Source: a virus. Taken from it: a DNA stretch of 41,147 nt. Position numbers and translations under genes: made by a program. The stretch lies in IMG/VR virus record IMGVR_UViG_3300046533_000321, positions 1 through 41,147 of that record; one strand, given 5' to 3'. The notes beneath the pieces are model-generated. The model was not told the origin of the DNA and made no database searches. It worked only from the letters and a program-made list of their open reading frames with translations. Below, piece after piece: positions 1 through 41,147 of this stretch. How positions within the stretch are numbered: the first letter of the stretch is position 1; every line of letters begins with the position of its first letter.

Positions 1-33
1 GCCAGGCAGGAAGAGGAGGTGGCTACGGCATGA
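1..33 (+). CDS. 3' end of an upstream gene (partial)
   Basis: Only the last ten codons (ending EEEVATA) are in the window. The TGA stop overlaps the ATG of the next gene in an ATGA quartet. That is the same junction used by almost every gene that follows, so this is probably the tail of the preceding member of the same coupled operon. Nothing can be said of its function. Confidence 0.4.
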   Translation, partial: ARQEEEVATA

Positions 34-185
34 GGGTCAAGGTGACAGCGTTCATCGATCCAGAGGACGACGAGGTCGATGAGGCGGACTCGACCGGACT
101 GACCGGAGAGGCGTACGACCACTTCATGGAGGGCCTGATGGCCCTCGGCCTCGACGACATCAACATCGAGAAGGACTTGTCGTGA
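30..185 (+). CDS. Small acidic protein, 51 aa, unknown function
   Basis: The ATG is preceded by AGGAGGT about nine bases upstream. The protein is strongly acidic after residue 11 (PEDDEVDEAD) and ends in an amphipathic stretch. I do not recognise a family. It opens the visible part of a tightly coupled operon. Its TGA overlaps the GTG of the next gene (GTGA), so translation is probably coupled. Confidence 0.6.
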   Translation: MRVKVTAFIDPEDDEVDEADSTGLTGEAYDHFMEGLMALGLDDINIEKDLS

Positions 186-403
186 CCGTCGAGGAAGCCA
201 TCGAGATCAGGGACCGGGCCGTCGCGCTCGGCCTCACCTCCTGCTGCCCTCGCTGTGAGGAGGCGATCACCCGGCTGGAGAAGCTCGGCACCGTCTCCGA
301 CTTCTCGCTCGCCGTCAAGGGACCAAGGGTCGGAGCCACCATCGGCCTCGGCCAGGAAGAGGCGGTGCGTTGGCTGCGCCGCCAGATCGGAGCAGCAGCA
401 TGA
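182..403 (+). CDS. Small Cys-containing protein, 73 aa
   Basis: The gene starts at a GTG that overlaps the previous stop. Residues 21-25 carry a CCPRC cluster with no second cysteine pair, so metal binding would need a dimer or a partner. The rest looks helical. The stop overlaps the ATG of the next gene. The family is unknown, and the gene call rests on the overlap pattern and codon use. Confidence 0.6.
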   Translation: MTVEEAIEIRDRAVALGLTSCCPRCEEAITRLEKLGTVSDFSLAVKGPRVGATIGLGQEEAVRWLRRQIGAAA

Positions 404-600
404 CGATCATCACGCCCCGAGAGTTGGCGTACATCCTCGACATCGAGGAGACGGAGGCCAGGGCCTGGCTGCGCCACTTCTTCCCCGACTCCGCGCCCGG
501 CAAGGGTGGCCGCTGGATGGTCACGCCACGGATGGCGCGTCAGGTCGCACGAATGGTGAGGGCCGACGCGGTCCGATCCTTTGCATCGAGGGCTGCATGA
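400..600 (+). CDS. Small helix-turn-helix-like protein, 66 aa
   Basis: The ATG overlaps the upstream stop (ATGA). The sequence TPRELAYILDIEETEARAWL followed by a basic GRWMVTP turn resembles excisionase or MerR-type short winged helices: helix, helix, then a wing with a basic tip. It would be a DNA-binding regulator or a nuclease accessory factor. It sits directly before the Cas4-like nuclease and its stop overlaps that gene's start, so the two are probably made together. The fold assignment is inference. Confidence 0.6.
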   Translation: MTIITPRELAYILDIEETEARAWLRHFFPDSAPGKGGRWMVTPRMARQVARMVRADAVRSFASRAA

Positions 601-1550
601 GTTCCCTCGACCAGTTCCTGGGACTGGGGCCTGCGGTTGCCCCAGCCCAGGAAGTCCCTCCCACCGCCGAGCTTCAGTGGCCCTCACGGATCAGGCATCT
701 GAGCGCGACGAGCATCGGCATGTTCCGCCGCTGCCCGGAGCAGTTCAGGCACCGCTACCTGCTTGGGGAGAAGGAGCGGCCAGGCGAGGGCCTCGTCATC
801 GGCTCGGCCTTCCACGAAGGGGTGGAGTTCAACTACGCGCAGAAGATCGAGAGCCATGAGGACCGTCCCACCGCAGAGGTCGTTGAGTATCTGCAGGACG
901 TAGGGGTGCCCAAGGTTCTCGAAGATCACGGAGGCGCTGACGAGATCGCATGGGATGGCGACGACGCCGTCAAGGGGGTCGACCTCCTGCGCCGGGACTC
1001 GGAGCGGATCCTCGTCAGGTATCACGAAGACGTAGTACCACGGCTGCAGCCGATCTCGCTGGAGGAGGAACTGTTCATCCGCGACGACCGCCTGATCGTG
1101 CCGATCATCGGCTACGTGGACGTGCGGACGGGCTACGAGATGGAGCACGACACGACCTCGATGTGGATCGCCGACCGGATCATCGACACCAAGACGGGCA
1201 AGCAGTCCGTCTCGAAGTTGAAGCCGTCGTGGATGCTGCAGGCCACGCTCTACTCGGCGATGACGAACCTGCCCGTCGAGTACCACTCGATCTCCCGCGC
1301 CAAGGTGCCGAAGATCACGACGGGACTGGAGTCCGGCGACATGGTCTTCACGCCGAACCCGACGAAGACCGAGAACGTGATCAACTCCGCCGCCCAGATC
1401 GCGAACATGATCGCCTGGATGTACACGACCTACGGCCCGGACGAGACGTGGCCTACGATGGGCCGCTTCGCCGACTGGTCGATGTCCTTCAGCCCTTGCA
1501 ACAACTGCGGTTGGCGCAAGGTCTGCCCCGCGATGGAGGGAGAGCTATGA
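597..1550 (+). CDS. Cas4/RecB-family PD-(D/E)XK nuclease with Fe-S cysteines
   Basis: This 317-residue protein is a predicted single-strand DNA exonuclease of the Cas4/AddB/RecB C-terminal type. The active-site set is visible in order: H73 in SAFHEG, D175 in IIGYVDV, D197 and K199 in IIDTKTGK, and Q215 in the QATLYS helix. Four cysteines are placed as in Fe-S members of the family: C46 near the start, and C301, C304 and C310 at the C-terminus (CNNCGWRKVC). Length suits a stand-alone phage nuclease. No cas1 or cas2 and no CRISPR array is nearby, so a role in phage DNA recombination, end processing or replication is likelier than spacer acquisition. It is coupled by 4-base overlaps to both neighbours. 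Confidence 0.88.
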   Translation: MSSLDQFLGLGPAVAPAQEVPPTAELQWPSRIRHLSATSIGMFRRCPEQFRHRYLLGEKERPGEGLVIGSAFHEGVEFNYAQKIESHEDRPTAEVVEYLQDVGVPKVLEDHGGADEIAWDGDDAVKGVDLLRRDSERILVRYHEDVVPRLQPISLEEELFIRDDRLIVPIIGYVDVRTGYEMEHDTTSMWIADRIIDTKTGKQSVSKLKPSWMLQATLYSAMTNLPVEYHSISRAKVPKITTGLESGDMVFTPNPTKTENVINSAAQIANMIAWMYTTYGPDETWPTMGRFADWSMSFSPCNNCGWRKVCPAMEGEL

Positions 1551-1942
1551 CCACGCTGTCCTACACCGAAGTCCTGACCGTCGTCCACTGCACCTGTGGG
1601 ATCGCGTTCGCCATCCCCGTCGACCTCAACCAGCAGCTGCTCGACCACCGCTCGGGGCCGGGGCGTAAGAGCGTCTACTGCCCCCTCGGCCACTCCTGGC
1701 ATTACACGGGCAAGACCGACGCCGAGCGGGAGAAGGAGGCACGTCTCGCCGCCGAGCGCCGCGAGCAGGCCGTCCGCGATCTCCTCTCCCAGGAGGAGCG
1801 CAGCCACTCGGCCACCAAGGGGCAGTTGACGAAGACGAAGAAGCGGGTCGCCAACGGCGTCTGCCCCTTCTGCAACCGCAGCTTCACGAACGTCCAGCGC
1901 CACATGGCGAGCAAGCATCCAGAGGAGTGTGCTCACGCATGA
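1547..1942 (+). CDS. Zinc-finger protein (C2H2 plus Cys-rich N-terminus), 131 aa
   Basis: The N-terminal part has CTCG and later CPLGHSWHYTG, a likely zinc ribbon or knuckle. A charged coiled-coil linker follows (DAEREKEARLAAERREQ). The C-terminus holds a classical C2H2 finger, CPFCNRSFTNVQRHMASKH. This architecture recurs in actinobacteriophage early regions, where the role is not known. The gene directly follows the nuclease and overlaps it by four bases, suggesting a nucleic-acid-binding partner. Confidence 0.75.
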   Translation: MTTLSYTEVLTVVHCTCGIAFAIPVDLNQQLLDHRSGPGRKSVYCPLGHSWHYTGKTDAEREKEARLAAERREQAVRDLLSQEERSHSATKGQLTKTKKRVANGVCPFCNRSFTNVQRHMASKHPEECAHA

Positions 1943-2142
1943 AGCAGTCGAAGATCCGGATCCACATCCAGCGCGGGATCGGGATGACGAGCGTCTCGCT
2001 GGAATGCCCCGCCGAGCAGCGCGAGGAGGCGGTCGCCTCCGCCGAGAAGCTGCTCGCCGCGATGCCCGAGTCCACCTTTCAGGGTGACGGAGTCGCGATC
2101 ACCTCGATCCCCGGCTTCGGCCCAGGGATGGACGGGCGATGA
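1939..2142 (+). CDS. Small protein of unknown function, 67 aa
   Basis: The ATG overlaps the preceding TGA. The N-terminus is basic (MKQSKIRIHIQRG) and likely forms a beta strand. A helix (EQREEAVASAEKLLAAM) and a glycine-rich tail (PGFGPG) follow. No family was recognised. Its stop overlaps the next start. Confidence 0.6.
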   Translation: MKQSKIRIHIQRGIGMTSVSLECPAEQREEAVASAEKLLAAMPESTFQGDGVAITSIPGFGPGMDGR

Positions 2143-2252
2143 GTAAGGGCGCTCGCAACCGAGAGATCCGCCGCCTCGCAGGGGGAAACAAGAAGCTCGC
2201 CCGGAGGATGCGGAAGAACTACCTCTGGCGCTTCGTCAGAGGCTACCGATGA
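2139..2252 (+). CDS. Very small basic protein, 37 aa
   Basis: The reading frame begins ATG AGT AAG and encodes a strongly basic peptide (roughly 13 Lys/Arg, ending RFVRGYR). It is flanked on both sides by 4-base ATGA overlaps, which is the main reason to accept so short a gene. It could bind nucleic acid or a membrane surface. The function is unknown. Confidence 0.5.
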   Translation: MSKGARNREIRRLAGGNKKLARRMRKNYLWRFVRGYR

Positions 2253-2413
2253 ACGAGCGCAGCCACCTCACGGTGGTCTTCCTGATCCTCGCCGCCCTGA
2301 CCCTGATGTCCCTCTTCGGGACCTTCGCCACCAGCCCGGTGCTCGGGATCTTCGCGGTCGTCTTCCTGCTCGCCTCCGTCGCCGTTCTCTGGGAACTGAG
2401 GAACCTGCGATGA
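2249..2413 (+). CDS. Small two-helix membrane protein, 54 aa
   Basis: After a short polar N-terminus (MNERSH) there are two hydrophobic stretches, residues about 8-25 and 31-48, separated by a short turn (ATSP). The C-terminus is charged (ELRNLR). It should sit in the host inner membrane. Two-helix topology fits a holin-like or superinfection-exclusion protein, but it is far from the endolysin and coupled to DNA-processing genes, so no role is assigned. Confidence 0.55.
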   Translation: MNERSHLTVVFLILAALTLMSLFGTFATSPVLGIFAVVFLLASVAVLWELRNLR

Positions 2414-2544
2414 GCCTCTCGATCATCGCTCGCTGTGTCGCCTGCAAGCACGAAGCAGACGTGACCGATGCGAAGGATGTGCCGATGTGCCCGAAGTGTT
2501 TCTCGCCGATGGTCGTCGTCAAGGCGGTCAGAGAATGTCGCTAG
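2410..2544 (+). CDS. Zinc-ribbon microprotein, 44 aa
   Basis: Two cysteine pairs, CVACKH and CPKCF, are spaced as in a small zinc ribbon and followed by a hydrophobic strand (MVVVKAV). The ATG overlaps the upstream stop by four bases. Its end overlaps the start of the HNH gene by ten bases. The function is unknown; nucleic-acid or protein binding is likely. Confidence 0.6.
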   Translation: MSLSIIARCVACKHEADVTDAKDVPMCPKCFSPMVVVKAVRECR

Positions 2545-3233
2545 CCCCCGCCGTTCACCCGGACATCCGCGGCGTCGAAGGGAAGCCGCGCCCGGTCGAG
2601 AAGGTCTGTGCCGCACCGGGTTGCATCAGCATGTCGCAGCAGGGGCACCACATGTGGTCGCGCTCGTATCTGCGCGGCCAGCCCTACGACTGGGTCAAGC
2701 TCCCCTCGGGGCGGGTGATCTCGAACATCATCGGCCTCTGCATGCGCCACCACAACGACGTGACCGGAGGGATCGGCGGACACGCGGCGATGATCCGGCT
2801 GGAGTCCGACGAGACGTTCATCTGGCTGGAGGCCGACGGGGGCTGGGTCCATCGGGGCCTCCTCCACCCGCAGCCCTGGTCTGCCGACCCGGTGGATGTG
2901 GCTCCCGCTCGCGCCGTAGCGGCCTCTCCCGTCCATTCGCACCCGAACCTGGAAGAGGGGGAGACGTGCGACTCCTGCGGCTACACGCGCCCTGTGAAGC
3001 GCGAGAGCATGCCCAAGCGGAAGTCGAAGAGCTACGGGATCACCGTCCCCGACGACGCCGAGGTCGGCAGTGACGTGCTCGACGAGTGGGTCAGCCAGTT
3101 CTCGGTCATCCTCGGCTTCGGCGACGACGTGTCCCAGCGCCTCGTCCGCTACCACGTCATCGTCGCCGTGCTCGCCTGGGCGGGGATGCACCGGGCCGAG
3201 TTCATCGCCGACATCAAGGAGGCAGCGGCGTGA
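2535..3233 (+). CDS. HNH endonuclease-like protein with extra zinc ribbon, 232 aa
   Basis: Residues 25-76 form an HNH/ββα-metal module: C25 and C30, then QGHHM (H38, H39), a strand, ISNIIGLC (N64, C69) and RHHNDVTGG (H72, H73). This order fits HNH nucleases that cut or nick DNA. A second Cys pair (CDSCGYTR) lies near the middle, and the C-terminal third is a helical domain of unknown type. The chosen ATG lies inside the end of the previous gene, and a start 48 bases upstream is also open. No intron or intein is visible, so it may be a phage replication or packaging nuclease rather than a homing enzyme. Confidence 0.75.
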   Translation: MSLAPAVHPDIRGVEGKPRPVEKVCAAPGCISMSQQGHHMWSRSYLRGQPYDWVKLPSGRVISNIIGLCMRHHNDVTGGIGGHAAMIRLESDETFIWLEADGGWVHRGLLHPQPWSADPVDVAPARAVAASPVHSHPNLEEGETCDSCGYTRPVKRESMPKRKSKSYGITVPDDAEVGSDVLDEWVSQFSVILGFGDDVSQRLVRYHVIVAVLAWAGMHRAEFIADIKEAAA

Positions 3234-3448
3234 TGACCGAGGCGCAGAGGCGGGTCTACGACTACGTCGCCGCCTTCATCGAGCTTGAGGAGTACCCGCC
3301 GACGGTGCGGGAGATCGGCGCGGCCCTCGGCTACTCCTCCTCCGCCACCGTGCAGCAGCACCTGAAGATCCTCGTCGCGAAGGGCTACCTGCAGGGAGCA
3401 GGCCGGACGCTGCGACTAGCGGCTGATCGACCGAACCTCCCAGCCTGA
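3233..3448 (+). CDS. LexA-type winged-helix DNA-binding protein lacking a peptidase domain
   Basis: The whole 71-residue protein matches the LexA N-terminal DNA-binding domain: TEAQRRVYDYVAAFIE, then YPPTVREIGAALGYSS, then ATVQQHLKILVAKGYL. There is no Ala-Gly cleavage site or serine peptidase, so it could not self-cleave in an SOS response. It may act as a simple repressor or compete with host LexA for operators. A GTG three bases upstream is an alternative start, with AGGAGG placed better for it. Its 3' end overlaps the convergent lysin gene by 33 bases. Confidence 0.8.
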   Translation: MTEAQRRVYDYVAAFIELEEYPPTVREIGAALGYSSSATVQQHLKILVAKGYLQGAGRTLRLAADRPNLPA

Positions 3449-4378
3449 GGGCGGGAAGTTCGAGAGCGGCTGGTACTGGACGACAGTCCCCGTGTGGGGG
3501 GCGGCGATCACCTTGCCGCCTCCCGCGTAGATCACGACGTGGCCTCCGGACTTGCGGTAGATCGGGTCGCCCGGCTGCAGCTGCGACCAGGGCTTCAACG
3601 GCAGCGCCTTCTGCTGGCCCCAGGTGTCGCGAGGGATCGAGACGCCAAGCTGGGCGTAGCTCCACTGCACCAGGCTGGAGCAGTCGAAGCTCGTCGGGTT
3701 CGTCCCGACCGAGTTGGCACCGAAGACGTACTTGTCTCCCAGCTGGGTCGCCGCCTCCCGCACCGCCTGCGCCCCCAGGTTGTTGCCCTCGACGACGCTG
3801 TTGATCGGAGCCAGGGAGGCCGTCCCGTGCGGCGGCGGCTTCACCTTGACGGCCTGATCCCAGCCCGAGAAGTCGAGCGCAGGCATCTTGCGGTAGGCGT
3901 TCGGGCCGATCCCCCAGGCACCGAAGTCGGTGCCGCCGTGCGACATCTGGTACGCGGCCTTCGCGTTCGTGAGCGGGTTGAAGAGGGCCTCGTTCTTCGA
4001 GATCCCGAACTGCTTCCGCCGCGAGGGGCCGAGGTTGCCGAGCATGTTGATCTGGAAGAGGCCGTAGCTCTGGTCGCCCGTGCTGCGGTCTGGGTTGAAA
4101 GCAGTCGGACGACCAGAGGATTCCCGCTGCGCGATGGCCCAGGCCGTCTTCAGGCCCTCGCCCTTGAAGCCAGCCTGGCGCAGGGTCTGGACGAGCGGCG
4201 ATCCCGTCGCGCCCGGCACCGCGCCCGGCGAGGCGAAGCTCGGCGGCGGTGTGAGGCCGAGGCTCTCCATGCTGCCGCTCTGTCCCGGCGGCGGCGAGAG
4301 CATGGAAAGAAAGTCATCTTTCTTTCCCTGAGGCGCGAGCAGGTCGACGGCGTTCAGGCTCGGAGGCTTGAAGCTCAT
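3416..4378 (-). CDS. Virion-associated lysin: SLT transglycosylase plus NlpC/P60 peptidase
   Basis: This is a two-domain peptidoglycan hydrolase of 320 residues. Residues about 62-165 are a lysozyme-like transglycosylase domain (AIAQRESSGRPTAFNPD with catalytic E86, then SYGLFQIN). Residues about 205-310 are an NlpC/P60 cysteine peptidase with C233 in FDCSSLV, H280 in GGHVVIY and H295 probably completing the triad. The N-terminal 60 residues are Pro/Gly-rich. It is the last gene of the virion operon and overlaps the giant upstream gene by four bases, so it most likely travels in the particle and opens the wall during DNA entry. A 10-bp hairpin lies in codons 17-25. Confidence 0.88.
   Translation of the reverse strand: MSFKPPSLNAVDLLAPQGKKDDFLSMLSPPPGQSGSMESLGLTPPPSFASPGAVPGATGSPLVQTLRQAGFKGEGLKTAWAIAQRESSGRPTAFNPDRSTGDQSYGLFQINMLGNLGPSRRKQFGISKNEALFNPLTNAKAAYQMSHGGTDFGAWGIGPNAYRKMPALDFSGWDQAVKVKPPPHGTASLAPINSVVEGNNLGAQAVREAATQLGDKYVFGANSVGTNPTSFDCSSLVQWSYAQLGVSIPRDTWGQQKALPLKPWSQLQPGDPIYRKSGGHVVIYAGGGKVIAAPHTGTVVQYQPLSNFPPSGWEVRSISR
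4304..4327. repeat. 10-bp inverted repeat inside the lysin gene
   Basis: The arms GGAAAGAAAG and CTTTCTTTCC are separated by TCAT. They lie about 50-75 bases inside the reading frame of the virion lysin. The run of A and T is unusual for this GC-rich region. It could slow translation or act as a weak regulatory structure. Confidence 0.6.
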
Positions 4379-7300
4379 GGCGTCCAGACCGGGCCTGCGC
4401 CCGTGTTGCCGCTATCCCAGGTCGGGCCTGCTCCGGTGTTGCCGCTGTCCCAGGTCAGGCCCGTGTCGCTGCTGCTCGACTTCGACTTCTTCTTCTTCGC
4501 AGCGTAGGTCGAGACGCCGACCCCGAAGGTGCCGAGCGCGAGCGCCATCCCGGCAGCGACAGCAGCTGCGGTCGGGTCCTTCGGAGAGCGCCAGGCGTCG
4601 AGCACGTCACGGATCATCATCGGCGAGGCCGAGTTCTTCAACTCGCCGAGAGCGGTGACATCGTCGCCCGTGAAGGTCTGCCCCCGCATCCAGTCGAGGA
4701 TGACGCTGCTCGACGGCGCTGCCTTCGACTGGGCGAAGCGGAAGGCGATGTCGAGCCGCGAGGAGTGACCGAAGCCACCCTGCAGGTTCTGGCTCTTGCC
4801 CGTCGTCGAGGAGGTGGAGCGGCCCAGGACCTCCCGCGAGAGGAAGACGAGCAGGGGGCTGAACCCGGCCAGGATGTCGATCCGGGTGTCGCCGATCCTG
4901 ATCTTGGCGAAGTTGGCGCTCGTCGGATCCCAGCCCACCGAGATCGGGAGGCCCGTCTCCGCCGCGACGGCGCTCACCGTGCCGAGCACGACCCCGACCG
5001 CGAGGACGGTGGAGGCCAGGTTCTTCGTCGCCTCGGCGAACAGGTGAGGGTCGCTCTTGTAGAGCTTCGCGTAGTAGACGGGGCTGATCATGTTGACCCG
5101 CGAGGCCAGGAGCCGCGGCGAGAAGAGGAACGTGTTGAAGAGCGGTGCCGCTCCCTCCATCGGGAGGAGGTGCGTGTCGGGGAGGACGCCGCGTCCGGTC
5201 ATCTGGTTGACCATCCGCCCGAGGCCCTCCACGTAGCTGGCGCTCTCGACGGGCCTGCCTGCAGCCCGGCCTGCCTCCATCGTGAGGTCGAAGATGTCAG
5301 CCCGGAGGCTGTGCAGGAACGTCTCGTAGGCTCGGCCCGACCACTTCACGGGCCAGAACTTCTCCGCGTAGGAGGAGTAGAACTGCTCCTCCCTCATCGC
5401 GAGGTCGCTGTTGCTGGCGCTCGTATCGATAGCCAGATGTCCTCGCCCGTAGTGGACGAAGTTGTCCCGCTTTGCGATGTCCGCCGCGATCTCCTCCGCT
5501 CGCTTCGCCGAGAAGAGCGCCTCGAACATCGGCTTGAACGCCTTCGCGAAGACGATGGGGTGGCGGGTGCCAGCGATGAAGCCCTGGCGCAGTGGAGCCG
5601 AGAGGTCGAAGGAGGCGGCGAGGGAGCGGGGGATGTTCCAGACCTCGACGAAGAGCTTCTCGATCCGGCCCATCGTCTCCTTCGTGAAGCGGACGTTGCC
5701 GTCGAAGATCTTGTTCAGGAGGTCGATCTCGCTGTCGGTCGGCACCTCGCCCTCGGTCGCCTTGATCAGCGCCTTGAAGGCTCGCACCTTCTCGAAGCGG
5801 CGGACCCGGTTCGACATCCTGATCGACCGGGCGATGTGGGCCACGGCCTCGGGGGCAAGCTCGTCGAGGCCCGTGAACGGCTCCTTCGGAAGCTCGCCCT
5901 TCAGGGCACCCATCGCGGCGTGGATCTCATCGACGCTCGCGTCCTCGGGCCAGCGCTCGAACATGTCCGCGATCCGCTGGCCGCGCTCGATGGAGTAGCC
6001 AGCGTTCTGCGCCCTCCGCACCTGGGGTGCACCCTTGAGCAGCCGCACCAGCTGCTGCTCGGGCGTCTCGGGCTGGACGAACATCCGGTCGAAGACCGCC
6101 TTCACCTCCGGGTGGACGTGTCCGCCGATCCGGTCGACGTGGTGGTAGACCTGGCCCATCCAGGCCTTGATCCTGGCGAAGACCGGATCGAGTTCGGACG
6201 CCATCGCCTGGCCCTCGTAGAAGTAGCGCTCCATCGCACGGGCGTAGGCCTCATGGTCGGCCTCGGTCTTGAAGCCTCCGAAGTGGCGGTCGAGGATCTT
6301 CCTGTCGACGCCGCTCAGGTCCTCGACCGAGATGTGGGCAAGCTCATGCAGGATCGTGGACACGTCCGCCGTCTCGAAGAGGTGGACGGCGCGGGTGCCG
6401 TCGGCGAGGAACTCAGCTGCGCCCTTGGGCAGGTCGCCCGGCTGCAGCGCCGTCTGGTAGTAGCTCATCGGCTTCGCCGCCTTGGCCTTCGCAGCCGGGG
6501 TCATCTCGATCACATGCCCGTCCATCGGGTACTTGCCGTGGCGAGGCAGCGCCCCCGGCCCGTCCGCGTAGCGGCCCCCGAAGATCTCCTTCGTGAAGGT
6601 GCTCTTCTCTCCCATCTCCTTCGCAAACATGGCCGGAATGTCACGGTTGTAGAGGCGGAAGAAGGTCGCCGCAGCACCCGAGTCCTGGTGCGCGAGCGCG
6701 TAGGCCTTGATCTCCTCATGCGTCATCCCCGCCACGTCAACGCTCCAGGTCGCCGCCTGGTTGCTCTGCTCCTCGATGGGGAGGGCGTGGTTTGTGAGGT
6801 CGATGGCCCGTCCCCTGGGCGTCTTCGCGAAGGCGGTGTTCCTGACCGCCTGCACGTCGCCGGGGGTGACGATCACCCTCTCGACGTTGGCGTCGTGGGC
6901 GAAGCGGACGGTGCGGCGGACGATGGCCTCCATCTGCTTCTTGCCGAGCGGCGGTGCTCCAGCGACCACGTCGTCCTTCAGCTTCTGGAGATGATCCCTC
7001 TCGGCCTGGAGCTTCGAGATCTCCTCCTCGATCTGCCCCTGGTCGACGAGGCCCTGGTCACCGGAGTGGTACATCGCCTGGTCGAGATCCTGAGCCAGGA
7101 CATCAAGCTCGCGCCGGATCTGCTCGACCCGCTTGTCGATCCCCTCGTTCCCTCCCGCCGCCATGAACTCGCGCCACTGGCTGGCCCAGTCCGACTGGAT
7201 CTCCTCGACGAGCAGGGCCTTCTTGCCCTCGGCGTCGGTGATGATGTGGAAGCGGACGTGGCCGATCACGTCTCCTTCGCCCCAGTGAGCGAGGCCCGTC

Positions 7301-9024
7301 CCCTGGTAGGGGGTCGTGACCCGCAGCAGCCCGGCGGCGGTCTTCTTGACCCGCTCCCGCAGCGGCGTCCGCAGCTTCATCGAGATCTCGTAGTACGGCT
7401 CCGCCTTGCTCGGCTCCTTGACGATCAGCCTGCCGCCGCCGAAGGCGTCCCCCCACTTGGCCGGGAACTGGAGCGAGTCGGAGGAGCGGATGATCTCGTC
7501 CAGGTTGTAGGCGTTCAGCGAGGTCGAGAGATGGGCCTGGATGTCCGCCTTCGGGATCTTCTCGGTCGAGGCGTAGCCGTCGAGGAAGTCCTTCATCCCC
7601 GAGTCGACCCACTCGGCCTCCTTGGTCGAGGTCGGCTTCTTGTTCGGAGCCAGGGTCTTGATCGTCTCCGTCTTCGTCAGCCCCTCGGGCGGGATCGTCT
7701 CCGCCACCCGGCGCTGCAGCGGCGAGTAGAAGACGGGAATGTGCTGGGACGGGTCGGGCACGACGGGGACGAGGTCGCCGCGCCAGGACTCGACGACCTT
7801 GCCGCCCTCGGTCCTGATCGTGGCCGTCGTTCCCTTGACGCTCTCGATCTGGCCGATCCCACCGCCGCCCGACTGGAAGCGGACGTGGTCGCCGGGGCCG
7901 GGGATGAAGTCGCCGCTCGGGTGGTCCATCCACTTCGCGTCACCCTCGATCAGGCCGCGCCGGACTCCCGCCTCGGTCTGGAAGCGAGCGGTCTTGGCGG
8001 CAGGGGAGGCGAGGAAGTCAGCGGCCCTGTCGGCGGTGGCGACGTTCTTGACGAAGAACTGGTTCGGGTCCTCGGCGTGGGTCGCCCGAGCAACGCTGTC
8101 GACCTGGCGCATCAGGTCGTCGACCTTGTCCGGCCCGACCCGCTGCGCGATAGCTGCCTTCCAGACATCCCGAGCCGGGCTGTCTGCGAGCGGCGTCAGG
8201 TGCGCTGCTCCCTCGACGGGCTTCGCCAGCTTGAGAAGCTCGCCGAGCTTCGCGATCTTGCCGAACGGGAGCAGCATCGCCACATCGATCCCGAGGCCTG
8301 CCACGTCCTTGCCGCTCTTCGGTCCCTGGCCCTGGGCCAGGTTGACGAGGCCCTGACCGATCAGCGCATCCGCGCCTCCCTGCGAGACGACCTTGCCGAC
8401 AGGGCGAGCGAGCGGCTCCAGCGTCCCGGCAGCAGCACCGATCTTCTGCACCGTCGGAGGAACCGCGCCCACTCGCGGCCCCTGGCGTCCGCCACTCAGC
8501 GCCACCCCGGCCAGGTTCGCCGGGATCGCCGCGATGTCCTCGCCCCAGTTCTTCAGCGTGTGAGGGGCGGTGGTGTGGATCAGCTGGTGAGCGCCCTGCT
8601 GGACTCCCTTGTTGATCGCCGTCGCGAGGTGGTAGGCAGGCATCGGATCCCAGACATCGAGGCCAAGCAGCTTCCTCGTCCCAAGCAGGCTCTTCGGGGG
8701 CGGGTGGTAGACGGGGACGGCGTCGAGGCGGTTCGCCCCGGTCGCGGTGTGGATCTGCTTCCCGATCCGCAGCCGCTCGCGAGCGTTCGTCTCCGCCGCC
8801 TGCCGCTTGCGCTTCTCGGTGATCGTCTCGGGCCTCGGCTTCGGCGGCAGGGTGACGACGCTCGTCCGCGGGGTCGGCTTCTTCGGACCCCGCTCGTTCT
8901 GAAGCTCGGGCGGAACGAAGATCGCGGTCGCGGCTCCGAAGGCGCGAGCGTCCGCGCTCACCTTCCGCTTCGGCACCTTCTTCGCTGCCAGCTTCTCCCG
9001 CGCTGTGTCGGCGCTATCGCCCAC
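4375..9024 (-). CDS. Giant polyvalent virion/ejection protein with HELAH zincin motif, 1549 aa
   Basis: This is the largest gene in the window. It starts at a GTG four bases after the upstream stop. Visible landmarks are a basic N-terminus, an EIQSDW motif at residues 608-613 typical of phage large polyvalent proteins, a zinc-metallopeptidase motif HELAH at 893-897 in STILHELAHI, and a FLFSPRLLASR motif near residue 1300 characteristic of the C-terminal domain of such proteins. The C-terminus has two 11-residue repeats of TWDSGNTGAGP. Such proteins are packaged and injected with the genome in many podoviruses. The protease might process virion proteins or act in the host. Domain names beyond the motifs are not certain. 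Confidence 0.78.
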   Translation of the reverse strand: MGDSADTAREKLAAKKVPKRKVSADARAFGAATAIFVPPELQNERGPKKPTPRTSVVTLPPKPRPETITEKRKRQAAETNARERLRIGKQIHTATGANRLDAVPVYHPPPKSLLGTRKLLGLDVWDPMPAYHLATAINKGVQQGAHQLIHTTAPHTLKNWGEDIAAIPANLAGVALSGGRQGPRVGAVPPTVQKIGAAAGTLEPLARPVGKVVSQGGADALIGQGLVNLAQGQGPKSGKDVAGLGIDVAMLLPFGKIAKLGELLKLAKPVEGAAHLTPLADSPARDVWKAAIAQRVGPDKVDDLMRQVDSVARATHAEDPNQFFVKNVATADRAADFLASPAAKTARFQTEAGVRRGLIEGDAKWMDHPSGDFIPGPGDHVRFQSGGGGIGQIESVKGTTATIRTEGGKVVESWRGDLVPVVPDPSQHIPVFYSPLQRRVAETIPPEGLTKTETIKTLAPNKKPTSTKEAEWVDSGMKDFLDGYASTEKIPKADIQAHLSTSLNAYNLDEIIRSSDSLQFPAKWGDAFGGGRLIVKEPSKAEPYYEISMKLRTPLRERVKKTAAGLLRVTTPYQGTGLAHWGEGDVIGHVRFHIITDAEGKKALLVEEIQSDWASQWREFMAAGGNEGIDKRVEQIRRELDVLAQDLDQAMYHSGDQGLVDQGQIEEEISKLQAERDHLQKLKDDVVAGAPPLGKKQMEAIVRRTVRFAHDANVERVIVTPGDVQAVRNTAFAKTPRGRAIDLTNHALPIEEQSNQAATWSVDVAGMTHEEIKAYALAHQDSGAAATFFRLYNRDIPAMFAKEMGEKSTFTKEIFGGRYADGPGALPRHGKYPMDGHVIEMTPAAKAKAAKPMSYYQTALQPGDLPKGAAEFLADGTRAVHLFETADVSTILHELAHISVEDLSGVDRKILDRHFGGFKTEADHEAYARAMERYFYEGQAMASELDPVFARIKAWMGQVYHHVDRIGGHVHPEVKAVFDRMFVQPETPEQQLVRLLKGAPQVRRAQNAGYSIERGQRIADMFERWPEDASVDEIHAAMGALKGELPKEPFTGLDELAPEAVAHIARSIRMSNRVRRFEKVRAFKALIKATEGEVPTDSEIDLLNKIFDGNVRFTKETMGRIEKLFVEVWNIPRSLAASFDLSAPLRQGFIAGTRHPIVFAKAFKPMFEALFSAKRAEEIAADIAKRDNFVHYGRGHLAIDTSASNSDLAMREEQFYSSYAEKFWPVKWSGRAYETFLHSLRADIFDLTMEAGRAAGRPVESASYVEGLGRMVNQMTGRGVLPDTHLLPMEGAAPLFNTFLFSPRLLASRVNMISPVYYAKLYKSDPHLFAEATKNLASTVLAVGVVLGTVSAVAAETGLPISVGWDPTSANFAKIRIGDTRIDILAGFSPLLVFLSREVLGRSTSSTTGKSQNLQGGFGHSSRLDIAFRFAQSKAAPSSSVILDWMRGQTFTGDDVTALGELKNSASPMMIRDVLDAWRSPKDPTAAAVAAGMALALGTFGVGVSTYAAKKKKSKSSSSDTGLTWDSGNTGAGPTWDSGNTGAGPVWTP
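4378..4461 (-). repeat. Short tandem repeat at the 3' end of the giant gene
   Basis: Two copies of a 33-base unit encode TWDSGNTGAGP, and a third partial unit (VWTP) follows. The repeat is visible at DNA level as two similar blocks containing GTGTTGCCGCT on the + strand. It is probably a flexible, expandable C-terminal tail. Confidence 0.7.
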
Positions 9025-9027
9025 GGC

Positions 9028-10521
9028 TTACGCCTTCGGGCCGTAGCCGGGGTTGGCCTGCAGCCAGGCCGGGGGCGCGGGGATGGTCGCCGAGACAAGC
9101 TCGTACGCCGCCTTCTTGATCTGGTGGGCGTTCCAGCCGAGAGGACGGAGGTGGTCGTTCATCGACTCGATCACCCGGTACATGAGGTTGCCGAAGTCGT
9201 GGATCGAGGCTTCGTGCGCCGCTGCCGCCTTCGCCGCCTGGAACTCGGGCTGCAGCGCCCAGTCCTTCTGGCTCGTCCCCTTGGGAGCGTGAGCGCCGGG
9301 CTGCTTGGCGAGCAGCCTCGTCATCTCCTTCGTGAACGCATCCGTCCCCGCCTTGTTGGCGCGAGCGACGGTCGTCGAGACGCTCGACGCCGAGGGCGGC
9401 TTGCCTCCACCGGGCTTGGTCGCGTTCACGGCCCGTGTCGCCGAGGCGTTGGCGCTGATCATGTGGGCGTCCGCGTTCTGCTGCGCGATGGAGTTCCGCG
9501 CTGCCGAGAGGACGGAGTCCTGCTGCGCCTTCCAGCGGTAGACCGCGGCCCGGTCGGCGGCGGTCTGGGCGGAGGCGAGCGAGATCTGGAACTGGTTGTC
9601 GATCTTCTGCTGGGCCTGCTCGATCTGGACCTTCTTGACCGCGAGCGAGGCGTCGAACTGCTGCTGATCCTGAATCGCCTTGATCTGGTCAGACCGCGCC
9701 CCGAGCAGCTGCTCGCGCAGCTTCGTCTCGTAGTCCGAGCGCCCCGCCGTGAGGTCGCTGACGGCCTTCATCAGGTCGGAGTTGATCTTGCCCCGGTCGG
9801 TTCCCTCGGCGGCGATCCCCTCCTGCAGGCCTCGGGCGTTGAGCGACTGCGCGGCCTGGTTCAGCCAGGTGTTGCCGAGAGCGCCCATCCGCACGTCGAA
9901 CTCGCCCGGCACGATCCCGCTGCGGTACTGCTCCGGTGCGGCCTGGGAGAGAGCGTCGAAGCCCGTGCCGCCAGCGCCGACGCGGGAGAGCGCCTGCTCC
10001 TGGGTCGCGAGGTCGGCCTTGAGCGCGTCCGCCACGCCTCCGGTCGCCGTCCCGGCGAGGCCCGTGATCGTGTTCGCAGCATGTTCCCAGGCGTCTTGCA
10101 CACCTGTCCCCATGCCAGCGTTCGCTTGCGCTGCCGCCTGGTAGGCGGACTGGAGCGCCATCCTCCGCCCCTCCGCCTCCTTGCGAAGCTGCTCGGCCTG
10201 ATCGTTCAGGACCTTCTGCTGGCTGGCGAAGCTGGAGTCGGCCATCGACTTCACCCGAGCCTCGATCTGGGCGGGAGACTCGATGGTGGTGAACGAGTCC
10301 TGCGGGGTCGCGGCCTTCTTGACGACGCGGGTCGTCGGCTTCCCACCGGGAGCGGCGAACCAGCCGAGGCCCTCCGCGAAGCTGGCCTGCTGGCCCGGCT
10401 TGATCTTCAGGTGTGAGCGCGGATCGGACGGGTTGAAGGTGAAGTACTTCTGCGGCTGCGCTGCCCTCTTGACGGGAGGGTTGCTGGCGACCTTCTGCTT
10501 CGTCTGAGGCTGGACCGCCAC
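9028..10521 (-). CDS. Probable internal virion/ejection protein, helical, 497 aa
   Basis: This protein is rich in Ala, Gln and Ser, with long predicted helices and a central SLNARGLQEG segment. That ARG(L/I) motif is shared with the next protein upstream (AARGIGSSG) and common in internal or minor structural proteins. It starts at a GTG directly after the upstream TAG. Position between the adaptor/nozzle genes and the giant polyvalent protein fits an ejection protein. No catalytic motif was seen. Confidence 0.6.
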   Translation of the reverse strand: MAVQPQTKQKVASNPPVKRAAQPQKYFTFNPSDPRSHLKIKPGQQASFAEGLGWFAAPGGKPTTRVVKKAATPQDSFTTIESPAQIEARVKSMADSSFASQQKVLNDQAEQLRKEAEGRRMALQSAYQAAAQANAGMGTGVQDAWEHAANTITGLAGTATGGVADALKADLATQEQALSRVGAGGTGFDALSQAAPEQYRSGIVPGEFDVRMGALGNTWLNQAAQSLNARGLQEGIAAEGTDRGKINSDLMKAVSDLTAGRSDYETKLREQLLGARSDQIKAIQDQQQFDASLAVKKVQIEQAQQKIDNQFQISLASAQTAADRAAVYRWKAQQDSVLSAARNSIAQQNADAHMISANASATRAVNATKPGGGKPPSASSVSTTVARANKAGTDAFTKEMTRLLAKQPGAHAPKGTSQKDWALQPEFQAAKAAAAHEASIHDFGNLMYRVIESMNDHLRPLGWNAHQIKKAAYELVSATIPAPPAWLQANPGYGPKA

Positions 10522-11481
10522 CTAGCGCCCCTGCGCGATCACGTACGCGGACTTGCCCGGCATCTGCTGCACCTTGCGCCCGTTCGCGTACGTGGTGACC
10601 GTTCCCCCGTTCGGAAGGTTGTCGATGTAGGAGACGCCGCCGAAGGGCTGCGCCGCCTTCTGCGGGACCTGAGAGGCGAAGGCCGTCGGGGGAGCGCCGG
10701 GCGTCGTCGTCTCCTCGGTCGGCGGGATCCAACTCTGCTGGTACTCCTGCGCCAGCCTGTCCGCCGCAGCCTGCCGCGCCGACGCGATCTTGTCCGCGAT
10801 CTGCGCTCGCACCGTCGCCAGGTTCGCCGTCCCCTGGTCAGCGCCCGAGAGGAAGGAGCGCATCCCCTGGTAGTCCGCTGCCTCCTTCGCGGTCAGAGCC
10901 TGACGGGTCATCTCCGTGTTCGCGCCCGAGGAGCCGATCCCTCGGGCAGCGAGCGCGGCCCTCTGCTGCCGCAGAGACTTGGTCATCGCGGCCAGGTTCT
11001 GGGCCACGGTCGAGAACTTGTTCGCCTGGGCGGCGTCGATGGTCGGCTGGTCGATGTACTTGGCGTAGTCGCCGAGCTTCGAGGAGTCGCCGCCGTAGTC
11101 GATGAAGGCCTGGCGGAGGCTCTTCTGGAACGCGGCCTCCGCCTCCCCCGTCAGCTTGTTGCCCTGAGCCTGGGCGTCGGTGACCTGCCAGTCGCCGGGG
11201 ATCATCGAGGCGTAGTCAATCGGGTCTGACCAGTGGCCCGGTGTGCCGGGCGTCACGACCGGACCCGCAGGCGCGATCCCGAGTCCACCCGCGGCGGTCG
11301 GGAGCGCGTTGATCTTCGCCACCGTTCCCGGCGAGGGGCCGAGCGATCCGTAGGGGTTGTCGCCGTAGTTCGCCTGAGTCGCCGCCGCGGTCGTGATCGG
11401 CCTCACCGCAGCTGGCTTTTTGGGGACGTTCGTGACACTGCCCTGGATCGTCTTCGGAATGTTCTTCGTGACGAGAACCAT
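10522..11481 (-). CDS. Probable internal virion/ejection protein, 319 aa
   Basis: The N-terminal third is Pro/Gly/Ala-rich and flexible. The centre (residues about 125-250) is helical with KSLRQQRAALAARGIGSSGAN, and the C-terminus is Pro-rich again with a small beta motif (NGGTVTTYANGRKV). The arrangement resembles its larger neighbour and suggests a pair of ejection or core proteins. It is followed immediately by the next gene's GTG. It is not an enzyme as far as can be seen. Confidence 0.55.
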   Translation of the reverse strand: MVLVTKNIPKTIQGSVTNVPKKPAAVRPITTAAATQANYGDNPYGSLGPSPGTVAKINALPTAAGGLGIAPAGPVVTPGTPGHWSDPIDYASMIPGDWQVTDAQAQGNKLTGEAEAAFQKSLRQAFIDYGGDSSKLGDYAKYIDQPTIDAAQANKFSTVAQNLAAMTKSLRQQRAALAARGIGSSGANTEMTRQALTAKEAADYQGMRSFLSGADQGTANLATVRAQIADKIASARQAAADRLAQEYQQSWIPPTEETTTPGAPPTAFASQVPQKAAQPFGGVSYIDNLPNGGTVTTYANGRKVQQMPGKSAYVIAQGR

Positions 11482-11490
11482 CGGTTGATC

Positions 11491-12165
11491 CTAACCCGTC
11501 GTGATGACGTAGTTGACTGCGTGATAGGCGGGAGCGTCGAGCGGAGCCGTCGTCGGCCCCGGCCCCACCTTCACTCCGGTGCCCGAGGAACCCATCCCCA
11601 GCACCTCGGCGGCGTTGTGAGATCCGTCCTGCACGATCAGGTTGCCGTTCGGGGGACTCTGGACGCCGCCGATGATCCCGCCGCTGTGAGAGTGACCTGG
11701 GTCGGTAACCGTGTGCCTGTGCTTGGGGCCTCGATTGGCGAGAGCCTGGCCGTCGTTCTGGGTCACCGCCGTCAGCGTCTGCCCGACCCCAAACAGGGTC
11801 CGGTCGCGGTAGTCGGGCAGGTTGAACGAGTTGATGTCGACCGCCCCGTAGGTGGTGCCGATGGCGTCGAAGAGGGCCGGGTAGGTCAGCCTCGACACCG
11901 ACTGTCCCTGGCAGAGGAGCGACCCCGGCGGTGGCGACGGCCCGGCGAAGGGGAGCACGATCCCTGCCGTCAGGTTCCGTACCGACCCCGTCCCCGGCGA
12001 GAAGGTGCCGAAGATCGAGGAGGCCGGAAGCTGGATTCCCGACTGCTCGATGTAGCGCTTCAGCCAGGAGAGGAACTCGGGCGGGAAGACGGTCGGGTCG
12101 CCGAGCGTGTACTCGGCTGCTCCCTTGCGGCGCTCGACATCGACGATCCCCTCGACGTTGCTCAC
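11491..12165 (-). CDS. Tail-collar domain fibre protein, 224 aa
   Basis: Residues about 69-130 match the phage tail-collar domain: IVLPFAGPSPPPGSLLCQGQ, SRLTYPALFDAIGTTYG, and NLPDYRDRTLFGVG. The C-terminal part is Gly/His-rich (KHRHTVTDPGHSHSGG), as in the receptor-facing or trimerising ends of such fibres. It overlaps the nozzle gene by four bases, so it may be a short fibre fixed at the distal tail. The family link is strong and the precise position in the particle is inferred. Confidence 0.85.
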   Translation of the reverse strand: MSNVEGIVDVERRKGAAEYTLGDPTVFPPEFLSWLKRYIEQSGIQLPASSIFGTFSPGTGSVRNLTAGIVLPFAGPSPPPGSLLCQGQSVSRLTYPALFDAIGTTYGAVDINSFNLPDYRDRTLFGVGQTLTAVTQNDGQALANRGPKHRHTVTDPGHSHSGGIIGGVQSPPNGNLIVQDGSHNAAEVLGMGSSGTGVKVGPGPTTAPLDAPAYHAVNYVITTG

Positions 12166-13709
12166 GTCGTCACCTTGGCCCGATCCTGGGAGGTGTGCTC
12201 GACGCCGATGGAGTAGACGCGGGTGATCCGCGAGGCGGTCAGGTCGCTGACCCTGACCATCACCCCGAAGGCCCTCTTGCCGACCGGGAGCTTCTTACGG
12301 GTGTACTCGCTGCAGTCGGGCAGCGTCCCCGCGTTCGACCATCCGGTCACCGAGCCTGTCGAGATGTCGATGTCCTCGGGCGTCGGCGGGTCGGTCCGGT
12401 ACTCGACCGTGAGTCCGTTCGCGCCCGGTGTCCGCACGAACGACTGGTGGTGGTAGGAGACGAAGAGGTTCCTGATCCGCTCCATCCCCTCGTCCCGCTG
12501 CAGCCTGTTGAAGCCCGTCGTCAGCGAGGCGTGAACCTCGACCCCGTTCCCGTCCACGTAGTCGGGCAGCGGTGAGGGGGGAGGGATCACGTCTTGGAAC
12601 ATCCGCGAGGTGCGGACGAGCTTGTTCGCCGTCAGGTGCCCGGCCCAGGACTGCTCCATCGCCGACTCGGAGGGGATGTAGCAGGTCGCCGGGTAGTTCG
12701 TGAAGCGGAACCAGGAGCGCGTGTTGAGGTCGCAGACGAGGGTGAAGTTGACCGCCGTCGCGGGAGGCGCGGTGCAGTTCAGGGTCACGATCAGGTAGTC
12801 GAGGAAGGTGCCGCAGGAGACGCCGTTCGCCGCGATCCGGTAGCCGTAGCCGAGCCGCCAGAAGTCTCCGATCCCGCCAAGCTCGGTCAGGTTCCTGACC
12901 GTCGAGCCGTCGGTCAGGAAGACGCCGCGCTCGTCGGCGAAGACGATGTTCTCGCGCCAGGGAACGATGGTCTGGGCCTGGGTCGAGCCGACCTGCTCGG
13001 TCAGCGTCTCGGTGAACATGTCGGTGTCGACATCGACGGCGGGAGGGATCGATCCTCTGATCCGCTCGATGGCCGAAGGGTGGTAGACGAGGATCTGGCC
13101 TGCCATCGGGGCGAGTCCATCGACCTCGTTGTTGGTCCCGATCCACGACACCGAGTCCCAGGCCGCGAGCGGACCGCCGTCCTCCTCCAGCTGGGAGAAG
13201 TAGACCTTCGAGGGAGCGGCAGGATCCCCGCCGACGACGAGCCGTGACTTGTAGGCGATCCCCACCTTCGCCTTCGGGGTCGAGGCGTGAGCGTTCGCGA
13301 CGGTGACCGTGGTGCCGTCGTAGGTCACGACCTTCGGCACGGTCAGGCCAGCGCCGTCGAAGAAGTAGACGCGGTCGTTCAGCTTGACCCCGTTCTGGAC
13401 CATCGTCGCCGGGCCTGCCCCGACCGAGGTCGCGACTCCGGTCGTCAGGTTCACGTCCCAGATCTGGGAGTTGGCGACGACGAGCAGCTTCTCGCCCTTG
13501 ACGAAGGAGGCGTGGTAGCCGCCCTGGATCGTGCCCCCGAGCGAGGTCGGGCTGAAGTACTCCCAGGCCCCGCGCTGCTCGACCCGCGCCCCCTTGCGAT
13601 TCGGGATCGCGTCGACCATGTCCCAGAGGTAGCCCGAGGGGAGGGAGTCGGAGGCGAAGTCCCTCGCGAACCCCTTGATGTCCTTGAAGATCTCCAGAGG
13701 CTGGGCCAC
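12162..13709 (-). CDS. Tail nozzle / stabilisation protein, beta-propeller-like, 515 aa
   Basis: The sequence is almost all short beta strands with repeated blade-like phrases (KGEKLLVVANSQIWDVN, RIAANGVSCGTFLDYLIVTL, WRENIVFADERGVFLTDG). This is typical of podovirus tail nozzle proteins of the P22 gp10 type. The N-terminus (LPSGYLWDMVDAIPNRKGA) is also typical. It is encoded directly after the adaptor with a three-base gap and starts at GTG. It would form the hexameric tube below the adaptor. Confidence 0.75.
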   Translation of the reverse strand: MAQPLEIFKDIKGFARDFASDSLPSGYLWDMVDAIPNRKGARVEQRGAWEYFSPTSLGGTIQGGYHASFVKGEKLLVVANSQIWDVNLTTGVATSVGAGPATMVQNGVKLNDRVYFFDGAGLTVPKVVTYDGTTVTVANAHASTPKAKVGIAYKSRLVVGGDPAAPSKVYFSQLEEDGGPLAAWDSVSWIGTNNEVDGLAPMAGQILVYHPSAIERIRGSIPPAVDVDTDMFTETLTEQVGSTQAQTIVPWRENIVFADERGVFLTDGSTVRNLTELGGIGDFWRLGYGYRIAANGVSCGTFLDYLIVTLNCTAPPATAVNFTLVCDLNTRSWFRFTNYPATCYIPSESAMEQSWAGHLTANKLVRTSRMFQDVIPPPSPLPDYVDGNGVEVHASLTTGFNRLQRDEGMERIRNLFVSYHHQSFVRTPGANGLTVEYRTDPPTPEDIDISTGSVTGWSNAGTLPDCSEYTRKKLPVGKRAFGVMVRVSDLTASRITRVYSIGVEHTSQDRAKVTT

Positions 13710-13712
13710 GGC

Positions 13713-14393
13713 CTAGCCTCCCGCGTAGTAGCTCAGGTCCGGCACCGCGCCGACCGTTCGCAGAGGGTTGCGCCGCCGGGTGCCGCCGGGCGTGACCCGC
13801 TTCTTCAGGATCCGCTTGATCTTCGCGATCTCGCCGCTCATCCCGTCCTGGCCCTCGTACTGGACGCGCCACTTCTCCCCGTTCCCCGACGCCTCATGCT
13901 GCATGTACTCGCCGCCCTTCCAGAGGCAGTAGGTGATGATCGTCGGGTGGAACTCCTCCGCCAGACCGCCGTAGAGCGGGTCGGACGGGGACTGTGTCCC
14001 GGCGCTCATCTTCTGGGGCCGGAAGACGCCGATCACCCGCAGCGTCTGCTCGCCGACGGGCGACACCCAGAGCATCGGCTCTGTCCAGGCGTAGCCCCTG
14101 ACCCCCTGGCGCTGGAGGGCCTCGATGTCCTCCCGCGTGTAGCGGTCGAGGTAGTTCCCGTTCGCGTCGGCGAGGTCGAGCAGGGAGATGATCGAGAGCG
14201 TCGACATGTCGTGGGTGATCGTGTCGGGCGTCGTCGTCATGTTGATGATCCGCGCTCCCGCGTGGGTGCGAGCGGAGATGTCGGTGATCGCCTCGAAGAT
14301 CAGGTCCTGGGCGAACTGCGTCTCGGAGAAGGTGGTGTCGTCCTGCAGCCCCAGGGTGAACTGGATCCGGGTCAGGATCTGGTCGCGGGTCAC
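13713..14393 (-). CDS. Head-tail adaptor (P22 gp4-like), 226 aa
   Basis: The helical N-terminus (RDQILTRIQFTLGLQDDTTF) and the phrase QFAQDLIFEAITDISARTHA are typical of dodecameric adaptor proteins that dock under the portal in short-tailed phages. The middle has a beta region (VSPVGEQTLRVIGV) and a long helix (YCLWKGGEYMQHEASG). It begins at a GTG overlapping the preceding stop. It precedes the nozzle gene, the usual order. The assignment is by shape and context. Confidence 0.65.
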   Translation of the reverse strand: MTRDQILTRIQFTLGLQDDTTFSETQFAQDLIFEAITDISARTHAGARIINMTTTPDTITHDMSTLSIISLLDLADANGNYLDRYTREDIEALQRQGVRGYAWTEPMLWVSPVGEQTLRVIGVFRPQKMSAGTQSPSDPLYGGLAEEFHPTIITYCLWKGGEYMQHEASGNGEKWRVQYEGQDGMSGEIAKIKRILKKRVTPGGTRRRNPLRTVGAVPDLSYYAGG

Positions 14394-14593
14394 TCGATGA
14401 CCTGCTGGATCTGCTCGACCATCTCCTCGGTCAGACCGACGCCGACCTGCCCGTTCTCGGGCGGCTCGTAGGAGGCGAGCTTCTCCTCCAACTCCGCGAT
14501 CCTCACGTCCCGCGCCTCGATCTCCATGATCAGGGCGCGACGGGTGACCTCCAGGTCACCGATGGCTGCGAGCATGAGTTCGTGCTGGTTCAT
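14390..14593 (-). CDS. Small coiled-coil protein, 67 aa
   Basis: The sequence is one heptad-rich helix (RRALIMEIEARDVRIAELEEKLASYE) with a short acidic tail. It overlaps the adaptor start by four bases (GTGA). A short coiled coil between fibre and adaptor genes could be a fibre-assembly factor or a minor tail component. No family was recognised. Confidence 0.6.
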   Translation of the reverse strand: MNQHELMLAAIGDLEVTRRALIMEIEARDVRIAELEEKLASYEPPENGQVGVGLTEEMVEQIQQVIE

Positions 14594-14606
14594 TGGTGTC
14601 CTTTCA

Positions 14607-16565
14607 TCAGGCGACCCTAACCGGGACAGCCCGGATCTGGCGAGCGAAGGCGGAGAGGGTGGCGCTGTTCGTCTTCATCAGCATCCGTGCGGTTGTAGCC
14701 GACGCCACCGTCCAGTTCGACTTACGCCAGGCGGTCATCGCGAGTGGCGCAGAGGTGGCGAGCGAGTCAAGCCGAGCGCCAGCCGAGTCTGCGTCCGCGA
14801 CGGCAGCGTTGTTGTAGCTCAGGCCGACCTGCGCGTTTGCGCCGCCGCCAGAGTGATAGAAGCTCGCCCCGAACTCAACGTCGTAAATCCCCGCTCGCGG
14901 GAACGTCAGCGTCGGCCCCGAGACGAAGACGTAGGACGTGGAGGCAGAGCTATCTACTGCGGCACCGCTGGCGAGCAGCGGCCCCCCGCCGATGAAGACC
15001 CACTTGTAGGCGTCCGCGATCCCGGCGACGTAGCGGAACCGCCAGATGTAGGTCGGGGCGGTAAGCGAGTCGACAAGGGTCGCGATCTGGCCGTCGACGG
15101 GGGAGGCCGGGAGGGTGGTTGCGTAGTCGCCTGCAACCGCGAGCGCCCCGTCCGTCTTCAGGACGCCAGTGGCGGCGCGATAGAGGTAGGTGTCGAACGC
15201 CGAGCCGAAGTAGAGTTTGGCACCCGTGCCAGCGTTGTCGATGACCGCCCCGGCACCCATGTAGAGACTTCCATCAGTCTTCAGATTCCCGGCGCTGATT
15301 CGGTAGAGGTTCGCGTCGGCCCCGACACCGAAGTAGATCGCGGCGGCACCGCCGACGCCGATTGCGCCGATGTCTACCTGTCCGGCGAGGGTGTCCCCGA
15401 TTCGCGCCCGACCGCTGATCCCCAGCACGTTCGCTGACTGGCGGTAGACCTGGCAGTCGGAGAGTTGGCCGAAGTAGAGCTTGCTTCCCGTACCCGAGTT
15501 GTCAACGACAAGATCGGTGCCGACGTAAACCCTCTGCCCAACGATGAACCTGCCGTAGGTCGTAAGCTCCCCGACCCCGCTGCGTACCAGTTGCGTGTCC
15601 CCCGCCGCGTTACCCGGCCCCCAGTTCATCGAGCCGTCGTTGCCTTGCGTGTAGCGGTAGGCGGTGTCTCCGTTGGCTGCTGCCGCGATGATCGCGCTTC
15701 CGGGCGTCCTCGCGTTGAACTCCAAGAACGTGGTGATGTTGAGGCCACCCTCGATCCGCAACTGCCCCGCTGCGGAGCGGCGAAGCTCAACGTCGATCCC
15801 CGCCGAGACTCCCGGCCCCCAATACATGTGACCGTCGTTGCTGAGGGTGTAGCGCTGGTCTATGTCGCCTGCCCCACGGGCGAGGATGACGCCGTTCCCG
15901 ACCGGGTTGCTGTTGTGGTAGATGTAGCTCCCGGCCCCCAGGTTGAGGATGCCCGTAGTCGTCAACGACCCGGCCCGAAGCTCTCCGTTCGTCGCAAGAA
16001 CTCCCGCGCCGAGGCGATAGAGGGACGTGTCGCCAGCCTGGAAGGTGATCCCCGACATCCCGCTTGGGCCGACGTTGCCTAGGGCCACCTCGGTCGCCGT
16101 CGCCTGACGCGCCTTGATCTCGCCGCCAGCGTTGAAGAAGCCTGCCGTGTAGAGGGTGAACGCCGCCGAGCGGTAGAGCAGGGTGTCCGCCGCCGAGCCG
16201 AAGTAGACCTTGCCGTCCGAGGCGATGGCGATCAGTCCCGCCCCACCGAAGTTGACGTTTAGCTGCCCGGTGATGTTCAGGTGCCCGTCCGTCTTCAGGG
16301 TGTTCACGGCCGAGCGGTAGAGGTTCGTGTCGGGAGCGGTCGAGCCGCCCACGCCAAACTCCATCTTCCCGTCGGCGAGGAGACGGAAGGCAGGCTGGGT
16401 GTCCCCGGCTGAGAAGCGGTTGCGGATCAGGAGCGAGGTCGCCGGGGTGACGACCACGTCGGCAGGGATCCCGACCGCCGCCGCGAGGCCGTTCTCCAGC
16501 TTGTTCATGTTGGCGGCGTTCGCCGGGGTGACGCCGTCAGTCCAGATGGTGGGCGTGTAGGCCAT
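14607..16565 (-). CDS. Tail fibre/spike with GxKLYFG...LYR repeats, 652 aa
   Basis: From residue about 50 to 450 the protein repeats a unit containing (K)LYFG or MYWGPG, then LYR(R)SA, then L(K)TDG. This is a pattern of trimeric beta-structured fibres. The last 150 residues form a separate compact beta domain (YVFVSGPTLTFPRAGIYDVEF), resembling a jelly-roll receptor-binding head. The N-terminus (NAANMNKLENGL) is the motif often seen at the start of phage fibres. A likely host-recognition protein. Confidence 0.75.
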   Translation of the reverse strand: MAYTPTIWTDGVTPANAANMNKLENGLAAAVGIPADVVVTPATSLLIRNRFSAGDTQPAFRLLADGKMEFGVGGSTAPDTNLYRSAVNTLKTDGHLNITGQLNVNFGGAGLIAIASDGKVYFGSAADTLLYRSAAFTLYTAGFFNAGGEIKARQATATEVALGNVGPSGMSGITFQAGDTSLYRLGAGVLATNGELRAGSLTTTGILNLGAGSYIYHNSNPVGNGVILARGAGDIDQRYTLSNDGHMYWGPGVSAGIDVELRRSAAGQLRIEGGLNITTFLEFNARTPGSAIIAAAANGDTAYRYTQGNDGSMNWGPGNAAGDTQLVRSGVGELTTYGRFIVGQRVYVGTDLVVDNSGTGSKLYFGQLSDCQVYRQSANVLGISGRARIGDTLAGQVDIGAIGVGGAAAIYFGVGADANLYRISAGNLKTDGSLYMGAGAVIDNAGTGAKLYFGSAFDTYLYRAATGVLKTDGALAVAGDYATTLPASPVDGQIATLVDSLTAPTYIWRFRYVAGIADAYKWVFIGGGPLLASGAAVDSSASTSYVFVSGPTLTFPRAGIYDVEFGASFYHSGGGANAQVGLSYNNAAVADADSAGARLDSLATSAPLAMTAWRKSNWTVASATTARMLMKTNSATLSAFARQIRAVPVRVA

Positions 16566-16598
16566 CAGACCGGAGTATGGACGTAGGGACGGATCACA

Positions 16599-18506
16599 TC
16601 AGCCCCTCTCTACGGTGGGAACGAGCAGCACGTCCTCTTCGTCTGTCGGTGCCAGCACGACGCTCCCCTCTGCGGTGGGAGCGAGCGCGATCACTCCCTC
16701 GCTCGTCGGGACGAGGATCCAGGCTCCTTCTGTCGTCGGCGGCAGGAGGACATTGCCGGGGATCGTCTGGGTCAGCCAGGCGATCCTCATCTTGGCGCTG
16801 ACCAGAGCCTTGCCCTGGATCAGGGCCGCGAGCGCGAGCCGCAGGTTGAGCGGCGGCAGGATCTCCGCCTTGCCCTGGATCCCCGCCGCGAGCGCCAGCC
16901 TGAGGACGGCCTGGGCCTGGAGGTTCGCCTGCCCCTGGATCCCTGCCGCGAAGGGGAGGCTCGTCCGCAGGAGAGCGTCGATCTGGGTCTGACCCTGAAC
17001 GCTGACCGGGTAGTTGACGGTCCTGACCGTGTCGGCGAAGACCCTCGCGAAGGGGCCGTCGGTGATCCCGATCAGGAAGGTGCCGATGATGTGCTCGCCG
17101 ATCAGCGGCACGACCGCCTGGATCCGAACGTCGAGCATGATCACCCGCGAGGACTGGGCGACGATGGCTCCCGAGCGAGCGATGCTGACCGCCATCGACT
17201 TGGTCGAGCCTCCGTCGATCCCGACCTGGCCCTGTCCCTGGACGCTGACCCCGAGTCCGACCGTGCGCCCAAGCGCGGCTGTGACCTGGGCCTGTCCCTG
17301 GATCAGGGAGCTTGCCGGGAGCGCCGTCCTGATGTCGGGCGCGACGAGGGCCTGTCCCGAGATCGCGGCAGCGAACTGGGTGTAGGTGATGACCGAGGAG
17401 ATCGAGAGGTCGGCTGCGACCTGGGCCTGACCCTGAGCCGAAGCGGCCATCGTCGCCACGACCGAAGCCCGGATCAGATCGGCGCTGACCGCCCCCACCC
17501 CTGAGACGGGGACGGCGAGGCCGCGAACCTCGTTCGCCTGAGCGACGAGCGCCGCCGCCCTGGTGATGTCAACGGCGACCCCGCGCACGACCGCGAGCGA
17601 GGCCCCAACGCTCGCCTGCCCCGCGATCAGGCCGTCGAGAACGTCGAGATGGATCGTCGTCAGATCGACGGCGAGGATGTCCTCGTCGCCGATCAGGAAG
17701 GTGCCGATCAGATGCTCCCCGGCGTAGGGGACGTTCGTCGTGATGTCGATGGCGAACGAGACGGGAGGAACCTGCTGGCCGAGAACGGCAGCAGCCCCGA
17801 CGACCGTGGCGTCGAAGGGGACGATCTTGTTCAGGGAGGGAGCGACCACCGCCGCCCCTGCCACGCCGACGTTGCCGAGGACGTTGATCAGCGGGACTTC
17901 CTCGACCTCGATGGTGACGGCCCGGTAGGCCGCGTTCGAGGAGGTGACGGTGACCGTGTCGGCGGTCGGGTTCGAGGTCAGCGGCGCGAGGGAGTGGACG
18001 CTCATCAGGGCCGAAGCCCCGGCAGGCTGGATCGACTGGTTCGTCCACCCCGCTGGCGGTGTCCCGACCGCCGTGATCGCCACCGTACGGGTGCCGACAC
18101 GAACCCCGAAGGAGGTGCTGGCACCACCGCCGTTGTTCAGCGCCAGGGCAGGGTAGATGATCGTCTGAGTGTTGTTGCCGTTCCCGACCGAGGAGCGAGC
18201 AGCCGAGGTCTGGAGCTTGTTCGACCCCCCGGCGCGGAGGACGAGGACGCAGATGTGGGTCGCGTTCGTGAAGACCCCGGTCGTCGTCGTTGTCGCAGTG
18301 GCGACGAAGCTGACGACCGTCAGCCCGATGGCGTTCGCGAGGCCCGACTGGATCGTGGCCCAGGCCGGGACGGTGCCGCCTGCGGCAGGAACGCTAGGCG
18401 CGGCGGCGGTGCCCCGCGCCGAGACGATGATCAGATCGCCGACGTTGTGCGCCGGGATCGCGACGGAGGTAGCCGCCGCCGATGCCTGCCCGACGACTGA
18501 CGCCAC
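16599..18506 (-). CDS. Repeat-rich tail protein with IQGQAQV repeats, 635 aa
   Basis: The N-terminal 200 residues resemble the virion-attachment domain of tail proteins (TSVAIPAHNVGDLIIVSARG). Residues about 215-580 repeat a roughly 20-22 residue unit built on V(S)xQGQAQVxAxL. Two copies of GEH(L/I)IGTFLIG lie near residues 262 and 467. The last 50 residues are a short tandem repeat of the type TEGxVVLAPT. A long regular beta fibre is likely. It starts at GTG. The two-part repeat suggests growth by internal duplication. Confidence 0.7.
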   Translation of the reverse strand: MASVVGQASAAATSVAIPAHNVGDLIIVSARGTAAAPSVPAAGGTVPAWATIQSGLANAIGLTVVSFVATATTTTTGVFTNATHICVLVLRAGGSNKLQTSAARSSVGNGNNTQTIIYPALALNNGGGASTSFGVRVGTRTVAITAVGTPPAGWTNQSIQPAGASALMSVHSLAPLTSNPTADTVTVTSSNAAYRAVTIEVEEVPLINVLGNVGVAGAAVVAPSLNKIVPFDATVVGAAAVLGQQVPPVSFAIDITTNVPYAGEHLIGTFLIGDEDILAVDLTTIHLDVLDGLIAGQASVGASLAVVRGVAVDITRAAALVAQANEVRGLAVPVSGVGAVSADLIRASVVATMAASAQGQAQVAADLSISSVITYTQFAAAISGQALVAPDIRTALPASSLIQGQAQVTAALGRTVGLGVSVQGQGQVGIDGGSTKSMAVSIARSGAIVAQSSRVIMLDVRIQAVVPLIGEHIIGTFLIGITDGPFARVFADTVRTVNYPVSVQGQTQIDALLRTSLPFAAGIQGQANLQAQAVLRLALAAGIQGKAEILPPLNLRLALAALIQGKALVSAKMRIAWLTQTIPGNVLLPPTTEGAWILVPTSEGVIALAPTAEGSVVLAPTDEEDVLLVPTVERG

Positions 18507-18509
18507 GGT

Positions 18510-19100
18510 CTACGTGTCCGTGTAGGAGAACGCTCCGATGTTGATCTGCGCCGTGTCGCCCGAGAGGACAGCCTTGGCCGTCGTGAAGTCGCCCCAGAGG
18601 AGCAGGTTGTCCGCCGCCGACTTCGCGTTGCCGTCGAAGACCGCCAGCTGCGGGATCACGGCAGCGGCGTTCCAGTTGGCGGTGGCCGTGACCCAGGTGA
18701 TCGCGGTCGAGTTCACCTTCGCGGCCATCCCGACGATGGAGGCGAAGTTCGTCACGTTGTTGACCTTCGAGACGCGGTCGTAGGAGCCGCCCGTCACCTC
18801 TCCCGCCGTGTTGCCGACGTAGGCCGACATGTTCGTCCCCGCCGCGGTCGTCCAAAGGCCGAAGTAGACGGTGCCCGGCGCGGCGAAGGCGACGGCCCCG
18901 AGAACCTCGTTCCGCAGCGACTGGGAGAAGTAGTTCGACTTCCCGCTCGCCATCAGGAGCAGGTCGAAGCGCTTCTTGAGGCGCTTGAGCATCTCGCGAG
19001 GGAGGTCCGCGTCCTTGAGCGGATCCCTCAGAAGCTCCGCCGCCGCACCAGGATGGAGGCGGACCGGAGCGAATCTCACTGGCTGAAGTACTGCGTCCAT
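18510..19100 (-). CDS. Virion/tail protein with KSNYFSQSLRNEVLG motif, 196 aa
   Basis: A strong GGAGG seven bases before the ATG fixes the start. After about 50 residues of helical leader, the protein has KSNYFSQSLRNEVLGAVAF and then a beta-rich domain (GTVYFGLWTTA, AVIPQLAVFD, LLLWGDFTTAKAVLSGDT). This is a widespread phage structural family, usually near tail or fibre genes, with no known activity. It lies just before the two large tail proteins. Confidence 0.65.
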   Translation of the reverse strand: MDAVLQPVRFAPVRLHPGAAAELLRDPLKDADLPREMLKRLKKRFDLLLMASGKSNYFSQSLRNEVLGAVAFAAPGTVYFGLWTTAAGTNMSAYVGNTAGEVTGGSYDRVSKVNNVTNFASIVGMAAKVNSTAITWVTATANWNAAAVIPQLAVFDGNAKSAADNLLLWGDFTTAKAVLSGDTAQINIGAFSYTDT

Positions 19101-19101
19101 G

Positions 19102-19332
19102 TCAAGCCTCCGTTGAAGTTTGGCCGTGGATCTCGTCCACCTCTAGCTCGACGATGTTGAGATCCTCCTGCACCGGGTCGTCTGGCCCCGCAACCCGGAA
19201 GCCTTCGCCGTCGTCGACCAAGCGGACAGGCCCGGACGGCATCTCCGCATAGTGGGCGGTGATCCCGTCGATGGTCTGGATCGACTTCGGACCCGAGTAG
19301 AGGTCGCCGGGCTTCAGCTTTCGGGGAGCCAT
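19102..19332 (-). CDS. Small structural-region protein, 76 aa
   Basis: The protein begins MAPRKLKPGDLYSG and ends in an acidic strand-rich tail. Its start lies 19 bases inside the end of the preceding gene and has only a weak ribosome site, so translation is probably coupled. No family was recognised. Position suggests a head-completion or decoration role. Confidence 0.6.
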   Translation of the reverse strand: MAPRKLKPGDLYSGPKSIQTIDGITAHYAEMPSGPVRLVDDGEGFRVAGPDDPVQEDLNIVELEVDEIHGQTSTEA

Positions 19333-19652
19333 AGGTCACTCATCCTGGTCAACTCGTCGGACAGACTCACACGCGAGCCGATCACCTCTTCGCCGACATC
19401 GTCGTGGCCCAACTGGATCAGCTGAAGCTCCTTGACGGGGAAGCCACAGGTGCCGCAGTTGTCGGGGAAGGCCCCCTGGGGACGGAGATCGGCGAAGCAT
19501 TGGATGCAGAGATGGCCGAGCCGCAGCCACTCGAAGCCCTCGCGGGTGAAGGTGATCTTCGGCTCGTAGGCTTGGCGACCGCCCGAGAGTTGGCGCACCC
19601 GCGAGCGCTCCCCCTCGTCGATGTCGACGATCAGCCCTTCGAGGTAGCTCAC
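19314..19652 (-). CDS. Zinc-ribbon protein in the head module, 112 aa
   Basis: The start is a GTG with GGAGGT six bases upstream. It overlaps the previous stop as GTGA, which is why a longer reading frame extending upstream should not be used. Two Cys pairs, CIQC and CGTC, are 16 residues apart (CIQCFADLRPQGAFPD then NCGTCGFPV), a zinc ribbon. Function in the virion module is unknown. Confidence 0.65.
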   Translation of the reverse strand: MSYLEGLIVDIDEGERSRVRQLSGGRQAYEPKITFTREGFEWLRLGHLCIQCFADLRPQGAFPDNCGTCGFPVKELQLIQLGHDDVGEEVIGSRVSLSDELTRMSDLWLPES

Positions 19653-20191
19653 GCAGGGACCTCCTCGACCTGCTGGTCCTTCAGCGTCTCCTCCAGGGCC
19701 TCGATCACGGCCTCGCGCTTGGGGCCGAAGACGCGCTCGTAGGAGAGAGCCTCGCTGAGATCGAAGCCCATCTCGACGAGGTTCGCGACAAGCTGGAAGG
19801 CGGGAAGCTCGGAGGTGTCCCAGGACGGGAAGGGGGAGGCGAGCGGCTTCTCGGTCGCGATGAAGAAGTCGTTGAGCGGCTCCAGTTCGAGCAGCTTCGC
19901 CTCGACGAGCGCCCTCTCTTCCTCGCCCTCGATCCACTCGGTGTCGAAGACGGAGAGGCGGTAGAGCACGTCGGCGGGTGTCGCCTCGTCGATGTGCTGG
20001 TAGCGACCGCGGAAGGGGAAGACCTTCAGCGCCTTCTCGATCTCGACCTCGTAGATGGCGGCGTCCGCCGCAGGCTTGAACTTGGCGTAGATCGGCTCGG
20101 TCGTGACCTGGATCGATCCGTCGCCCATCCCCTGCTGGCGCTGGACGCGAACCTGAATCCCGTACTCGCCGTACTGGCTGATCGCTCGCAT
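19649..20191 (-). CDS. Head/tail-region protein, 180 aa
   Basis: The start is set by AAGGAGG four bases before the ATG. An ATG twelve codons upstream lies inside a terminator stem and is rejected. The protein has a beta-rich N-terminus (YGIQVRVQRQQG, IQVTTEPIYAKF) and an acidic helical C-terminus. It follows the capsid gene and may be a head-completion protein. The family was not recognised. Confidence 0.6.
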   Translation of the reverse strand: MRAISQYGEYGIQVRVQRQQGMGDGSIQVTTEPIYAKFKPAADAAIYEVEIEKALKVFPFRGRYQHIDEATPADVLYRLSVFDTEWIEGEEERALVEAKLLELEPLNDFFIATEKPLASPFPSWDTSELPAFQLVANLVEMGFDLSEALSYERVFGPKREAVIEALEETLKDQQVEEVPA

Positions 20192-20215
20192 GCTGCCTCC
20201 TTGGCCTCGGGACTT

Positions 20216-20258
20216 TCGGGGAGCCACGGCCCGAGGCCGCGGATCCGTGACTCCCCGA
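20216..20258 (-). terminator. Hairpin after the major capsid gene
   Basis: A 14-bp stem with one mismatch (arms TCGGGGAGTCACGG and CCGTGGCTCCCCGA on the - strand) and a 15-base loop lies just downstream of the capsid stop. No clear T-run follows, so it is probably a partial terminator or an RNA-stabilising end. It would raise capsid mRNA relative to the genes after it. Confidence 0.65.
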
Positions 20259-20267
20259 TGCTACGTC

Positions 20268-21446
20268 CTACGCGATGCCCGTGAGCAGGCCGTGCGTCTT
20301 CTCCTGCGCGATGGTCCAGCTGGACTCGGTCATGTACTCCGCTGCGACCCGGTCCATGCCCGGCCCCTGACGGTTGGTCAGGAGCTTCGTGTCGCGGTCC
20401 CTGAGGGGACGCCGCTCGACGTTCGAGAGGTCGACGACGAAGAGGTTGCCGTTGAACCCCGCCGCGCCGGACGGGTAGTTCGACCACTCCTTCTTGACGA
20501 CCACCGGGATCAGGGTGCCGAAGACTCCTGAGAGGAAGCCGTCGACCTGGACGCCGTGAACCTTCTCGTTCGACGGCTTCCAGAACGCGCCCTGGCCCGA
20601 GCGGTTGAAGCGCGAGATGTAGTACGCGCCGATGGTGCCCGTGTAGATGACCTTCTCGGGGCCACCCTTGGCGAGCACCGTGGCGAGGAACTGGTCGAGG
20701 AAGTCGGACGTGAGTTCCCCGGCCACGTTCTGCTTGTTCGTCTGGATGAACTCGTAGAGTCCACCCGCCGACCCGGTGACATCGTCACCCGAGGCCACGA
20801 CGAAGTCGCGAGCGCCGTAGAAGCCGTTGGCCTCCAGCTTCCGCTTGTGCTCGACCAGCTTGCGAGCGGCCTCCTTCGCAGGCTCGCGTCCGCCGTACAA
20901 CTCGATGGCGGTCGCCGTGCCCGAGAACACCCAGGACGTGCGATGGATCTGGGTGTAGTTGAAGCCGAGCACCCGCTGGCTGTACTTCATCTGCGGGATG
21001 TCCGCGCCCTGCTTCTGCGCGTCTCCCACGATCAGCAGCTTGTCGCCCGTCAGTCCGGCGACAGAGGCGGCAGGCATGTTGCCCCACGACGGCACGACCG
21101 TCAGTGAGCCTGCCGCGTTCGCGGTGACGAGGAGCGCCTCGCCTGTCCGCATGTTCCGCACCACGTCCTGGGCCTGGACGGAGACTCCGTCCGTTCCGGA
21201 GACGACGACCGTGGTCGCGCCTGCCGTGTGACCCGCGGTCAAGGTGATGACCGTGTTGACGTACTGCTCCTCCAGCCAGTTGACCTTCTCGCGTGTCGCC
21301 ACGCGGTTGGTCGACCGCTGGGTCATGGTCGTGAACTGGGTCTGATCCGGATCCAGAAGACGCATCTTCGGATCCATGTCCACGACCTTCTCGTCCGCGA
21401 CGAACTCTTCCGTCTGGACGAATGCTCCTACGGCGATGTCCGCCAT
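20268..21446 (-). CDS. Major capsid protein, 392 aa
   Basis: The gene follows the scaffold and is flanked by two strong hairpins. The start MADIAVGAFV has GGGAG five bases upstream, and a longer frame is rejected. The protein carries a beta-rich inserted domain (residues about 65-130, ITLTAGHTAGATTVVVSG). Then comes FNYTQIHRTSWVFSGT and a helix-rich part with FLDQFLATVLAKGGPEKVIY, typical of HK97-fold capsid proteins of short-tailed phages. Identification rests on order, size and these features. Confidence 0.8.
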   Translation of the reverse strand: MADIAVGAFVQTEEFVADEKVVDMDPKMRLLDPDQTQFTTMTQRSTNRVATREKVNWLEEQYVNTVITLTAGHTAGATTVVVSGTDGVSVQAQDVVRNMRTGEALLVTANAAGSLTVVPSWGNMPAASVAGLTGDKLLIVGDAQKQGADIPQMKYSQRVLGFNYTQIHRTSWVFSGTATAIELYGGREPAKEAARKLVEHKRKLEANGFYGARDFVVASGDDVTGSAGGLYEFIQTNKQNVAGELTSDFLDQFLATVLAKGGPEKVIYTGTIGAYYISRFNRSGQGAFWKPSNEKVHGVQVDGFLSGVFGTLIPVVVKKEWSNYPSGAAGFNGNLFVVDLSNVERRPLRDRDTKLLTNRQGPGMDRVAAEYMTESSWTIAQEKTHGLLTGIA

Positions 21447-21554
21447 GAGAACTCCCTGGTCGAGTTTGGTTTCTGACTCGTCTCCGTCGGGAGTACCGCA
21501 AGGCGGTTCCTCAGGGGATCTATGGCCCGACCGTGCCGCCTTGGCGGTGGTCAT

Positions 21555-21584
21555 GGGGGCTGGCCGGATACTAGACCAGCCCCC
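21555..21584 (-). terminator. Hairpin between scaffold and capsid genes
   Basis: Perfect 9-bp arms (GGGGGCTGG and its complement) flank a 12-base loop in the gap after the scaffold stop. It lacks a T-run. With the hairpin after the capsid gene it brackets that gene, consistent with attenuation and mRNA protection around the most abundant product. Confidence 0.6.
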
Positions 21585-21593
21585 CGGACAGCG

Positions 21594-22673
21594 CTACTCC
21601 CTGCCGTAGGTGGGACGGTTGCCGTCCCAGCCGCGCTCCTCGATCTCGGTGTCGAAGTCCTCCCACCACTTGCTCTTCTTCGGCTGATCGACGCGGGGTC
21701 CGCCCTGCTGGATCCCGGCAGCGGCCTCTCGCAGCTTCTCCTCCTGCACCCGCTGGGCGACCACGTCGTCGGTCTTCGCCTTCTGGACGGTGGTCTGTCC
21801 CTGGGCGACGAGATCGAAGACGGCGCGGGTCGCGATCCTCCGCACATCCTCGTCGCGGGACATCATCCCGACGACCGCCGGGTGGGTGTTGCCAAGCTCC
21901 TCCGCCTTGGCGAGGATCAGCGGCCCGTGCTGCTCGATGTTGAGGCCGAGCGAGGAGAAGGTCTGGCCGAGCGCGGCGGTGTACGTCTCCTGCTCGTCGG
22001 GCTGGGGGGCCGAGACGACCTGCAGGACCTGCGAGTGGAAGGCGCGAGCGCGTCGGGCTTCGACCTCGCCGAGCGTTGCCCAGCGATCCATGATCGTGGC
22101 GTAGAGGTCGGGCCTCTGCTGCTGGAGCGCGTTGTAGGCCCACTCGGAGGGGTCGTTGGCGGAGATCGCCTCGTTGACCCACTCGTCCTCCTCGGGGGTC
22201 AGCGCCCCCGGCGTGTTGAGCGCGTCGATCCTCTGCTGGATCTCCCGCTCCTCGGCCTGCCGCTGCAGGTCACGCGCCTCCTCGGCCTTCTTGCCGAGCA
22301 GCTTCTCCTTCTCGTAGGCGGCTCTCGCCACCTTGGCGGTCTGCTCGTTCGTGAGGTCGAGGTCGTCGCCGTACTGCTTCTTGGCCCAGGCGGCGTACGG
22401 CTCCTCTACTGGCTCGTCGGAAACCTCCTCAGGGGTTTCCGACACGCCTTCTTCGGCAGGCTGCTCTTCCGGTTCTGCTCCCTCTTCCTGAGGTGGCGTT
22501 TCGGGAAGAGGCTCCTCCTCGGGCGGTGTGTCGGTCGCGATCTCGGCGACGGGCTTCGACTCGGGAACCTCGGTCGGGAACGGCTCCTGCTTCTCTGCCT
22601 CGGGCTTCGCTCCGAAGATCTCCTCGTTGAAGAAGTCCTCCACCTCGCGCTCGGCGTCTGCGGCCTCAGTCAT
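21594..22673 (-). CDS. Scaffolding protein, 359 aa
   Basis: The N-terminal 100 residues are extremely acidic and Pro-rich (PPEEEPLPETPPQEEGAEPE). A long helical, charged section and a basic Trp-containing C-terminus (KKSKWWEDFD) follow. This composition, between portal and capsid genes, is the hallmark of a scaffold. The start overlaps the previous gene by eight bases. No protease motif was seen, so the scaffold may be released rather than cut. Confidence 0.8.
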   Translation of the reverse strand: MTEAADAEREVEDFFNEEIFGAKPEAEKQEPFPTEVPESKPVAEIATDTPPEEEPLPETPPQEEGAEPEEQPAEEGVSETPEEVSDEPVEEPYAAWAKKQYGDDLDLTNEQTAKVARAAYEKEKLLGKKAEEARDLQRQAEEREIQQRIDALNTPGALTPEEDEWVNEAISANDPSEWAYNALQQQRPDLYATIMDRWATLGEVEARRARAFHSQVLQVVSAPQPDEQETYTAALGQTFSSLGLNIEQHGPLILAKAEELGNTHPAVVGMMSRDEDVRRIATRAVFDLVAQGQTTVQKAKTDDVVAQRVQEEKLREAAAGIQQGGPRVDQPKKSKWWEDFDTEIEERGWDGNRPTYGRE

Positions 22674-22980
22674 CGATCATCTCCTCCTCCTCTTCGATCT
22701 CCACGCCTTGGGAGCGCAGATAGGTGATCAGCTTCCGCTCCGCCCCGATGGGCATCGCGATCTGCCAGCGGAGGATGAAGAGACAGCCGCGCCAGAAGTC
22801 GATGGCTCTCTGGTCGACAGCGCCGGGTCCCTTCACCTCCTGCAGCATCCGCTTCTCGATCCGAGCGATCTCGCGATGGTGCTCTGCGACGTACTCGGGC
22901 CAGTTCGGATTCTTTGTCAGCCCCGACAACGCTGCTTGCCGTCGAGTGAGTTCCTCTCGGGCCTCGCGGGACATCGGCAT
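22666..22980 (-). CDS. Small helical protein between portal and scaffold, 104 aa
   Basis: Helical and charged, with WPEYVAEHHREIARIEKRML and an acidic C-terminus (EIEEEEEMIDD). It has a central FWRGCLFILRWQIAMPIGAERKL-type segment that is amphipathic. It lies in the head operon and is coupled to the scaffold gene. The function is unknown. Confidence 0.65.
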   Translation of the reverse strand: MPMSREAREELTRRQAALSGLTKNPNWPEYVAEHHREIARIEKRMLQEVKGPGAVDQRAIDFWRGCLFILRWQIAMPIGAERKLITYLRSQGVEIEEEEEMIDD

Positions 22981-22989
22981 CCAGCCAGG

Positions 22990-24876
22990 CTACTGCGTCT
23001 TGCCCACCTGTGCCATCTGAGCCTGCGCGAAGGAGTCGGGCGACATCGAGAGTCCGCCCCCCGGAGGAGCGGTCATCCCGGCGGGATTCCCTGGGACAGA
23101 CTGGGCGGGTTGGGCCACCGGGGAAGGTGGCGTCCCAACCCCACCAGGCGGGGACCCGGCGGCAGCGGGGGAGGCTGCTGCACCCTGTGTCCCAGGGCCG
23201 TGCGCGAAGTACTTCTCCGTATCCTGTACACCGTAGCTCTTGAGGAAGTCCTCCATGAAGGCCTTCAGGTTCAAGGGCATCACCTGGCTCGCGTTGACCG
23301 CCGTCTGGAACTTGGCCTGCTCCTCGGCTCGCTTCTCCTGGCGCAGCATCGAGTCGTCCATGACGGAGATCTTGCAGTCGAAGTCGCCCTGCAGATCGAG
23401 CGGTGAGAGGAGCAAGAGGCGGCGGTTGCCCTCCTTGCCCATCACGCTGATGGCGCGGTCGCCGCGCATCATCTGGCCCATCACCTGGAGGAACTGCTCC
23501 CCGATCTGCTCGTAGGCCCAGGTGTAATGCTGCTTCCTCGCGCTGATGATCTTCTGCGCGATGGAGGTGATGATCGACATCCCGGTCGCGGTCGTCTGGT
23601 CGATGGTTCCCGAGGAGACGCCACCCGCCATCGGCAGACCGCCCATGATGTTCTGGAGGTCGCCCTTGATCAGCTGCTCGCGCTGGATCGTCGTGTTGCC
23701 GATGTTCGGGTCGATGGGCAAGGTGCTGACCTGGCCCGGATCCTCGACGAACCACTGAGCGCCGGGGTGGAACTCGAAGCTGTCGGGATCCTCCACGTCG
23801 GAGCGGATCAGGGTGATCAGGTTCCCGGCCAGGCGCGTGTTGTCGATGGCCTGGTTCTGCACCGTCCACAGCATCTGCTGCAGCTGGCCGAGGGCCTCGA
23901 CGACGGAGATCCCGTCCATCTGGAAGGCGTCCGGCATCGCCGAGCAGACGACGAAGGGCTTGCGTCCGTGGCGGTAGGGATTGGGGATGTCCTGCAGGAC
24001 GACCTTGCGGTTGCCGACCGTGATCACGCGCTCGTCGGTCCAGTACTCCAGCACCTCGATCAGGCCCTTCGTCCTGTCCTGGTTTCGGAGGATCTGCTCC
24101 CGCTCCCCGTAGCCCGTCTGGGCCGCGATGTTCTGCGTCTCCTTCAGCTGCTCGCAGTTCTTGTACAGCCCGGCGACCTGCATCGCGTAGAGCGCGTCGT
24201 AGGTCTGCCAGGAGCGGTCGATCACCCAGGCCGCGTCATCGACGTTGGTTGCCGACTCGGGCCGGAAGAAGTCGCGCACGTCGCGCACCGTCATCGTCGG
24301 GCCGTCGAAGACGGTCACGCTCTGCTCCTCCTCCTGGGTCGAGGGGAAGGAGTGGACGACGCTCCCGAACTGGTCGAGGATCTGGGCCTCGACCGGAGTC
24401 AGGACCATCCTCTTCGTCTTCTTCGTCCGCCAGCCGATCTTGGCGACCGTCTTCCCGGCAACGAGGTCCTGCTGCATGAAGGGCCGCTGCTTCATCGCGA
24501 AGTCGTCGTTGTCCATCGCCCACTGGAGCGCGTCGGAGGCGATCTCGCCACCGCCGAGCCGGGCCATGATCACCTCAATCGCCTCGAACGGCTGTGGACG
24601 CGGGGTCACGTTCCACATCGGGTTCGGGTCGAGCATCGTCGCGATCATCCCCTCGATGGTCTGGAGGATGTAGGGCGTCGTCAGGTTCGAGCGCCAGTTG
24701 TCGGCCTCGTCGGTCTTCAGTTCGGCCATCCCGCGGTAGGCGCGGTAGCGGCGCTCGACCTTGTCGACGTAGTTCTGCGAGAACTGCTCCGCCGACTGCT
24801 GGGCAGCGACGACCATGTCGAGCGCCGTCGAGTACTCCAGCGTCGGCTCGTACGGATCGTGGAGGTTCTCAGCCAC
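22990..24876 (-). CDS. Portal protein, 628 aa
   Basis: Size, position after the terminase and content fit a podovirus portal. The N-terminus has YRAYRGMAELKTDEADNWRS and TTPYILQTIEGMIATMLDPN. The core has SAMPDAFQMDGISVVEALGQ and the typical helix LQQMLWTVQNQAIDNTRLAG. The C-terminal barrel section follows (ATGMSIITSIAQKIISARKQ), and the last 100 residues are Pro/Gly/Ala-rich. It would form the dodecameric DNA entry ring. The start overlaps the preceding gene by eight bases. Confidence 0.88.
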   Translation of the reverse strand: MAENLHDPYEPTLEYSTALDMVVAAQQSAEQFSQNYVDKVERRYRAYRGMAELKTDEADNWRSNLTTPYILQTIEGMIATMLDPNPMWNVTPRPQPFEAIEVIMARLGGGEIASDALQWAMDNDDFAMKQRPFMQQDLVAGKTVAKIGWRTKKTKRMVLTPVEAQILDQFGSVVHSFPSTQEEEQSVTVFDGPTMTVRDVRDFFRPESATNVDDAAWVIDRSWQTYDALYAMQVAGLYKNCEQLKETQNIAAQTGYGEREQILRNQDRTKGLIEVLEYWTDERVITVGNRKVVLQDIPNPYRHGRKPFVVCSAMPDAFQMDGISVVEALGQLQQMLWTVQNQAIDNTRLAGNLITLIRSDVEDPDSFEFHPGAQWFVEDPGQVSTLPIDPNIGNTTIQREQLIKGDLQNIMGGLPMAGGVSSGTIDQTTATGMSIITSIAQKIISARKQHYTWAYEQIGEQFLQVMGQMMRGDRAISVMGKEGNRRLLLLSPLDLQGDFDCKISVMDDSMLRQEKRAEEQAKFQTAVNASQVMPLNLKAFMEDFLKSYGVQDTEKYFAHGPGTQGAAASPAAAGSPPGGVGTPPSPVAQPAQSVPGNPAGMTAPPGGGLSMSPDSFAQAQMAQVGKTQ

Positions 24877-25267
24877 CGAGCGCGGACTTCAGCTTGTCGG
24901 TCTTCTGCGACTCGGTCGCCAGGATCTTCTGCAGGTCGGCCTGGACCTTGTCGATCATGTGGGAGCGGACATCGTTCGTGTCCACCGTCCCCGCCTGACG
25001 AAGGATGTCGATGGCCTCTCTGACCATCGAGAGCGGGTCGCTGCTGGTGTCGTCGGCGGGAGCGTCGGAGGCTGACGCCTCTTCCCCTGCCATCGGCCCC
25101 TGAGCGGTGAGGTCTTGCGAGCCGCCTCCGCCGCCACCGGAGAGCGCCGCCATCAGCGCCGGGGGAAGCCCACCGCCGCCGCTCGGATCGGGAGGTCCGC
25201 CACCCATGCTCGGGTCAGGAGCGCCCGGAGGTGGTCCCATCTGTGTCGGATCCATCATCTGGCTCAC
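24869..25267 (-). CDS. Gly/Pro-rich protein with acidic helical tail, 132 aa
   Basis: Starts at a GTG with GAGGAG six bases upstream. The first 50 residues are Met/Pro/Gly-rich and disordered. Residues about 80-130 are helical (MVREAIDILRQAGTVDTNDV). It lies between terminase and portal. Low-complexity linkers of this kind occur in portal-associated or head proteins, but no family was recognised. Confidence 0.6.
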   Translation of the reverse strand: MSQMMDPTQMGPPPGAPDPSMGGGPPDPSGGGGLPPALMAALSGGGGGGSQDLTAQGPMAGEEASASDAPADDTSSDPLSMVREAIDILRQAGTVDTNDVRSHMIDKVQADLQKILATESQKTDKLKSALGG

Positions 25268-25320
25268 GGTCTGCTCCTCAGGTTGAGATCAGCCTGATCG
25301 TAGGGAAAGAGCCAGACGGC

Positions 25321-26940
25321 TCACTCCCACTGGTAGGTCGCACGATACTTCGTTCGCCGCTTCTTGACCCGCCTGCGCGAGTCGTGGGCGTGGTGGCCGT
25401 AGATCCGGTAAAGCTCAAGCGCCAGGCAGAGCGCCATCACGCGGTCGTCGTTCGCGCCGTCGGCGGCTCGCGGCGAGGGGTTCACGTCGCGGCGGACGAA
25501 GGTCTTGCATTCGAGGATCAGGGCCTCGGGCATGTGGGGCAGCGTCTTCTCGCGGATCCACTGCTCGGCCTGGTTGATGATCTGCGGCCTCGTCTTGGTT
25601 GTGATCGGGAAGCCGTAGGTGATGTGCTGCTTGAAGTCGGGCCGATCCTCGATCCGGTGGCGGTAGAGCTTCGGGTAGGGCGGACGGCCTTTCCGCCCAT
25701 CCCGAAGGCTGAGGACGACAGGCTCGCCGTAGCCGCCGCCCATCTCGGGCGCGATCCGGGCCGTGTTGAACATCCGGCCCAGGAAGTGGGCCTGCTCGGC
25801 GACGAGGTCGGGGTCGATCCTGGCGTGGAACTCGGCGGCGATGTTGCCGTTGGTGAGGTCGATCACGTACATGCAGGAGTAGTCGGCCCCGCGGCCCGTC
25901 GCGACATCGACCGAGATCGCGTAGTCGCGCCCCGGCACCGGGTGGTCGTAGAGGTGGATCCAGCCGTCCTTGCGCCGGGTCACCTTCGCCCTCTTGCCGT
26001 CCTCGTCGACCATGAACTGGAAGCGGAACTCGGGCTTGCGCGTCTTCTGCGCGTACCAGGAGAGCGCCTCGGAGTCGAACCAGCAGCCTGCCGTGCCGAG
26101 GAAGGCGTCGGCGGGAGTGAGCGGGTACTGCTCGGCCCGGTCGAACTCGGGCAGCGCCTTGGCGATCCGCTCGTACCACTTCTCGTCGCGATTGGGATGG
26201 AGGTTCCAGGGTAGGAAGATCGTGTGGACCCCCCGGTCATCCGCGTTCATCCAGAGGTCGTAGAAGGTGCCGCCGATCCCGTTCGCGGTCGAGACGATGA
26301 TGATCTGACCGCCGTCGGCGATGACGGGGATGAAGGCCTTCCATCCCTCCTCGGCGTAGGCGTGACGGGCATGCTCGTCGAGGATGACGAGGGTGGCGAC
26401 CTGCCCATGTCCGGCCTTCGGGGTCGAGGGCATCGCGATCAGGGAAGAGATCTGTCCACTTGGGTGCTTCAACTCAATCCGAGTCGATGGCCTCCCTTTC
26501 TGCGGTCGTATTACCTCGACCTCGAACCGGAGATGCTCGGGCAGGGACTCGAACAGATCCCAGGCCCGACCGATCAGGACTGAGGCCTCCGTCTCGTTGA
26601 TCGAGACTGCGAGCGCGTTCGTGCCCGGCGTCGTCAGCACCTTCCAGAGCGCGTAGCCGATAGCCATCCATGAGATCCCCAGCTGCCGCGCCTTCAGGGC
26701 GAGCGTGATCTGGTTCATCCGGAAGTCGTCGAGCACGTCCCCCTGCCAGGCCCAGCCCGACTCCTCACTGAAGTCGAACGAGAAGACCTCGCCCGTCCTC
26801 GCGTCGGTCGCCGAGGCGTGTTGGAGCAGGAACTGGGGAGCGGCGAGAGCGGCGGTGCGCTCCTTGTCCATCTGCTCGAACCGGGTCTTCGCGATCTGGA
26901 AGGCTTCGCGCTGCTCCTGATCGAGTTCGACCGTCGTCAC
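25321..26940 (-). CDS. Terminase large subunit, 539 aa
   Basis: The packaging ATPase and nuclease. Walker A is KARQLGIS (residues 83-90), Walker B is LVILDEH with D188 and E189, and the coupling motif is IIIVSTANG. The RNase H-like nuclease carries D345 in YAISVDVATGRGADYS and the Asp pair 498-499 in NDDRVMAL. The annotated GTG lies right beside a 7-bp hairpin and has no clear ribosome site, so leaderless or hairpin-controlled translation is possible. No small terminase gene is evident beside it. Confidence 0.93.
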   Translation of the reverse strand: MTTVELDQEQREAFQIAKTRFEQMDKERTAALAAPQFLLQHASATDARTGEVFSFDFSEESGWAWQGDVLDDFRMNQITLALKARQLGISWMAIGYALWKVLTTPGTNALAVSINETEASVLIGRAWDLFESLPEHLRFEVEVIRPQKGRPSTRIELKHPSGQISSLIAMPSTPKAGHGQVATLVILDEHARHAYAEEGWKAFIPVIADGGQIIIVSTANGIGGTFYDLWMNADDRGVHTIFLPWNLHPNRDEKWYERIAKALPEFDRAEQYPLTPADAFLGTAGCWFDSEALSWYAQKTRKPEFRFQFMVDEDGKRAKVTRRKDGWIHLYDHPVPGRDYAISVDVATGRGADYSCMYVIDLTNGNIAAEFHARIDPDLVAEQAHFLGRMFNTARIAPEMGGGYGEPVVLSLRDGRKGRPPYPKLYRHRIEDRPDFKQHITYGFPITTKTRPQIINQAEQWIREKTLPHMPEALILECKTFVRRDVNPSPRAADGANDDRVMALCLALELYRIYGHHAHDSRRRVKKRRTKYRATYQWE

Positions 26941-26956
26941 GGCTAGTAGACTAGCC
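26941..26956. repeat. Inverted repeat abutting the terminase start
   Basis: Arms GGCTAGT and ACTAGCC with a two-base loop directly precede the GTG start of the terminase gene, where a ribosome site would be expected. It could be an operator or a translational switch in this 133-bp divergent promoter region. No convincing -35/-10 pair could be assigned there. Confidence 0.5.
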
Positions 26957-27073
26957 CCTTACCCACACAGACGTAGAGCCAGGGTCCTTCTTTTAAAGGT
27001 CCCGCCGTTGCCCACGAACTGGTGCCTCTTTAGGAAGTCCCTGGCCCTCGTCCGACATATCGGAGGTGACCCG

Positions 27074-27451
27074 ATGAGGCGCATTCTACTCGCGCTCGCA
27101 ATACTCGCCGTGCTTGTGTTCAGCAGCATCGCCACGGCGGACAACTACGGCACGACGAGGTCCCAGTACGCGAAGTCGAAGGCGATGGTGATGGCGACCT
27201 TCGGCCCTCGCTACGGCCCGGTCATGGTCCGCTGCATGGACCGCGAGTCCGGCGGCAACCCGCATGCCTCGAACTGGGGCGACTCGAACGGCGGCTCCTT
27301 CGGCCTGCTGCAGCTGAACGGTGCCCACCGCTGGCGGTCCGAATCGATGGCACAGTTCCGTGCCAGAATGTGGAACCCAGTGACGCACCTTCAGGCCGCG
27401 AAGCGCCTGTTCGATTCCTCGGGCCTCGCGCCCTGGGGCGGAGGTTGTTGA
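27074..27451 (+). CDS. Secreted lysozyme/transglycosylase-like protein, 125 aa
   Basis: A signal peptide is evident: basic MRRI, hydrophobic core LLALAILAVLVFSSI, and cleavage near ATA-D. The mature part has MDRESGGNPHASNWG with catalytic-type E58, then GGSFGLLQLN and NPVTHLQAAKRLF, a small GH23-like transglycosylase fold. C54 and C125 could form a disulfide. GGAGGT precedes the ATG, partly covered by a small hairpin (TCCGA/TCGGA). It may aid lysis from outside the membrane. Confidence 0.78.
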   Translation: MRRILLALAILAVLVFSSIATADNYGTTRSQYAKSKAMVMATFGPRYGPVMVRCMDRESGGNPHASNWGDSNGGSFGLLQLNGAHRWRSESMAQFRARMWNPVTHLQAAKRLFDSSGLAPWGGGC

Positions 27452-27759
27452 TGACCGAGTTCGTGAAGAAGCCCATCGTGGTCGAGGCGTATCAGTGGAC
27501 GGGCGAGAACGAGGAGGAGATCCGCGCCTTCGCTGGACTTGCGATCCTCCACGCCGACGAGACGCATCTACTGATCGAGACGGCGACCGACGACGAGCCA
27601 TCGCAGGCGATGGTCTATCCCGGCGACTGGGTCGTCAAGGACGTGGTCGGCAGGTTCTACCCCTGCAAGGACGAGGTCTTCCGGGCGACCCACGAAGAGG
27701 TCAGTCCACCGAGCGAAGAAGACGCAGGAGCGTCTGCCACTCCTGAAGACCTGCCTTAA
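27451..27759 (+). CDS. Phage PGDW-motif protein, 102 aa
   Basis: Residues 1-85 match a common small phage protein: VVEAYQWTGEN near the start, then a beta region ending VYPGDWVVKDVVGRFYPCKD and VFRATHEEV. No activity is established for this family. The ATG overlaps the stop of the lysozyme gene (TGATG). The end overlaps the convergent gene by about 58 bases, and a GCCTTAAGGC palindrome covers the stop codon. Confidence 0.7.
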   Translation: MTEFVKKPIVVEAYQWTGENEEEIRAFAGLAILHADETHLLIETATDDEPSQAMVYPGDWVVKDVVGRFYPCKDEVFRATHEEVSPPSEEDAGASATPEDLP

Positions 27760-27985
27760 GGCGGTACGTCTCCCGCTGCGATGGAGTCGAGAGTCCTGGG
27801 GTGAGGGCGGCGAGGAGCGCGAATGCCGCCCTTGCCCCACCCCCGTTGTTGGGCATCACGACGAGGCCCTGGCCGACGAGCGCCCCGGCCTGGTTGTTGT
27901 TCAGGTTGACCCCATCCTTCCGTGAGAACGGGGCGTAGGCCCCGACCTGCGCGTCGGTCGGATTCAGGACCGTGAAGAGCGGCAT
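27701..27985 (-). CDS. Small protein of unknown function, 94 aa
   Basis: The N-terminal half resembles a beta-structured structural protein (FTVLNPTDAQVGAYAPFSRK), and the C-terminus is helical. It is encoded convergently to the PGDW gene with substantial overlap. Its start shares one base with the end of the previous gene in the leftward operon. No family was recognised. Confidence 0.6.
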   Translation of the reverse strand: MPLFTVLNPTDAQVGAYAPFSRKDGVNLNNNQAGALVGQGLVVMPNNGGGARAAFALLAALTPGLSTPSQRETYRLKAGLQEWQTLLRLLRSVD

Positions 27986-28212
27986 TACGTCACCGGGAGG
28001 ATCAAGTCACGGTCGCCGTGCTTGAAGACCCAGTGGAACTGGCAGAGGTTCTCCGCCGAGACATCGACCCCGTTCACCGTCAGGAGCGACTTGTAGCCGC
28101 AGGGGTTGTTCTGGATCGCGTCGTTGAACGGGTTCGGCTGCGCCGAGGGGGTGAGGAAGCCCGGCATCGAGACGGTCGCCCTCGTCCCGCGAGCGGGGGC
28201 CGCGCAGGGCAT
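27985..28212 (-). CDS. Small protein of unknown function, 75 aa
   Basis: The N-terminus is Pro/Thr-rich, with CGYKSLLTVNGVDV and LCQFHWVFKHGDRDLILPV following. It contains three cysteines without a clear metal motif. The flanking genes abut it by one base on both sides, supporting its reality. Function unknown. Confidence 0.6.
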   Translation of the reverse strand: MPCAAPARGTRATVSMPGFLTPSAQPNPFNDAIQNNPCGYKSLLTVNGVDVSAENLCQFHWVFKHGDRDLILPVT

Positions 28213-28448
28213 CAGGCCTTGACCTCACCCACGGGCTTGGGCTTCGGATCCGCTGGCCTCTTCGGCGCGGGAGCCTTGCGCTGCTCGGGAGGCGTGTAGT
28301 CCTCGATCCGGATCAGCTGCTCGCCGTGGCCGAAGGCCTGGATGAAGTGGAGCGAGCAGTACTCGCCGCCGTCGGGGCCGATCCAGCGAGCCTCGGAGGG
28401 ATCGCCGAGCGCAGCCTGGCGCTCGACGCAGACCGGGCAGGGACTCAT
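28212..28448 (-). CDS. Small zinc-binding protein, 78 aa
   Basis: Starts with MSPCPVCVERQ and later has GGEYCSLHFI, a CxxC...CxxH arrangement that could bind one zinc. The C-terminus is Lys/Pro-rich. The ATG overlaps the upstream stop (ATGA). Function unknown. Confidence 0.65.
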   Translation of the reverse strand: MSPCPVCVERQAALGDPSEARWIGPDGGEYCSLHFIQAFGHGEQLIRIEDYTPPEQRKAPAPKRPADPKPKPVGEVKA

Positions 28449-28837
28449 GTCACACCCAGCTTCGCGTTCCCGGCCAGGGTGTTCGACACCTGGACGGTGC
28501 AGTTGTAGGTGCCCGGCGCAGCCCAGGTGACCGGGTCGAGTTCGTTCGTCGCGACAGCCGTCGAGGCGGGGGTGCCGGACTCGATGGTAATCGCTGCGAC
28601 CGGAACGGCTCCGCCGACGTTGAAGGCCAGCGTTCCCGTCTTGTTCGTCTCGATGGCGTAGATCCCCATCACCCCGGCGAGGCGCTGCAGCCCGGCCTGT
28701 GCTGCTCGACCGATCTGCTTCTTCGAGCCGCCCGGAGCGTTCGCGTTCGCCGAGAACCTGTTCAGCGCCGCCGTCCGCAGGTTCGCCGGGAGGCGGGTGA
28801 TCAGGCTGGCTTCCTTGGCTGCGGTCAGTGGTGGCAT
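28445..28837 (-). CDS. Probable small virion or tail-associated protein, 130 aa
   Basis: The N-terminal 55 residues are helical and basic. The C-terminal part is an Ig-like beta segment (GTLAFNVGGAVPVAAITIES, WAAPGTYNCTVQVSNTLAG). Such domains often decorate virions. It is coupled by overlaps to both neighbours. The virion role is inference only. Confidence 0.6.
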   Translation of the reverse strand: MPPLTAAKEASLITRLPANLRTAALNRFSANANAPGGSKKQIGRAAQAGLQRLAGVMGIYAIETNKTGTLAFNVGGAVPVAAITIESGTPASTAVATNELDPVTWAAPGTYNCTVQVSNTLAGNAKLGVT

Positions 28838-29055
28838 CAGTCCTCCTCTTGGTCGAATGGATGATCGCTGGAGGGTCGGACGAGATCGCTGTTCGCCCTG
28901 TCCTTCGCCAGATACCGCTCCCGCATCTCATCGATGCCTTCGAGGCGCGACACCTTCTGCTGCAGCGTCCAGAGTCCGCGCAGGACAGCACCAACGGCGA
29001 TCACAAGGACCGCCGTGATGATGTCGTTGCCGTTTCCACCGAAGAACGCGAGCAT
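28837..29055 (-). CDS. Holin candidate, single membrane helix, 72 aa
   Basis: One hydrophobic helix near the start (IITAVLVIAVGAVLRGLW, residues about 12-30) is followed by a coiled-coil and a charged, acidic tail. Its place directly after the M23-like endolysin, in the same direction, suggests a holin or a membrane-anchored lysis helper. The ribosome site is weak. Confidence 0.55.
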   Translation of the reverse strand: MLAFFGGNGNDIITAVLVIAVGAVLRGLWTLQQKVSRLEGIDEMRERYLAKDRANSDLVRPSSDHPFDQEED

Positions 29056-29080
29056 CCGCCAAGGATGACCGCCGGGTCGG

Positions 29081-29854
29081 TCAGTGGTCTTGGAACTGCT
29101 TCCGGATCGTCGGGATCCCTGACACCGAGTAGTTCGAGCCGTGCTTCAACTCCTTGCCCTTGCCCCAGATGTCCTCGACGTTGACCCCGATGTGGCAGTG
29201 AGGCGTGTAGCCCGAGAACTGGCCCACCTTGCCGATCCCTGCTCCCTTACCGAGGACCTTGCCGACAGCTGGTGCCGAGACGAGGTGGCCGAACCAGTAC
29301 TTGATCCCGCTGACGCCCTTGGCGTAGCAGGCATCGCCGGGACTCGACGAGGAGTCCTTGTAGATCTCGATCTTCTCGGGCGCGGTCACCATCGTGCCGG
29401 GCGTCCAGACCGAGTCGGTGGCGGGGAACAAGGCGATCCCCGAAGTGGCGTGACTCAGCGCGAAGTCGAGCAGCGAGGCTCCGCCCTTCTCGACCGGGCC
29501 AAGGTCGGGGACCTTCTTGCCCTGATCGGAGGCGTACTCGGTCTGGACCTGATTGATGCAGGTCCCATCGAGCGCCTGCTCGCCAGCGTGGGCGAGGCCC
29601 TTCGGGATCACGGCAGCGCGGATCTTGTCGTAGCGTCCCTCGCCGTAGCCGTTCTTGCCAGGATCCCACTCGTCCAGCGCCCCCTCCAGCTTCTTGTTGA
29701 AGACGTTGTCCCACACGTCCGGCTCCCAGGGGATCTTGCCAAGCCGGGCCATCGCTCGCTTCAGCGCCAGGGCCGTGTTGCCCTTGTGCTTGCCGTCACC
29801 CTCGACCGAGTACGGCCCCGTGTAGGGGAAGTCAGCCTTCGAGATCGTCGCCAT
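29081..29854 (-). CDS. Endolysin: peptidoglycan-binding region plus M23-like peptidase, 257 aa
   Basis: Residues about 15-75 look like a peptidoglycan-binding domain (NTALALKRAMARLGKIP, ALDEWDPGKNGYG). Residues about 150-230 resemble an M23 endopeptidase: YWFGHL (H190), a turn GKVLGKGAGIGKVGQFSG, and HCHIGV (H219, H221) as zinc ligands. The first metal-binding His/Asp of M23 is not obvious, so activity is likely but not certain. It shares a TGATG junction with the preceding gene and is followed by the holin candidate. Confidence 0.75.
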   Translation of the reverse strand: MATISKADFPYTGPYSVEGDGKHKGNTALALKRAMARLGKIPWEPDVWDNVFNKKLEGALDEWDPGKNGYGEGRYDKIRAAVIPKGLAHAGEQALDGTCINQVQTEYASDQGKKVPDLGPVEKGGASLLDFALSHATSGIALFPATDSVWTPGTMVTAPEKIEIYKDSSSSPGDACYAKGVSGIKYWFGHLVSAPAVGKVLGKGAGIGKVGQFSGYTPHCHIGVNVEDIWGKGKELKHGSNYSVSGIPTIRKQFQDH

Positions 29855-30126
29855 CAGACGGGGGTAGCTTCGACGTTGCGAGCCTCTTCGGCGGCGGCGA
29901 GGGTTTCCTGAATCGAGGCCGCGCAGGCCGGGGAGCAGAAGAACTGCTCGCCCGAGGAGATCGTCATCGGCATCGGGGTCGGCTGGTCCTTCGCCGTCGC
30001 TGGTGTCTGCTGGGTCGTCATGTTGACCCGGATCCAGCCGTCAAAGCTCTTCGGATCCAGGGAGTTCCCCGGACAGTTCGGGTTGTCGCATTCGATCTTG
30101 ATCACGGTCTTTGATGTCACGCCCAT
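29854..30126 (-). CDS. Zinc-finger protein, 90 aa
   Basis: ECDNPNCPGNSL and QFFCSPACAASI provide two Cys pairs that could bind zinc, with the second resembling a FCSPxC cap. AAGGAGG six bases upstream of the ATG gives the start. It lies just before the endolysin. Function unknown. Confidence 0.7.
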   Translation of the reverse strand: MGVTSKTVIKIECDNPNCPGNSLDPKSFDGWIRVNMTTQQTPATAKDQPTPMPMTISSGEQFFCSPACAASIQETLAAAEEARNVEATPV

Positions 30127-30217
30127 CGTCGGCCTCCTTGAGGACAGATCGGATCCACGCCTCCAACAGGATGTCGGGACGCAGAGTCTCGCTCAGGTGT
30201 TCGGCTATCACGCTCAT
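30041..30217 (-). CDS. Possible overlapping small ORF, 58 aa
   Basis: An open frame begins MSVIAEHLSETLRP and runs through the ribosome site of the zinc-finger gene, overlapping it for 86 bases. It fills an otherwise empty gap between two genes on the same strand. It might be a leader that couples translation. The upstream site (GGGGGG) is poor and the long overlap makes it doubtful. Confidence 0.3.
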   Translation of the reverse strand: MSVIAEHLSETLRPDILLEAWIRSVLKEADDGRDIKDRDQDRMRQPELSGELPGSEEL

Positions 30218-30232
30218 ACGGCATCCCCCCCA

Positions 30233-30622
30233 TCATGTCGCAACGAACGGCTGTGCGTGGAAGTCGGCGAGCGTGAACTCGCGCAGTCGCGGTTGCCAGC
30301 GCATCGCAACCCCTCCTCGCTTCAGCTTCACCTTGCGCCAGCCCCAGAGTTCGAGCACGGTGCCTGGTGTCGAGAGCCAGTCGATGGACTCCTGCGCTCG
30401 CTCGATCAGGATCTTGCGCTCATGGGAGGCGAAGTCGGAGCCGCAGGACTGGATCCCGACGACGCCGCGCTCGGGGTCGAGGGCGATGATGTCGATGATC
30501 CCGAACAGGTCCTGGCGGATCCCGTGAGGGCCGACGAAGGCGTTGTAGCGCTCGACGATCCCGCAGACCCGGCCCTGCTGACGAAGCTCACGGATCGTGC
30601 GCTGGGTCGGTGAGGTGCTCAT
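30233..30622 (-). CDS. PD-(D/E)XK-like nuclease-fold protein, 129 aa
   Basis: The pattern GIVERYNAFVGPHGIRQDLF, GIIDIIALDPERGVVGIQSC, then WLSTPGTVLELWGWRKVKLK has the strand-D-strand-Q layout of small PD-(D/E)XK-fold proteins, with D in FGIID and Q in GIQSC replacing the usual E/K. It may be a resolvase-like or Vsr-like nuclease, or an inactive relative. Its ATG overlaps the upstream stop. Confidence 0.55.
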   Translation of the reverse strand: MSTSPTQRTIRELRQQGRVCGIVERYNAFVGPHGIRQDLFGIIDIIALDPERGVVGIQSCGSDFASHERKILIERAQESIDWLSTPGTVLELWGWRKVKLKRGGVAMRWQPRLREFTLADFHAQPFVAT

Positions 30623-30864
30623 TGCTCGGGCAGGGCTGGAGCGACATCCTCCAGCCCCCCTTCCTCCAACCAGGCGGTGAAGGAGTCGAGCAGGATCGGG
30701 ATCACGTAGTCGCCCTCTCGATGCTCGACCCAGACAAGCTCGTCGGCGGAGTACTCAAGGTGGAAGCAGTGGCGCTCGCTCGGTGAGAGCCGCATGTCGG
30801 TCGCGACCCGGACGTACTGAGCGCCGGGGTCGACGTAGACGCGGAGAGCGGTGTCTAGCTTCAT
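30619..30864 (-). CDS. Small protein of unknown function, 81 aa
   Basis: Beta-rich (YVRVATDMRLSPSERHCFHL) with an acidic C-terminus. The start is chosen at MKLDTAL, where the ATG overlaps the stop of the Acb2-like gene, rather than a longer upstream frame. Coupling to that gene hints at a shared counter-defence or accessory role, which is inference. A 9-bp inverted repeat (GGGCTGGAG arms) lies in its last codons. Confidence 0.6.
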   Translation of the reverse strand: MKLDTALRVYVDPGAQYVRVATDMRLSPSERHCFHLEYSADELVWVEHREGDYVIPILLDSFTAWLEEGGLEDVAPALPEQ

Positions 30865-31061
30865 TCGACCGCGTAGGTGAAGACGACTGCCTTCTTGGCC
30901 CACATCGATGTCTCCTCCAGCTTCGTCAGCGCCAGAGAGCGGAAGCGGGATTCGGGAAGCTGGTGGAGCATGTCGCTGACGTTCAGCATCTGCCGCGTCA
31001 CCTCGTCCAGCATCTCGGCCTGCTCTTCGTTCGGTGCTCGGTTGGTGAACAGGTCTTCCAT
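30861..31061 (-). CDS. Putative Acb2/Tad1-type cyclic-nucleotide sponge, 66 aa
   Basis: This small all-helical protein ends in the signature of the Acb2/Tad1 helical-hairpin family: LPESR (residues 35-39), then SLALTKLEE (42-50), then MWAKKAV (53-59). In that family the proteins form compact oligomers that bind cyclic oligonucleotides made by host CBASS systems, or related Thoeris signals, and so block abortive defence. Length (66 residues) is at the short end. GAGAGGA precedes the ATG. The next gene overlaps its stop. The family call is from motif memory and the ligand cannot be predicted. Confidence 0.65.
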   Translation of the reverse strand: MEDLFTNRAPNEEQAEMLDEVTRQMLNVSDMLHQLPESRFRSLALTKLEETSMWAKKAVVFTYAVE

Positions 31062-31087
31062 CTGGTCCTCTCGTCAGGGTTCACGGA

Positions 31088-31109
31088 GGGGGGAGCGTCG
31101 GCTCCCCCC
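31088..31109 (-). terminator. Intercistronic GC hairpin upstream of the Acb2-like gene
   Basis: Arms GGGGGGAGC and GCTCCCCCC flank a four-base loop in the gap after the acidic 79-residue gene. There is no T-run, so it may be a partial terminator or processing site that sets separate expression of the Acb2-like gene. Confidence 0.55.
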
Positions 31110-31114
31110 ACGTC

Positions 31115-31354
31115 TTACTTCTCTTCGGCCTTCTCGGCCTTCTTCTCCTCGGACTTCGCAGCCTTGGCTGCGGCCTCGTTCTCCTTCTCCTCCTCTTCGA
31201 GGGAAGGGCGTCCGCTGCGAGCGCGAGCGAGGTTCTCCTCGTCGTGCGCCCTCTGAGCCTCCGTCTCGCGAGCGTCCTGCACCCGCTCGACGTACGCCTC
31301 CGGATCCTCCTGCTGCTGATCGAGAAGCTCCTGCTCGGTCAGTTCCTCTGCCAT
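31115..31354 (-). CDS. Highly charged Glu/Lys-rich protein, 79 aa
   Basis: The protein is almost entirely charged helix (EEEEKENEAAAKAAKSEEKK). A near-ideal ribosome site (GGAGGTGATCAC before the ATG) implies strong translation. It could be a disordered decoy, a DNA mimic or a scaffold-like protein. No family can be recognised from such composition. Confidence 0.65.
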   Translation of the reverse strand: MAEELTEQELLDQQQEDPEAYVERVQDARETEAQRAHDEENLARARSGRPSLEEEEKENEAAAKAAKSEEKKAEKAEEK

Positions 31355-31378
31355 GTGATCACCTCCCTCCGAGTGATG

Positions 31379-31404
31379 GGGGGCGAGGCCGAAGCCCCGC
31401 CCCC
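31379..31404 (-). terminator. GC hairpin after the collagen-like gene
   Basis: An 11-pair stem with one A/C mismatch and a CGAA loop lies between the collagen-like gene and the charged 79-residue gene. It is a likely attenuator or mRNA end; no T-run is present. Confidence 0.55.
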
Positions 31405-31415
31405 GACATCATTCC

Positions 31416-32492
31416 CTACGCGCAGTACACGTACACAACGCCCGAGAGCGCCGCGCCGCTGGACTGGATGATCGTCCAGGCGGTGGTGCCCGTCGGATCG
31501 CCCGTCGAGTCCGAGCGGAAGGAGGCGGTGACCGATCCCTGGATGTTGAAGCCACCAGAGACGGCATGCTTCCCTGCCGGGCAGGAGACGGTGAACTGCT
31601 TGTCTCCCGAGGCGGTTCCGCCGACAACGGTCTGGATCGAGCCGATGTCGCCCGTGTCGCCCTTCGGACCAGCCGGACCCGTGGGGCCAGCCGGGCCTGC
31701 CGGGCCAGCCGGGCCAGCTGCGCCCGTCTCACCCTTCGCTCCCGCCGGGCCAGCCGGGCCAGTGGCTCCAGTGTCGCCCTTCGGCCCAGCGGGTCCTGTC
31801 GCACCAGCGGGGCCAGCCGCGCCAGTGTCACCCTTCGGGCCTGCGGGGCCGATGGGGCCAGCGGGGCCTGTGGCTCCGACTGCTCCAGCAGCGCCCGTGT
31901 CGCCCTTCGCTCCTGCAGGGCCAGTCGCCCCGGTGTCACCCTTCGCGCCAGCAGGGCCAGCTGCTCCGGTGTCGCCCTTGGGACCAGCCGGGCCGACTGC
32001 GCCTGTCGCGCCTGTGTCGCCCTTCGCTCCCGTGGCTCCGGTTGCGCCAGTCTCGCCCTTGGCTCCGGTGTCACCCTTCGGACCCTGAGCGCCGTTCTGG
32101 CCGTTCGCGCCAGCGGCCCCAGTTGCTCCGGTAGCACCCTTCGCACCCTCGACGCCCTGAGCACCCGCAGAGCCGTTGGCCCCCTTGGCTCCTGCCGGGC
32201 CTGCTGGACCCTGAGGACCCCTCGGGCCTGTCACCGCGAGTCCCAGCTTGCGGTTCTCCCACGGCCTGCAGGGTTCGTTCTTGGCGACCGAGCGGACGAC
32301 TCCCGCCCTCAGGATCGCGAGCTTCTCGCTCGGGCTGAACGTGATGTTCGCCCCGGTCAGCGGCAGCAGGCTCTTCTTGCCAATGCAGAAAGGCCCGGCG
32401 AGTCTTCGCCCCTGATCGGTTGTTGCCGCGGTCGTCGATCCGACCATGATGACGGCACAGAGAGCCGCCAGAAACACGTACCACTTCCTCAT
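31416..32492 (-). CDS. Secreted collagen-like protein, 358 aa
   Basis: Residues 1-23 form a signal peptide ([20 protein letters not shown]). A 65-residue N-terminal domain with C36 and C75 follows ([27 protein letters not shown]). Then about 65 uninterrupted Gly-X-Y triplets run from residue 89 to about 284, many of them GPKGDT, GPAGPA and GATGPA. A 73-residue C-terminal beta domain carries two cysteines ([13 protein letters not shown]). Collagen triplets are usual in phage fibres, but a signal peptide is not. This points to an exported host-surface protein, perhaps acquired from an actinobacterium. Confidence 0.85.
31641..32228 (-). repeat. Gly-X-Y coding repeat region
   Basis: Around 65 nine-base triplet codon units encode the collagen-like domain. 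Units such as GGCCCGGC and GACACTGG recur with many variants on the coding strand. Such tracts expand and contract by slippage or recombination, so length may vary between relatives. Confidence 0.85.
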
Positions 32493-32513
32493 TCCTCTTC
32501 CCCTCCTCGGTGA

Positions 32514-32942
32514 CTACAGCGAGTTGATCTCGCCGCAGAGATAGCCCCTGTAGCGGAGCCGGATTGTACGAGACGCACGTTCGCTCCGCTTCCCGTCGTG
32601 GTCTTTCAGGTCAGGCTCCTCGCGGAGGCTGATCTGAACGTGAGCCTCCTCGCTGACCTGATAGTTGTCCCGCAGGACGGGCATCGGCTTGCCGTTGAAG
32701 ACGACGTAATGCTTGCCGACAACGGGCAGTGACTCGGGCCGCAGGACGTGAAGCTCGCCCTGCTCGGAACCCTGCTCGGAATCCGGGGGATTCTGAGCAA
32801 CCTCCTCCTCGACGAGGCCGATGATCTGGAGCGGAGCGACCATCTCCTCCAGGGCCTGGTTCTCCTCGTCAGTGAGAGGCCCCGGATCCTCGACGGGCAG
32901 TGAGGAGTCGAAGTCCTCGATCAGGCCCTCGTACTCGCTCAC
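32514..32942 (-). CDS. Acidic protein of unknown function, 142 aa
   Basis: The first 75 residues are acidic and disordered. The rest is a small beta-rich domain (LPVVGKHYVVFNGKPMPVLR, ASRTIRLRYRGYLCGE). The GTG start overlaps the ribbon-helix-helix stop (GTGA), so the pair is probably co-expressed. An 11-pair hairpin with one wobble lies at 32774-32798 within its coding region. Family unknown. Confidence 0.6.
   Translation of the reverse strand: MSEYEGLIEDFDSSLPVEDPGPLTDEENQALEEMVAPLQIIGLVEEEVAQNPPDSEQGSEQGELHVLRPESLPVVGKHYVVFNGKPMPVLRDNYQVSEEAHVQISLREEPDLKDHDGKRSERASRTIRLRYRGYLCGEINSL
32774..32798. repeat. Inverted repeat inside the acidic gene
   Basis: Arms GCTCGGAATCC and GGATTCTGAGC pair over 11 positions with one G-T wobble around a GGG loop. 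It resembles the hairpins that become very frequent from 34 kb onward and is the first clear outlier of that type. Confidence 0.55.
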
Positions 32943-33061
32943 GGCTTCAGCTTCGAGATCGCATGCTTGACGAGGCCGCGAACCCAGACGGCGGGATCCT
33001 TCCCCGCGGCCTTGAGCCGCTCCTCCTCTTCCTTGTTGACGTAGACGAGGATTCTCGCCAT
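32939..33061 (-). CDS. Ribbon-helix-helix regulator, 40 aa
   Basis: MARILVYV is a short beta strand. KEEEERLKAAG and PAVWVRGLVKHAI then give two helices, the layout of Arc/CopG-type DNA-binding dimers. AAGGAGG lies three bases before the ATG. Its start faces a perfect GTGTAC palindrome 23 bases away in the divergent gap, a plausible autoregulatory operator. With 40 residues it is about the minimum size for the fold. Confidence 0.65.
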   Translation of the reverse strand: MARILVYVNKEEEERLKAAGKDPAVWVRGLVKHAISKLKP

Positions 33062-33083
33062 CACCCTCCTTCGGTTGCAGCTA

Positions 33084-33097
33084 GTGTACCAGTACAC
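33084..33097. promoter_or_regulatory. Palindromic operator in a divergent promoter gap
   Basis: GTGTAC, two bases, GTACAC: a perfect 6-bp dyad in the 55-base gap between the ribbon-helix-helix gene and the rightward 143-residue gene. Its size and position fit the binding site of a small ribbon-helix-helix dimer pair controlling both directions. Confidence 0.6.
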
Positions 33098-33116
33098 CAC
33101 CAGGAGGTCACTGTCA

Positions 33117-33548
33117 ATGAGCAAGGGCGGAGTGAGGAAGAGCGCGGTGAGGGAGATCGAGGGGATCCCCGGCACCGTCACGCACGGCTTCAAGGAGCAG
33201 CCGATCATCGAAGTCCAGATGCCCTCGCACGTCTCGCTGGCGATGCGAAGGCAGGGGATCGACCCGCTCGGGATGAAGCTCTACGAGATGGGGCCGTGCT
33301 CGATCTTCGTCGGCAGGGAGCCAGCAGGGAAGAACCACGAACTGCTCTGGCACCTCACCATCAGCACCCCCTCGCGCCACCCGACCTGGGACGAGATCAA
33401 GGTCGCTCGCTACCGCCTCCTCCCACACGACATCTGCTGCGGGGTGCTCTTGCCGCAGCCCGAGTTCTACGTCAACCTGATCGAGCAGGATCACGTCTTC
33501 CAGCTGTGGGAAGTCCGCGACGAGAGGGAAGCATGGACGACGGGCTAG
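33117..33548 (+). CDS. DUF7694-like phage protein, 143 aa
   Basis: GGAGGT eight bases upstream supports this ATG over an earlier one inside the operator. The core LLWHLTISTPSRHPTWDEIK, RYRLLPHDICCG and PEFYVNLIEQDHVFQLWEV matches a widespread phage family of unknown function (WHLS...PTWDE...YVN...LWE). The N-terminus is basic. It is the first rightward gene of this segment. Confidence 0.7.
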   Translation: MSKGGVRKSAVREIEGIPGTVTHGFKEQPIIEVQMPSHVSLAMRRQGIDPLGMKLYEMGPCSIFVGREPAGKNHELLWHLTISTPSRHPTWDEIKVARYRLLPHDICCGVLLPQPEFYVNLIEQDHVFQLWEVRDEREAWTTG

Positions 33549-33637
33549 TGTCCGGTGATGTTCGCGCCGAAGAGGAACATCAGCCAGAGGCTGGCAGCGA
33601 TGAGCGCCAGCATGAGGTCACCGAATGAAAGATTCAC
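33545..33637 (-). CDS. Hidden membrane microprotein, 30 aa
   Basis: The GTG start has AAGGAG five bases upstream. The peptide is mostly a membrane helix (LMLALIAASLWLMFLFGANI). It overlaps the end of the 143-residue gene and the first 13 bases of the next rightward gene. It was missed because of size, but the ribosome site and hydrophobic content support translation. A small toxin, holin-helper or exclusion peptide is possible. Confidence 0.45.
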   Translation of the reverse strand: MNLSFGDLMLALIAASLWLMFLFGANITGH

Positions 33638-33870
33638 AGCCACTCCTTCTGATAGCTCACGGTGAGCCTACCCCGCCCCGCGGACGCCCACCCTTCCTCT
33701 GCCGCCTCGGCCTGCACAAGATCGCGGCCAGGAACGAGCACGTCCTGCGCGACGGGATCTGGTACGACCGGACCCTGAACCGCTGCGAGCGCGAGACATG
33801 CCCTCTCAGCCTCTGGTGGGTCTGCGTCGATGTCGAGAAGGCGTACCACCAGATCTCGTACGAGGAGTAG
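33625..33870 (+). CDS. Small Cys-containing protein, 81 aa
   Basis: CRLGLHKIAARNEH and later CERETCPLSLWW follow the pattern of small phage proteins with a CRLGLHxW motif and a second Cys pair, likely zinc-binding. GAGGT lies five bases before the ATG. The family has no known function. Confidence 0.6.
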   Translation: MKDSQPLLLIAHGEPTPPRGRPPFLCRLGLHKIAARNEHVLRDGIWYDRTLNRCERETCPLSLWWVCVDVEKAYHQISYEE

Positions 33871-34147
33871 CGAACAGCTGTGTGCCCCTGTAGGCCCCCC
33901 GCTGAATCGTGCTGCTGGTGCCCCCTGAATCGCTGCTGCGCTGCGTCGTGCGGTAGGAAGCCCCGCGAGAGAGGACCCGAGCACACGCGAGCTTTCGGGG
34001 GACCGCCCCCCGCCGCCCTAGCTCCTAGCTAGGGCGGCTGCGCCCGTGTGCCAGAACAAGCCTTTGGCTTGTGCTGGGCGAGGCATGCTGCCCTTGTCCC
34101 TTGTCACTGCTTGCAGTGAGTGGTGCTCGGGAGGGTGCTGCCTAGAG
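33871..34147. other. Non-coding gap with strong hairpins
   Basis: No gene is supported here. It holds two imperfect copies of a CCCCCTGAATCG-CTGCTG block near 33900 and 33930. A 12-bp hairpin at 34012-34038 (arm GCCGCCCTAGCT, loop CCT) follows, then 7-bp hairpins at 34056-34072 and 34104-34119. The first could end transcription from both sides. It marks the left edge of the hairpin-rich zone. Confidence 0.6.
34012..34038. terminator. Strong 12-bp hairpin, possible bidirectional terminator
   Basis: Arms GCCGCCCTAGCT and AGCTAGGGCGGC around CCT. It lies between a rightward operon end (33870) and the end of a leftward gene (34148), the right place for a shared terminator. It lacks a T-run, so activity is inferred. 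Confidence 0.55.
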
Positions 34148-34858
34148 TCAGCCCGTAGGGCTGAAGATGGCACGAAGCTGCTTGAACGTCGCCTCATGGG
34201 CACCTTCGGTGGTCAGCGTCAGCGAAGCCTCCTCCGTCGCGAGCGGGTCGACAGCGTCGACCAGCGCCAGAACGGCGCGAGTGGCCTGCAAGCCTTCGGC
34301 TTCGAGAGCATTTCCCACCGCCACCACGGCAAGCTCTTCTGCCCGTAGGGCAACCACAGCCTTCAGAGCGGCTCGGGGGGATAGACGAGGTTTCACCTCG
34401 GGATCAGCGATCAGGGCAAGGGTGTCGTCGGAGAGCGCTGTGTGAGCGTGGAAGACGCAGACCTCCATCCCGCGCATCTTCCCGACCTTGCACCTCACTC
34501 CGTGAACCGTCAAAGCCTTGCACCGCTTCTCCTCGGGGATCACAAGGCTTACAGCCTTGAGTCGGTGAACGTTCCCCTCGTCGTCTTCGAGCACCTCAGG
34601 CTGCTTTGCAGCCTGTCTCCTGGCTCTGGCGGCGTTCCCGTTTCGGCGGTCCACCTCTCGCACCGGATCGGCGCGTTCTTCCCGCTGATCCTGCGCCAAG
34701 AGGGCTGGTTCACTGGTCAACCACTCCGAAGGAGTGACCTCGTCGGTGACGGTCGCAAGGGGTTCAGCTTCGCTGGGAGAATCGGCAGCTGTTTCGGTGC
34801 GCGTCAGGGCTTCGCCCTGTGCGTCATCCAGGTACTCGCGGGTCGCGGCGTCCATCAT
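34148..34858 (-). CDS. Zinc-motif protein, isolated leftward gene, 236 aa
   Basis: The N-terminal 110 residues are acidic and low in structure. A single C-x9-C-x10-C-x2-H motif (C113, C123, C134, H137 in RCKALTVHGVRC and MEVCVFHA) resembles a small zinc fold found in phage and mobile-element proteins. The C-terminal 90 residues are helical and Ala/Leu/Val-rich. It is the only leftward gene inside the hairpin zone and carries at least nine hairpins. A weak ribosome site precedes two adjacent ATGs. Function unknown. Confidence 0.65.
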   Translation of the reverse strand: MMDAATREYLDDAQGEALTRTETAADSPSEAEPLATVTDEVTPSEWLTSEPALLAQDQREERADPVREVDRRNGNAARARRQAAKQPEVLEDDEGNVHRLKAVSLVIPEEKRCKALTVHGVRCKVGKMRGMEVCVFHAHTALSDDTLALIADPEVKPRLSPRAALKAVVALRAEELAVVAVGNALEAEGLQATRAVLALVDAVDPLATEEASLTLTTEGAHEATFKQLRAIFSPTG

Positions 34859-35138
34859 CCGATCCTACATGCGATCACGTCCCTTCGCTACCCGCAAACC
34901 CGCATGTACTGGTCGTTTCACGACCTTCGTGCGCGTGTTCGGATCTTCGATCCGGCCTGTTTGGGCTTTGTTCGGATGTCTTGACAGTCCGGATCTGGTC
35001 CAGCTAGGTTGCGAATCGGCACCCAGCTCCCTCGCCGTTCTTTCGGTGGCAGTCGGGGGGTGCTAGTCGGCACGTTGACCGAGGTGCATCGGCAGTCGGT
35101 GCACCGCAGTGAACGTCACCAACACACGGAGGTTCAGC
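34859..35138. other. Intergenic regulatory region with promoter and leader
   Basis: This gap separates the leftward zinc-motif gene from the rightward operon. It contains 6-bp TTC-loop hairpins at 34911-34925 and 34940-34954, promoter P1, and a leader with GCACCC...GGGTGC and GGTGCA...TGCACC inverted repeats before the start-associated element. No gene is supported. Confidence 0.6.
34981..35010 (+). promoter_or_regulatory. Rightward promoter P1 (TTGACA, 18 bp, TAGGTT)
   Basis: A -35 TTGACA and a -10 TAGGTT with 18-base spacing lie 129 bases before the first gene of the operon. About 40 bases around it are nearly repeated at 38850 (shared GTTCGGA upstream and CTGGTCCAGCTA before the -10). A TANNNT -10 suits an actinobacterial housekeeping sigma. 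The transcript would have a ~120-base leader with possible hairpins. Confidence 0.7.
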
Positions 35139-35375
35139 GTGGAGAGCTTTGCTCCCTCACGGAACGAACGCAGTCAGCAGGTTCGAGGCAAGGAACGGCC
35201 CTACTCTCGTAGAGAGTCGGAATGGGAGAACACCGGGGCATTCACGGGGACTGGTCGACCGAAGGTCGTCGGCGTCTCGGAGCAGGTCGCTCTCGTCACT
35301 CGGCGGAACGCTGCAGCAGCCCGAAGGGCTGAGAGGCAGTGGCTCCGGACACTCCCGAAGGGAACGAGGATCTAA
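35139..35375 (+). CDS. Small basic protein, first gene after promoter P1, 78 aa
   Basis: The GTG start is placed by the element CACACGGAGGTTC just upstream, shared with other starts in this region. The protein is basic and largely helical at the C-terminus (ALVTRRNAAAARRAERQWLR), suggesting nucleic-acid binding. No family was recognised. Hairpins at 35213 and 35317 lie in its coding region. The stop shares one base with the next ATG. Confidence 0.65.
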   Translation: MESFAPSRNERSQQVRGKERPYSRRESEWENTGAFTGTGRPKVVGVSEQVALVTRRNAAAARRAERQWLRTLPKGTRI

Positions 35376-35614
35376 TGCACGGCCTGATCCTGAGAGCGTG
35401 GCGTGACGGATCCGTCCACGCCGAGGTGCCGATTGCCGCTTTCCACACCGAAGGTGTGCTCGGCGTCCACCTCGACCATCGCGAAGACGGGCACCGCTTC
35501 AAGACCGCTTGCGGTCTTGGTTGGTTCGGCATCGGCTCCTCGTCGGGCTACGGACACCCTGAAAGGGTGTCTTGCGAGGCTTGCCGGGCAATCCTGCTCG
35601 GCGAATCACAGTAG
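35375..35614 (+). CDS. Small Cys/His protein, 79 aa
   Basis: A beta-rich N-terminus (HGLILRAWRDGSVHAEVP) leads to HRFKTACGLGWFG and HPERVSCEACRAILLG. The CG...CEAC arrangement resembles small actinophage zinc proteins (xxCG...VxCxxC). Four hairpins (8-9 bp stems at 35500, 35553 and 35602) fall within it, the last spanning the stop codon. Function unknown. Confidence 0.65.
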   Translation: MHGLILRAWRDGSVHAEVPIAAFHTEGVLGVHLDHREDGHRFKTACGLGWFGIGSSSGYGHPERVSCEACRAILLGESQ

Positions 35615-35684
35615 TGATTCGGTCTGGCTCGTCACGGAGCCTGGCCGAATCCCTTCGGTGAAGGGATTGACACGGAGGTACGTC
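35615..35684 (+). repeat. Intercistronic start-associated module, copy 1
   Basis: Contains a first stem (GGCTC/GAGCC), a CTGGCCG segment, a second 9-bp stem AATCCCTTC with GGT loop, and GACACGGAGGTACGTC leading into the ATG. The same order recurs before several downstream genes. Confidence 0.7.
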
Positions 35685-36170
35685 ATGGCAGGTTGGAGCG
35701 ATGCTCTGCAGGATGAAGAGCGGGAGATGTGGGACGACGTAGTCGCCGCCGAGAAGGTGACAAGCGACGAAGTCGCTTCGGAGTACGCTCGGGTCGAAGC
35801 CGAGTACACCGACTACGTCGGTGGCGGCACGGTGACCAGCACCTACGGTGCTGTCGAGGTCAACACGATCACGGAAGAGCAGAAGCTCTTCCAGCAGTCG
35901 GCGAACGAGGTCGTAGACCTCGCCGACAAGCGGCTCGCGAGGATCACAAGGCTTCGCCTTGTCACCGACCGAGACTTCCCCATGTGGGACCTGAGCTACT
36001 GCTACGGGGTCCTGAAGGACGGCGCGGCAGTCAGGGTTCGGTTTCCTCAGAGCCAGTTCACGAAGTCAGATCTCAACCGAGATCTGATCGACATGTGCAA
36101 GGCCGAGGGAGTGTTCGGCAAGGGTCTTGGGATCTTCGATCCCGAGGTGATCAGCAAGCTGTACGGATAG
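35685..36170 (+). CDS. Protein of unknown function, 161 aa
   Basis: Acidic and helical in the first 60 residues (DALQDEEREMWDDVVAAEKV). A mixed alpha/beta section follows (RLRLVTDRDFPMWDLSYCYG, AAVRVRFPQSQFTKSDL). The ATG follows GACACGGAGGTACGTC. At least seven hairpins of 6-9 bp lie in its coding sequence. No family was recognised, and it is conserved only in context as the partner of the next gene. Confidence 0.7.
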   Translation: MAGWSDALQDEEREMWDDVVAAEKVTSDEVASEYARVEAEYTDYVGGGTVTSTYGAVEVNTITEEQKLFQQSANEVVDLADKRLARITRLRLVTDRDFPMWDLSYCYGVLKDGAAVRVRFPQSQFTKSDLNRDLIDMCKAEGVFGKGLGIFDPEVISKLYG

Positions 36171-36236
36171 GGTCGATGGAGCCTCTCTGAGGCTCTGTCC
36201 ATCCGTTCCGTCGGAACGGTGTACACGGAGGTAAGC
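36171..36236 (+). repeat. Intercistronic start-associated module, copy 2
   Basis: First stem GAGCCTC/GAGGCTC with TCT loop, a TGTCCAT linker, a second stem CCGTTCC/GGAACGG with GTC loop, then TACACGGAGGTAAGC before the ATG. Compared with copies 4 and 5, the second stem has an A-T pair replaced by G-C on both sides, a compensatory change. Confidence 0.7.
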
Positions 36237-37007
36237 ATGGACGCGATTCGCTTTCAGCGAATGGCCGAGGTGGCTGGCATCGAGTACGACCTCGAAGAGG
36301 TCTTCGGTGGCGAGATCCGTGGTCTACTGACCACGAACCAGAAGGTCGAGAAAGGCGAGAAGGAGGGATGGCTTACAGCCATCATGCACCTCGCTCCCGC
36401 CAAAGCCTCTGGCTTTCAGGTCTGCTCCTCGGCGACCAAGGGCTGCGAAGCAGCCTGCCTCAACACGGCAGGCCGCGGCGGCATCTTCAAGGTCGGCGAA
36501 GCCGACAACAGCATCCAGCAGGCTCGCCGAAGGCGAACCGCCTGGTACTTCGCTCGAAGGAACGAGTTCCTTCGTCGGCTTGACATCGAGATCGGCACCC
36601 ATGTGGGCCGAGCCATGCGGAAGGGCTTCAGCCCTGCCGTGCGGCTCAACGGGACCAGCGATCTTCGCTGGGAGTCGATCAAGCTGGACGGAGCAACGCT
36701 CTTCGAGCGTTGGCCGAACGTGGTCTTCTACGACTACACGAAGCACCTGCGGGATGTCTCTGACATCCCGAACTACTCGCTGACCTTCTCCCTGGCGGAG
36801 AGCAACGAGAGTCGTGCAGAGCTTGCTCTGCAGATGGGCCTCAACGTCGCTGTGGTCTTCCACAGCGTCCCCGAGGAGTTCTGGGGCTACCCCGTCTTCG
36901 ACGGGGACAAGAGCGACCTGCGCTTCCTTGACCCCAAGGGGGTCATCGTCGGCCTCAAGGCGAAGGGCAAGGCCCGGCAGGATCGTACGAGCGGCTTCGT
37001 TCGCTGA
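36237..37007 (+). CDS. GP88-family phage protein, 256 aa
   Basis: Matches the phage gene-product-88 family: HLAPAKASGF, then the Cys cluster C63/C70/C74 in QVCSSATKGCEAACLNTAGR, RRTAWYFARRNEFLRRL, AVRLNGTSDLRWE (near 135-146), VVFYDYTKH, NYSLTFSLAE, NVAVVFHSV, DGDKSDLRFLDPKGVIVGLK and SGFV at the end. The family is common in actinobacteriophages and its biochemical role is unknown. The Cys cluster suggests metal or Fe-S binding. Some 15 hairpins lie in 771 bases, many with the loop exactly on one codon (TTC, GAA, TCT, AAG). Confidence 0.85.
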   Translation: MDAIRFQRMAEVAGIEYDLEEVFGGEIRGLLTTNQKVEKGEKEGWLTAIMHLAPAKASGFQVCSSATKGCEAACLNTAGRGGIFKVGEADNSIQQARRRRTAWYFARRNEFLRRLDIEIGTHVGRAMRKGFSPAVRLNGTSDLRWESIKLDGATLFERWPNVVFYDYTKHLRDVSDIPNYSLTFSLAESNESRAELALQMGLNVAVVFHSVPEEFWGYPVFDGDKSDLRFLDPKGVIVGLKAKGKARQDRTSGFVR

Positions 37008-37075
37008 CATCACGGTGGGGACCTCTGGTCCCTGCCGCCTTGTCACCGACAGGGAGAACACGGAGGTCATCGAAG
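37008..37075 (+). repeat. Intercistronic start-associated module, copy 3 (divergent)
   Basis: First stem GGGACC/GGTCCC with TCT loop, then CTGCCG, a weak second stem (TGTC/GACA), and AACACGGAGGTC nine bases before the ATG. Confidence 0.6.
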
Positions 37076-37504
37076 ATGACGAACTACATGCGCCTCGACA
37101 CCGAAGAGCGGTGTCACTGCGGTGCTCACAAGCAGGGCAGTGACCACTGCCCGATCTGCGGCTGCGAGGAGTTCGAGCAGCGGTGTGACCACATCCACAT
37201 AGTGGATCCGACCTACTTGGTCATCCACGGCAACCACACCTCGACGAAGACGGCGGTCGACTACGTCGCTCACATCGTCTACGGCAACCCTCGGATCGAG
37301 GCGGTTACCGTAGGTAGCAAGTTCGTGGCGCTGGTCGAGTTCCCTGGTTCCCAGGGCACCCAGGCTCAGTACACGTTCGAGCGGATGGGGAGCTTCCCGC
37401 ACGGAGCCTGCATGGCGATGGACAAGGCTATCGCCTTGAGGGAGTTCGGCAGCTGGATCTACCACTACGCACCCGGCACCGTCGTTGGAAACGACGCGGT
37501 CTAG
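37076..37504 (+). CDS. Zinc-ribbon protein of unknown function, 142 aa
   Basis: The N-terminus has CHCGAHKQGSDHCPICGC, two Cys pairs that should bind zinc. The remainder is a beta-rich domain (EAVTVGSKFVALVEFPGSQG, AQYTFERMGSF) with a helix (ACMAMDKAIALREFG). GGAGG lies nine bases before the ATG. No family was recognised. Confidence 0.7.
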   Translation: MTNYMRLDTEERCHCGAHKQGSDHCPICGCEEFEQRCDHIHIVDPTYLVIHGNHTSTKTAVDYVAHIVYGNPRIEAVTVGSKFVALVEFPGSQGTQAQYTFERMGSFPHGACMAMDKAIALREFGSWIYHYAPGTVVGNDAV

Positions 37505-37576
37505 CGGACAGGGTCGGTGAGGCTCCACGGAGCCTTGCCGTTCCATTCCGGTGGAATGGATGACACGGAGGTACGC
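37505..37576 (+). repeat. Intercistronic start-associated module, copy 4
   Basis: CGGACAGGGTCGGTG, first stem AGGCTCC/GGAGCCT with a two-base loop, TTGCCGT, second stem TCCATTCC/GGAATGGA with GGT loop, then GACACGGAGGTACGC and the ATG. Almost identical to copy 5 except that the arms of the first stem are exchanged. Confidence 0.75.
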
Positions 37577-37843
37577 ATGACCGAGTACATCACCAATGCC
37601 GACTACCGTCGGCAGAAGAGCGGCCTGACCAGGGCGATCAACTCTGGCGATCCGCTGAAGGTTCTCGACAACGTCGAGAAGACGCTCAAGGAGTGGAGCG
37701 GCAAGGCGTGGCCCGATGCCTGGGCACGTTGGCGGAACGCCGTCGAGGATGCACGGTGGACTTACGTCCACAGCGAGGAGTGGGGTCTGCCGATGCCCGA
37801 GACTCTGTCTCGGTTCGACAACCTGCTTCGGGACCTCGGATGA
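37577..37843 (+). CDS. Small helical protein, 88 aa
   Basis: Charged and helical throughout (NADYRRQKSGLTRAINSGDP, NVEKTLKEWSGKAWPDAWAR). It is a compact single-domain protein with many Trp residues. The ATG follows GACACGGAGGTACGC. The stop overlaps the next start (ATGA). No family was recognised. Confidence 0.65.
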   Translation: MTEYITNADYRRQKSGLTRAINSGDPLKVLDNVEKTLKEWSGKAWPDAWARWRNAVEDARWTYVHSEEWGLPMPETLSRFDNLLRDLG

Positions 37844-37959
37844 AGTTCATCCGTTGGTACTTCGAGGTCAACGCTGAACGTCCCCTTACGGGGACGTGGA
37901 TCTCGAAGACGATCCTGCTGGCCGTCATCGTCTGGGCGATCTTTCAGATCGCCACCTGA
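37840..37959 (+). CDS. Membrane microprotein, 39 aa
   Basis: Starts in an ATGA overlap with the preceding gene. A basic/aromatic N-terminus (MKFIRWYFEV) is followed by one membrane helix at the C-terminus (SKTILLAVIVWAIFQIA). It is translationally coupled and likely inserted in the host membrane. Function unknown. Confidence 0.6.
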   Translation: MKFIRWYFEVNAERPLTGTWISKTILLAVIVWAIFQIAT

Positions 37960-38031
37960 TCGGACAGGGTCGGTGGAGCCTTCGAGGCTCTGCCGTTCCA
38001 TTCCGGTGGAATGGAAGACACGGAGGTGAGC
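37960..38031 (+). repeat. Intercistronic start-associated module, copy 5
   Basis: CGGACAGGGTCGGTG, first stem GAGCCT/AGGCTC with TCG loop, TGCCG, second stem TTCCATTCC/GGAATGGAA with GGT loop, then GACACGGAGGTGAGC and the ATG. Confidence 0.75.
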
Positions 38032-38415
38032 ATGAGCAACTTCGCCAAAGGCGAGAGGGTCTTCATCATGGACGCTCGCGGTGGGCACCACGGCACCGTC
38101 CAGGGCGTCCTGCGAAGCGGACTGATCTCAGTCCGCTGGGACTCTGGGATGTTCGAGCGGTGCGAGGCCGAGGAGCTTCAGTTCTCCACCACGGTCGAAG
38201 ACCGTGAGGCAGAGCAGTTGACTCCGACGGGCCACGTCATCGGGGCGACCTACTGGTCGTCCTACTGGGGCGGCACCTACAAGGTCGTCGGCACCGTAGG
38301 TGACTTCGGCGTCGTCGTGGAGTGTGTCCTCCCTGGGGGAGGAGCGCACCAAACGGTCGGAGAGCAGTGGTCACACGCCACGACGCTCGACCGCAAGGAT
38401 GTCCGGATCGGCTGA
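38032..38415 (+). CDS. Beta-rich protein, possible tandem SH3/KOW-like, 127 aa
   Basis: Two similar beta units are visible: FAKGERVFIMDARGGHHGTV with GLISVRWDSG, and YWSSYWGGTYKVVGTVGDFG with VVVECVLPGG. This suggests a pair of small barrel domains of SH3 or KOW type, which often bind RNA or proteins. A 10-bp hairpin (AGCGGACTGA arm) lies at 38116-38137. The domain idea is tentative. Confidence 0.6.
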   Translation: MSNFAKGERVFIMDARGGHHGTVQGVLRSGLISVRWDSGMFERCEAEELQFSTTVEDREAEQLTPTGHVIGATYWSSYWGGTYKVVGTVGDFGVVVECVLPGGGAHQTVGEQWSHATTLDRKDVRIG

Positions 38416-38473
38416 CGTAACGGTGGGGCCTTCAGGCCCTGCCGTCGCATCACCCAACCACGGAGGAGGAACG
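38416..38473 (+). repeat. Intercistronic start-associated module, copy 6 (shortened)
   Basis: First stem GGGCCT/AGGCCC with a two-base loop, then CTGCCG and a degenerate second part, ending CCACGGAGGAGGAACG before the ATG. Confidence 0.6.
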
Positions 38474-38794
38474 ATGAACGACGGCACCGTCGAAGACGGT
38501 CGCATCGTGGACTGCCGCATCTGCGGCGTCACGACGCACATGATCGACCCCGAGGAGATGAACGAGGTCTGCGATGCTTGCAGCATCGGGGGTTGGGGAC
38601 ACGTCAAGAAGGCGTACCTCCTTCGGAGAGGCGACGTGATCTTCAGGGGAGGTCGGCAGTCGGTGATCCTCCAAGAGGAGGATTGGGGCAAGCGGCGGAT
38701 GCTGCAGGTCCGCGACGACGACGGGAAGGTGGGCGACCTGCTCCTGCGCTCGACCGACCTCGTCCACGTACACATGGACAGGCAGGAGCCGTAG
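38474..38794 (+). CDS. Zinc-ribbon protein, 106 aa
   Basis: CRICGVTTHMIDPEEMNEVCDACS forms a CxxC...CxxC zinc ribbon at residues about 15-36. A basic beta segment (AYLLRRGDVIFRGGRQSVIL) and an acidic end follow. Hairpins at 38486, 38572 and 38666. Family unknown, likely nucleic-acid binding. Confidence 0.65.
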   Translation: MNDGTVEDGRIVDCRICGVTTHMIDPEEMNEVCDACSIGGWGHVKKAYLLRRGDVIFRGGRQSVILQEEDWGKRRMLQVRDDDGKVGDLLLRSTDLVHVHMDRQEP

Positions 38795-38849
38795 GCCACA
38801 TGCGCCTTCGGAGCTTTGCTCCGGGCTGTTCGGAGAATGTTCGGACTGC

Positions 38850-38879
38850 TTGACAGATCGAATCTGGTCCAGCTACGTT
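38850..38879 (+). promoter_or_regulatory. Rightward promoter P2 (TTGACA, 18 bp, TACGTT)
   Basis: TTGACA and TACGTT are 18 bases apart, with the same flanks as P1 (GTTCGGA upstream and CTGGTCCAGCTA within the spacer and -10). The predicted start is near 38886. It drives the 183-residue gene and those after it. Confidence 0.7.
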
Positions 38880-38939
38880 GGTGTCCGGCACCGAGATCCC
38901 ACCCTGTGTTTCAGGGGCTGCGGTCGGTGTCGGACACCA
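38879..38939 (+). promoter_or_regulatory. Structured 5' leader / operator downstream of P2
   Basis: Sixteen-base arms (TGGTGTCCGGCACCGA and TCGGTGTCGGACACCA) pair fully with one G-T wobble. A CCCTG/CAGGG stem lies at the top. The left arm touches the -10, so the dyad could be a repressor site in DNA or an mRNA-end hairpin. No ligand pattern of a known riboswitch was recognised. Confidence 0.65.
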
Positions 38940-39024
38940 CGGGAAGCGGTGTGCTGCGGAGGGTGCCCCATCTGGGACGCCGCCCGGAGCAATGTCGCTC
39001 CCACAACACGGAGGTATCACCAGC

Positions 39025-39576
39025 ATGAAGGCCAACGTCACGGTCGAGTTCTCGCTCGGCACGACCATCGAGCCTGAGGTCAACGACTACCACTGGGACA
39101 GTGGCTCGGTCACGGACTTCAAGGGCGAGTCGTACTTCTCCGCCGAGAGCTTCACCGTCCAGGGAGGCTCGCTCACGTTCACGGTCGAAGACGACTCGTT
39201 CACGGACGAGGACGACGTGAAGGAGTGGGTCCGCTCCGAGGTCATCAACGATGACAACGAGGTCGAGGACTCGAACGGGATCACCTGGGTGGTCGAGGAA
39301 CTCGACATCGAGGTCGAGATCGAGGAGGCTCCGCTTCCGACCCTCGAAGAGGCGATCCAGACGCTCGGCACGTTCGCCGAGGAGCGTCGGAACGACGAGG
39401 AGTGGGGCGAGATCGCTCGCGCCGCCATCGTCGTCCTCGACACCCTCGGGACCGTCGAGGCCCGTGTCTCCAGCCTGGAGGCGCGGCTCGAAGAGCAGTC
39501 GCAGCGGATCGAGGGCCTCGTCGCTCTCGCCGCGGCTCCTGCCAACCCGGACCCCGAAGGGGATCACCCCTTCTAG
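39025..39576 (+). CDS. Acidic protein with C-terminal coiled coil, 183 aa
   Basis: Residues 1-105 are a very acidic beta-rich domain (VTDFKGESYFSAESFTVQGG, DDSFTDEDDVKEWVRSEVI). Residues about 125-170 are a coiled coil (LGTVEARVSSLEARLEEQSQ). It is probably oligomeric. CAACACGGAGGTATC lies upstream of the ATG. No family was recognised. Hairpins are few here, unlike its neighbours. Confidence 0.65.
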   Translation: MKANVTVEFSLGTTIEPEVNDYHWDSGSVTDFKGESYFSAESFTVQGGSLTFTVEDDSFTDEDDVKEWVRSEVINDDNEVEDSNGITWVVEELDIEVEIEEAPLPTLEEAIQTLGTFAEERRNDEEWGEIARAAIVVLDTLGTVEARVSSLEARLEEQSQRIEGLVALAAAPANPDPEGDHPF

Positions 39577-39662
39577 CCGTCTGACAGCGGGTGGGGGAGC
39601 TTGCTCCCCTCGCCCGGTGCAGATGTCACGCACCGCATCGAACATCACGGAGGTGATGACGC
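39577..39662 (+). repeat. Intercistronic start-associated module, copy 7
   Basis: First stem GGGGAGC/GCTCCCC with TT loop, a CGCCC linker, second stem CGGTGC/GCACCG with a nine-base loop, then ATCACGGAGGTGATGACGC leading to the ATG. Confidence 0.6.
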
Positions 39663-40091
39663 ATGGCGCTCACATGGAACGTGAAGGGAATCGCGAACAG
39701 CGACGAGGTCTGCTGGTTCACGGCGGAGGTCGATGAGCCGAACCACTTCATCGAGAAGGGGAAGCAGTACCTGTCGCCGCTCACGAACGCCTTCATCTGG
39801 CACAGCCTCTCGACGGGGATCGGAACGATCACCGAGGCGAACGCTGGAGAGGTGTACGCACGGATCTCGCTGCTCGAACAGGTCTACGGAGCTTCGCTCC
39901 TGTCGAGTGACGGCCCGGTGCCGATCACGATGGACGATGTGACTCGTCACATCGGGCTGGTCACGAACGCCTCGTTCAAGGACGAGTCCCGCGCCAGCTT
40001 CCTGAAGCGGCACATCACGTACAAGCTCGACGACTCGGTCCGCAACTACAAGCGGCACGTCGAGCGGCAGGCCGCAGAAGCCACAGCCTAG
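39663..40091 (+). CDS. Protein of unknown function, 142 aa
   Basis: Alpha/beta protein beginning MALTWNVKGIANSDEVCWF, with NAFIWHSLSTGIGTITEANA and DDVTRHIGLVTNASFKDESR in the middle and a basic C-terminus (SVRNYKRHVERQAAEA). It follows TCACGGAGGTGATG. A 9-bp hairpin (CGATGTGAC arm) lies at 39935-39954. No family was recognised. Confidence 0.65.
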   Translation: MALTWNVKGIANSDEVCWFTAEVDEPNHFIEKGKQYLSPLTNAFIWHSLSTGIGTITEANAGEVYARISLLEQVYGASLLSSDGPVPITMDDVTRHIGLVTNASFKDESRASFLKRHITYKLDDSVRNYKRHVERQAAEATA

Positions 40092-40109
40092 CGTCCGGCA
40101 GTGGGTGTA

Positions 40110-40136
40110 GACCAGCGTAGCTCTGCTATACTGGTC
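40110..40136. promoter_or_regulatory. Dyad overlapping a TATACT -10 (candidate operator/promoter)
   Basis: GACCAG and CTGGTC flank an inner TAGC/GCTA pair, making a 27-base dyad. A consensus-like TATACT at 40127-40132 lies in its right arm. No good -35 is present, so the promoter may be activator-dependent or weak. Repression by the downstream HTH protein is plausible. Confidence 0.5.
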
Positions 40137-40185
40137 CATGCCCCGTGCGGATGGTCGGCACGGAAACGACGACGAGAGGGGAGGA

Positions 40186-40407
40186 ATGCCAACACGCCCA
40201 CTCAGCACGACCCGCTTTGCGGAGGAGGTCCAGGGGAGGCTCATCGACACGCATGAGACGCTCGCCCTGGTCGGCTTGCGGAGCAAGCAGTCGCTCCACA
40301 ACCGCATCGCAGCAGGGAAGCTCCCGAAGCCAGTGATCACGCTGGAGCGGAGCTACGCATTCTGGGACCGCGTAGCGGTCCTCAAGGCAGCATCGACACG
40401 GAGGTAA
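40186..40407 (+). CDS. AlpA/excisionase-type helix-turn-helix protein, 73 aa
   Basis: DTHETLALVGLRSKQSLHNR, then IAAGKLPKPVITLERSYAFW and RVAVLKA is the MerR/AlpA-type motif that docks a short HTH followed by a wing. The chosen ATG has GGGGAGG just upstream. An ATG 16 codons earlier (five bases after the -10) would need leaderless translation and is less likely. A local regulator, perhaps of its own promoter. Confidence 0.75.
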   Translation: MPTRPLSTTRFAEEVQGRLIDTHETLALVGLRSKQSLHNRIAAGKLPKPVITLERSYAFWDRVAVLKAASTRR

Positions 40408-40414
40408 GACCAGC

Positions 40415-41147
40415 ATGACTCGCACAGTCGAGAACCTCGACGCGCTGATGTCGAGGATCGTGGCGGAAGACCGCCGCAAGTACGACGTGATCGCAGACAC
40501 CCGCTCGATGAACGTGGGCGTCCGGATCAACGAGGAGGGCAAGGGCGGCACCGTCGAGCTTGACCTCGACACGCCGGGCCAGGAGCTTCGCTCCTTCCGG
40601 CTGACCGACCACATGCAGGGCCAGATCTCGACCGATCTGGGCATCCCGAAGAAGTACTTCGACCGGATGCGTCAGGACGCCCCGTCTCTGTTCGAGACGA
40701 ACGTCCGCCACTGGATGATGAACGAGCCGAAGGCTCGCATGATCCGTGGACTCACGAACGGCTCCGAGATGATGACGGGCCGGGCCTGGATGTCCGACAA
40801 GTTCCGCCGCCTCGACAACATCGAGGTCGCTCGGATGCTCCTGCCCGAGTTCGACAAGCTCGGCACCGAGGTGCAGTTCCACCAGGCCGCGGTCACGGAG
40901 CAGAAGCTCCACATCCGCGCCCTGTTCCCCGCCCTGGAGCGGGACATCAAGGCGGTCGGTGACACCGTCCGCTGGGGCATCGCCATCGAGAACAGCGAGA
41001 TCGGCGCTGGCTCGTTGAAGCTGTCCGGCTTCGTGATGGTGCTGATCTGCACGAACGGCATGGTCACGTCGAAGGTGCTGAACGTGCGCCACGTCGGCAA
41101 GCGTGAGGGCGAAGGCGTCCTCTCGAACGAGGCCCTCCGGGCCGACG
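40415..41147 (+). CDS. DUF932-family phage/plasmid-like protein (partial, runs off the window)
   Basis: The ATG follows GACACGGAGGTAAGACC. The translated part (244 residues) matches the DUF932 phage/plasmid-like family: an N-terminal FRLTDHMQGQISTDLGIPKK-type segment, GRAWMSDKFRRLDNIEVARM in the middle, and SEIGAGSLKLSGFVMVLICT, NGMVTSKVLNVRHVGKREGE towards the edge. The family is widespread on phages and plasmids, and its activity is unknown. It continues beyond the window. Confidence 0.8.
   Translation, partial: MTRTVENLDALMSRIVAEDRRKYDVIADTRSMNVGVRINEEGKGGTVELDLDTPGQELRSFRLTDHMQGQISTDLGIPKKYFDRMRQDAPSLFETNVRHWMMNEPKARMIRGLTNGSEMMTGRAWMSDKFRRLDNIEVARMLLPEFDKLGTEVQFHQAAVTEQKLHIRALFPALERDIKAVGDTVRWGIAIENSEIGAGSLKLSGFVMVLICTNGMVTSKVLNVRHVGKREGEGVLSNEALRAD

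Follow-up and report, generated by a model that had tools for sequence, protein, structure and literature searches.

The question raised by this locus is whether a 66-residue viral protein captures the cyclic oligonucleotides made by CBASS-type enzymes and, if so, which of them. The window, by which we mean the whole stretch of 41,147 bases analyzed, is a virus record whose minus strand encodes terminase, portal, major head and tail proteins. The features considered here are the following.

30861..31061, minus strand: gene for the 66-aa protein, predicted to be an Acb2-type hairpin (PF24729, AlphaFold model, Foldseek/VIA-align, dN below dS).
31066..31072, minus strand: GAGAGGA, purine-rich and ribosome-binding-site-like, 4 nt ahead of the hairpin ATG (read from the sequence).
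30619..30864, minus strand: 81-aa ORF, accessory, whose start overlaps the hairpin stop (ATGA, 30861-30864).
30233..30622, minus strand: 129-aa ORF with a PD-(D/E)XK-like predicted fold, whose start overlaps the end of the 81-aa ORF (ATGA, 30619-30622).
29081..29854, minus strand: putative metallo-endopeptidase, context (weak match to phrog_7767, E 0.0029).
31416..32492, minus strand: fibre-like protein with collagen repeats, encoded upstream of the hairpin gene (Pfam PF01391, E 1.2e-31; tail-fibre PHROGs).

The 66-aa ORF described in the earlier note is present and carries, in the order given there, the three motifs that were quoted (LPESR at residues 35-39, SLALTKLEE at 42-50 and MWAKKAV at 53-59). 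The profile search proposed at that time returned Pfam PF24729 (Acb2_Tad1_hairpin), which scored 45 bits (E 1.2e-11; cut-off 27 bits). The protein also matches PHROG 1454, of function unknown (E 7e-13), and PF24729 is matched by all 44 aligned relatives (alignment A3). When a profile of these relatives was compared with solved structures, the nearest was 9ptq, named "Acb2 homolog 43" (E 9.1e-9), followed by Tad1 (7uav, E 0.0033) and T4 Vs.4 (7uq2, E 0.026). In hhalign, the family profile scored 89.6% against T4 Acb2 over 21 columns that cover the second long helix only. PADLOC and NCBIfam gave no match for the hairpin gene, the 81-aa gene or the 129-aa gene.

The AlphaFold2 model, computed from a 44-sequence input, places helices at residues 2-5, 12-33 and 39-62 with a mean pLDDT of 94.9, which is the helix architecture described for Acb2 in PMC12043709 and PMC10419184. 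Foldseek ranked T4 Vs.4 with cGAMP (7uq2) in positions 1-3, Acb2 8h2x in position 4 (weak matches, with E of at least 0.28) and Tad1 chains lower, all E-values being above 0.1. VIA-align gave a Z of 7.3 to 7uq2_D (rmsd 3.6, 62 aligned residues, 26% identity), where an unrelated protein reaches 6.7, and a Z of 6.6 to 8h2j_B, below that unrelated protein. With Foldseek E-values above 0.1 and VIA-align Z-scores below 8, a common helical hairpin could score likewise, so the predicted fold alone is no proof of Acb2 identity and is consistent with it once joined to the profile match. A profile match and a predicted fold with paired helices, the two points on which the earlier note had staked its proposal, were thus both found, and together they support placing the protein in the Acb2/Tad1 hairpin superfamily and, within it, among the Acb2-type members. 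The proposal had been worded as an "Acb2/Tad1-like" sponge; its hairpin half stands, and its Tad1/anti-Thoeris half lacks support because the all-helical 66-aa model has no counterpart of the N-terminal beta-sheet domain of Tad1. We therefore regard the protein as Acb2-like rather than Tad1-like and rejected membership in Tad1, a protein for which, as for Tad2, binding of gcADPR is described in PMC12043709.

Close relatives of the hairpin protein are encoded on other IMG/VR contigs, at 97% (L002/L010), 77% (L003/L011), 71% (L012), 69% (L004/L013), 66% (L090) and 61% (L091). The gene is present in a single copy in a search of the whole record, and 0 of 14 control genomes were positive. GAGAGGA just ahead of the start is also kept in L002, L003 and L004. 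Between the window and L010 the hairpin genes differ by 10.8 synonymous changes over 44.3 sites and by 3.2 nonsynonymous changes over 153.7 sites (Nei-Gojobori); within the window clade the gene is under purifying selection. Two of the relatives (L003:8001-8273 and L004:8001-8279) extend into an Ala/Ser/Gly-rich C-terminal tail of ~25 residues that is absent from the window protein. An alignment-based scan showed that the wider family comprises at least 256 confirmed loci, 80 of them listed. Searching 50,697 phage records with the protein by tblastn gave one match, in cyanophage S-2L, and no named phage was matched by a megablast that covered 21,148 of the 41,147 bases of the window. The S-2L match (MW334946.1, about 35199-35414; L008:5968-6183) is an unannotated Acb2-type hairpin ORF between two tail genes; it has the canonical Tyr and Arg and overlaps the annotated start of the tail assembly gene. 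Scanning genomes for possible hosts of the window clade yielded a single locus, a distant one in Lachnospiraceae.

Which ligands would such a protein hold? According to work by Huiting (2023) and Cao (2024), K26 of Acb2 reportedly belongs to the dinucleotide site and R67 to the trinucleotide site. We take K26 of PaP2 p26, like K23 of T4, to be the basic residue of the dinucleotide pocket and equivalent to T22 of the window protein; R67 of PaP2 p26 is presumably the trinucleotide-site Arg and equivalent to R39. In a MAFFT alignment, Y8, K23 and T68 of T4 Acb2 fall on N7, T22 and T46 of the window protein. Y11, K26 and T74 of PaP2 p26 Acb2 occupy the same places as the three T4 residues, and its R67 falls on R39. 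The hhalign comparison of the family profile with a PaP2 p26 fragment has the expected register (window 11 with PaP2 15) at an insignificant probability of 0.7%, and because the T4 match is confined to the second long helix, the placing of Y8 and K23 rests on MAFFT and on a shared 15-residue spacing.

With these placings the Tyr of the dinucleotide pocket is absent from the window protein, where position 7 is Asn, and so is the basic residue, position 22 being Thr; the trinucleotide-site Arg is present as R39. These apparent pocket changes had been missed by the earlier note. The spacing of seven residues between R39 and T46 recurs in PaP2 Acb2 (R67/T74) and in Tad1 (R91/T98), and an Arg and a Thr at equal spacing in Tad1 fit a site common to Acb2 and Tad1. 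R39 is not universal, since T4 Acb2 has D61 in its place. For T4 Acb2, PMC12657218 and PMC12657230 describe that Y8A abolishes function, that F82 stacks on the base and that T68M lowers affinity. According to PMC12043709, the two sites of Acb2 are independent, homologues vary in range, and trinucleotides sit at the trimer interface, similar to Tad1. With the pocket Tyr and Lys/Arg replaced by Asn and Thr, binding of cyclic dinucleotides should not be assumed. Because R39 is kept, a trinucleotide sponge is likelier than a 3'3'-cGAMP sponge, and judging from these residues the ligand is more likely to be a cyclic trinucleotide of the cA3/cAAG type.

The reading that we favor, and consider probable, is that the 66-aa protein is an Acb2-family counter-defence sponge in which dinucleotide binding has been lost or re-tuned and trinucleotide binding kept. 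Acb2 is a hexamer. The window protein would be produced during infection, and we infer that its helical hairpins would join into a small homo-oligomer. This oligomer would tightly bind cyclic oligonucleotides from CBASS-type enzymes, so that the CBASS effectors would stay off and the host would not abort the infection.

The replaced residues change together among the relatives. In 78 distinct rows (83 less 5 repeats), position 7 holds Y in 63 rows, N and H in 6 each, S in 1 and a gap in 2; position 22 has R 64 times and T 6 times; and R occupies position 39 in 76 rows. The six rows with N7 are the six rows with T22. Position 8 is H in 62 rows and R in 5, the Arg having been gained by the window clade. 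The scan that listed the 80 loci used patterns spanning positions 43-50 and 51-59, so the conservation of T46, E49, E50 and W54 stems in part from the search itself; these patterns do not include positions 7, 22 and 39. A second set of 48 aligned homologues, hand-chosen from more than 100 loci, adds three further N7/T22 loci: T22 occurs in 9 of 9 rows with N7 and in 0 of the 39 others. The patterns of the second scan ([MAI]E[DH][LR]FTN[RH] and T[KN]LE[EQ][CTA]SM) include N7, which may therefore be enriched among its loci (L090, L091, L098), and T22 is in neither pattern. The nine rows form two groups, the window clade (seven rows), which carries H8R and E40F beside N7/T22, and the pair L036/L098. 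In this pair, N7/T22 is combined with the ordinary H8 and E40. A tree of 46 rows built without columns 7 and 22 (T4 and L071 were omitted as long branches) requires two changes to N7/T22, and a single change was seen in 0% of 200 bootstraps. As seven of the nine rows belong to one clade, the independent events number about two at most.

An exact pair that may have arisen twice, together with the purifying selection that persists in the window clade, would suit a pocket that was not lost. It would instead have been re-tuned, and N7/T22, joined in the window clade by H8R and E40F, would recognize a different nucleotide signal. We think this unlikely, as under the AU test N7/T22 could still have arisen once (p 0.102) and the loss of one site would also free both residues, although the same pair arising twice by drift is hardly expected. 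We give similarly little credence to its extension, that Asn7/Thr22 hairpins are a separate Acb2-fold class whose dinucleotide pocket was rebuilt, perhaps twice, for a signal that classical Acb2 does not bind.

Alternatively, the protein could be a broad Acb2 sponge for di- and trinucleotides, in which Asn7, Arg8 and F61/Y63 substitute for the Tyr and the Lys/Arg. That Y8A alone kills the function of T4 Acb2, and that here both residues we assign to the pocket are altered together, makes this quite doubtful. It would draw on the Arg8 gained by the window clade and on the aromatic F61/Y63, which lie near the place of the base-stacking F82 of T4 (PMC12657218). In the structure 9ptq, which is still named an Acb2 homolog, Thr takes the place of the Tyr and the other position retains Lys; a missing Tyr is therefore not by itself unique to the window clade.

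The sponge reading that we favor, with trinucleotide binding kept, can also be weighed against the genomic context. The two short genes after the hairpin gene had been described as tightly coupled to it, and an ATGA overlap indeed occurs both times. They had also been described as of unknown role, which is partly right: the 81-aa product has no match in Pfam, PHROGs, PADLOC or NCBIfam, and the 129-aa product has a predicted nuclease-like fold. The latter has no Pfam or PHROGs match at E 0.1. It has invariant R8, E24, D38, G41, D44 and Q58 and a WGWRK motif, and its model is mixed alpha/beta with weak best fold matches to 3dnx, an RNA splicing endonuclease and many HincII chains. On this model, the product likely adopts a PD-(D/E)XK-like nuclease fold. 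The 129-aa gene directly follows the hairpin gene in L002 and L003. These contigs, from the window's own clade, are the only 2 of 28 phage loci with the 129-aa gene that have a hairpin in their flanks (up to 2 kb), and the gene is no dedicated partner of the hairpin. With tblastn, the 81-aa gene was not matched in L002, the nearest relative, and in L003 it has a 47% homologue on the opposite side of the hairpin; neither it nor the 129-aa gene was matched in L004. The earlier suggestion that both neighbors may serve counter-defence is thus not borne out for the nuclease-like 129-aa product. A three-gene counter-defence cassette was rejected on the same grounds, with the 81-aa gene unmatched in L002 and hairpin-free flanks at 26 of the 28 loci.

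Farther out, homologues of the 29081-29854 product (57-86%) occur in L002, L003, L004, L090 and L091. Its gene lies close to that of the hairpin within the window clade, and this product probably has a lysis role. On the other side, the 31416-32492 protein has G-x-x collagen-like repeats and a hydrophobic, signal-like N-terminus, and 31115-31354 encodes a highly charged 79-aa protein of which the first ~52 residues alone align with relatives. Across the wider hairpin family, each PHROG was seen at most twice among the 70 flanking proteins scanned (70 of 86 ORFs at 44 loci, with most minus-strand ORFs, a very long one and a short one omitted). Such mixed flanks are more in keeping with an accessory gene than with a structural component. 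A lysis or tail accessory outside immunity that shares the fold by descent, as the position of the hairpin gene between collagen-like fibre and peptidase-like genes and that of the S-2L homologue between tail genes might suggest, is highly improbable given that the neighbors in the wider family are so mixed (replication, head, regulators, terminase) and that the members of the hairpin family characterized so far are sponges.

Acb2 binds two kinds of signal at two independent sites, and a natural clade in which one of them is rewritten and the other retained offers a clean way to learn which site counts against a given defence. The hairpin protein is small, easily made and comes with a specific binding prediction. 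If the pocket were re-tuned, such proteins could serve as bait for bacterial immune nucleotides yet to be discovered.

Among known systems, Acb2 (T4 Vs.4, 7uq2; Pseudomonas phage p26, 8h2j/8h2x) shares with the window protein a short N-terminal helix, two long antiparallel helices, a TKLxEASMWA-like second long helix and its coding by a small stand-alone phage gene, with T46 of the window protein equivalent to T68 of T4 and R39 to R67 of p26. The window protein is shorter (66 aa, versus 88 in T4 Acb2 and 94 in the PaMx-phage Acb2), its inter-helix loop is far shorter, and it has N7/T22 where Acb2 has Y8/K23 (T4) or Y11/K26 (p26). Tad1 (7uav, 8kbf) has the same SRxxxxALTxxEExxMW helix motif, but unlike the hairpin-only window protein it also carries a beta-sheet domain at its N-terminus, and PMC12043709 describes it as binding gcADPR. 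The "Acb2 homolog 43" of 9ptq resembles the window protein in that it is without the Tyr (T5) and retains the Arg (R38) and TKLEE, and differs in having a Lys (K20) at the place of position 22. The PHROG 1454-type FxYHxP hairpins, such as the S-2L ORF, are similar to the window protein in length and helix pattern and share R39, T46, EE and W54 with it, but are mostly Tyr7/Arg22, whereas the window clade is Asn7/Thr22.

Follow-up and report, generated by a model that had tools for sequence, protein, structure and literature searches.

Genome-scale ordered RNA structure (GORS) is a property of positive-strand RNA viruses, for which a tie to the host response and to persistence has been proposed (PMC3695492, PMC6563262). 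It is the closest known system to the hairpin array that we describe from a window of 41,147 nucleotides (the whole stretch of viral DNA analysed), assigned to a tailed dsDNA phage by its terminase, portal and MCP matches. As in GORS, pervasive structure appears to be selected in coding RNA with no single regulatory element, and folding energy falls below that of shuffles across coding sequence (sense z of about -2.4 to -3.5 in the hairpin zone vs -0.55 in tail genes). The array differs from GORS, however, in belonging to a dsDNA phage rather than an RNA virus; in being graded and confined to the first ~8-9 kb of early transcripts, whereas GORS spans the whole genome or RNA; and in consisting of discrete, perfect, covarying mini-hairpins with loops of 2-4 nt.

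Phage T4 carries CUUCGG hairpins in its intercistronic mRNA, which resemble our locus in being stable sense-strand UUCG hairpins of phage mRNA; here, in contrast, there are dozens, mostly with triloops, within genes and regularly spaced. The lambda nut/boxB and HK022 put elements are RNA antitermination sites, one or two in number, defined and of conserved sequence; they too are hairpins in divergent early phage transcripts, but our locus lacks a boxA-like motif, and its stems, tens of them, are unrelated. The hairpin promoters of the N4 vRNAP are few and sequence-specific, and act on DNA with that giant polymerase, each as a strand-specific hairpin that carries conserved bases and precedes a start site. 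They share with our hairpins a 5-7 bp stem, a 3-nt loop and a place in the early region, whereas the stems here are unrelated, mostly inside genes and devoid of a flanking motif. Among the window proteins that were searched, none stood out as a vRNAP, and the 50 kb of N4 checked held at most 9 tri- or tetraloop hairpins per 3 kb. Byps (bypassing elements) and mobile palindromes likewise place many small hairpins within coding sequence, but those described here have unrelated stems and are translated within conserved proteins, with no insertions. Across ten other phage genomes or parts of genomes (lambda, T7, N4, phiC31, Achebe, KellEzio, Roos, Pam4, CM1 and ctYwJ313), no 3 kb held more than 9 tri- or tetraloop hairpins, vs 43 in the window. 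The initial annotation knew of no named system that matches, and we found no description of one in the open-access literature.

Defining a perfect hairpin as an inverted repeat with a stem of at least 6 bp and a loop of 2-4 nt, we counted 83 between 34012 and 40595, vs a mean of 5.7 in dinucleotide shuffles (maximum 11 in 200 shuffles); the roughly 60 noticed initially are thus real, and the true number is larger. They recur about every 45 nt, inside and between unrelated genes. Triloops account for about 57-58 of them (2.4 expected), with loops of two (14 vs 1.4) and four (12 vs 2.9) also in excess; loop sizes 0-1 and 5-15 showed no comparable excess in the zone. GNA or TNC triloops, earlier put at 33 of 50, made up 36 of 57. 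Codon-preserving shuffles (300) gave about 1-2 hairpins per gene, and none of the 300 reached the counts of the dense genes, whether in the window (17 in the GP88 gene, 13 in the gene at 35403-36170) or in the relative G006 (17 in the GATase gene, 21 in the amidoligase gene). Positions 1-33900 of the window are at background (16 triloops vs 12.6), as are the structural regions of ~60 relatives, so that the excess stands against both shuffled controls and structural genes. Comparing sense and antisense folding energy proved uninformative as a strand test, because perfect stems are symmetric and the z-scores of the two strands are nearly equal.

The zone comprises two divergent transcription units, and its edges coincide with theirs (Table 1). 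Gene content and layout suggest that both are early. The start at 34012 proved to be a true, sharp edge, but the right end first placed at 40595 is none: the first 3-4 kb are the most crowded, and rightward the hairpins thin out until background is reached about 8-9 kb along the operon, beyond the end of the window. Hairpins do lie in genes on both strands, as had been remarked, and the leftward gene is the other arm of the divergent early transcription region. The phrog_1362 gene is DUF932-like by eye and has no Pfam match.

Table 1. Positions of the hairpin zone, transcription units, genes, promoter-like elements and individual hairpins in the window (stem lengths in bp).
Feature	Positions	Strand	Stem	Loop	Remarks
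Hairpin zone	34012..41147				runs past window's right end; in relatives fades ~8-9 kb into rightward unit
Leftward early transcription unit	33990..34870	-			one gene; ends at zone's sharp left edge
Leftward gene, 236 aa	34148..34858	-			CxxxxxxGxxC..C..H finger-like motif; weak phrog_3678; 7 hairpins
Promoter-like element TTGACA-N18-TAGGTT	34981..35010	+			not called by a generic consensus promoter scan
Rightward early operon	35100..41147	+			transcript bears most hairpins
Gene, 255 aa	35403..36170	+			13 hairpins vs 0.95 in synonymous shuffles
GP88-family gene (PF17338), 262 aa	36219..37007	+			17 hairpins vs 1.1 in synonymous shuffles
Gene, 154 aa	37040..37504	+			6 hairpins
Gene, 134 aa	38011..38415	+			3 hairpins
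Promoter-like element TTGACA-N18-TACGTT	38850..38879	+			second copy
Gene	39006..39576	+			3-4 hairpins
phrog_1362 gene, cut	40415..41147	+			3 hairpins; low end of gradient
Hairpin	34012..34038	-	12	CCT	zone's left edge; without T-run
Hairpin	34056..34072		7	TTT	compensatory change in G003
Hairpin	34104..34119		7	TT	
Hairpin	34148..34164	-	7	GTA	
Hairpin	34246..34262	-	7	AGC	
Hairpin	34543..34559	-	7	TAC	
Hairpin	34597..34615	-	8	TTT	compensatory change in G003
Hairpin	34940..34954		6	TTC	compensatory change in G003
Hairpin	35444..35458	+	6	GAA	compensatory change in G003
Hairpin	35500..35519	+	9	TT	
Hairpin	35553..35571	+	8	GAA	
Hairpin	35602..35621	+	8	AGTA	
Hairpin	35648..35668	+	9	GGT	
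Hairpin	35762..35778	+	7	GAA	
Hairpin	35807..35823	+	7	TAC	
Hairpin	35837..35853	+	7	TAC	
Hairpin	35873..35892	+	8	AGAA	
Hairpin	35906..35922	+	7	GTA	compensatory change in G003
Hairpin	35946..35962	+	7	TTC	
Hairpin	36066..36087	+	9	AACC	
Hairpin	36179..36195	+	7	TCT	intergenic
Hairpin	36203..36219	+	7	GTC	intergenic
Hairpin	36246..36262	+	7	TTC	helix 3; column pairs C-G/U-A switch across phages
Hairpin	36318..36335	+	7	TACT	helix 5; invariant in 4 phages
Hairpin	36367..36383	+	7	TAC	helix 6; invariant in 4 phages
Hairpin	36441..36455	+	6	GAA	helix 8; invariant in 4 phages
Hairpin	36555..36574	+	9	GA	
Hairpin	36655..36671	+	7	TCT	
Hairpin	36694..36712	+	8	TTC	helix 12; compensated pair
Hairpin	36750..36770	+	9	TCT	helix 13; invariant in 4 phages
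Hairpin	36815..36832	+	8	TT	
Hairpin	36848..36867	+	8	TCTT	
Hairpin	36890..36906	+	7	TTC	
Hairpin	36929..36945	+	7	AAG	TCT in relatives: loop replaced, stem kept
Hairpin	37135..37152	+	8	AC	
Hairpin	37480..37496	+	7	GGA	
Hairpin	37520..37535	+	7	AC	repeated intergenic module
Hairpin	37542..37560	+	8	GGT	repeated intergenic module
Hairpin	37597..37614	+	7	TACC	
Hairpin	37662..37680	+	8	AAC	
Hairpin	37797..37813	+	7	TCT	
Hairpin	37837..37853	+	7	AGT	
Hairpin	37878..37897	+	8	TTAC	
Hairpin	37935..37953	+	8	TTC	
Hairpin	37976..37990	+	6	TCG	intergenic; two compensated pairs in G003
Hairpin	37996..38016	+	9	GGT	intergenic
Hairpin	38116..38137	+	10	TC	
Hairpin	38190..38206	+	7	GAA	compensated in G003
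Hairpin	38327..38343	+	7	TGG	
Hairpin	38572..38588	+	7	TGC	
Hairpin	38666..38683	+	7	AAGA	
Hairpin	39556..39573	+	7	ATCA	
Hairpin	39594..39609	+	7	TT	
Hairpin	39935..39954	+	9	TC	
Hairpin	40365..40381	+	7	GTA	compensated in G001

Eleven related viral contigs, drawn from 8 metagenomes, share the zone; they are uncultivated soil phages that may all have it from one origin. Other relatives lack it, including one that carries two of the zone genes; the GATase and amidoligase genes hold 12-21 hairpins each in positives vs 2 and 0 in G004. No similar DNA was found in named phages, and no capsid relatives in bacterial genomes. Compensatory Watson-Crick pairs reached about 2-9x expectation in 17 comparisons (for example, ccaggctcTTCGgagcctgg vs cctgccccTTCGggggcagg), and pair counts in GP88 exceeded both shuffles and slid controls. 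Diverged hairpins carry substitutions in both arms, often wobble-spaced, with only 21 of 120 broken homologues changed in one arm, while the loop at any one site is free to vary; arm pairing is thus kept in relatives, and none of the three outcomes that the initial annotation named as refuting was seen. Three proteins were rejected as the cause of the array. The phrog_1362 protein first showed a perfect association and then appeared in hairpin-free phages (L123, L124, L126, L127, L132 and L134), a Zn replication-like protein (family A5) found in 10 of the 10 positives with the region sampled is likewise present in many hairpin-free contigs, and motifs similar to that of the leftward finger protein are present in negatives.

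Hairpin presence tracks operon position, not gene identity. Ribosome start sites and RBSs are avoided, with peaks at -50..-30, at +20..+40 and after stops. Spacing peaks at 30-60 nt and is depleted below 30, and the median hairpin-free gap is 25-36 nt, compared to 377 nt in a hairpin-free relative; three to eight gaps longer than 78 nt occur per 3 kb. No flanking motif was found at the hairpins, where information is limited to the closing pair and loop class. The stems are unrelated apart from one repeated intergenic module, which bears out the earlier view that this is no dispersed palindromic family. Terminators were rejected as an identity for lack of U-tracts (0 after GC stems vs 3.5 expected by chance), as were known RNA families and tRNAs; Rfam covariance models returned mir-2060 alone, below its gathering score.

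These sequence patterns make it very probable that the hairpins are selected at the transcript level, as sense-strand RNA within the early messages. We prefer RNA to DNA because strand signatures follow transcription, UNCG loops are confined to the sense strand, start sites are left open and pairs are compensated. Among 8-bp stems with one mismatch, counted in a single genome from each clade, G-U was found 41 times on the sense strand (5.5 expected) vs 10 for A-C (5.0 expected), and in the leftward unit it is the minus strand that shows the bias (8 vs 1). Transition bias was rejected as the source of this excess, with 565 sense C-T vs 682 A-G changes outside hairpins. UNCG loops, which are RNA-specific, number 24 in sense and 0 in antisense, and cores read C(TTCG)G in 16 of 124 cases vs C(CGAA)G in 1 of 124. 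A purely mRNA-level role had initially been judged unlikely; the strand switch of the G-U signature with the leftward gene and the one-sided UNCG count speak against that judgement. Loop types are limited to GNA, UNY and UNCG, and a C-G pair closes 475 of 648 triloops. The strand symmetry of GNA and TNC loops holds for C-G closing pairs only (C(GAA)G 69/366, C(TTC)G 70/365), but fails for other pairs, which are tolerated around UUC but not around GAA (25 vs 5, Fisher p 0.0002). Reverse-complement-symmetric strand usage, expected of a DNA d(C-GNA-G) mini-hairpin system, was therefore not found. Against the RNA reading, most stems are perfect, and typical structured RNAs have G-U pairs more often. 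The limit of 2-4 nt on loops, also counted against it, is not accounted for by generic RNA stability.

The best overall explanation, which on present sequence evidence falls just short of probable, is a selected early-RNA hairpin array acting as a structural shield; shielding as the function itself we propose only tentatively. Acting collectively, the hairpins would keep long single-stranded stretches scarce in the messages made first after DNA entry, and would guard those messages from single-strand-specific attack by host RNase, an RNA-targeting defence or the phage's own nuclease until early proteins put an end to it. The density gradient would then correspond to time since entry or to transcript abundance. 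Ribosomes would unfold hairpins in translated regions, which counts against a shield; for this reason it would work only ahead of translation or in the gaps from one ribosome to the next. The nuclease shield suggested initially thus survives for RNA, but not for DNA.

Two other RNA-level functions seem unlikely. Hairpins forming behind RNA polymerase might aid elongation by stopping backtracking, R-loops or Rho loading along the lengthy early operon, or by acting jointly in the manner of put/nut antitermination sites. The zone does start at the divergent promoter region and fade downstream, hairpin density is higher just downstream of stops and upstream of RBSs, and the median gaps fall short of the open RNA that Rho is known to require, some 60-80 nt. 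However, the gaps above 78 nt persist, there is no boxA-like or other flanking motif, early GC skew is unremarkable (0.037 in G004 vs -0.007 to 0.086 in positives), and known systems need just one or two put/nut sites. It is similarly improbable that the hairpins are sites at which a structure-specific RNA-binding protein, encoded by the phage or its host, coats early mRNA, localises it or represses its translation, or decoys titrating a host factor. Strong C-G closing, few loop types and a spacing peak near 45 nt would suit one protein, but loops vary freely at a site and no candidate stands out, the Zn replication-like and phrog_1362 proteins being present in hairpin-free phages too.

Roles in DNA, with hairpins or cruciforms recognised in entry, replication, priming or recombination as the initial annotation envisaged, are very unlikely. 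The d(C-GNA-G) triloop is known to be stable as DNA, the equal use of C(GAA)G and C(TTC)G is also predicted by a DNA model, and a putative replication-type Zn protein occurs in all 10 sampled positives; yet that family is common in contigs without hairpins, strand signatures flip with gene direction, and the 24:0 UNCG ratio, the closing-pair difference between UUC and GAA and the avoidance of RBSs are likewise at odds with it. Least probable is a functionless by-product of template switching, in replication or transcription, that perfects quasi-palindromes, another early suggestion. Perfect stems, tiny loops and apparent transcription coupling would fit, but both arms differ, often with wobble periodicity, the sense C-T excess is absent outside hairpins (565 vs 682), and RBS avoidance, regular spacing and UNCG bias point elsewhere. 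A one-step template switch was rejected as the origin, with only the 21 of 120 homologues one-armed.

Protection of early RNA by structure may represent an undescribed DNA-phage strategy, a real possibility though somewhat short of probable, in which early mRNAs are armoured by a structure-only hairpin array in arbitrary genes. How strong the array is would depend on the distance to the early promoter, and its counter-defence or stability function would act at the RNA level and reside in synonymous sites rather than protein. The gradient and the hairpin-free sister phages provide natural controls. If true, a DNA phage can use mainly synonymous sites to write a collective, gene-independent trait into the transcripts it makes first, which would point to a strong, unrecognised pressure on early phage mRNA; RNase, RNA-targeting immunity, Rho and a phage nuclease are candidate sources. 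It would also be a warning that RNA structure shapes codon usage and conservation in regions of this kind.

Perfect inverted repeats with stems of at least 6 bp and loops of 2-4 nt (hairpins) number 83 in 34012-40595 of the window, a viral record of 41,147 bp, against a shuffle expectation of 5.7 and a maximum of 11 among 200 shuffles. Clear enrichment was confined to loop sizes of 2, 3 and 4 nt, with no comparable excess at 0-1 and 5-15 nt, and the first 33.9 kb of the window lies at background level. Synonymous-codon shuffles within genes gave about 1-2 hairpins per gene. The observed counts were 17 in GP88 (a PF17338-family gene) and 13 in the gene to its left; one relative has one gene with 17 and another with 21. 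Late genes (portal, capsid) carried the same counts as their shuffles.

Relatives were gathered by scans with the GP88, capsid and phrog_1362 proteins. The hairpin zone is shared by 11 contigs (G000, which is the window, G001-G003, G006-G009, G025, G027 and G029), which represent the source of the window and eight other metagenomes. It is absent from other relatives. Among these are G004 and G005, and in capsid protein both stand as near to the window as some zone-bearing contigs do. At its operon front, G004 has the same amidoligase-GATase gene pair as five zone-bearing contigs, yet with 0 and 2 hairpins rather than 12-21 per gene; in the window's group, GP88 and its neighbours are the dense genes in place of this pair. 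Thus, hairpins track operon position, not gene identity. A weak zone with TAC and TTCG loops in G016 is a possible intermediate or decaying case. Separately, G001 and its homologues (alignment A5) encode a fast-evolving protein of ~180-200 aa with TPxALAKHW and CxxC..CPxC motifs; it may serve as a helicase loader or as a replisome organiser.

Pooled over the 11 genomes, hairpin density stays at background until the end of one leftward gene, is 11 per kb within it, rises to 17.5-18.3 per kb over the initial 2 kb of the rightward operon, and returns to background after ~9 kb. Centre-to-centre spacing peaks at 30-60 nt, spacings below 30 nt are depleted relative to hard-core random placement, and stretches without a hairpin have a median length of 25-36 nt (377 nt in G004). 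Around start codons, the interval from -20 to +10 is avoided by hairpins, which peak just outside it and directly after stop codons; the invariant sequence of RBS and start may itself account for part of this avoidance. No T-run followed any of the hairpins, and sequence conservation was confined to the loop and the pair that closes it. A repeated intergenic module precedes several small genes, is found in relatives as well, and resembles a gene-cassette junction. A tRNA T-arm-like fragment directly before GP88 in L002, with similar text in L004, received no call by ARAGORN or Rfam.

Coordinates of features in the window and in compared sequences
Feature	Sequence	Position	Strand	Detail
Structural genes	window	left part		terminase, portal, major capsid, tail
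Promoter-like element	window	34981-35010; 38850-38879		TTGACA-N18-TANGTT; long, near-identical copies with common TCTGGTCCAGC spacer
Gene left of GP88	window	35403-36170		
GP88	window	36219-37007	+	PF17338 family
Intergenic module	window	37504-37580; 37961-38040		GGACAGGGTCGGTGGAGCC..hairpin..TTCCATTCCGGTGGAATGG..ACACGGAGGT
phrog_1362 gene	window	40415-41147	+	cut copy
Amidoligase and glutamine amidotransferase pair	L081 (G006)	11663-14222		phage-borne, early-operon front
Amidoligase and glutamine amidotransferase pair	G004	8105-10428		phage-borne, early-operon front
Weak hairpin zone	G016	24500-29200		
A5 protein gene	G001	35428-36081		
T-arm-like fragment	L002	9880-9985		CCGGGGTTCGATTCCCCGG
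Early region	L162 (phage N4, EF056009)	500-3500		

The initial annotation had read the abundance of GNA and TNC loops as strand-symmetric and considered a purely mRNA-level role unlikely. This symmetry looks instead like two overlapping preferences, since UUC loops accept many closing pairs and GAA loops almost exclusively C-G (Fisher p 0.0002). In sense-strand 8-bp stems with one mismatch (one genome per clade), G-U was found 41 times against 5.5 expected and A-C 10 times against 5.0; in the leftward gene the bias falls on the minus strand (8 versus 1). UNCG tetraloops are confined to the sense orientation (24 versus 0 in antisense), and C(TTCG)G makes up 16/124 versus 1/124 for C(CGAA)G among available cores. 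Together with the spared start sites, these make four strand- or transcript-specific signatures (G-U bias, UNCG, closing pairs, starts), which point to structure in RNA, not DNA; a DNA-level function is disfavoured. The counts behind these signatures pool related genomes, with cores de-duplicated in some of them. Mutation bias was rejected as the source of the G-U excess because sense C-T differences do not exceed A-G outside hairpins (565 versus 682).

A purely mutational origin of the hairpins is likewise disfavoured. In alignments of relatives, base pairs with both partners altered and Watson-Crick pairing kept numbered 15, 12, 23, 17, 14, etc. (1.5-3 expected), with observed/expected ratios of about 2 to 9 over all 17 comparisons. 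GP88 pair counts exceeded both shuffles and slid controls, and many of its helices are invariant, synonymous sites included. Homologues without a given hairpin differ in both arms, often with wobble spacing, as point mutation with selection would give, unlike one-step template switching. Loops favour an in-frame position (codon phase 0:1:2 = 175:26:61), and the least-used phase is probably that with the least synonymous freedom.

The nearest known concept is GORS, described for positive-strand RNA viruses (PMC3695492, PMC6563262), but two of its defining features are absent here: the zone neither spans the genome nor belongs to an RNA virus. An Rfam search returned no known RNA family for the hairpins, and we found no description of such a pattern in searches of an open-access library. 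In ten other phage genomes or parts, no 3-kb stretch held more than 9 hairpins, compared with 43 in the window; phage N4 shows a mild tri/tetraloop excess in its early region (9 in 3 kb versus 1.5 expected). We rate the pattern as new, its anatomy being matched by no known kind, a rating that depends on classing: were large-scale mRNA structure taken as a single kind, the pattern would be a variant within it.

These results show that the hairpins of two divergent units were selected at the transcript level. The hairpins may serve to control elongation or Rho, or an RNA-binding protein may read their structure. We infer that the two units are the early ones and that the hairpins shield the first messages. 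Single-stranded early RNA would face a temporary threat, from which the hairpins would protect it; such a transient threat fits hairpins that are independent of gene and stem sequence, evenly spaced, not in late genes or sister phages, and fading from the divergent promoter region.

Follow-up and report, generated by a model that had tools for sequence, protein, structure and literature searches.

Genome-scale ordered RNA structure is known from RNA viruses, and pervasive structure from single-stranded DNA viruses. The locus described here resembles both in that folding appears to be selected through coding sequence, with constraint on silent sites. However, it lies in a tailed double-stranded DNA phage and takes the form of one block of discrete, perfect triloop hairpins, the pairing and loops of which look DNA-type. 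The hairpins most similar to them are those of promoters P1-P3 of Escherichia phage N4, which have perfect short stems and a G-N-A triloop closed by C-G (PMC4496689, partial text). According to the available portion of the same article, extrusion of the N4 hairpins at a sigma of -0.035 with Mg, and also in cells, needs C:G closure of a 3-base loop that starts with G and ends with A. In cluster K mycobacteriophages, the SAS/ESAS elements are short repeats with inverted repeats near gene starts, akin to the gene-leader repeat of our locus. As far as the excerpted source goes (PMC12699233), these are conserved sequences near starts, whereas the hairpins studied here are mostly intragenic and diverse in sequence. 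The region from 25 to 60 kb of the K1 phage Anaya contained 0-4 hairpins per kb. In yeast, template switching homogenises the arms of inverted repeats and inverts their spacers (PMC8604942, in part), a likeness to the perfect arms, and to the few exact loop inversions, seen here. The yeast events described in that part are scattered, whereas the present block is dense and conserved.

The window is a stretch of 41,147 nucleotides of viral DNA (IMG/VR record IMGVR_UViG_3300046533_000321). Unless another setting is given, a hairpin was defined as a perfect Watson-Crick stem of at least 6 pairs with a loop of 3-4 bases. Such hairpins were concentrated at 34001-41147, where 81 were counted (11.3 per kb) compared to 46 (1.35 per kb) at 1-34000. 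The density rises abruptly near 34.0 kb, peaks at 35.4-38.0 kb and thins rightward, a tiny perfect hairpin occurring roughly every 60 to 90 bases over about 7,000 bases. Gaps between hairpins are about 37 bases, and the spacing is slightly more even than random (CV 0.67-0.82 vs 0.97). The block spans a leftward gene, the divergent gap and rightward genes, extending to either side of the divergent pair; its density is 13.4 per kb in noncoding and 10.6 per kb in coding DNA. The 11 block genes together contain 55 hairpins, as against 7.6 in codon shuffles (the gene at 37076-37504 being read from 37079 in this count). Hairpins of the form cGNAg with a stem of at least 6 numbered 25 in the 7.1-kb block and 0 in the other 34 kb. 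The features of the region are as follows.

34001-41147: hairpin-dense block with 81 perfect hairpins; the window ends inside it
34148-34858, - strand: leftward gene, 236 aa, Cys/His-rich, no family; 7 hairpins, the block here crossing into the opposite operon
34933-35038, + strand: promoter-like element, copy 1; hairpin 34940-34954, TTGACA 34981-34986, 18 bases, TAGGTT 35005-35010
35643-35687, + strand: gene-leader repeat; hairpin AATCCCTTC-GGT-GAAGGGATT, then ACACGGAGGT, then ATG
35685-36170, + strand: rightward early gene, 161 aa; 8 hairpins; among viral contigs, found only in the same 4 genomes
36237-37007, + strand: GP88-family gene (PF17338, E 2e-40); 15 hairpins
37076-37504, 37577-37843, 38032-38415 and 38474-38794, + strand: further rightward genes, hairpin density falling
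38802-38907, + strand: promoter-like element, copy 2; hairpin 38809-38823, TTGACA 38850-38855, 18 bases, TACGTT 38874-38879
39025-39576, 39663-40091, 40138-40407 and 40415 onwards (to 41146), + strand: further rightward genes, hairpin density still falling

The promoter-like element occurs in eight copies across the four genomes carrying the block (see below), and each window copy has its hairpin upstream of TTGACA. Among homologous copies the loop of this hairpin is TTC, TTT, AAA or GAA. A simple sigma-70 scan called no site, though the aligned element has TTGACA and TAnnnT, and no intrinsic terminators were called. Because TTGACA-18-TAGGTT/TACGTT elements are present, the block genes are probably transcribed by the host polymerase. 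The leader repeat precedes four genes, each time as a hairpin with its own arms followed by ACACGGAGGT and ATG; in the sister copies at 36196-36240, 37536-37580 and 37991-38035 the arms differ yet still pair. The protein of the leftward gene (34148-34858) shows the pattern C-x6-GxRC-...-C-x2-H and yielded no PHROGs family and no Pfam match above cut-off (searched at E 1).

The GP88-family gene matches its profile PF17338 with 139 bits (gathering cut-off 24.4). For this gene of 771 bases, the first-pass annotation had reported some 15 perfect hairpins, many of them with a loop of exactly one codon, and had proposed combined selection on protein and nucleic-acid structure, in which synonymous choice does much of the work. 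The count was borne out: 15 perfect hairpins are present, besides 1 further with a 7-nt loop, and 2000 synonymous codon shuffles gave a mean of 0.98 and a maximum of 5, thus never reaching 15. When codon-junction context was preserved as well, 2000 shuffles gave a mean of 2.0 and a maximum of 8. One-codon loops are real in that 8 of the 11 GP88 triloops consist of exactly one codon, including those named in the annotation. Their register carries no signal of its own, the registers 0:1:2 being 26:4:11 over the 11 block genes and 570:150:231 among chance hairpins of codon-shuffled genes. Since the genetic code alone yields such a register, coding by codon register was rejected. The proposed combined constraint, with much of it exerted through synonymous choice, agrees with the shuffles and also with the silent sites: same-residue third positions differ between relatives in 65/471 cases in arms and 13/94 in loops, compared to 640/2390 outside (p 4e-10, arms vs outside). 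The hairpins are not peculiar to GP88, as their assignment to this gene had implied. They run through the entire 7-kb region, intergenic gaps included, whereas GP88 homologues at about 50% identity carry few, with counts of 0-3 in all 80 genes and a mean of 0.64 (shuffled 0.42), and a GP88-specific feature was accordingly rejected. Neither of the controls that the annotation had named for refuting its proposal, homologues and codon-shuffled versions, carries as many hairpins as the window gene.

A protein scan of IMG/VR yielded three relatives, phages with a GP88 82-85% identical to that of the window, and all three carry the same block in the same place. Each of their GP88 genes has 15 hairpins, a number equal to the window's that holds in four genomes (counts across these related genomes and reciprocal comparisons are not independent). 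Most hairpins lie at the same codons as in the window, their arms often changed in step; the remainder are lost, with replacements nearby. The 15 hairpins of the window gene and their counterparts (L002, L003 and L004 denote loci of the relatives) are listed below.

36246-36262: ATTCGCT-TTC-AGCGAAT; arms co-vary (L002 ATCCGCT/AGCGGAT, L004 ACCGCT/AGCGGT)
36288-36302: GACCTC-GAA-GAGGTC; invariant in 4 genomes
36318-36335: CGTGGTC-TACT-GACCACG; in L004 identical arms, loop TGTT
36367-36383: GATGGCT-TAC-AGCCATC; present in 4/4 genomes
36402-36416: AAAGCC-TCT-GGCTTT; present in 4/4 genomes
36441-36455: GGCTGC-GAA-GCAGCC; present in 4/4 genomes
36492-36506: GTCGGC-GAA-GCCGAC; retained in L002, with a substitute 7 bases upstream in L003 and L004
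36555-36574: CGAAGGAA-CGAG-TTCCTTCG; arms co-vary in L003 and L004
36655-36671: CCAGCGA-TCT-TCGCTGG; present also in L002 (loop CAT) and L004
36694-36712: CAACGCTC-TTC-GAGCGTTG; GACGCTC/GAGCGTC in relatives
36750-36770: CGGGATGTC-TCT-GACATCCCG; invariant in 4 genomes
36815-36832: TGCAGAG-CTTG-CTCTGCA; absent from relatives, theirs lying about 9 codons upstream
36848-36867: CGCTGTGG-TCTT-CCACAGCG; counterpart shifted in relatives
36890-36906: CCCCGTC-TTC-GACGGGG; present in L002 and L003
36929-36945: TGACCCC-AAG-GGGGTCA; loop TCT in the 3 relatives

Per genome the array amounts to about 80-110 perfect stems of 6-9 pairs; their loops, for the most part C(GNA)G on one strand or the other, have 3 or, less often, 4 bases. 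It is densest around GP88, just right of the divergent gene junction, and thins over roughly 15 kb. In the genome G001 (48,168 bases), counts per 2 kb from 22 kb onwards were 14, 40, 23, 14, 11, 6, 9, 6, 4 and 0, with about 2 expected. The sequences of G001 and G002 seem to be circular permutations of one another, while their IMG/VR class is linear; cumulative GC skew of these two genomes showed no clear switch at the block. The block belongs to a module of early genes that this survey found in no more than four genomes.

None of the unrelated phages examined shows the pattern. Among the 80 GP88 loci the maximum was 11 hairpins per 3 kb. The loci of the GP88-bearing Achebe, RAS14, TRX32-1 and Sansa, the KellEzio locus (reached through another gene) and 5 bacterial genome loci were all near background. 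In 61 other phage loci (754 kb), with loci of the same four genomes set apart as 'own' beforehand, the count never rose above 10 hairpins per 3 kb, with a total of 5 cGNAg hairpins, as against 47-59 per 3 kb in the loci holding most of the block. For this sample, a general property of phages or of high-GC DNA was rejected; altogether, the hairpin density of the block was unmatched in 141 unrelated phage loci. Phages that are kin by the identity of their capsid (72-73%) and terminase (about 65%) proteins lack both the block and these early genes. GP88 was not found in 8 records in a search run without a positive control. The sister phages G004, G005 and G008, which have no block, carry in their early region a repeated operator-like dyad, AACTTGG-N4-CCAAGTT, located where the block would be (L190:4802-5802, L200:13504-14485 and L188:100-446). 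A search of the open-access literature found no description of such a hairpin array.

Loop length, loop sequence, strand and pair changes agree in that the nucleic acid under constraint in GP88 and the block looks like DNA rather than mRNA. Only loops of 3 and 4 bases are enriched (60 and 21 in the block vs 19 and 27 in 33.5 kb elsewhere). Across the four genomes, 175 of 290 triloops are GNA or TNC, compared to 15% expected, and the closing pair is C-G in 207 of 290. Complementary loops are about equally frequent (GAA 46 vs TTC 59; GTA 21 vs TAC 21), and in the window alone GNA was found 20 times on the + and 17 times on the - strand. Outside the GNA/TNC class, to which 23 of the 60 window triloops do not belong, some loops are skewed between strands in the four genomes (TCT 26 vs AGA 4; GGT 11 vs ACC 1). 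The tetraloop gCTTGc, which is stable in RNA as well, occurred 11 times (0.5 expected), while RNA-type tetraloops were not enriched (cTTCGg 1 vs 1.1 expected; GNRA 5 vs 5.3). Of 229 internal stem pairs altered on both sides among the relatives, 168 were still Watson-Crick pairs. Internal pairs with a change on one side alone became A-C in 82 and G-T in 69 cases (binomial p 0.33). Constraint on mRNA should favour G-U; it is not favoured over A-C, which points to the DNA level. Thus, Watson-Crick covariation, loop class and strand equality make the constraint look DNA-level and strand-symmetric, rather than one on mRNA structure.

The same scan (stem of at least 5) applied to N4 1-10000 returned 3 cGNAg hairpins; these precede gp1, gp2 and gp15 and fit the positions of the three known N4 promoters. 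The cGNAg hairpins of the block have the N4-type mini-hairpin loop, and its other loops do not. However, N4 has three sites with conserved flanks, whereas the block hairpins, present in their tens per genome, have no shared flank: 175 oriented hairpins gave no consensus beyond the loop and lacked the conserved bases at -17 to +1 that surround the hairpin in N4 promoters. Moreover, the block hairpins lie mostly inside genes and turn over between relatives, and neither a virion RNA polymerase nor a protein that binds hairpins was detected.

We favour, with a probability of about 0.47, the reading that the block is early-region DNA packed with mini-hairpins that supercoiling can extrude, and that density rather than fixed sites is selected; the grounds for it are sequence comparisons. 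Negative supercoiling would extrude the hairpins as tiny cruciforms, as for the N4 promoter hairpins of the same loop class. The early region of a circular or topologically closed phage DNA (circularity being assumed) would then become studded with folded DNA. Selection would act on hairpin density; single hairpins turn over while the number per gene stays constant. The wider proposition is more tentative: that synonymous codon choice weaves about 100 sequence-unrelated, co-extruding mini-hairpins into a torsion-absorbing early region, bulk DNA shape being selected with no fixed recognition site. The weakest step concerns use. The likeliest role of the array would be that of a structural platform that responds to supercoiling, or of a sink for torsion, in the early/origin region, since extrusion of one whole block would absorb 132-181 helical turns, compared to a linking deficit of about 275 (48.2 kb, assumed sigma -0.06); taken by itself, we consider this role doubtful.

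The main rival to a DNA mini-hairpin array is mutational. Frequent polymerase template switching in quasi-palindromes would leave perfect hairpins without function. Known to make the arms of inverted repeats alike and to flip their spacers (PMC8604942, partial text), the mechanism would be expected to give Watson-Crick perfection, symmetry between strands and inverted loops, and it could mimic part of the arm conservation. The interchange of TTC, TTT, AAA and GAA in the promoter-element loops is in line with it, as are 4 exact inversions among the loops of 263 orthologous hairpins with both arms paired, but these inversions are a small share of the loop changes, 70 loops being changed otherwise and 189 unchanged. 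The arms are also conserved at silent sites and relative to noncoding flanks (noncoding differences 0.125 in arms vs 0.177 outside), although part of this could come from coding constraint on the partner arm. As template switching alone leaves unexplained the equal hairpin number per gene despite turnover, the loop spectrum and the restriction to one block, we judge it unlikely to account for the array. Structure in mRNA, by which hairpins would protect or regulate early transcripts (stability, avoidance of Rho or RNase, translation), would suit the coincidence of the block with early-looking transcription units in both directions and the position of the leader hairpins, a short way upstream of ribosome sites. 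On the sense strand, GP88 RNA indeed folds locally more strongly than its codon shuffles (z -6.8 to -7.8), but the antisense strand folds about equally strongly. Nor is the folding-energy test clean, because the capsid (MCP) control gene (20268-21554, - strand) also folds beyond its shuffles, on both strands (z about -4.5), with no excess of short hairpins (3 observed, 1.4 expected). Together with the missing preference for G-U over A-C, loops that are symmetric between strands, the dominance of triloops, the lack of enrichment of cUUCGg and GNRA tetraloops, and 0 Rfam matches at gathering score in 33500-41147, this makes an explanation at the mRNA level quite improbable.

Binding or start sites, either for a structure-specific phage protein (cf. 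the N4 virion RNA polymerase) or for single-strand priming near an origin, would account for the N4-like loop class and for the position of the block at a divergent gene junction. However, the oriented hairpins share nothing beyond the loop, host-type promoter elements are present, and the sites far outnumber the three of N4 and come and go singly. No RNA polymerase families were found among the proteins scanned; PF00940 gave no match in 4 records, a weak result as the control was silent too. We hold recognition sites of this kind to be a slim prospect. Escape from guide-directed defence, in which a guide derived from the block, whichever the strand, would fold back on itself and work poorly, explains the strand symmetry and the lack of G-U, as both strands supply guides, and it would fit a region that enters early. 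Against this, the gaps between hairpins leave room for hairpin-free guides, and the loop classes fit DNA better than RNA; we regard it as highly improbable. If the constraint on the array is one on DNA, a double-stranded DNA genome of cellular type would be using its synonymous sites to write DNA structure, and silent-site conservation need not mean RNA structure. The block would be a ready natural construct for asking whether small cruciforms form numerously in cells and how they affect supercoiling, transcription and replication, and it also suits the question of whether DNA rather than RNA folding can drive codon choice.

The GP88 protein of the window (36237-37007, protein P0001) had no match in a PDB sequence search. 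Structure models were poor with a 4-sequence input and good with a 45-sequence input (pLDDT 83.8). Foldseek returned nothing for the model at E <=0.001; in VIA-align, radical SAM enzymes (SuiB, NifB, PFL activase, viperin) came out on top, with Z 5-6, below trust level. A radical-SAM-like barrel is accordingly a lead from modelling, not a result. Cys 63, 70 and 74 are invariant across 45 homologues.

Two further proteins lie elsewhere in the window. The 1549-aa protein encoded at 4375-9024 (- strand) carries a metalloprotease-like HELAH motif and matched nothing in Pfam at E 0.001. By eye it looks like a large polyvalent protein, probably one of the virion. At 31416-32492 (- strand), a collagen-like Gly-X-Y protein of 358 aa was recognised by eye.
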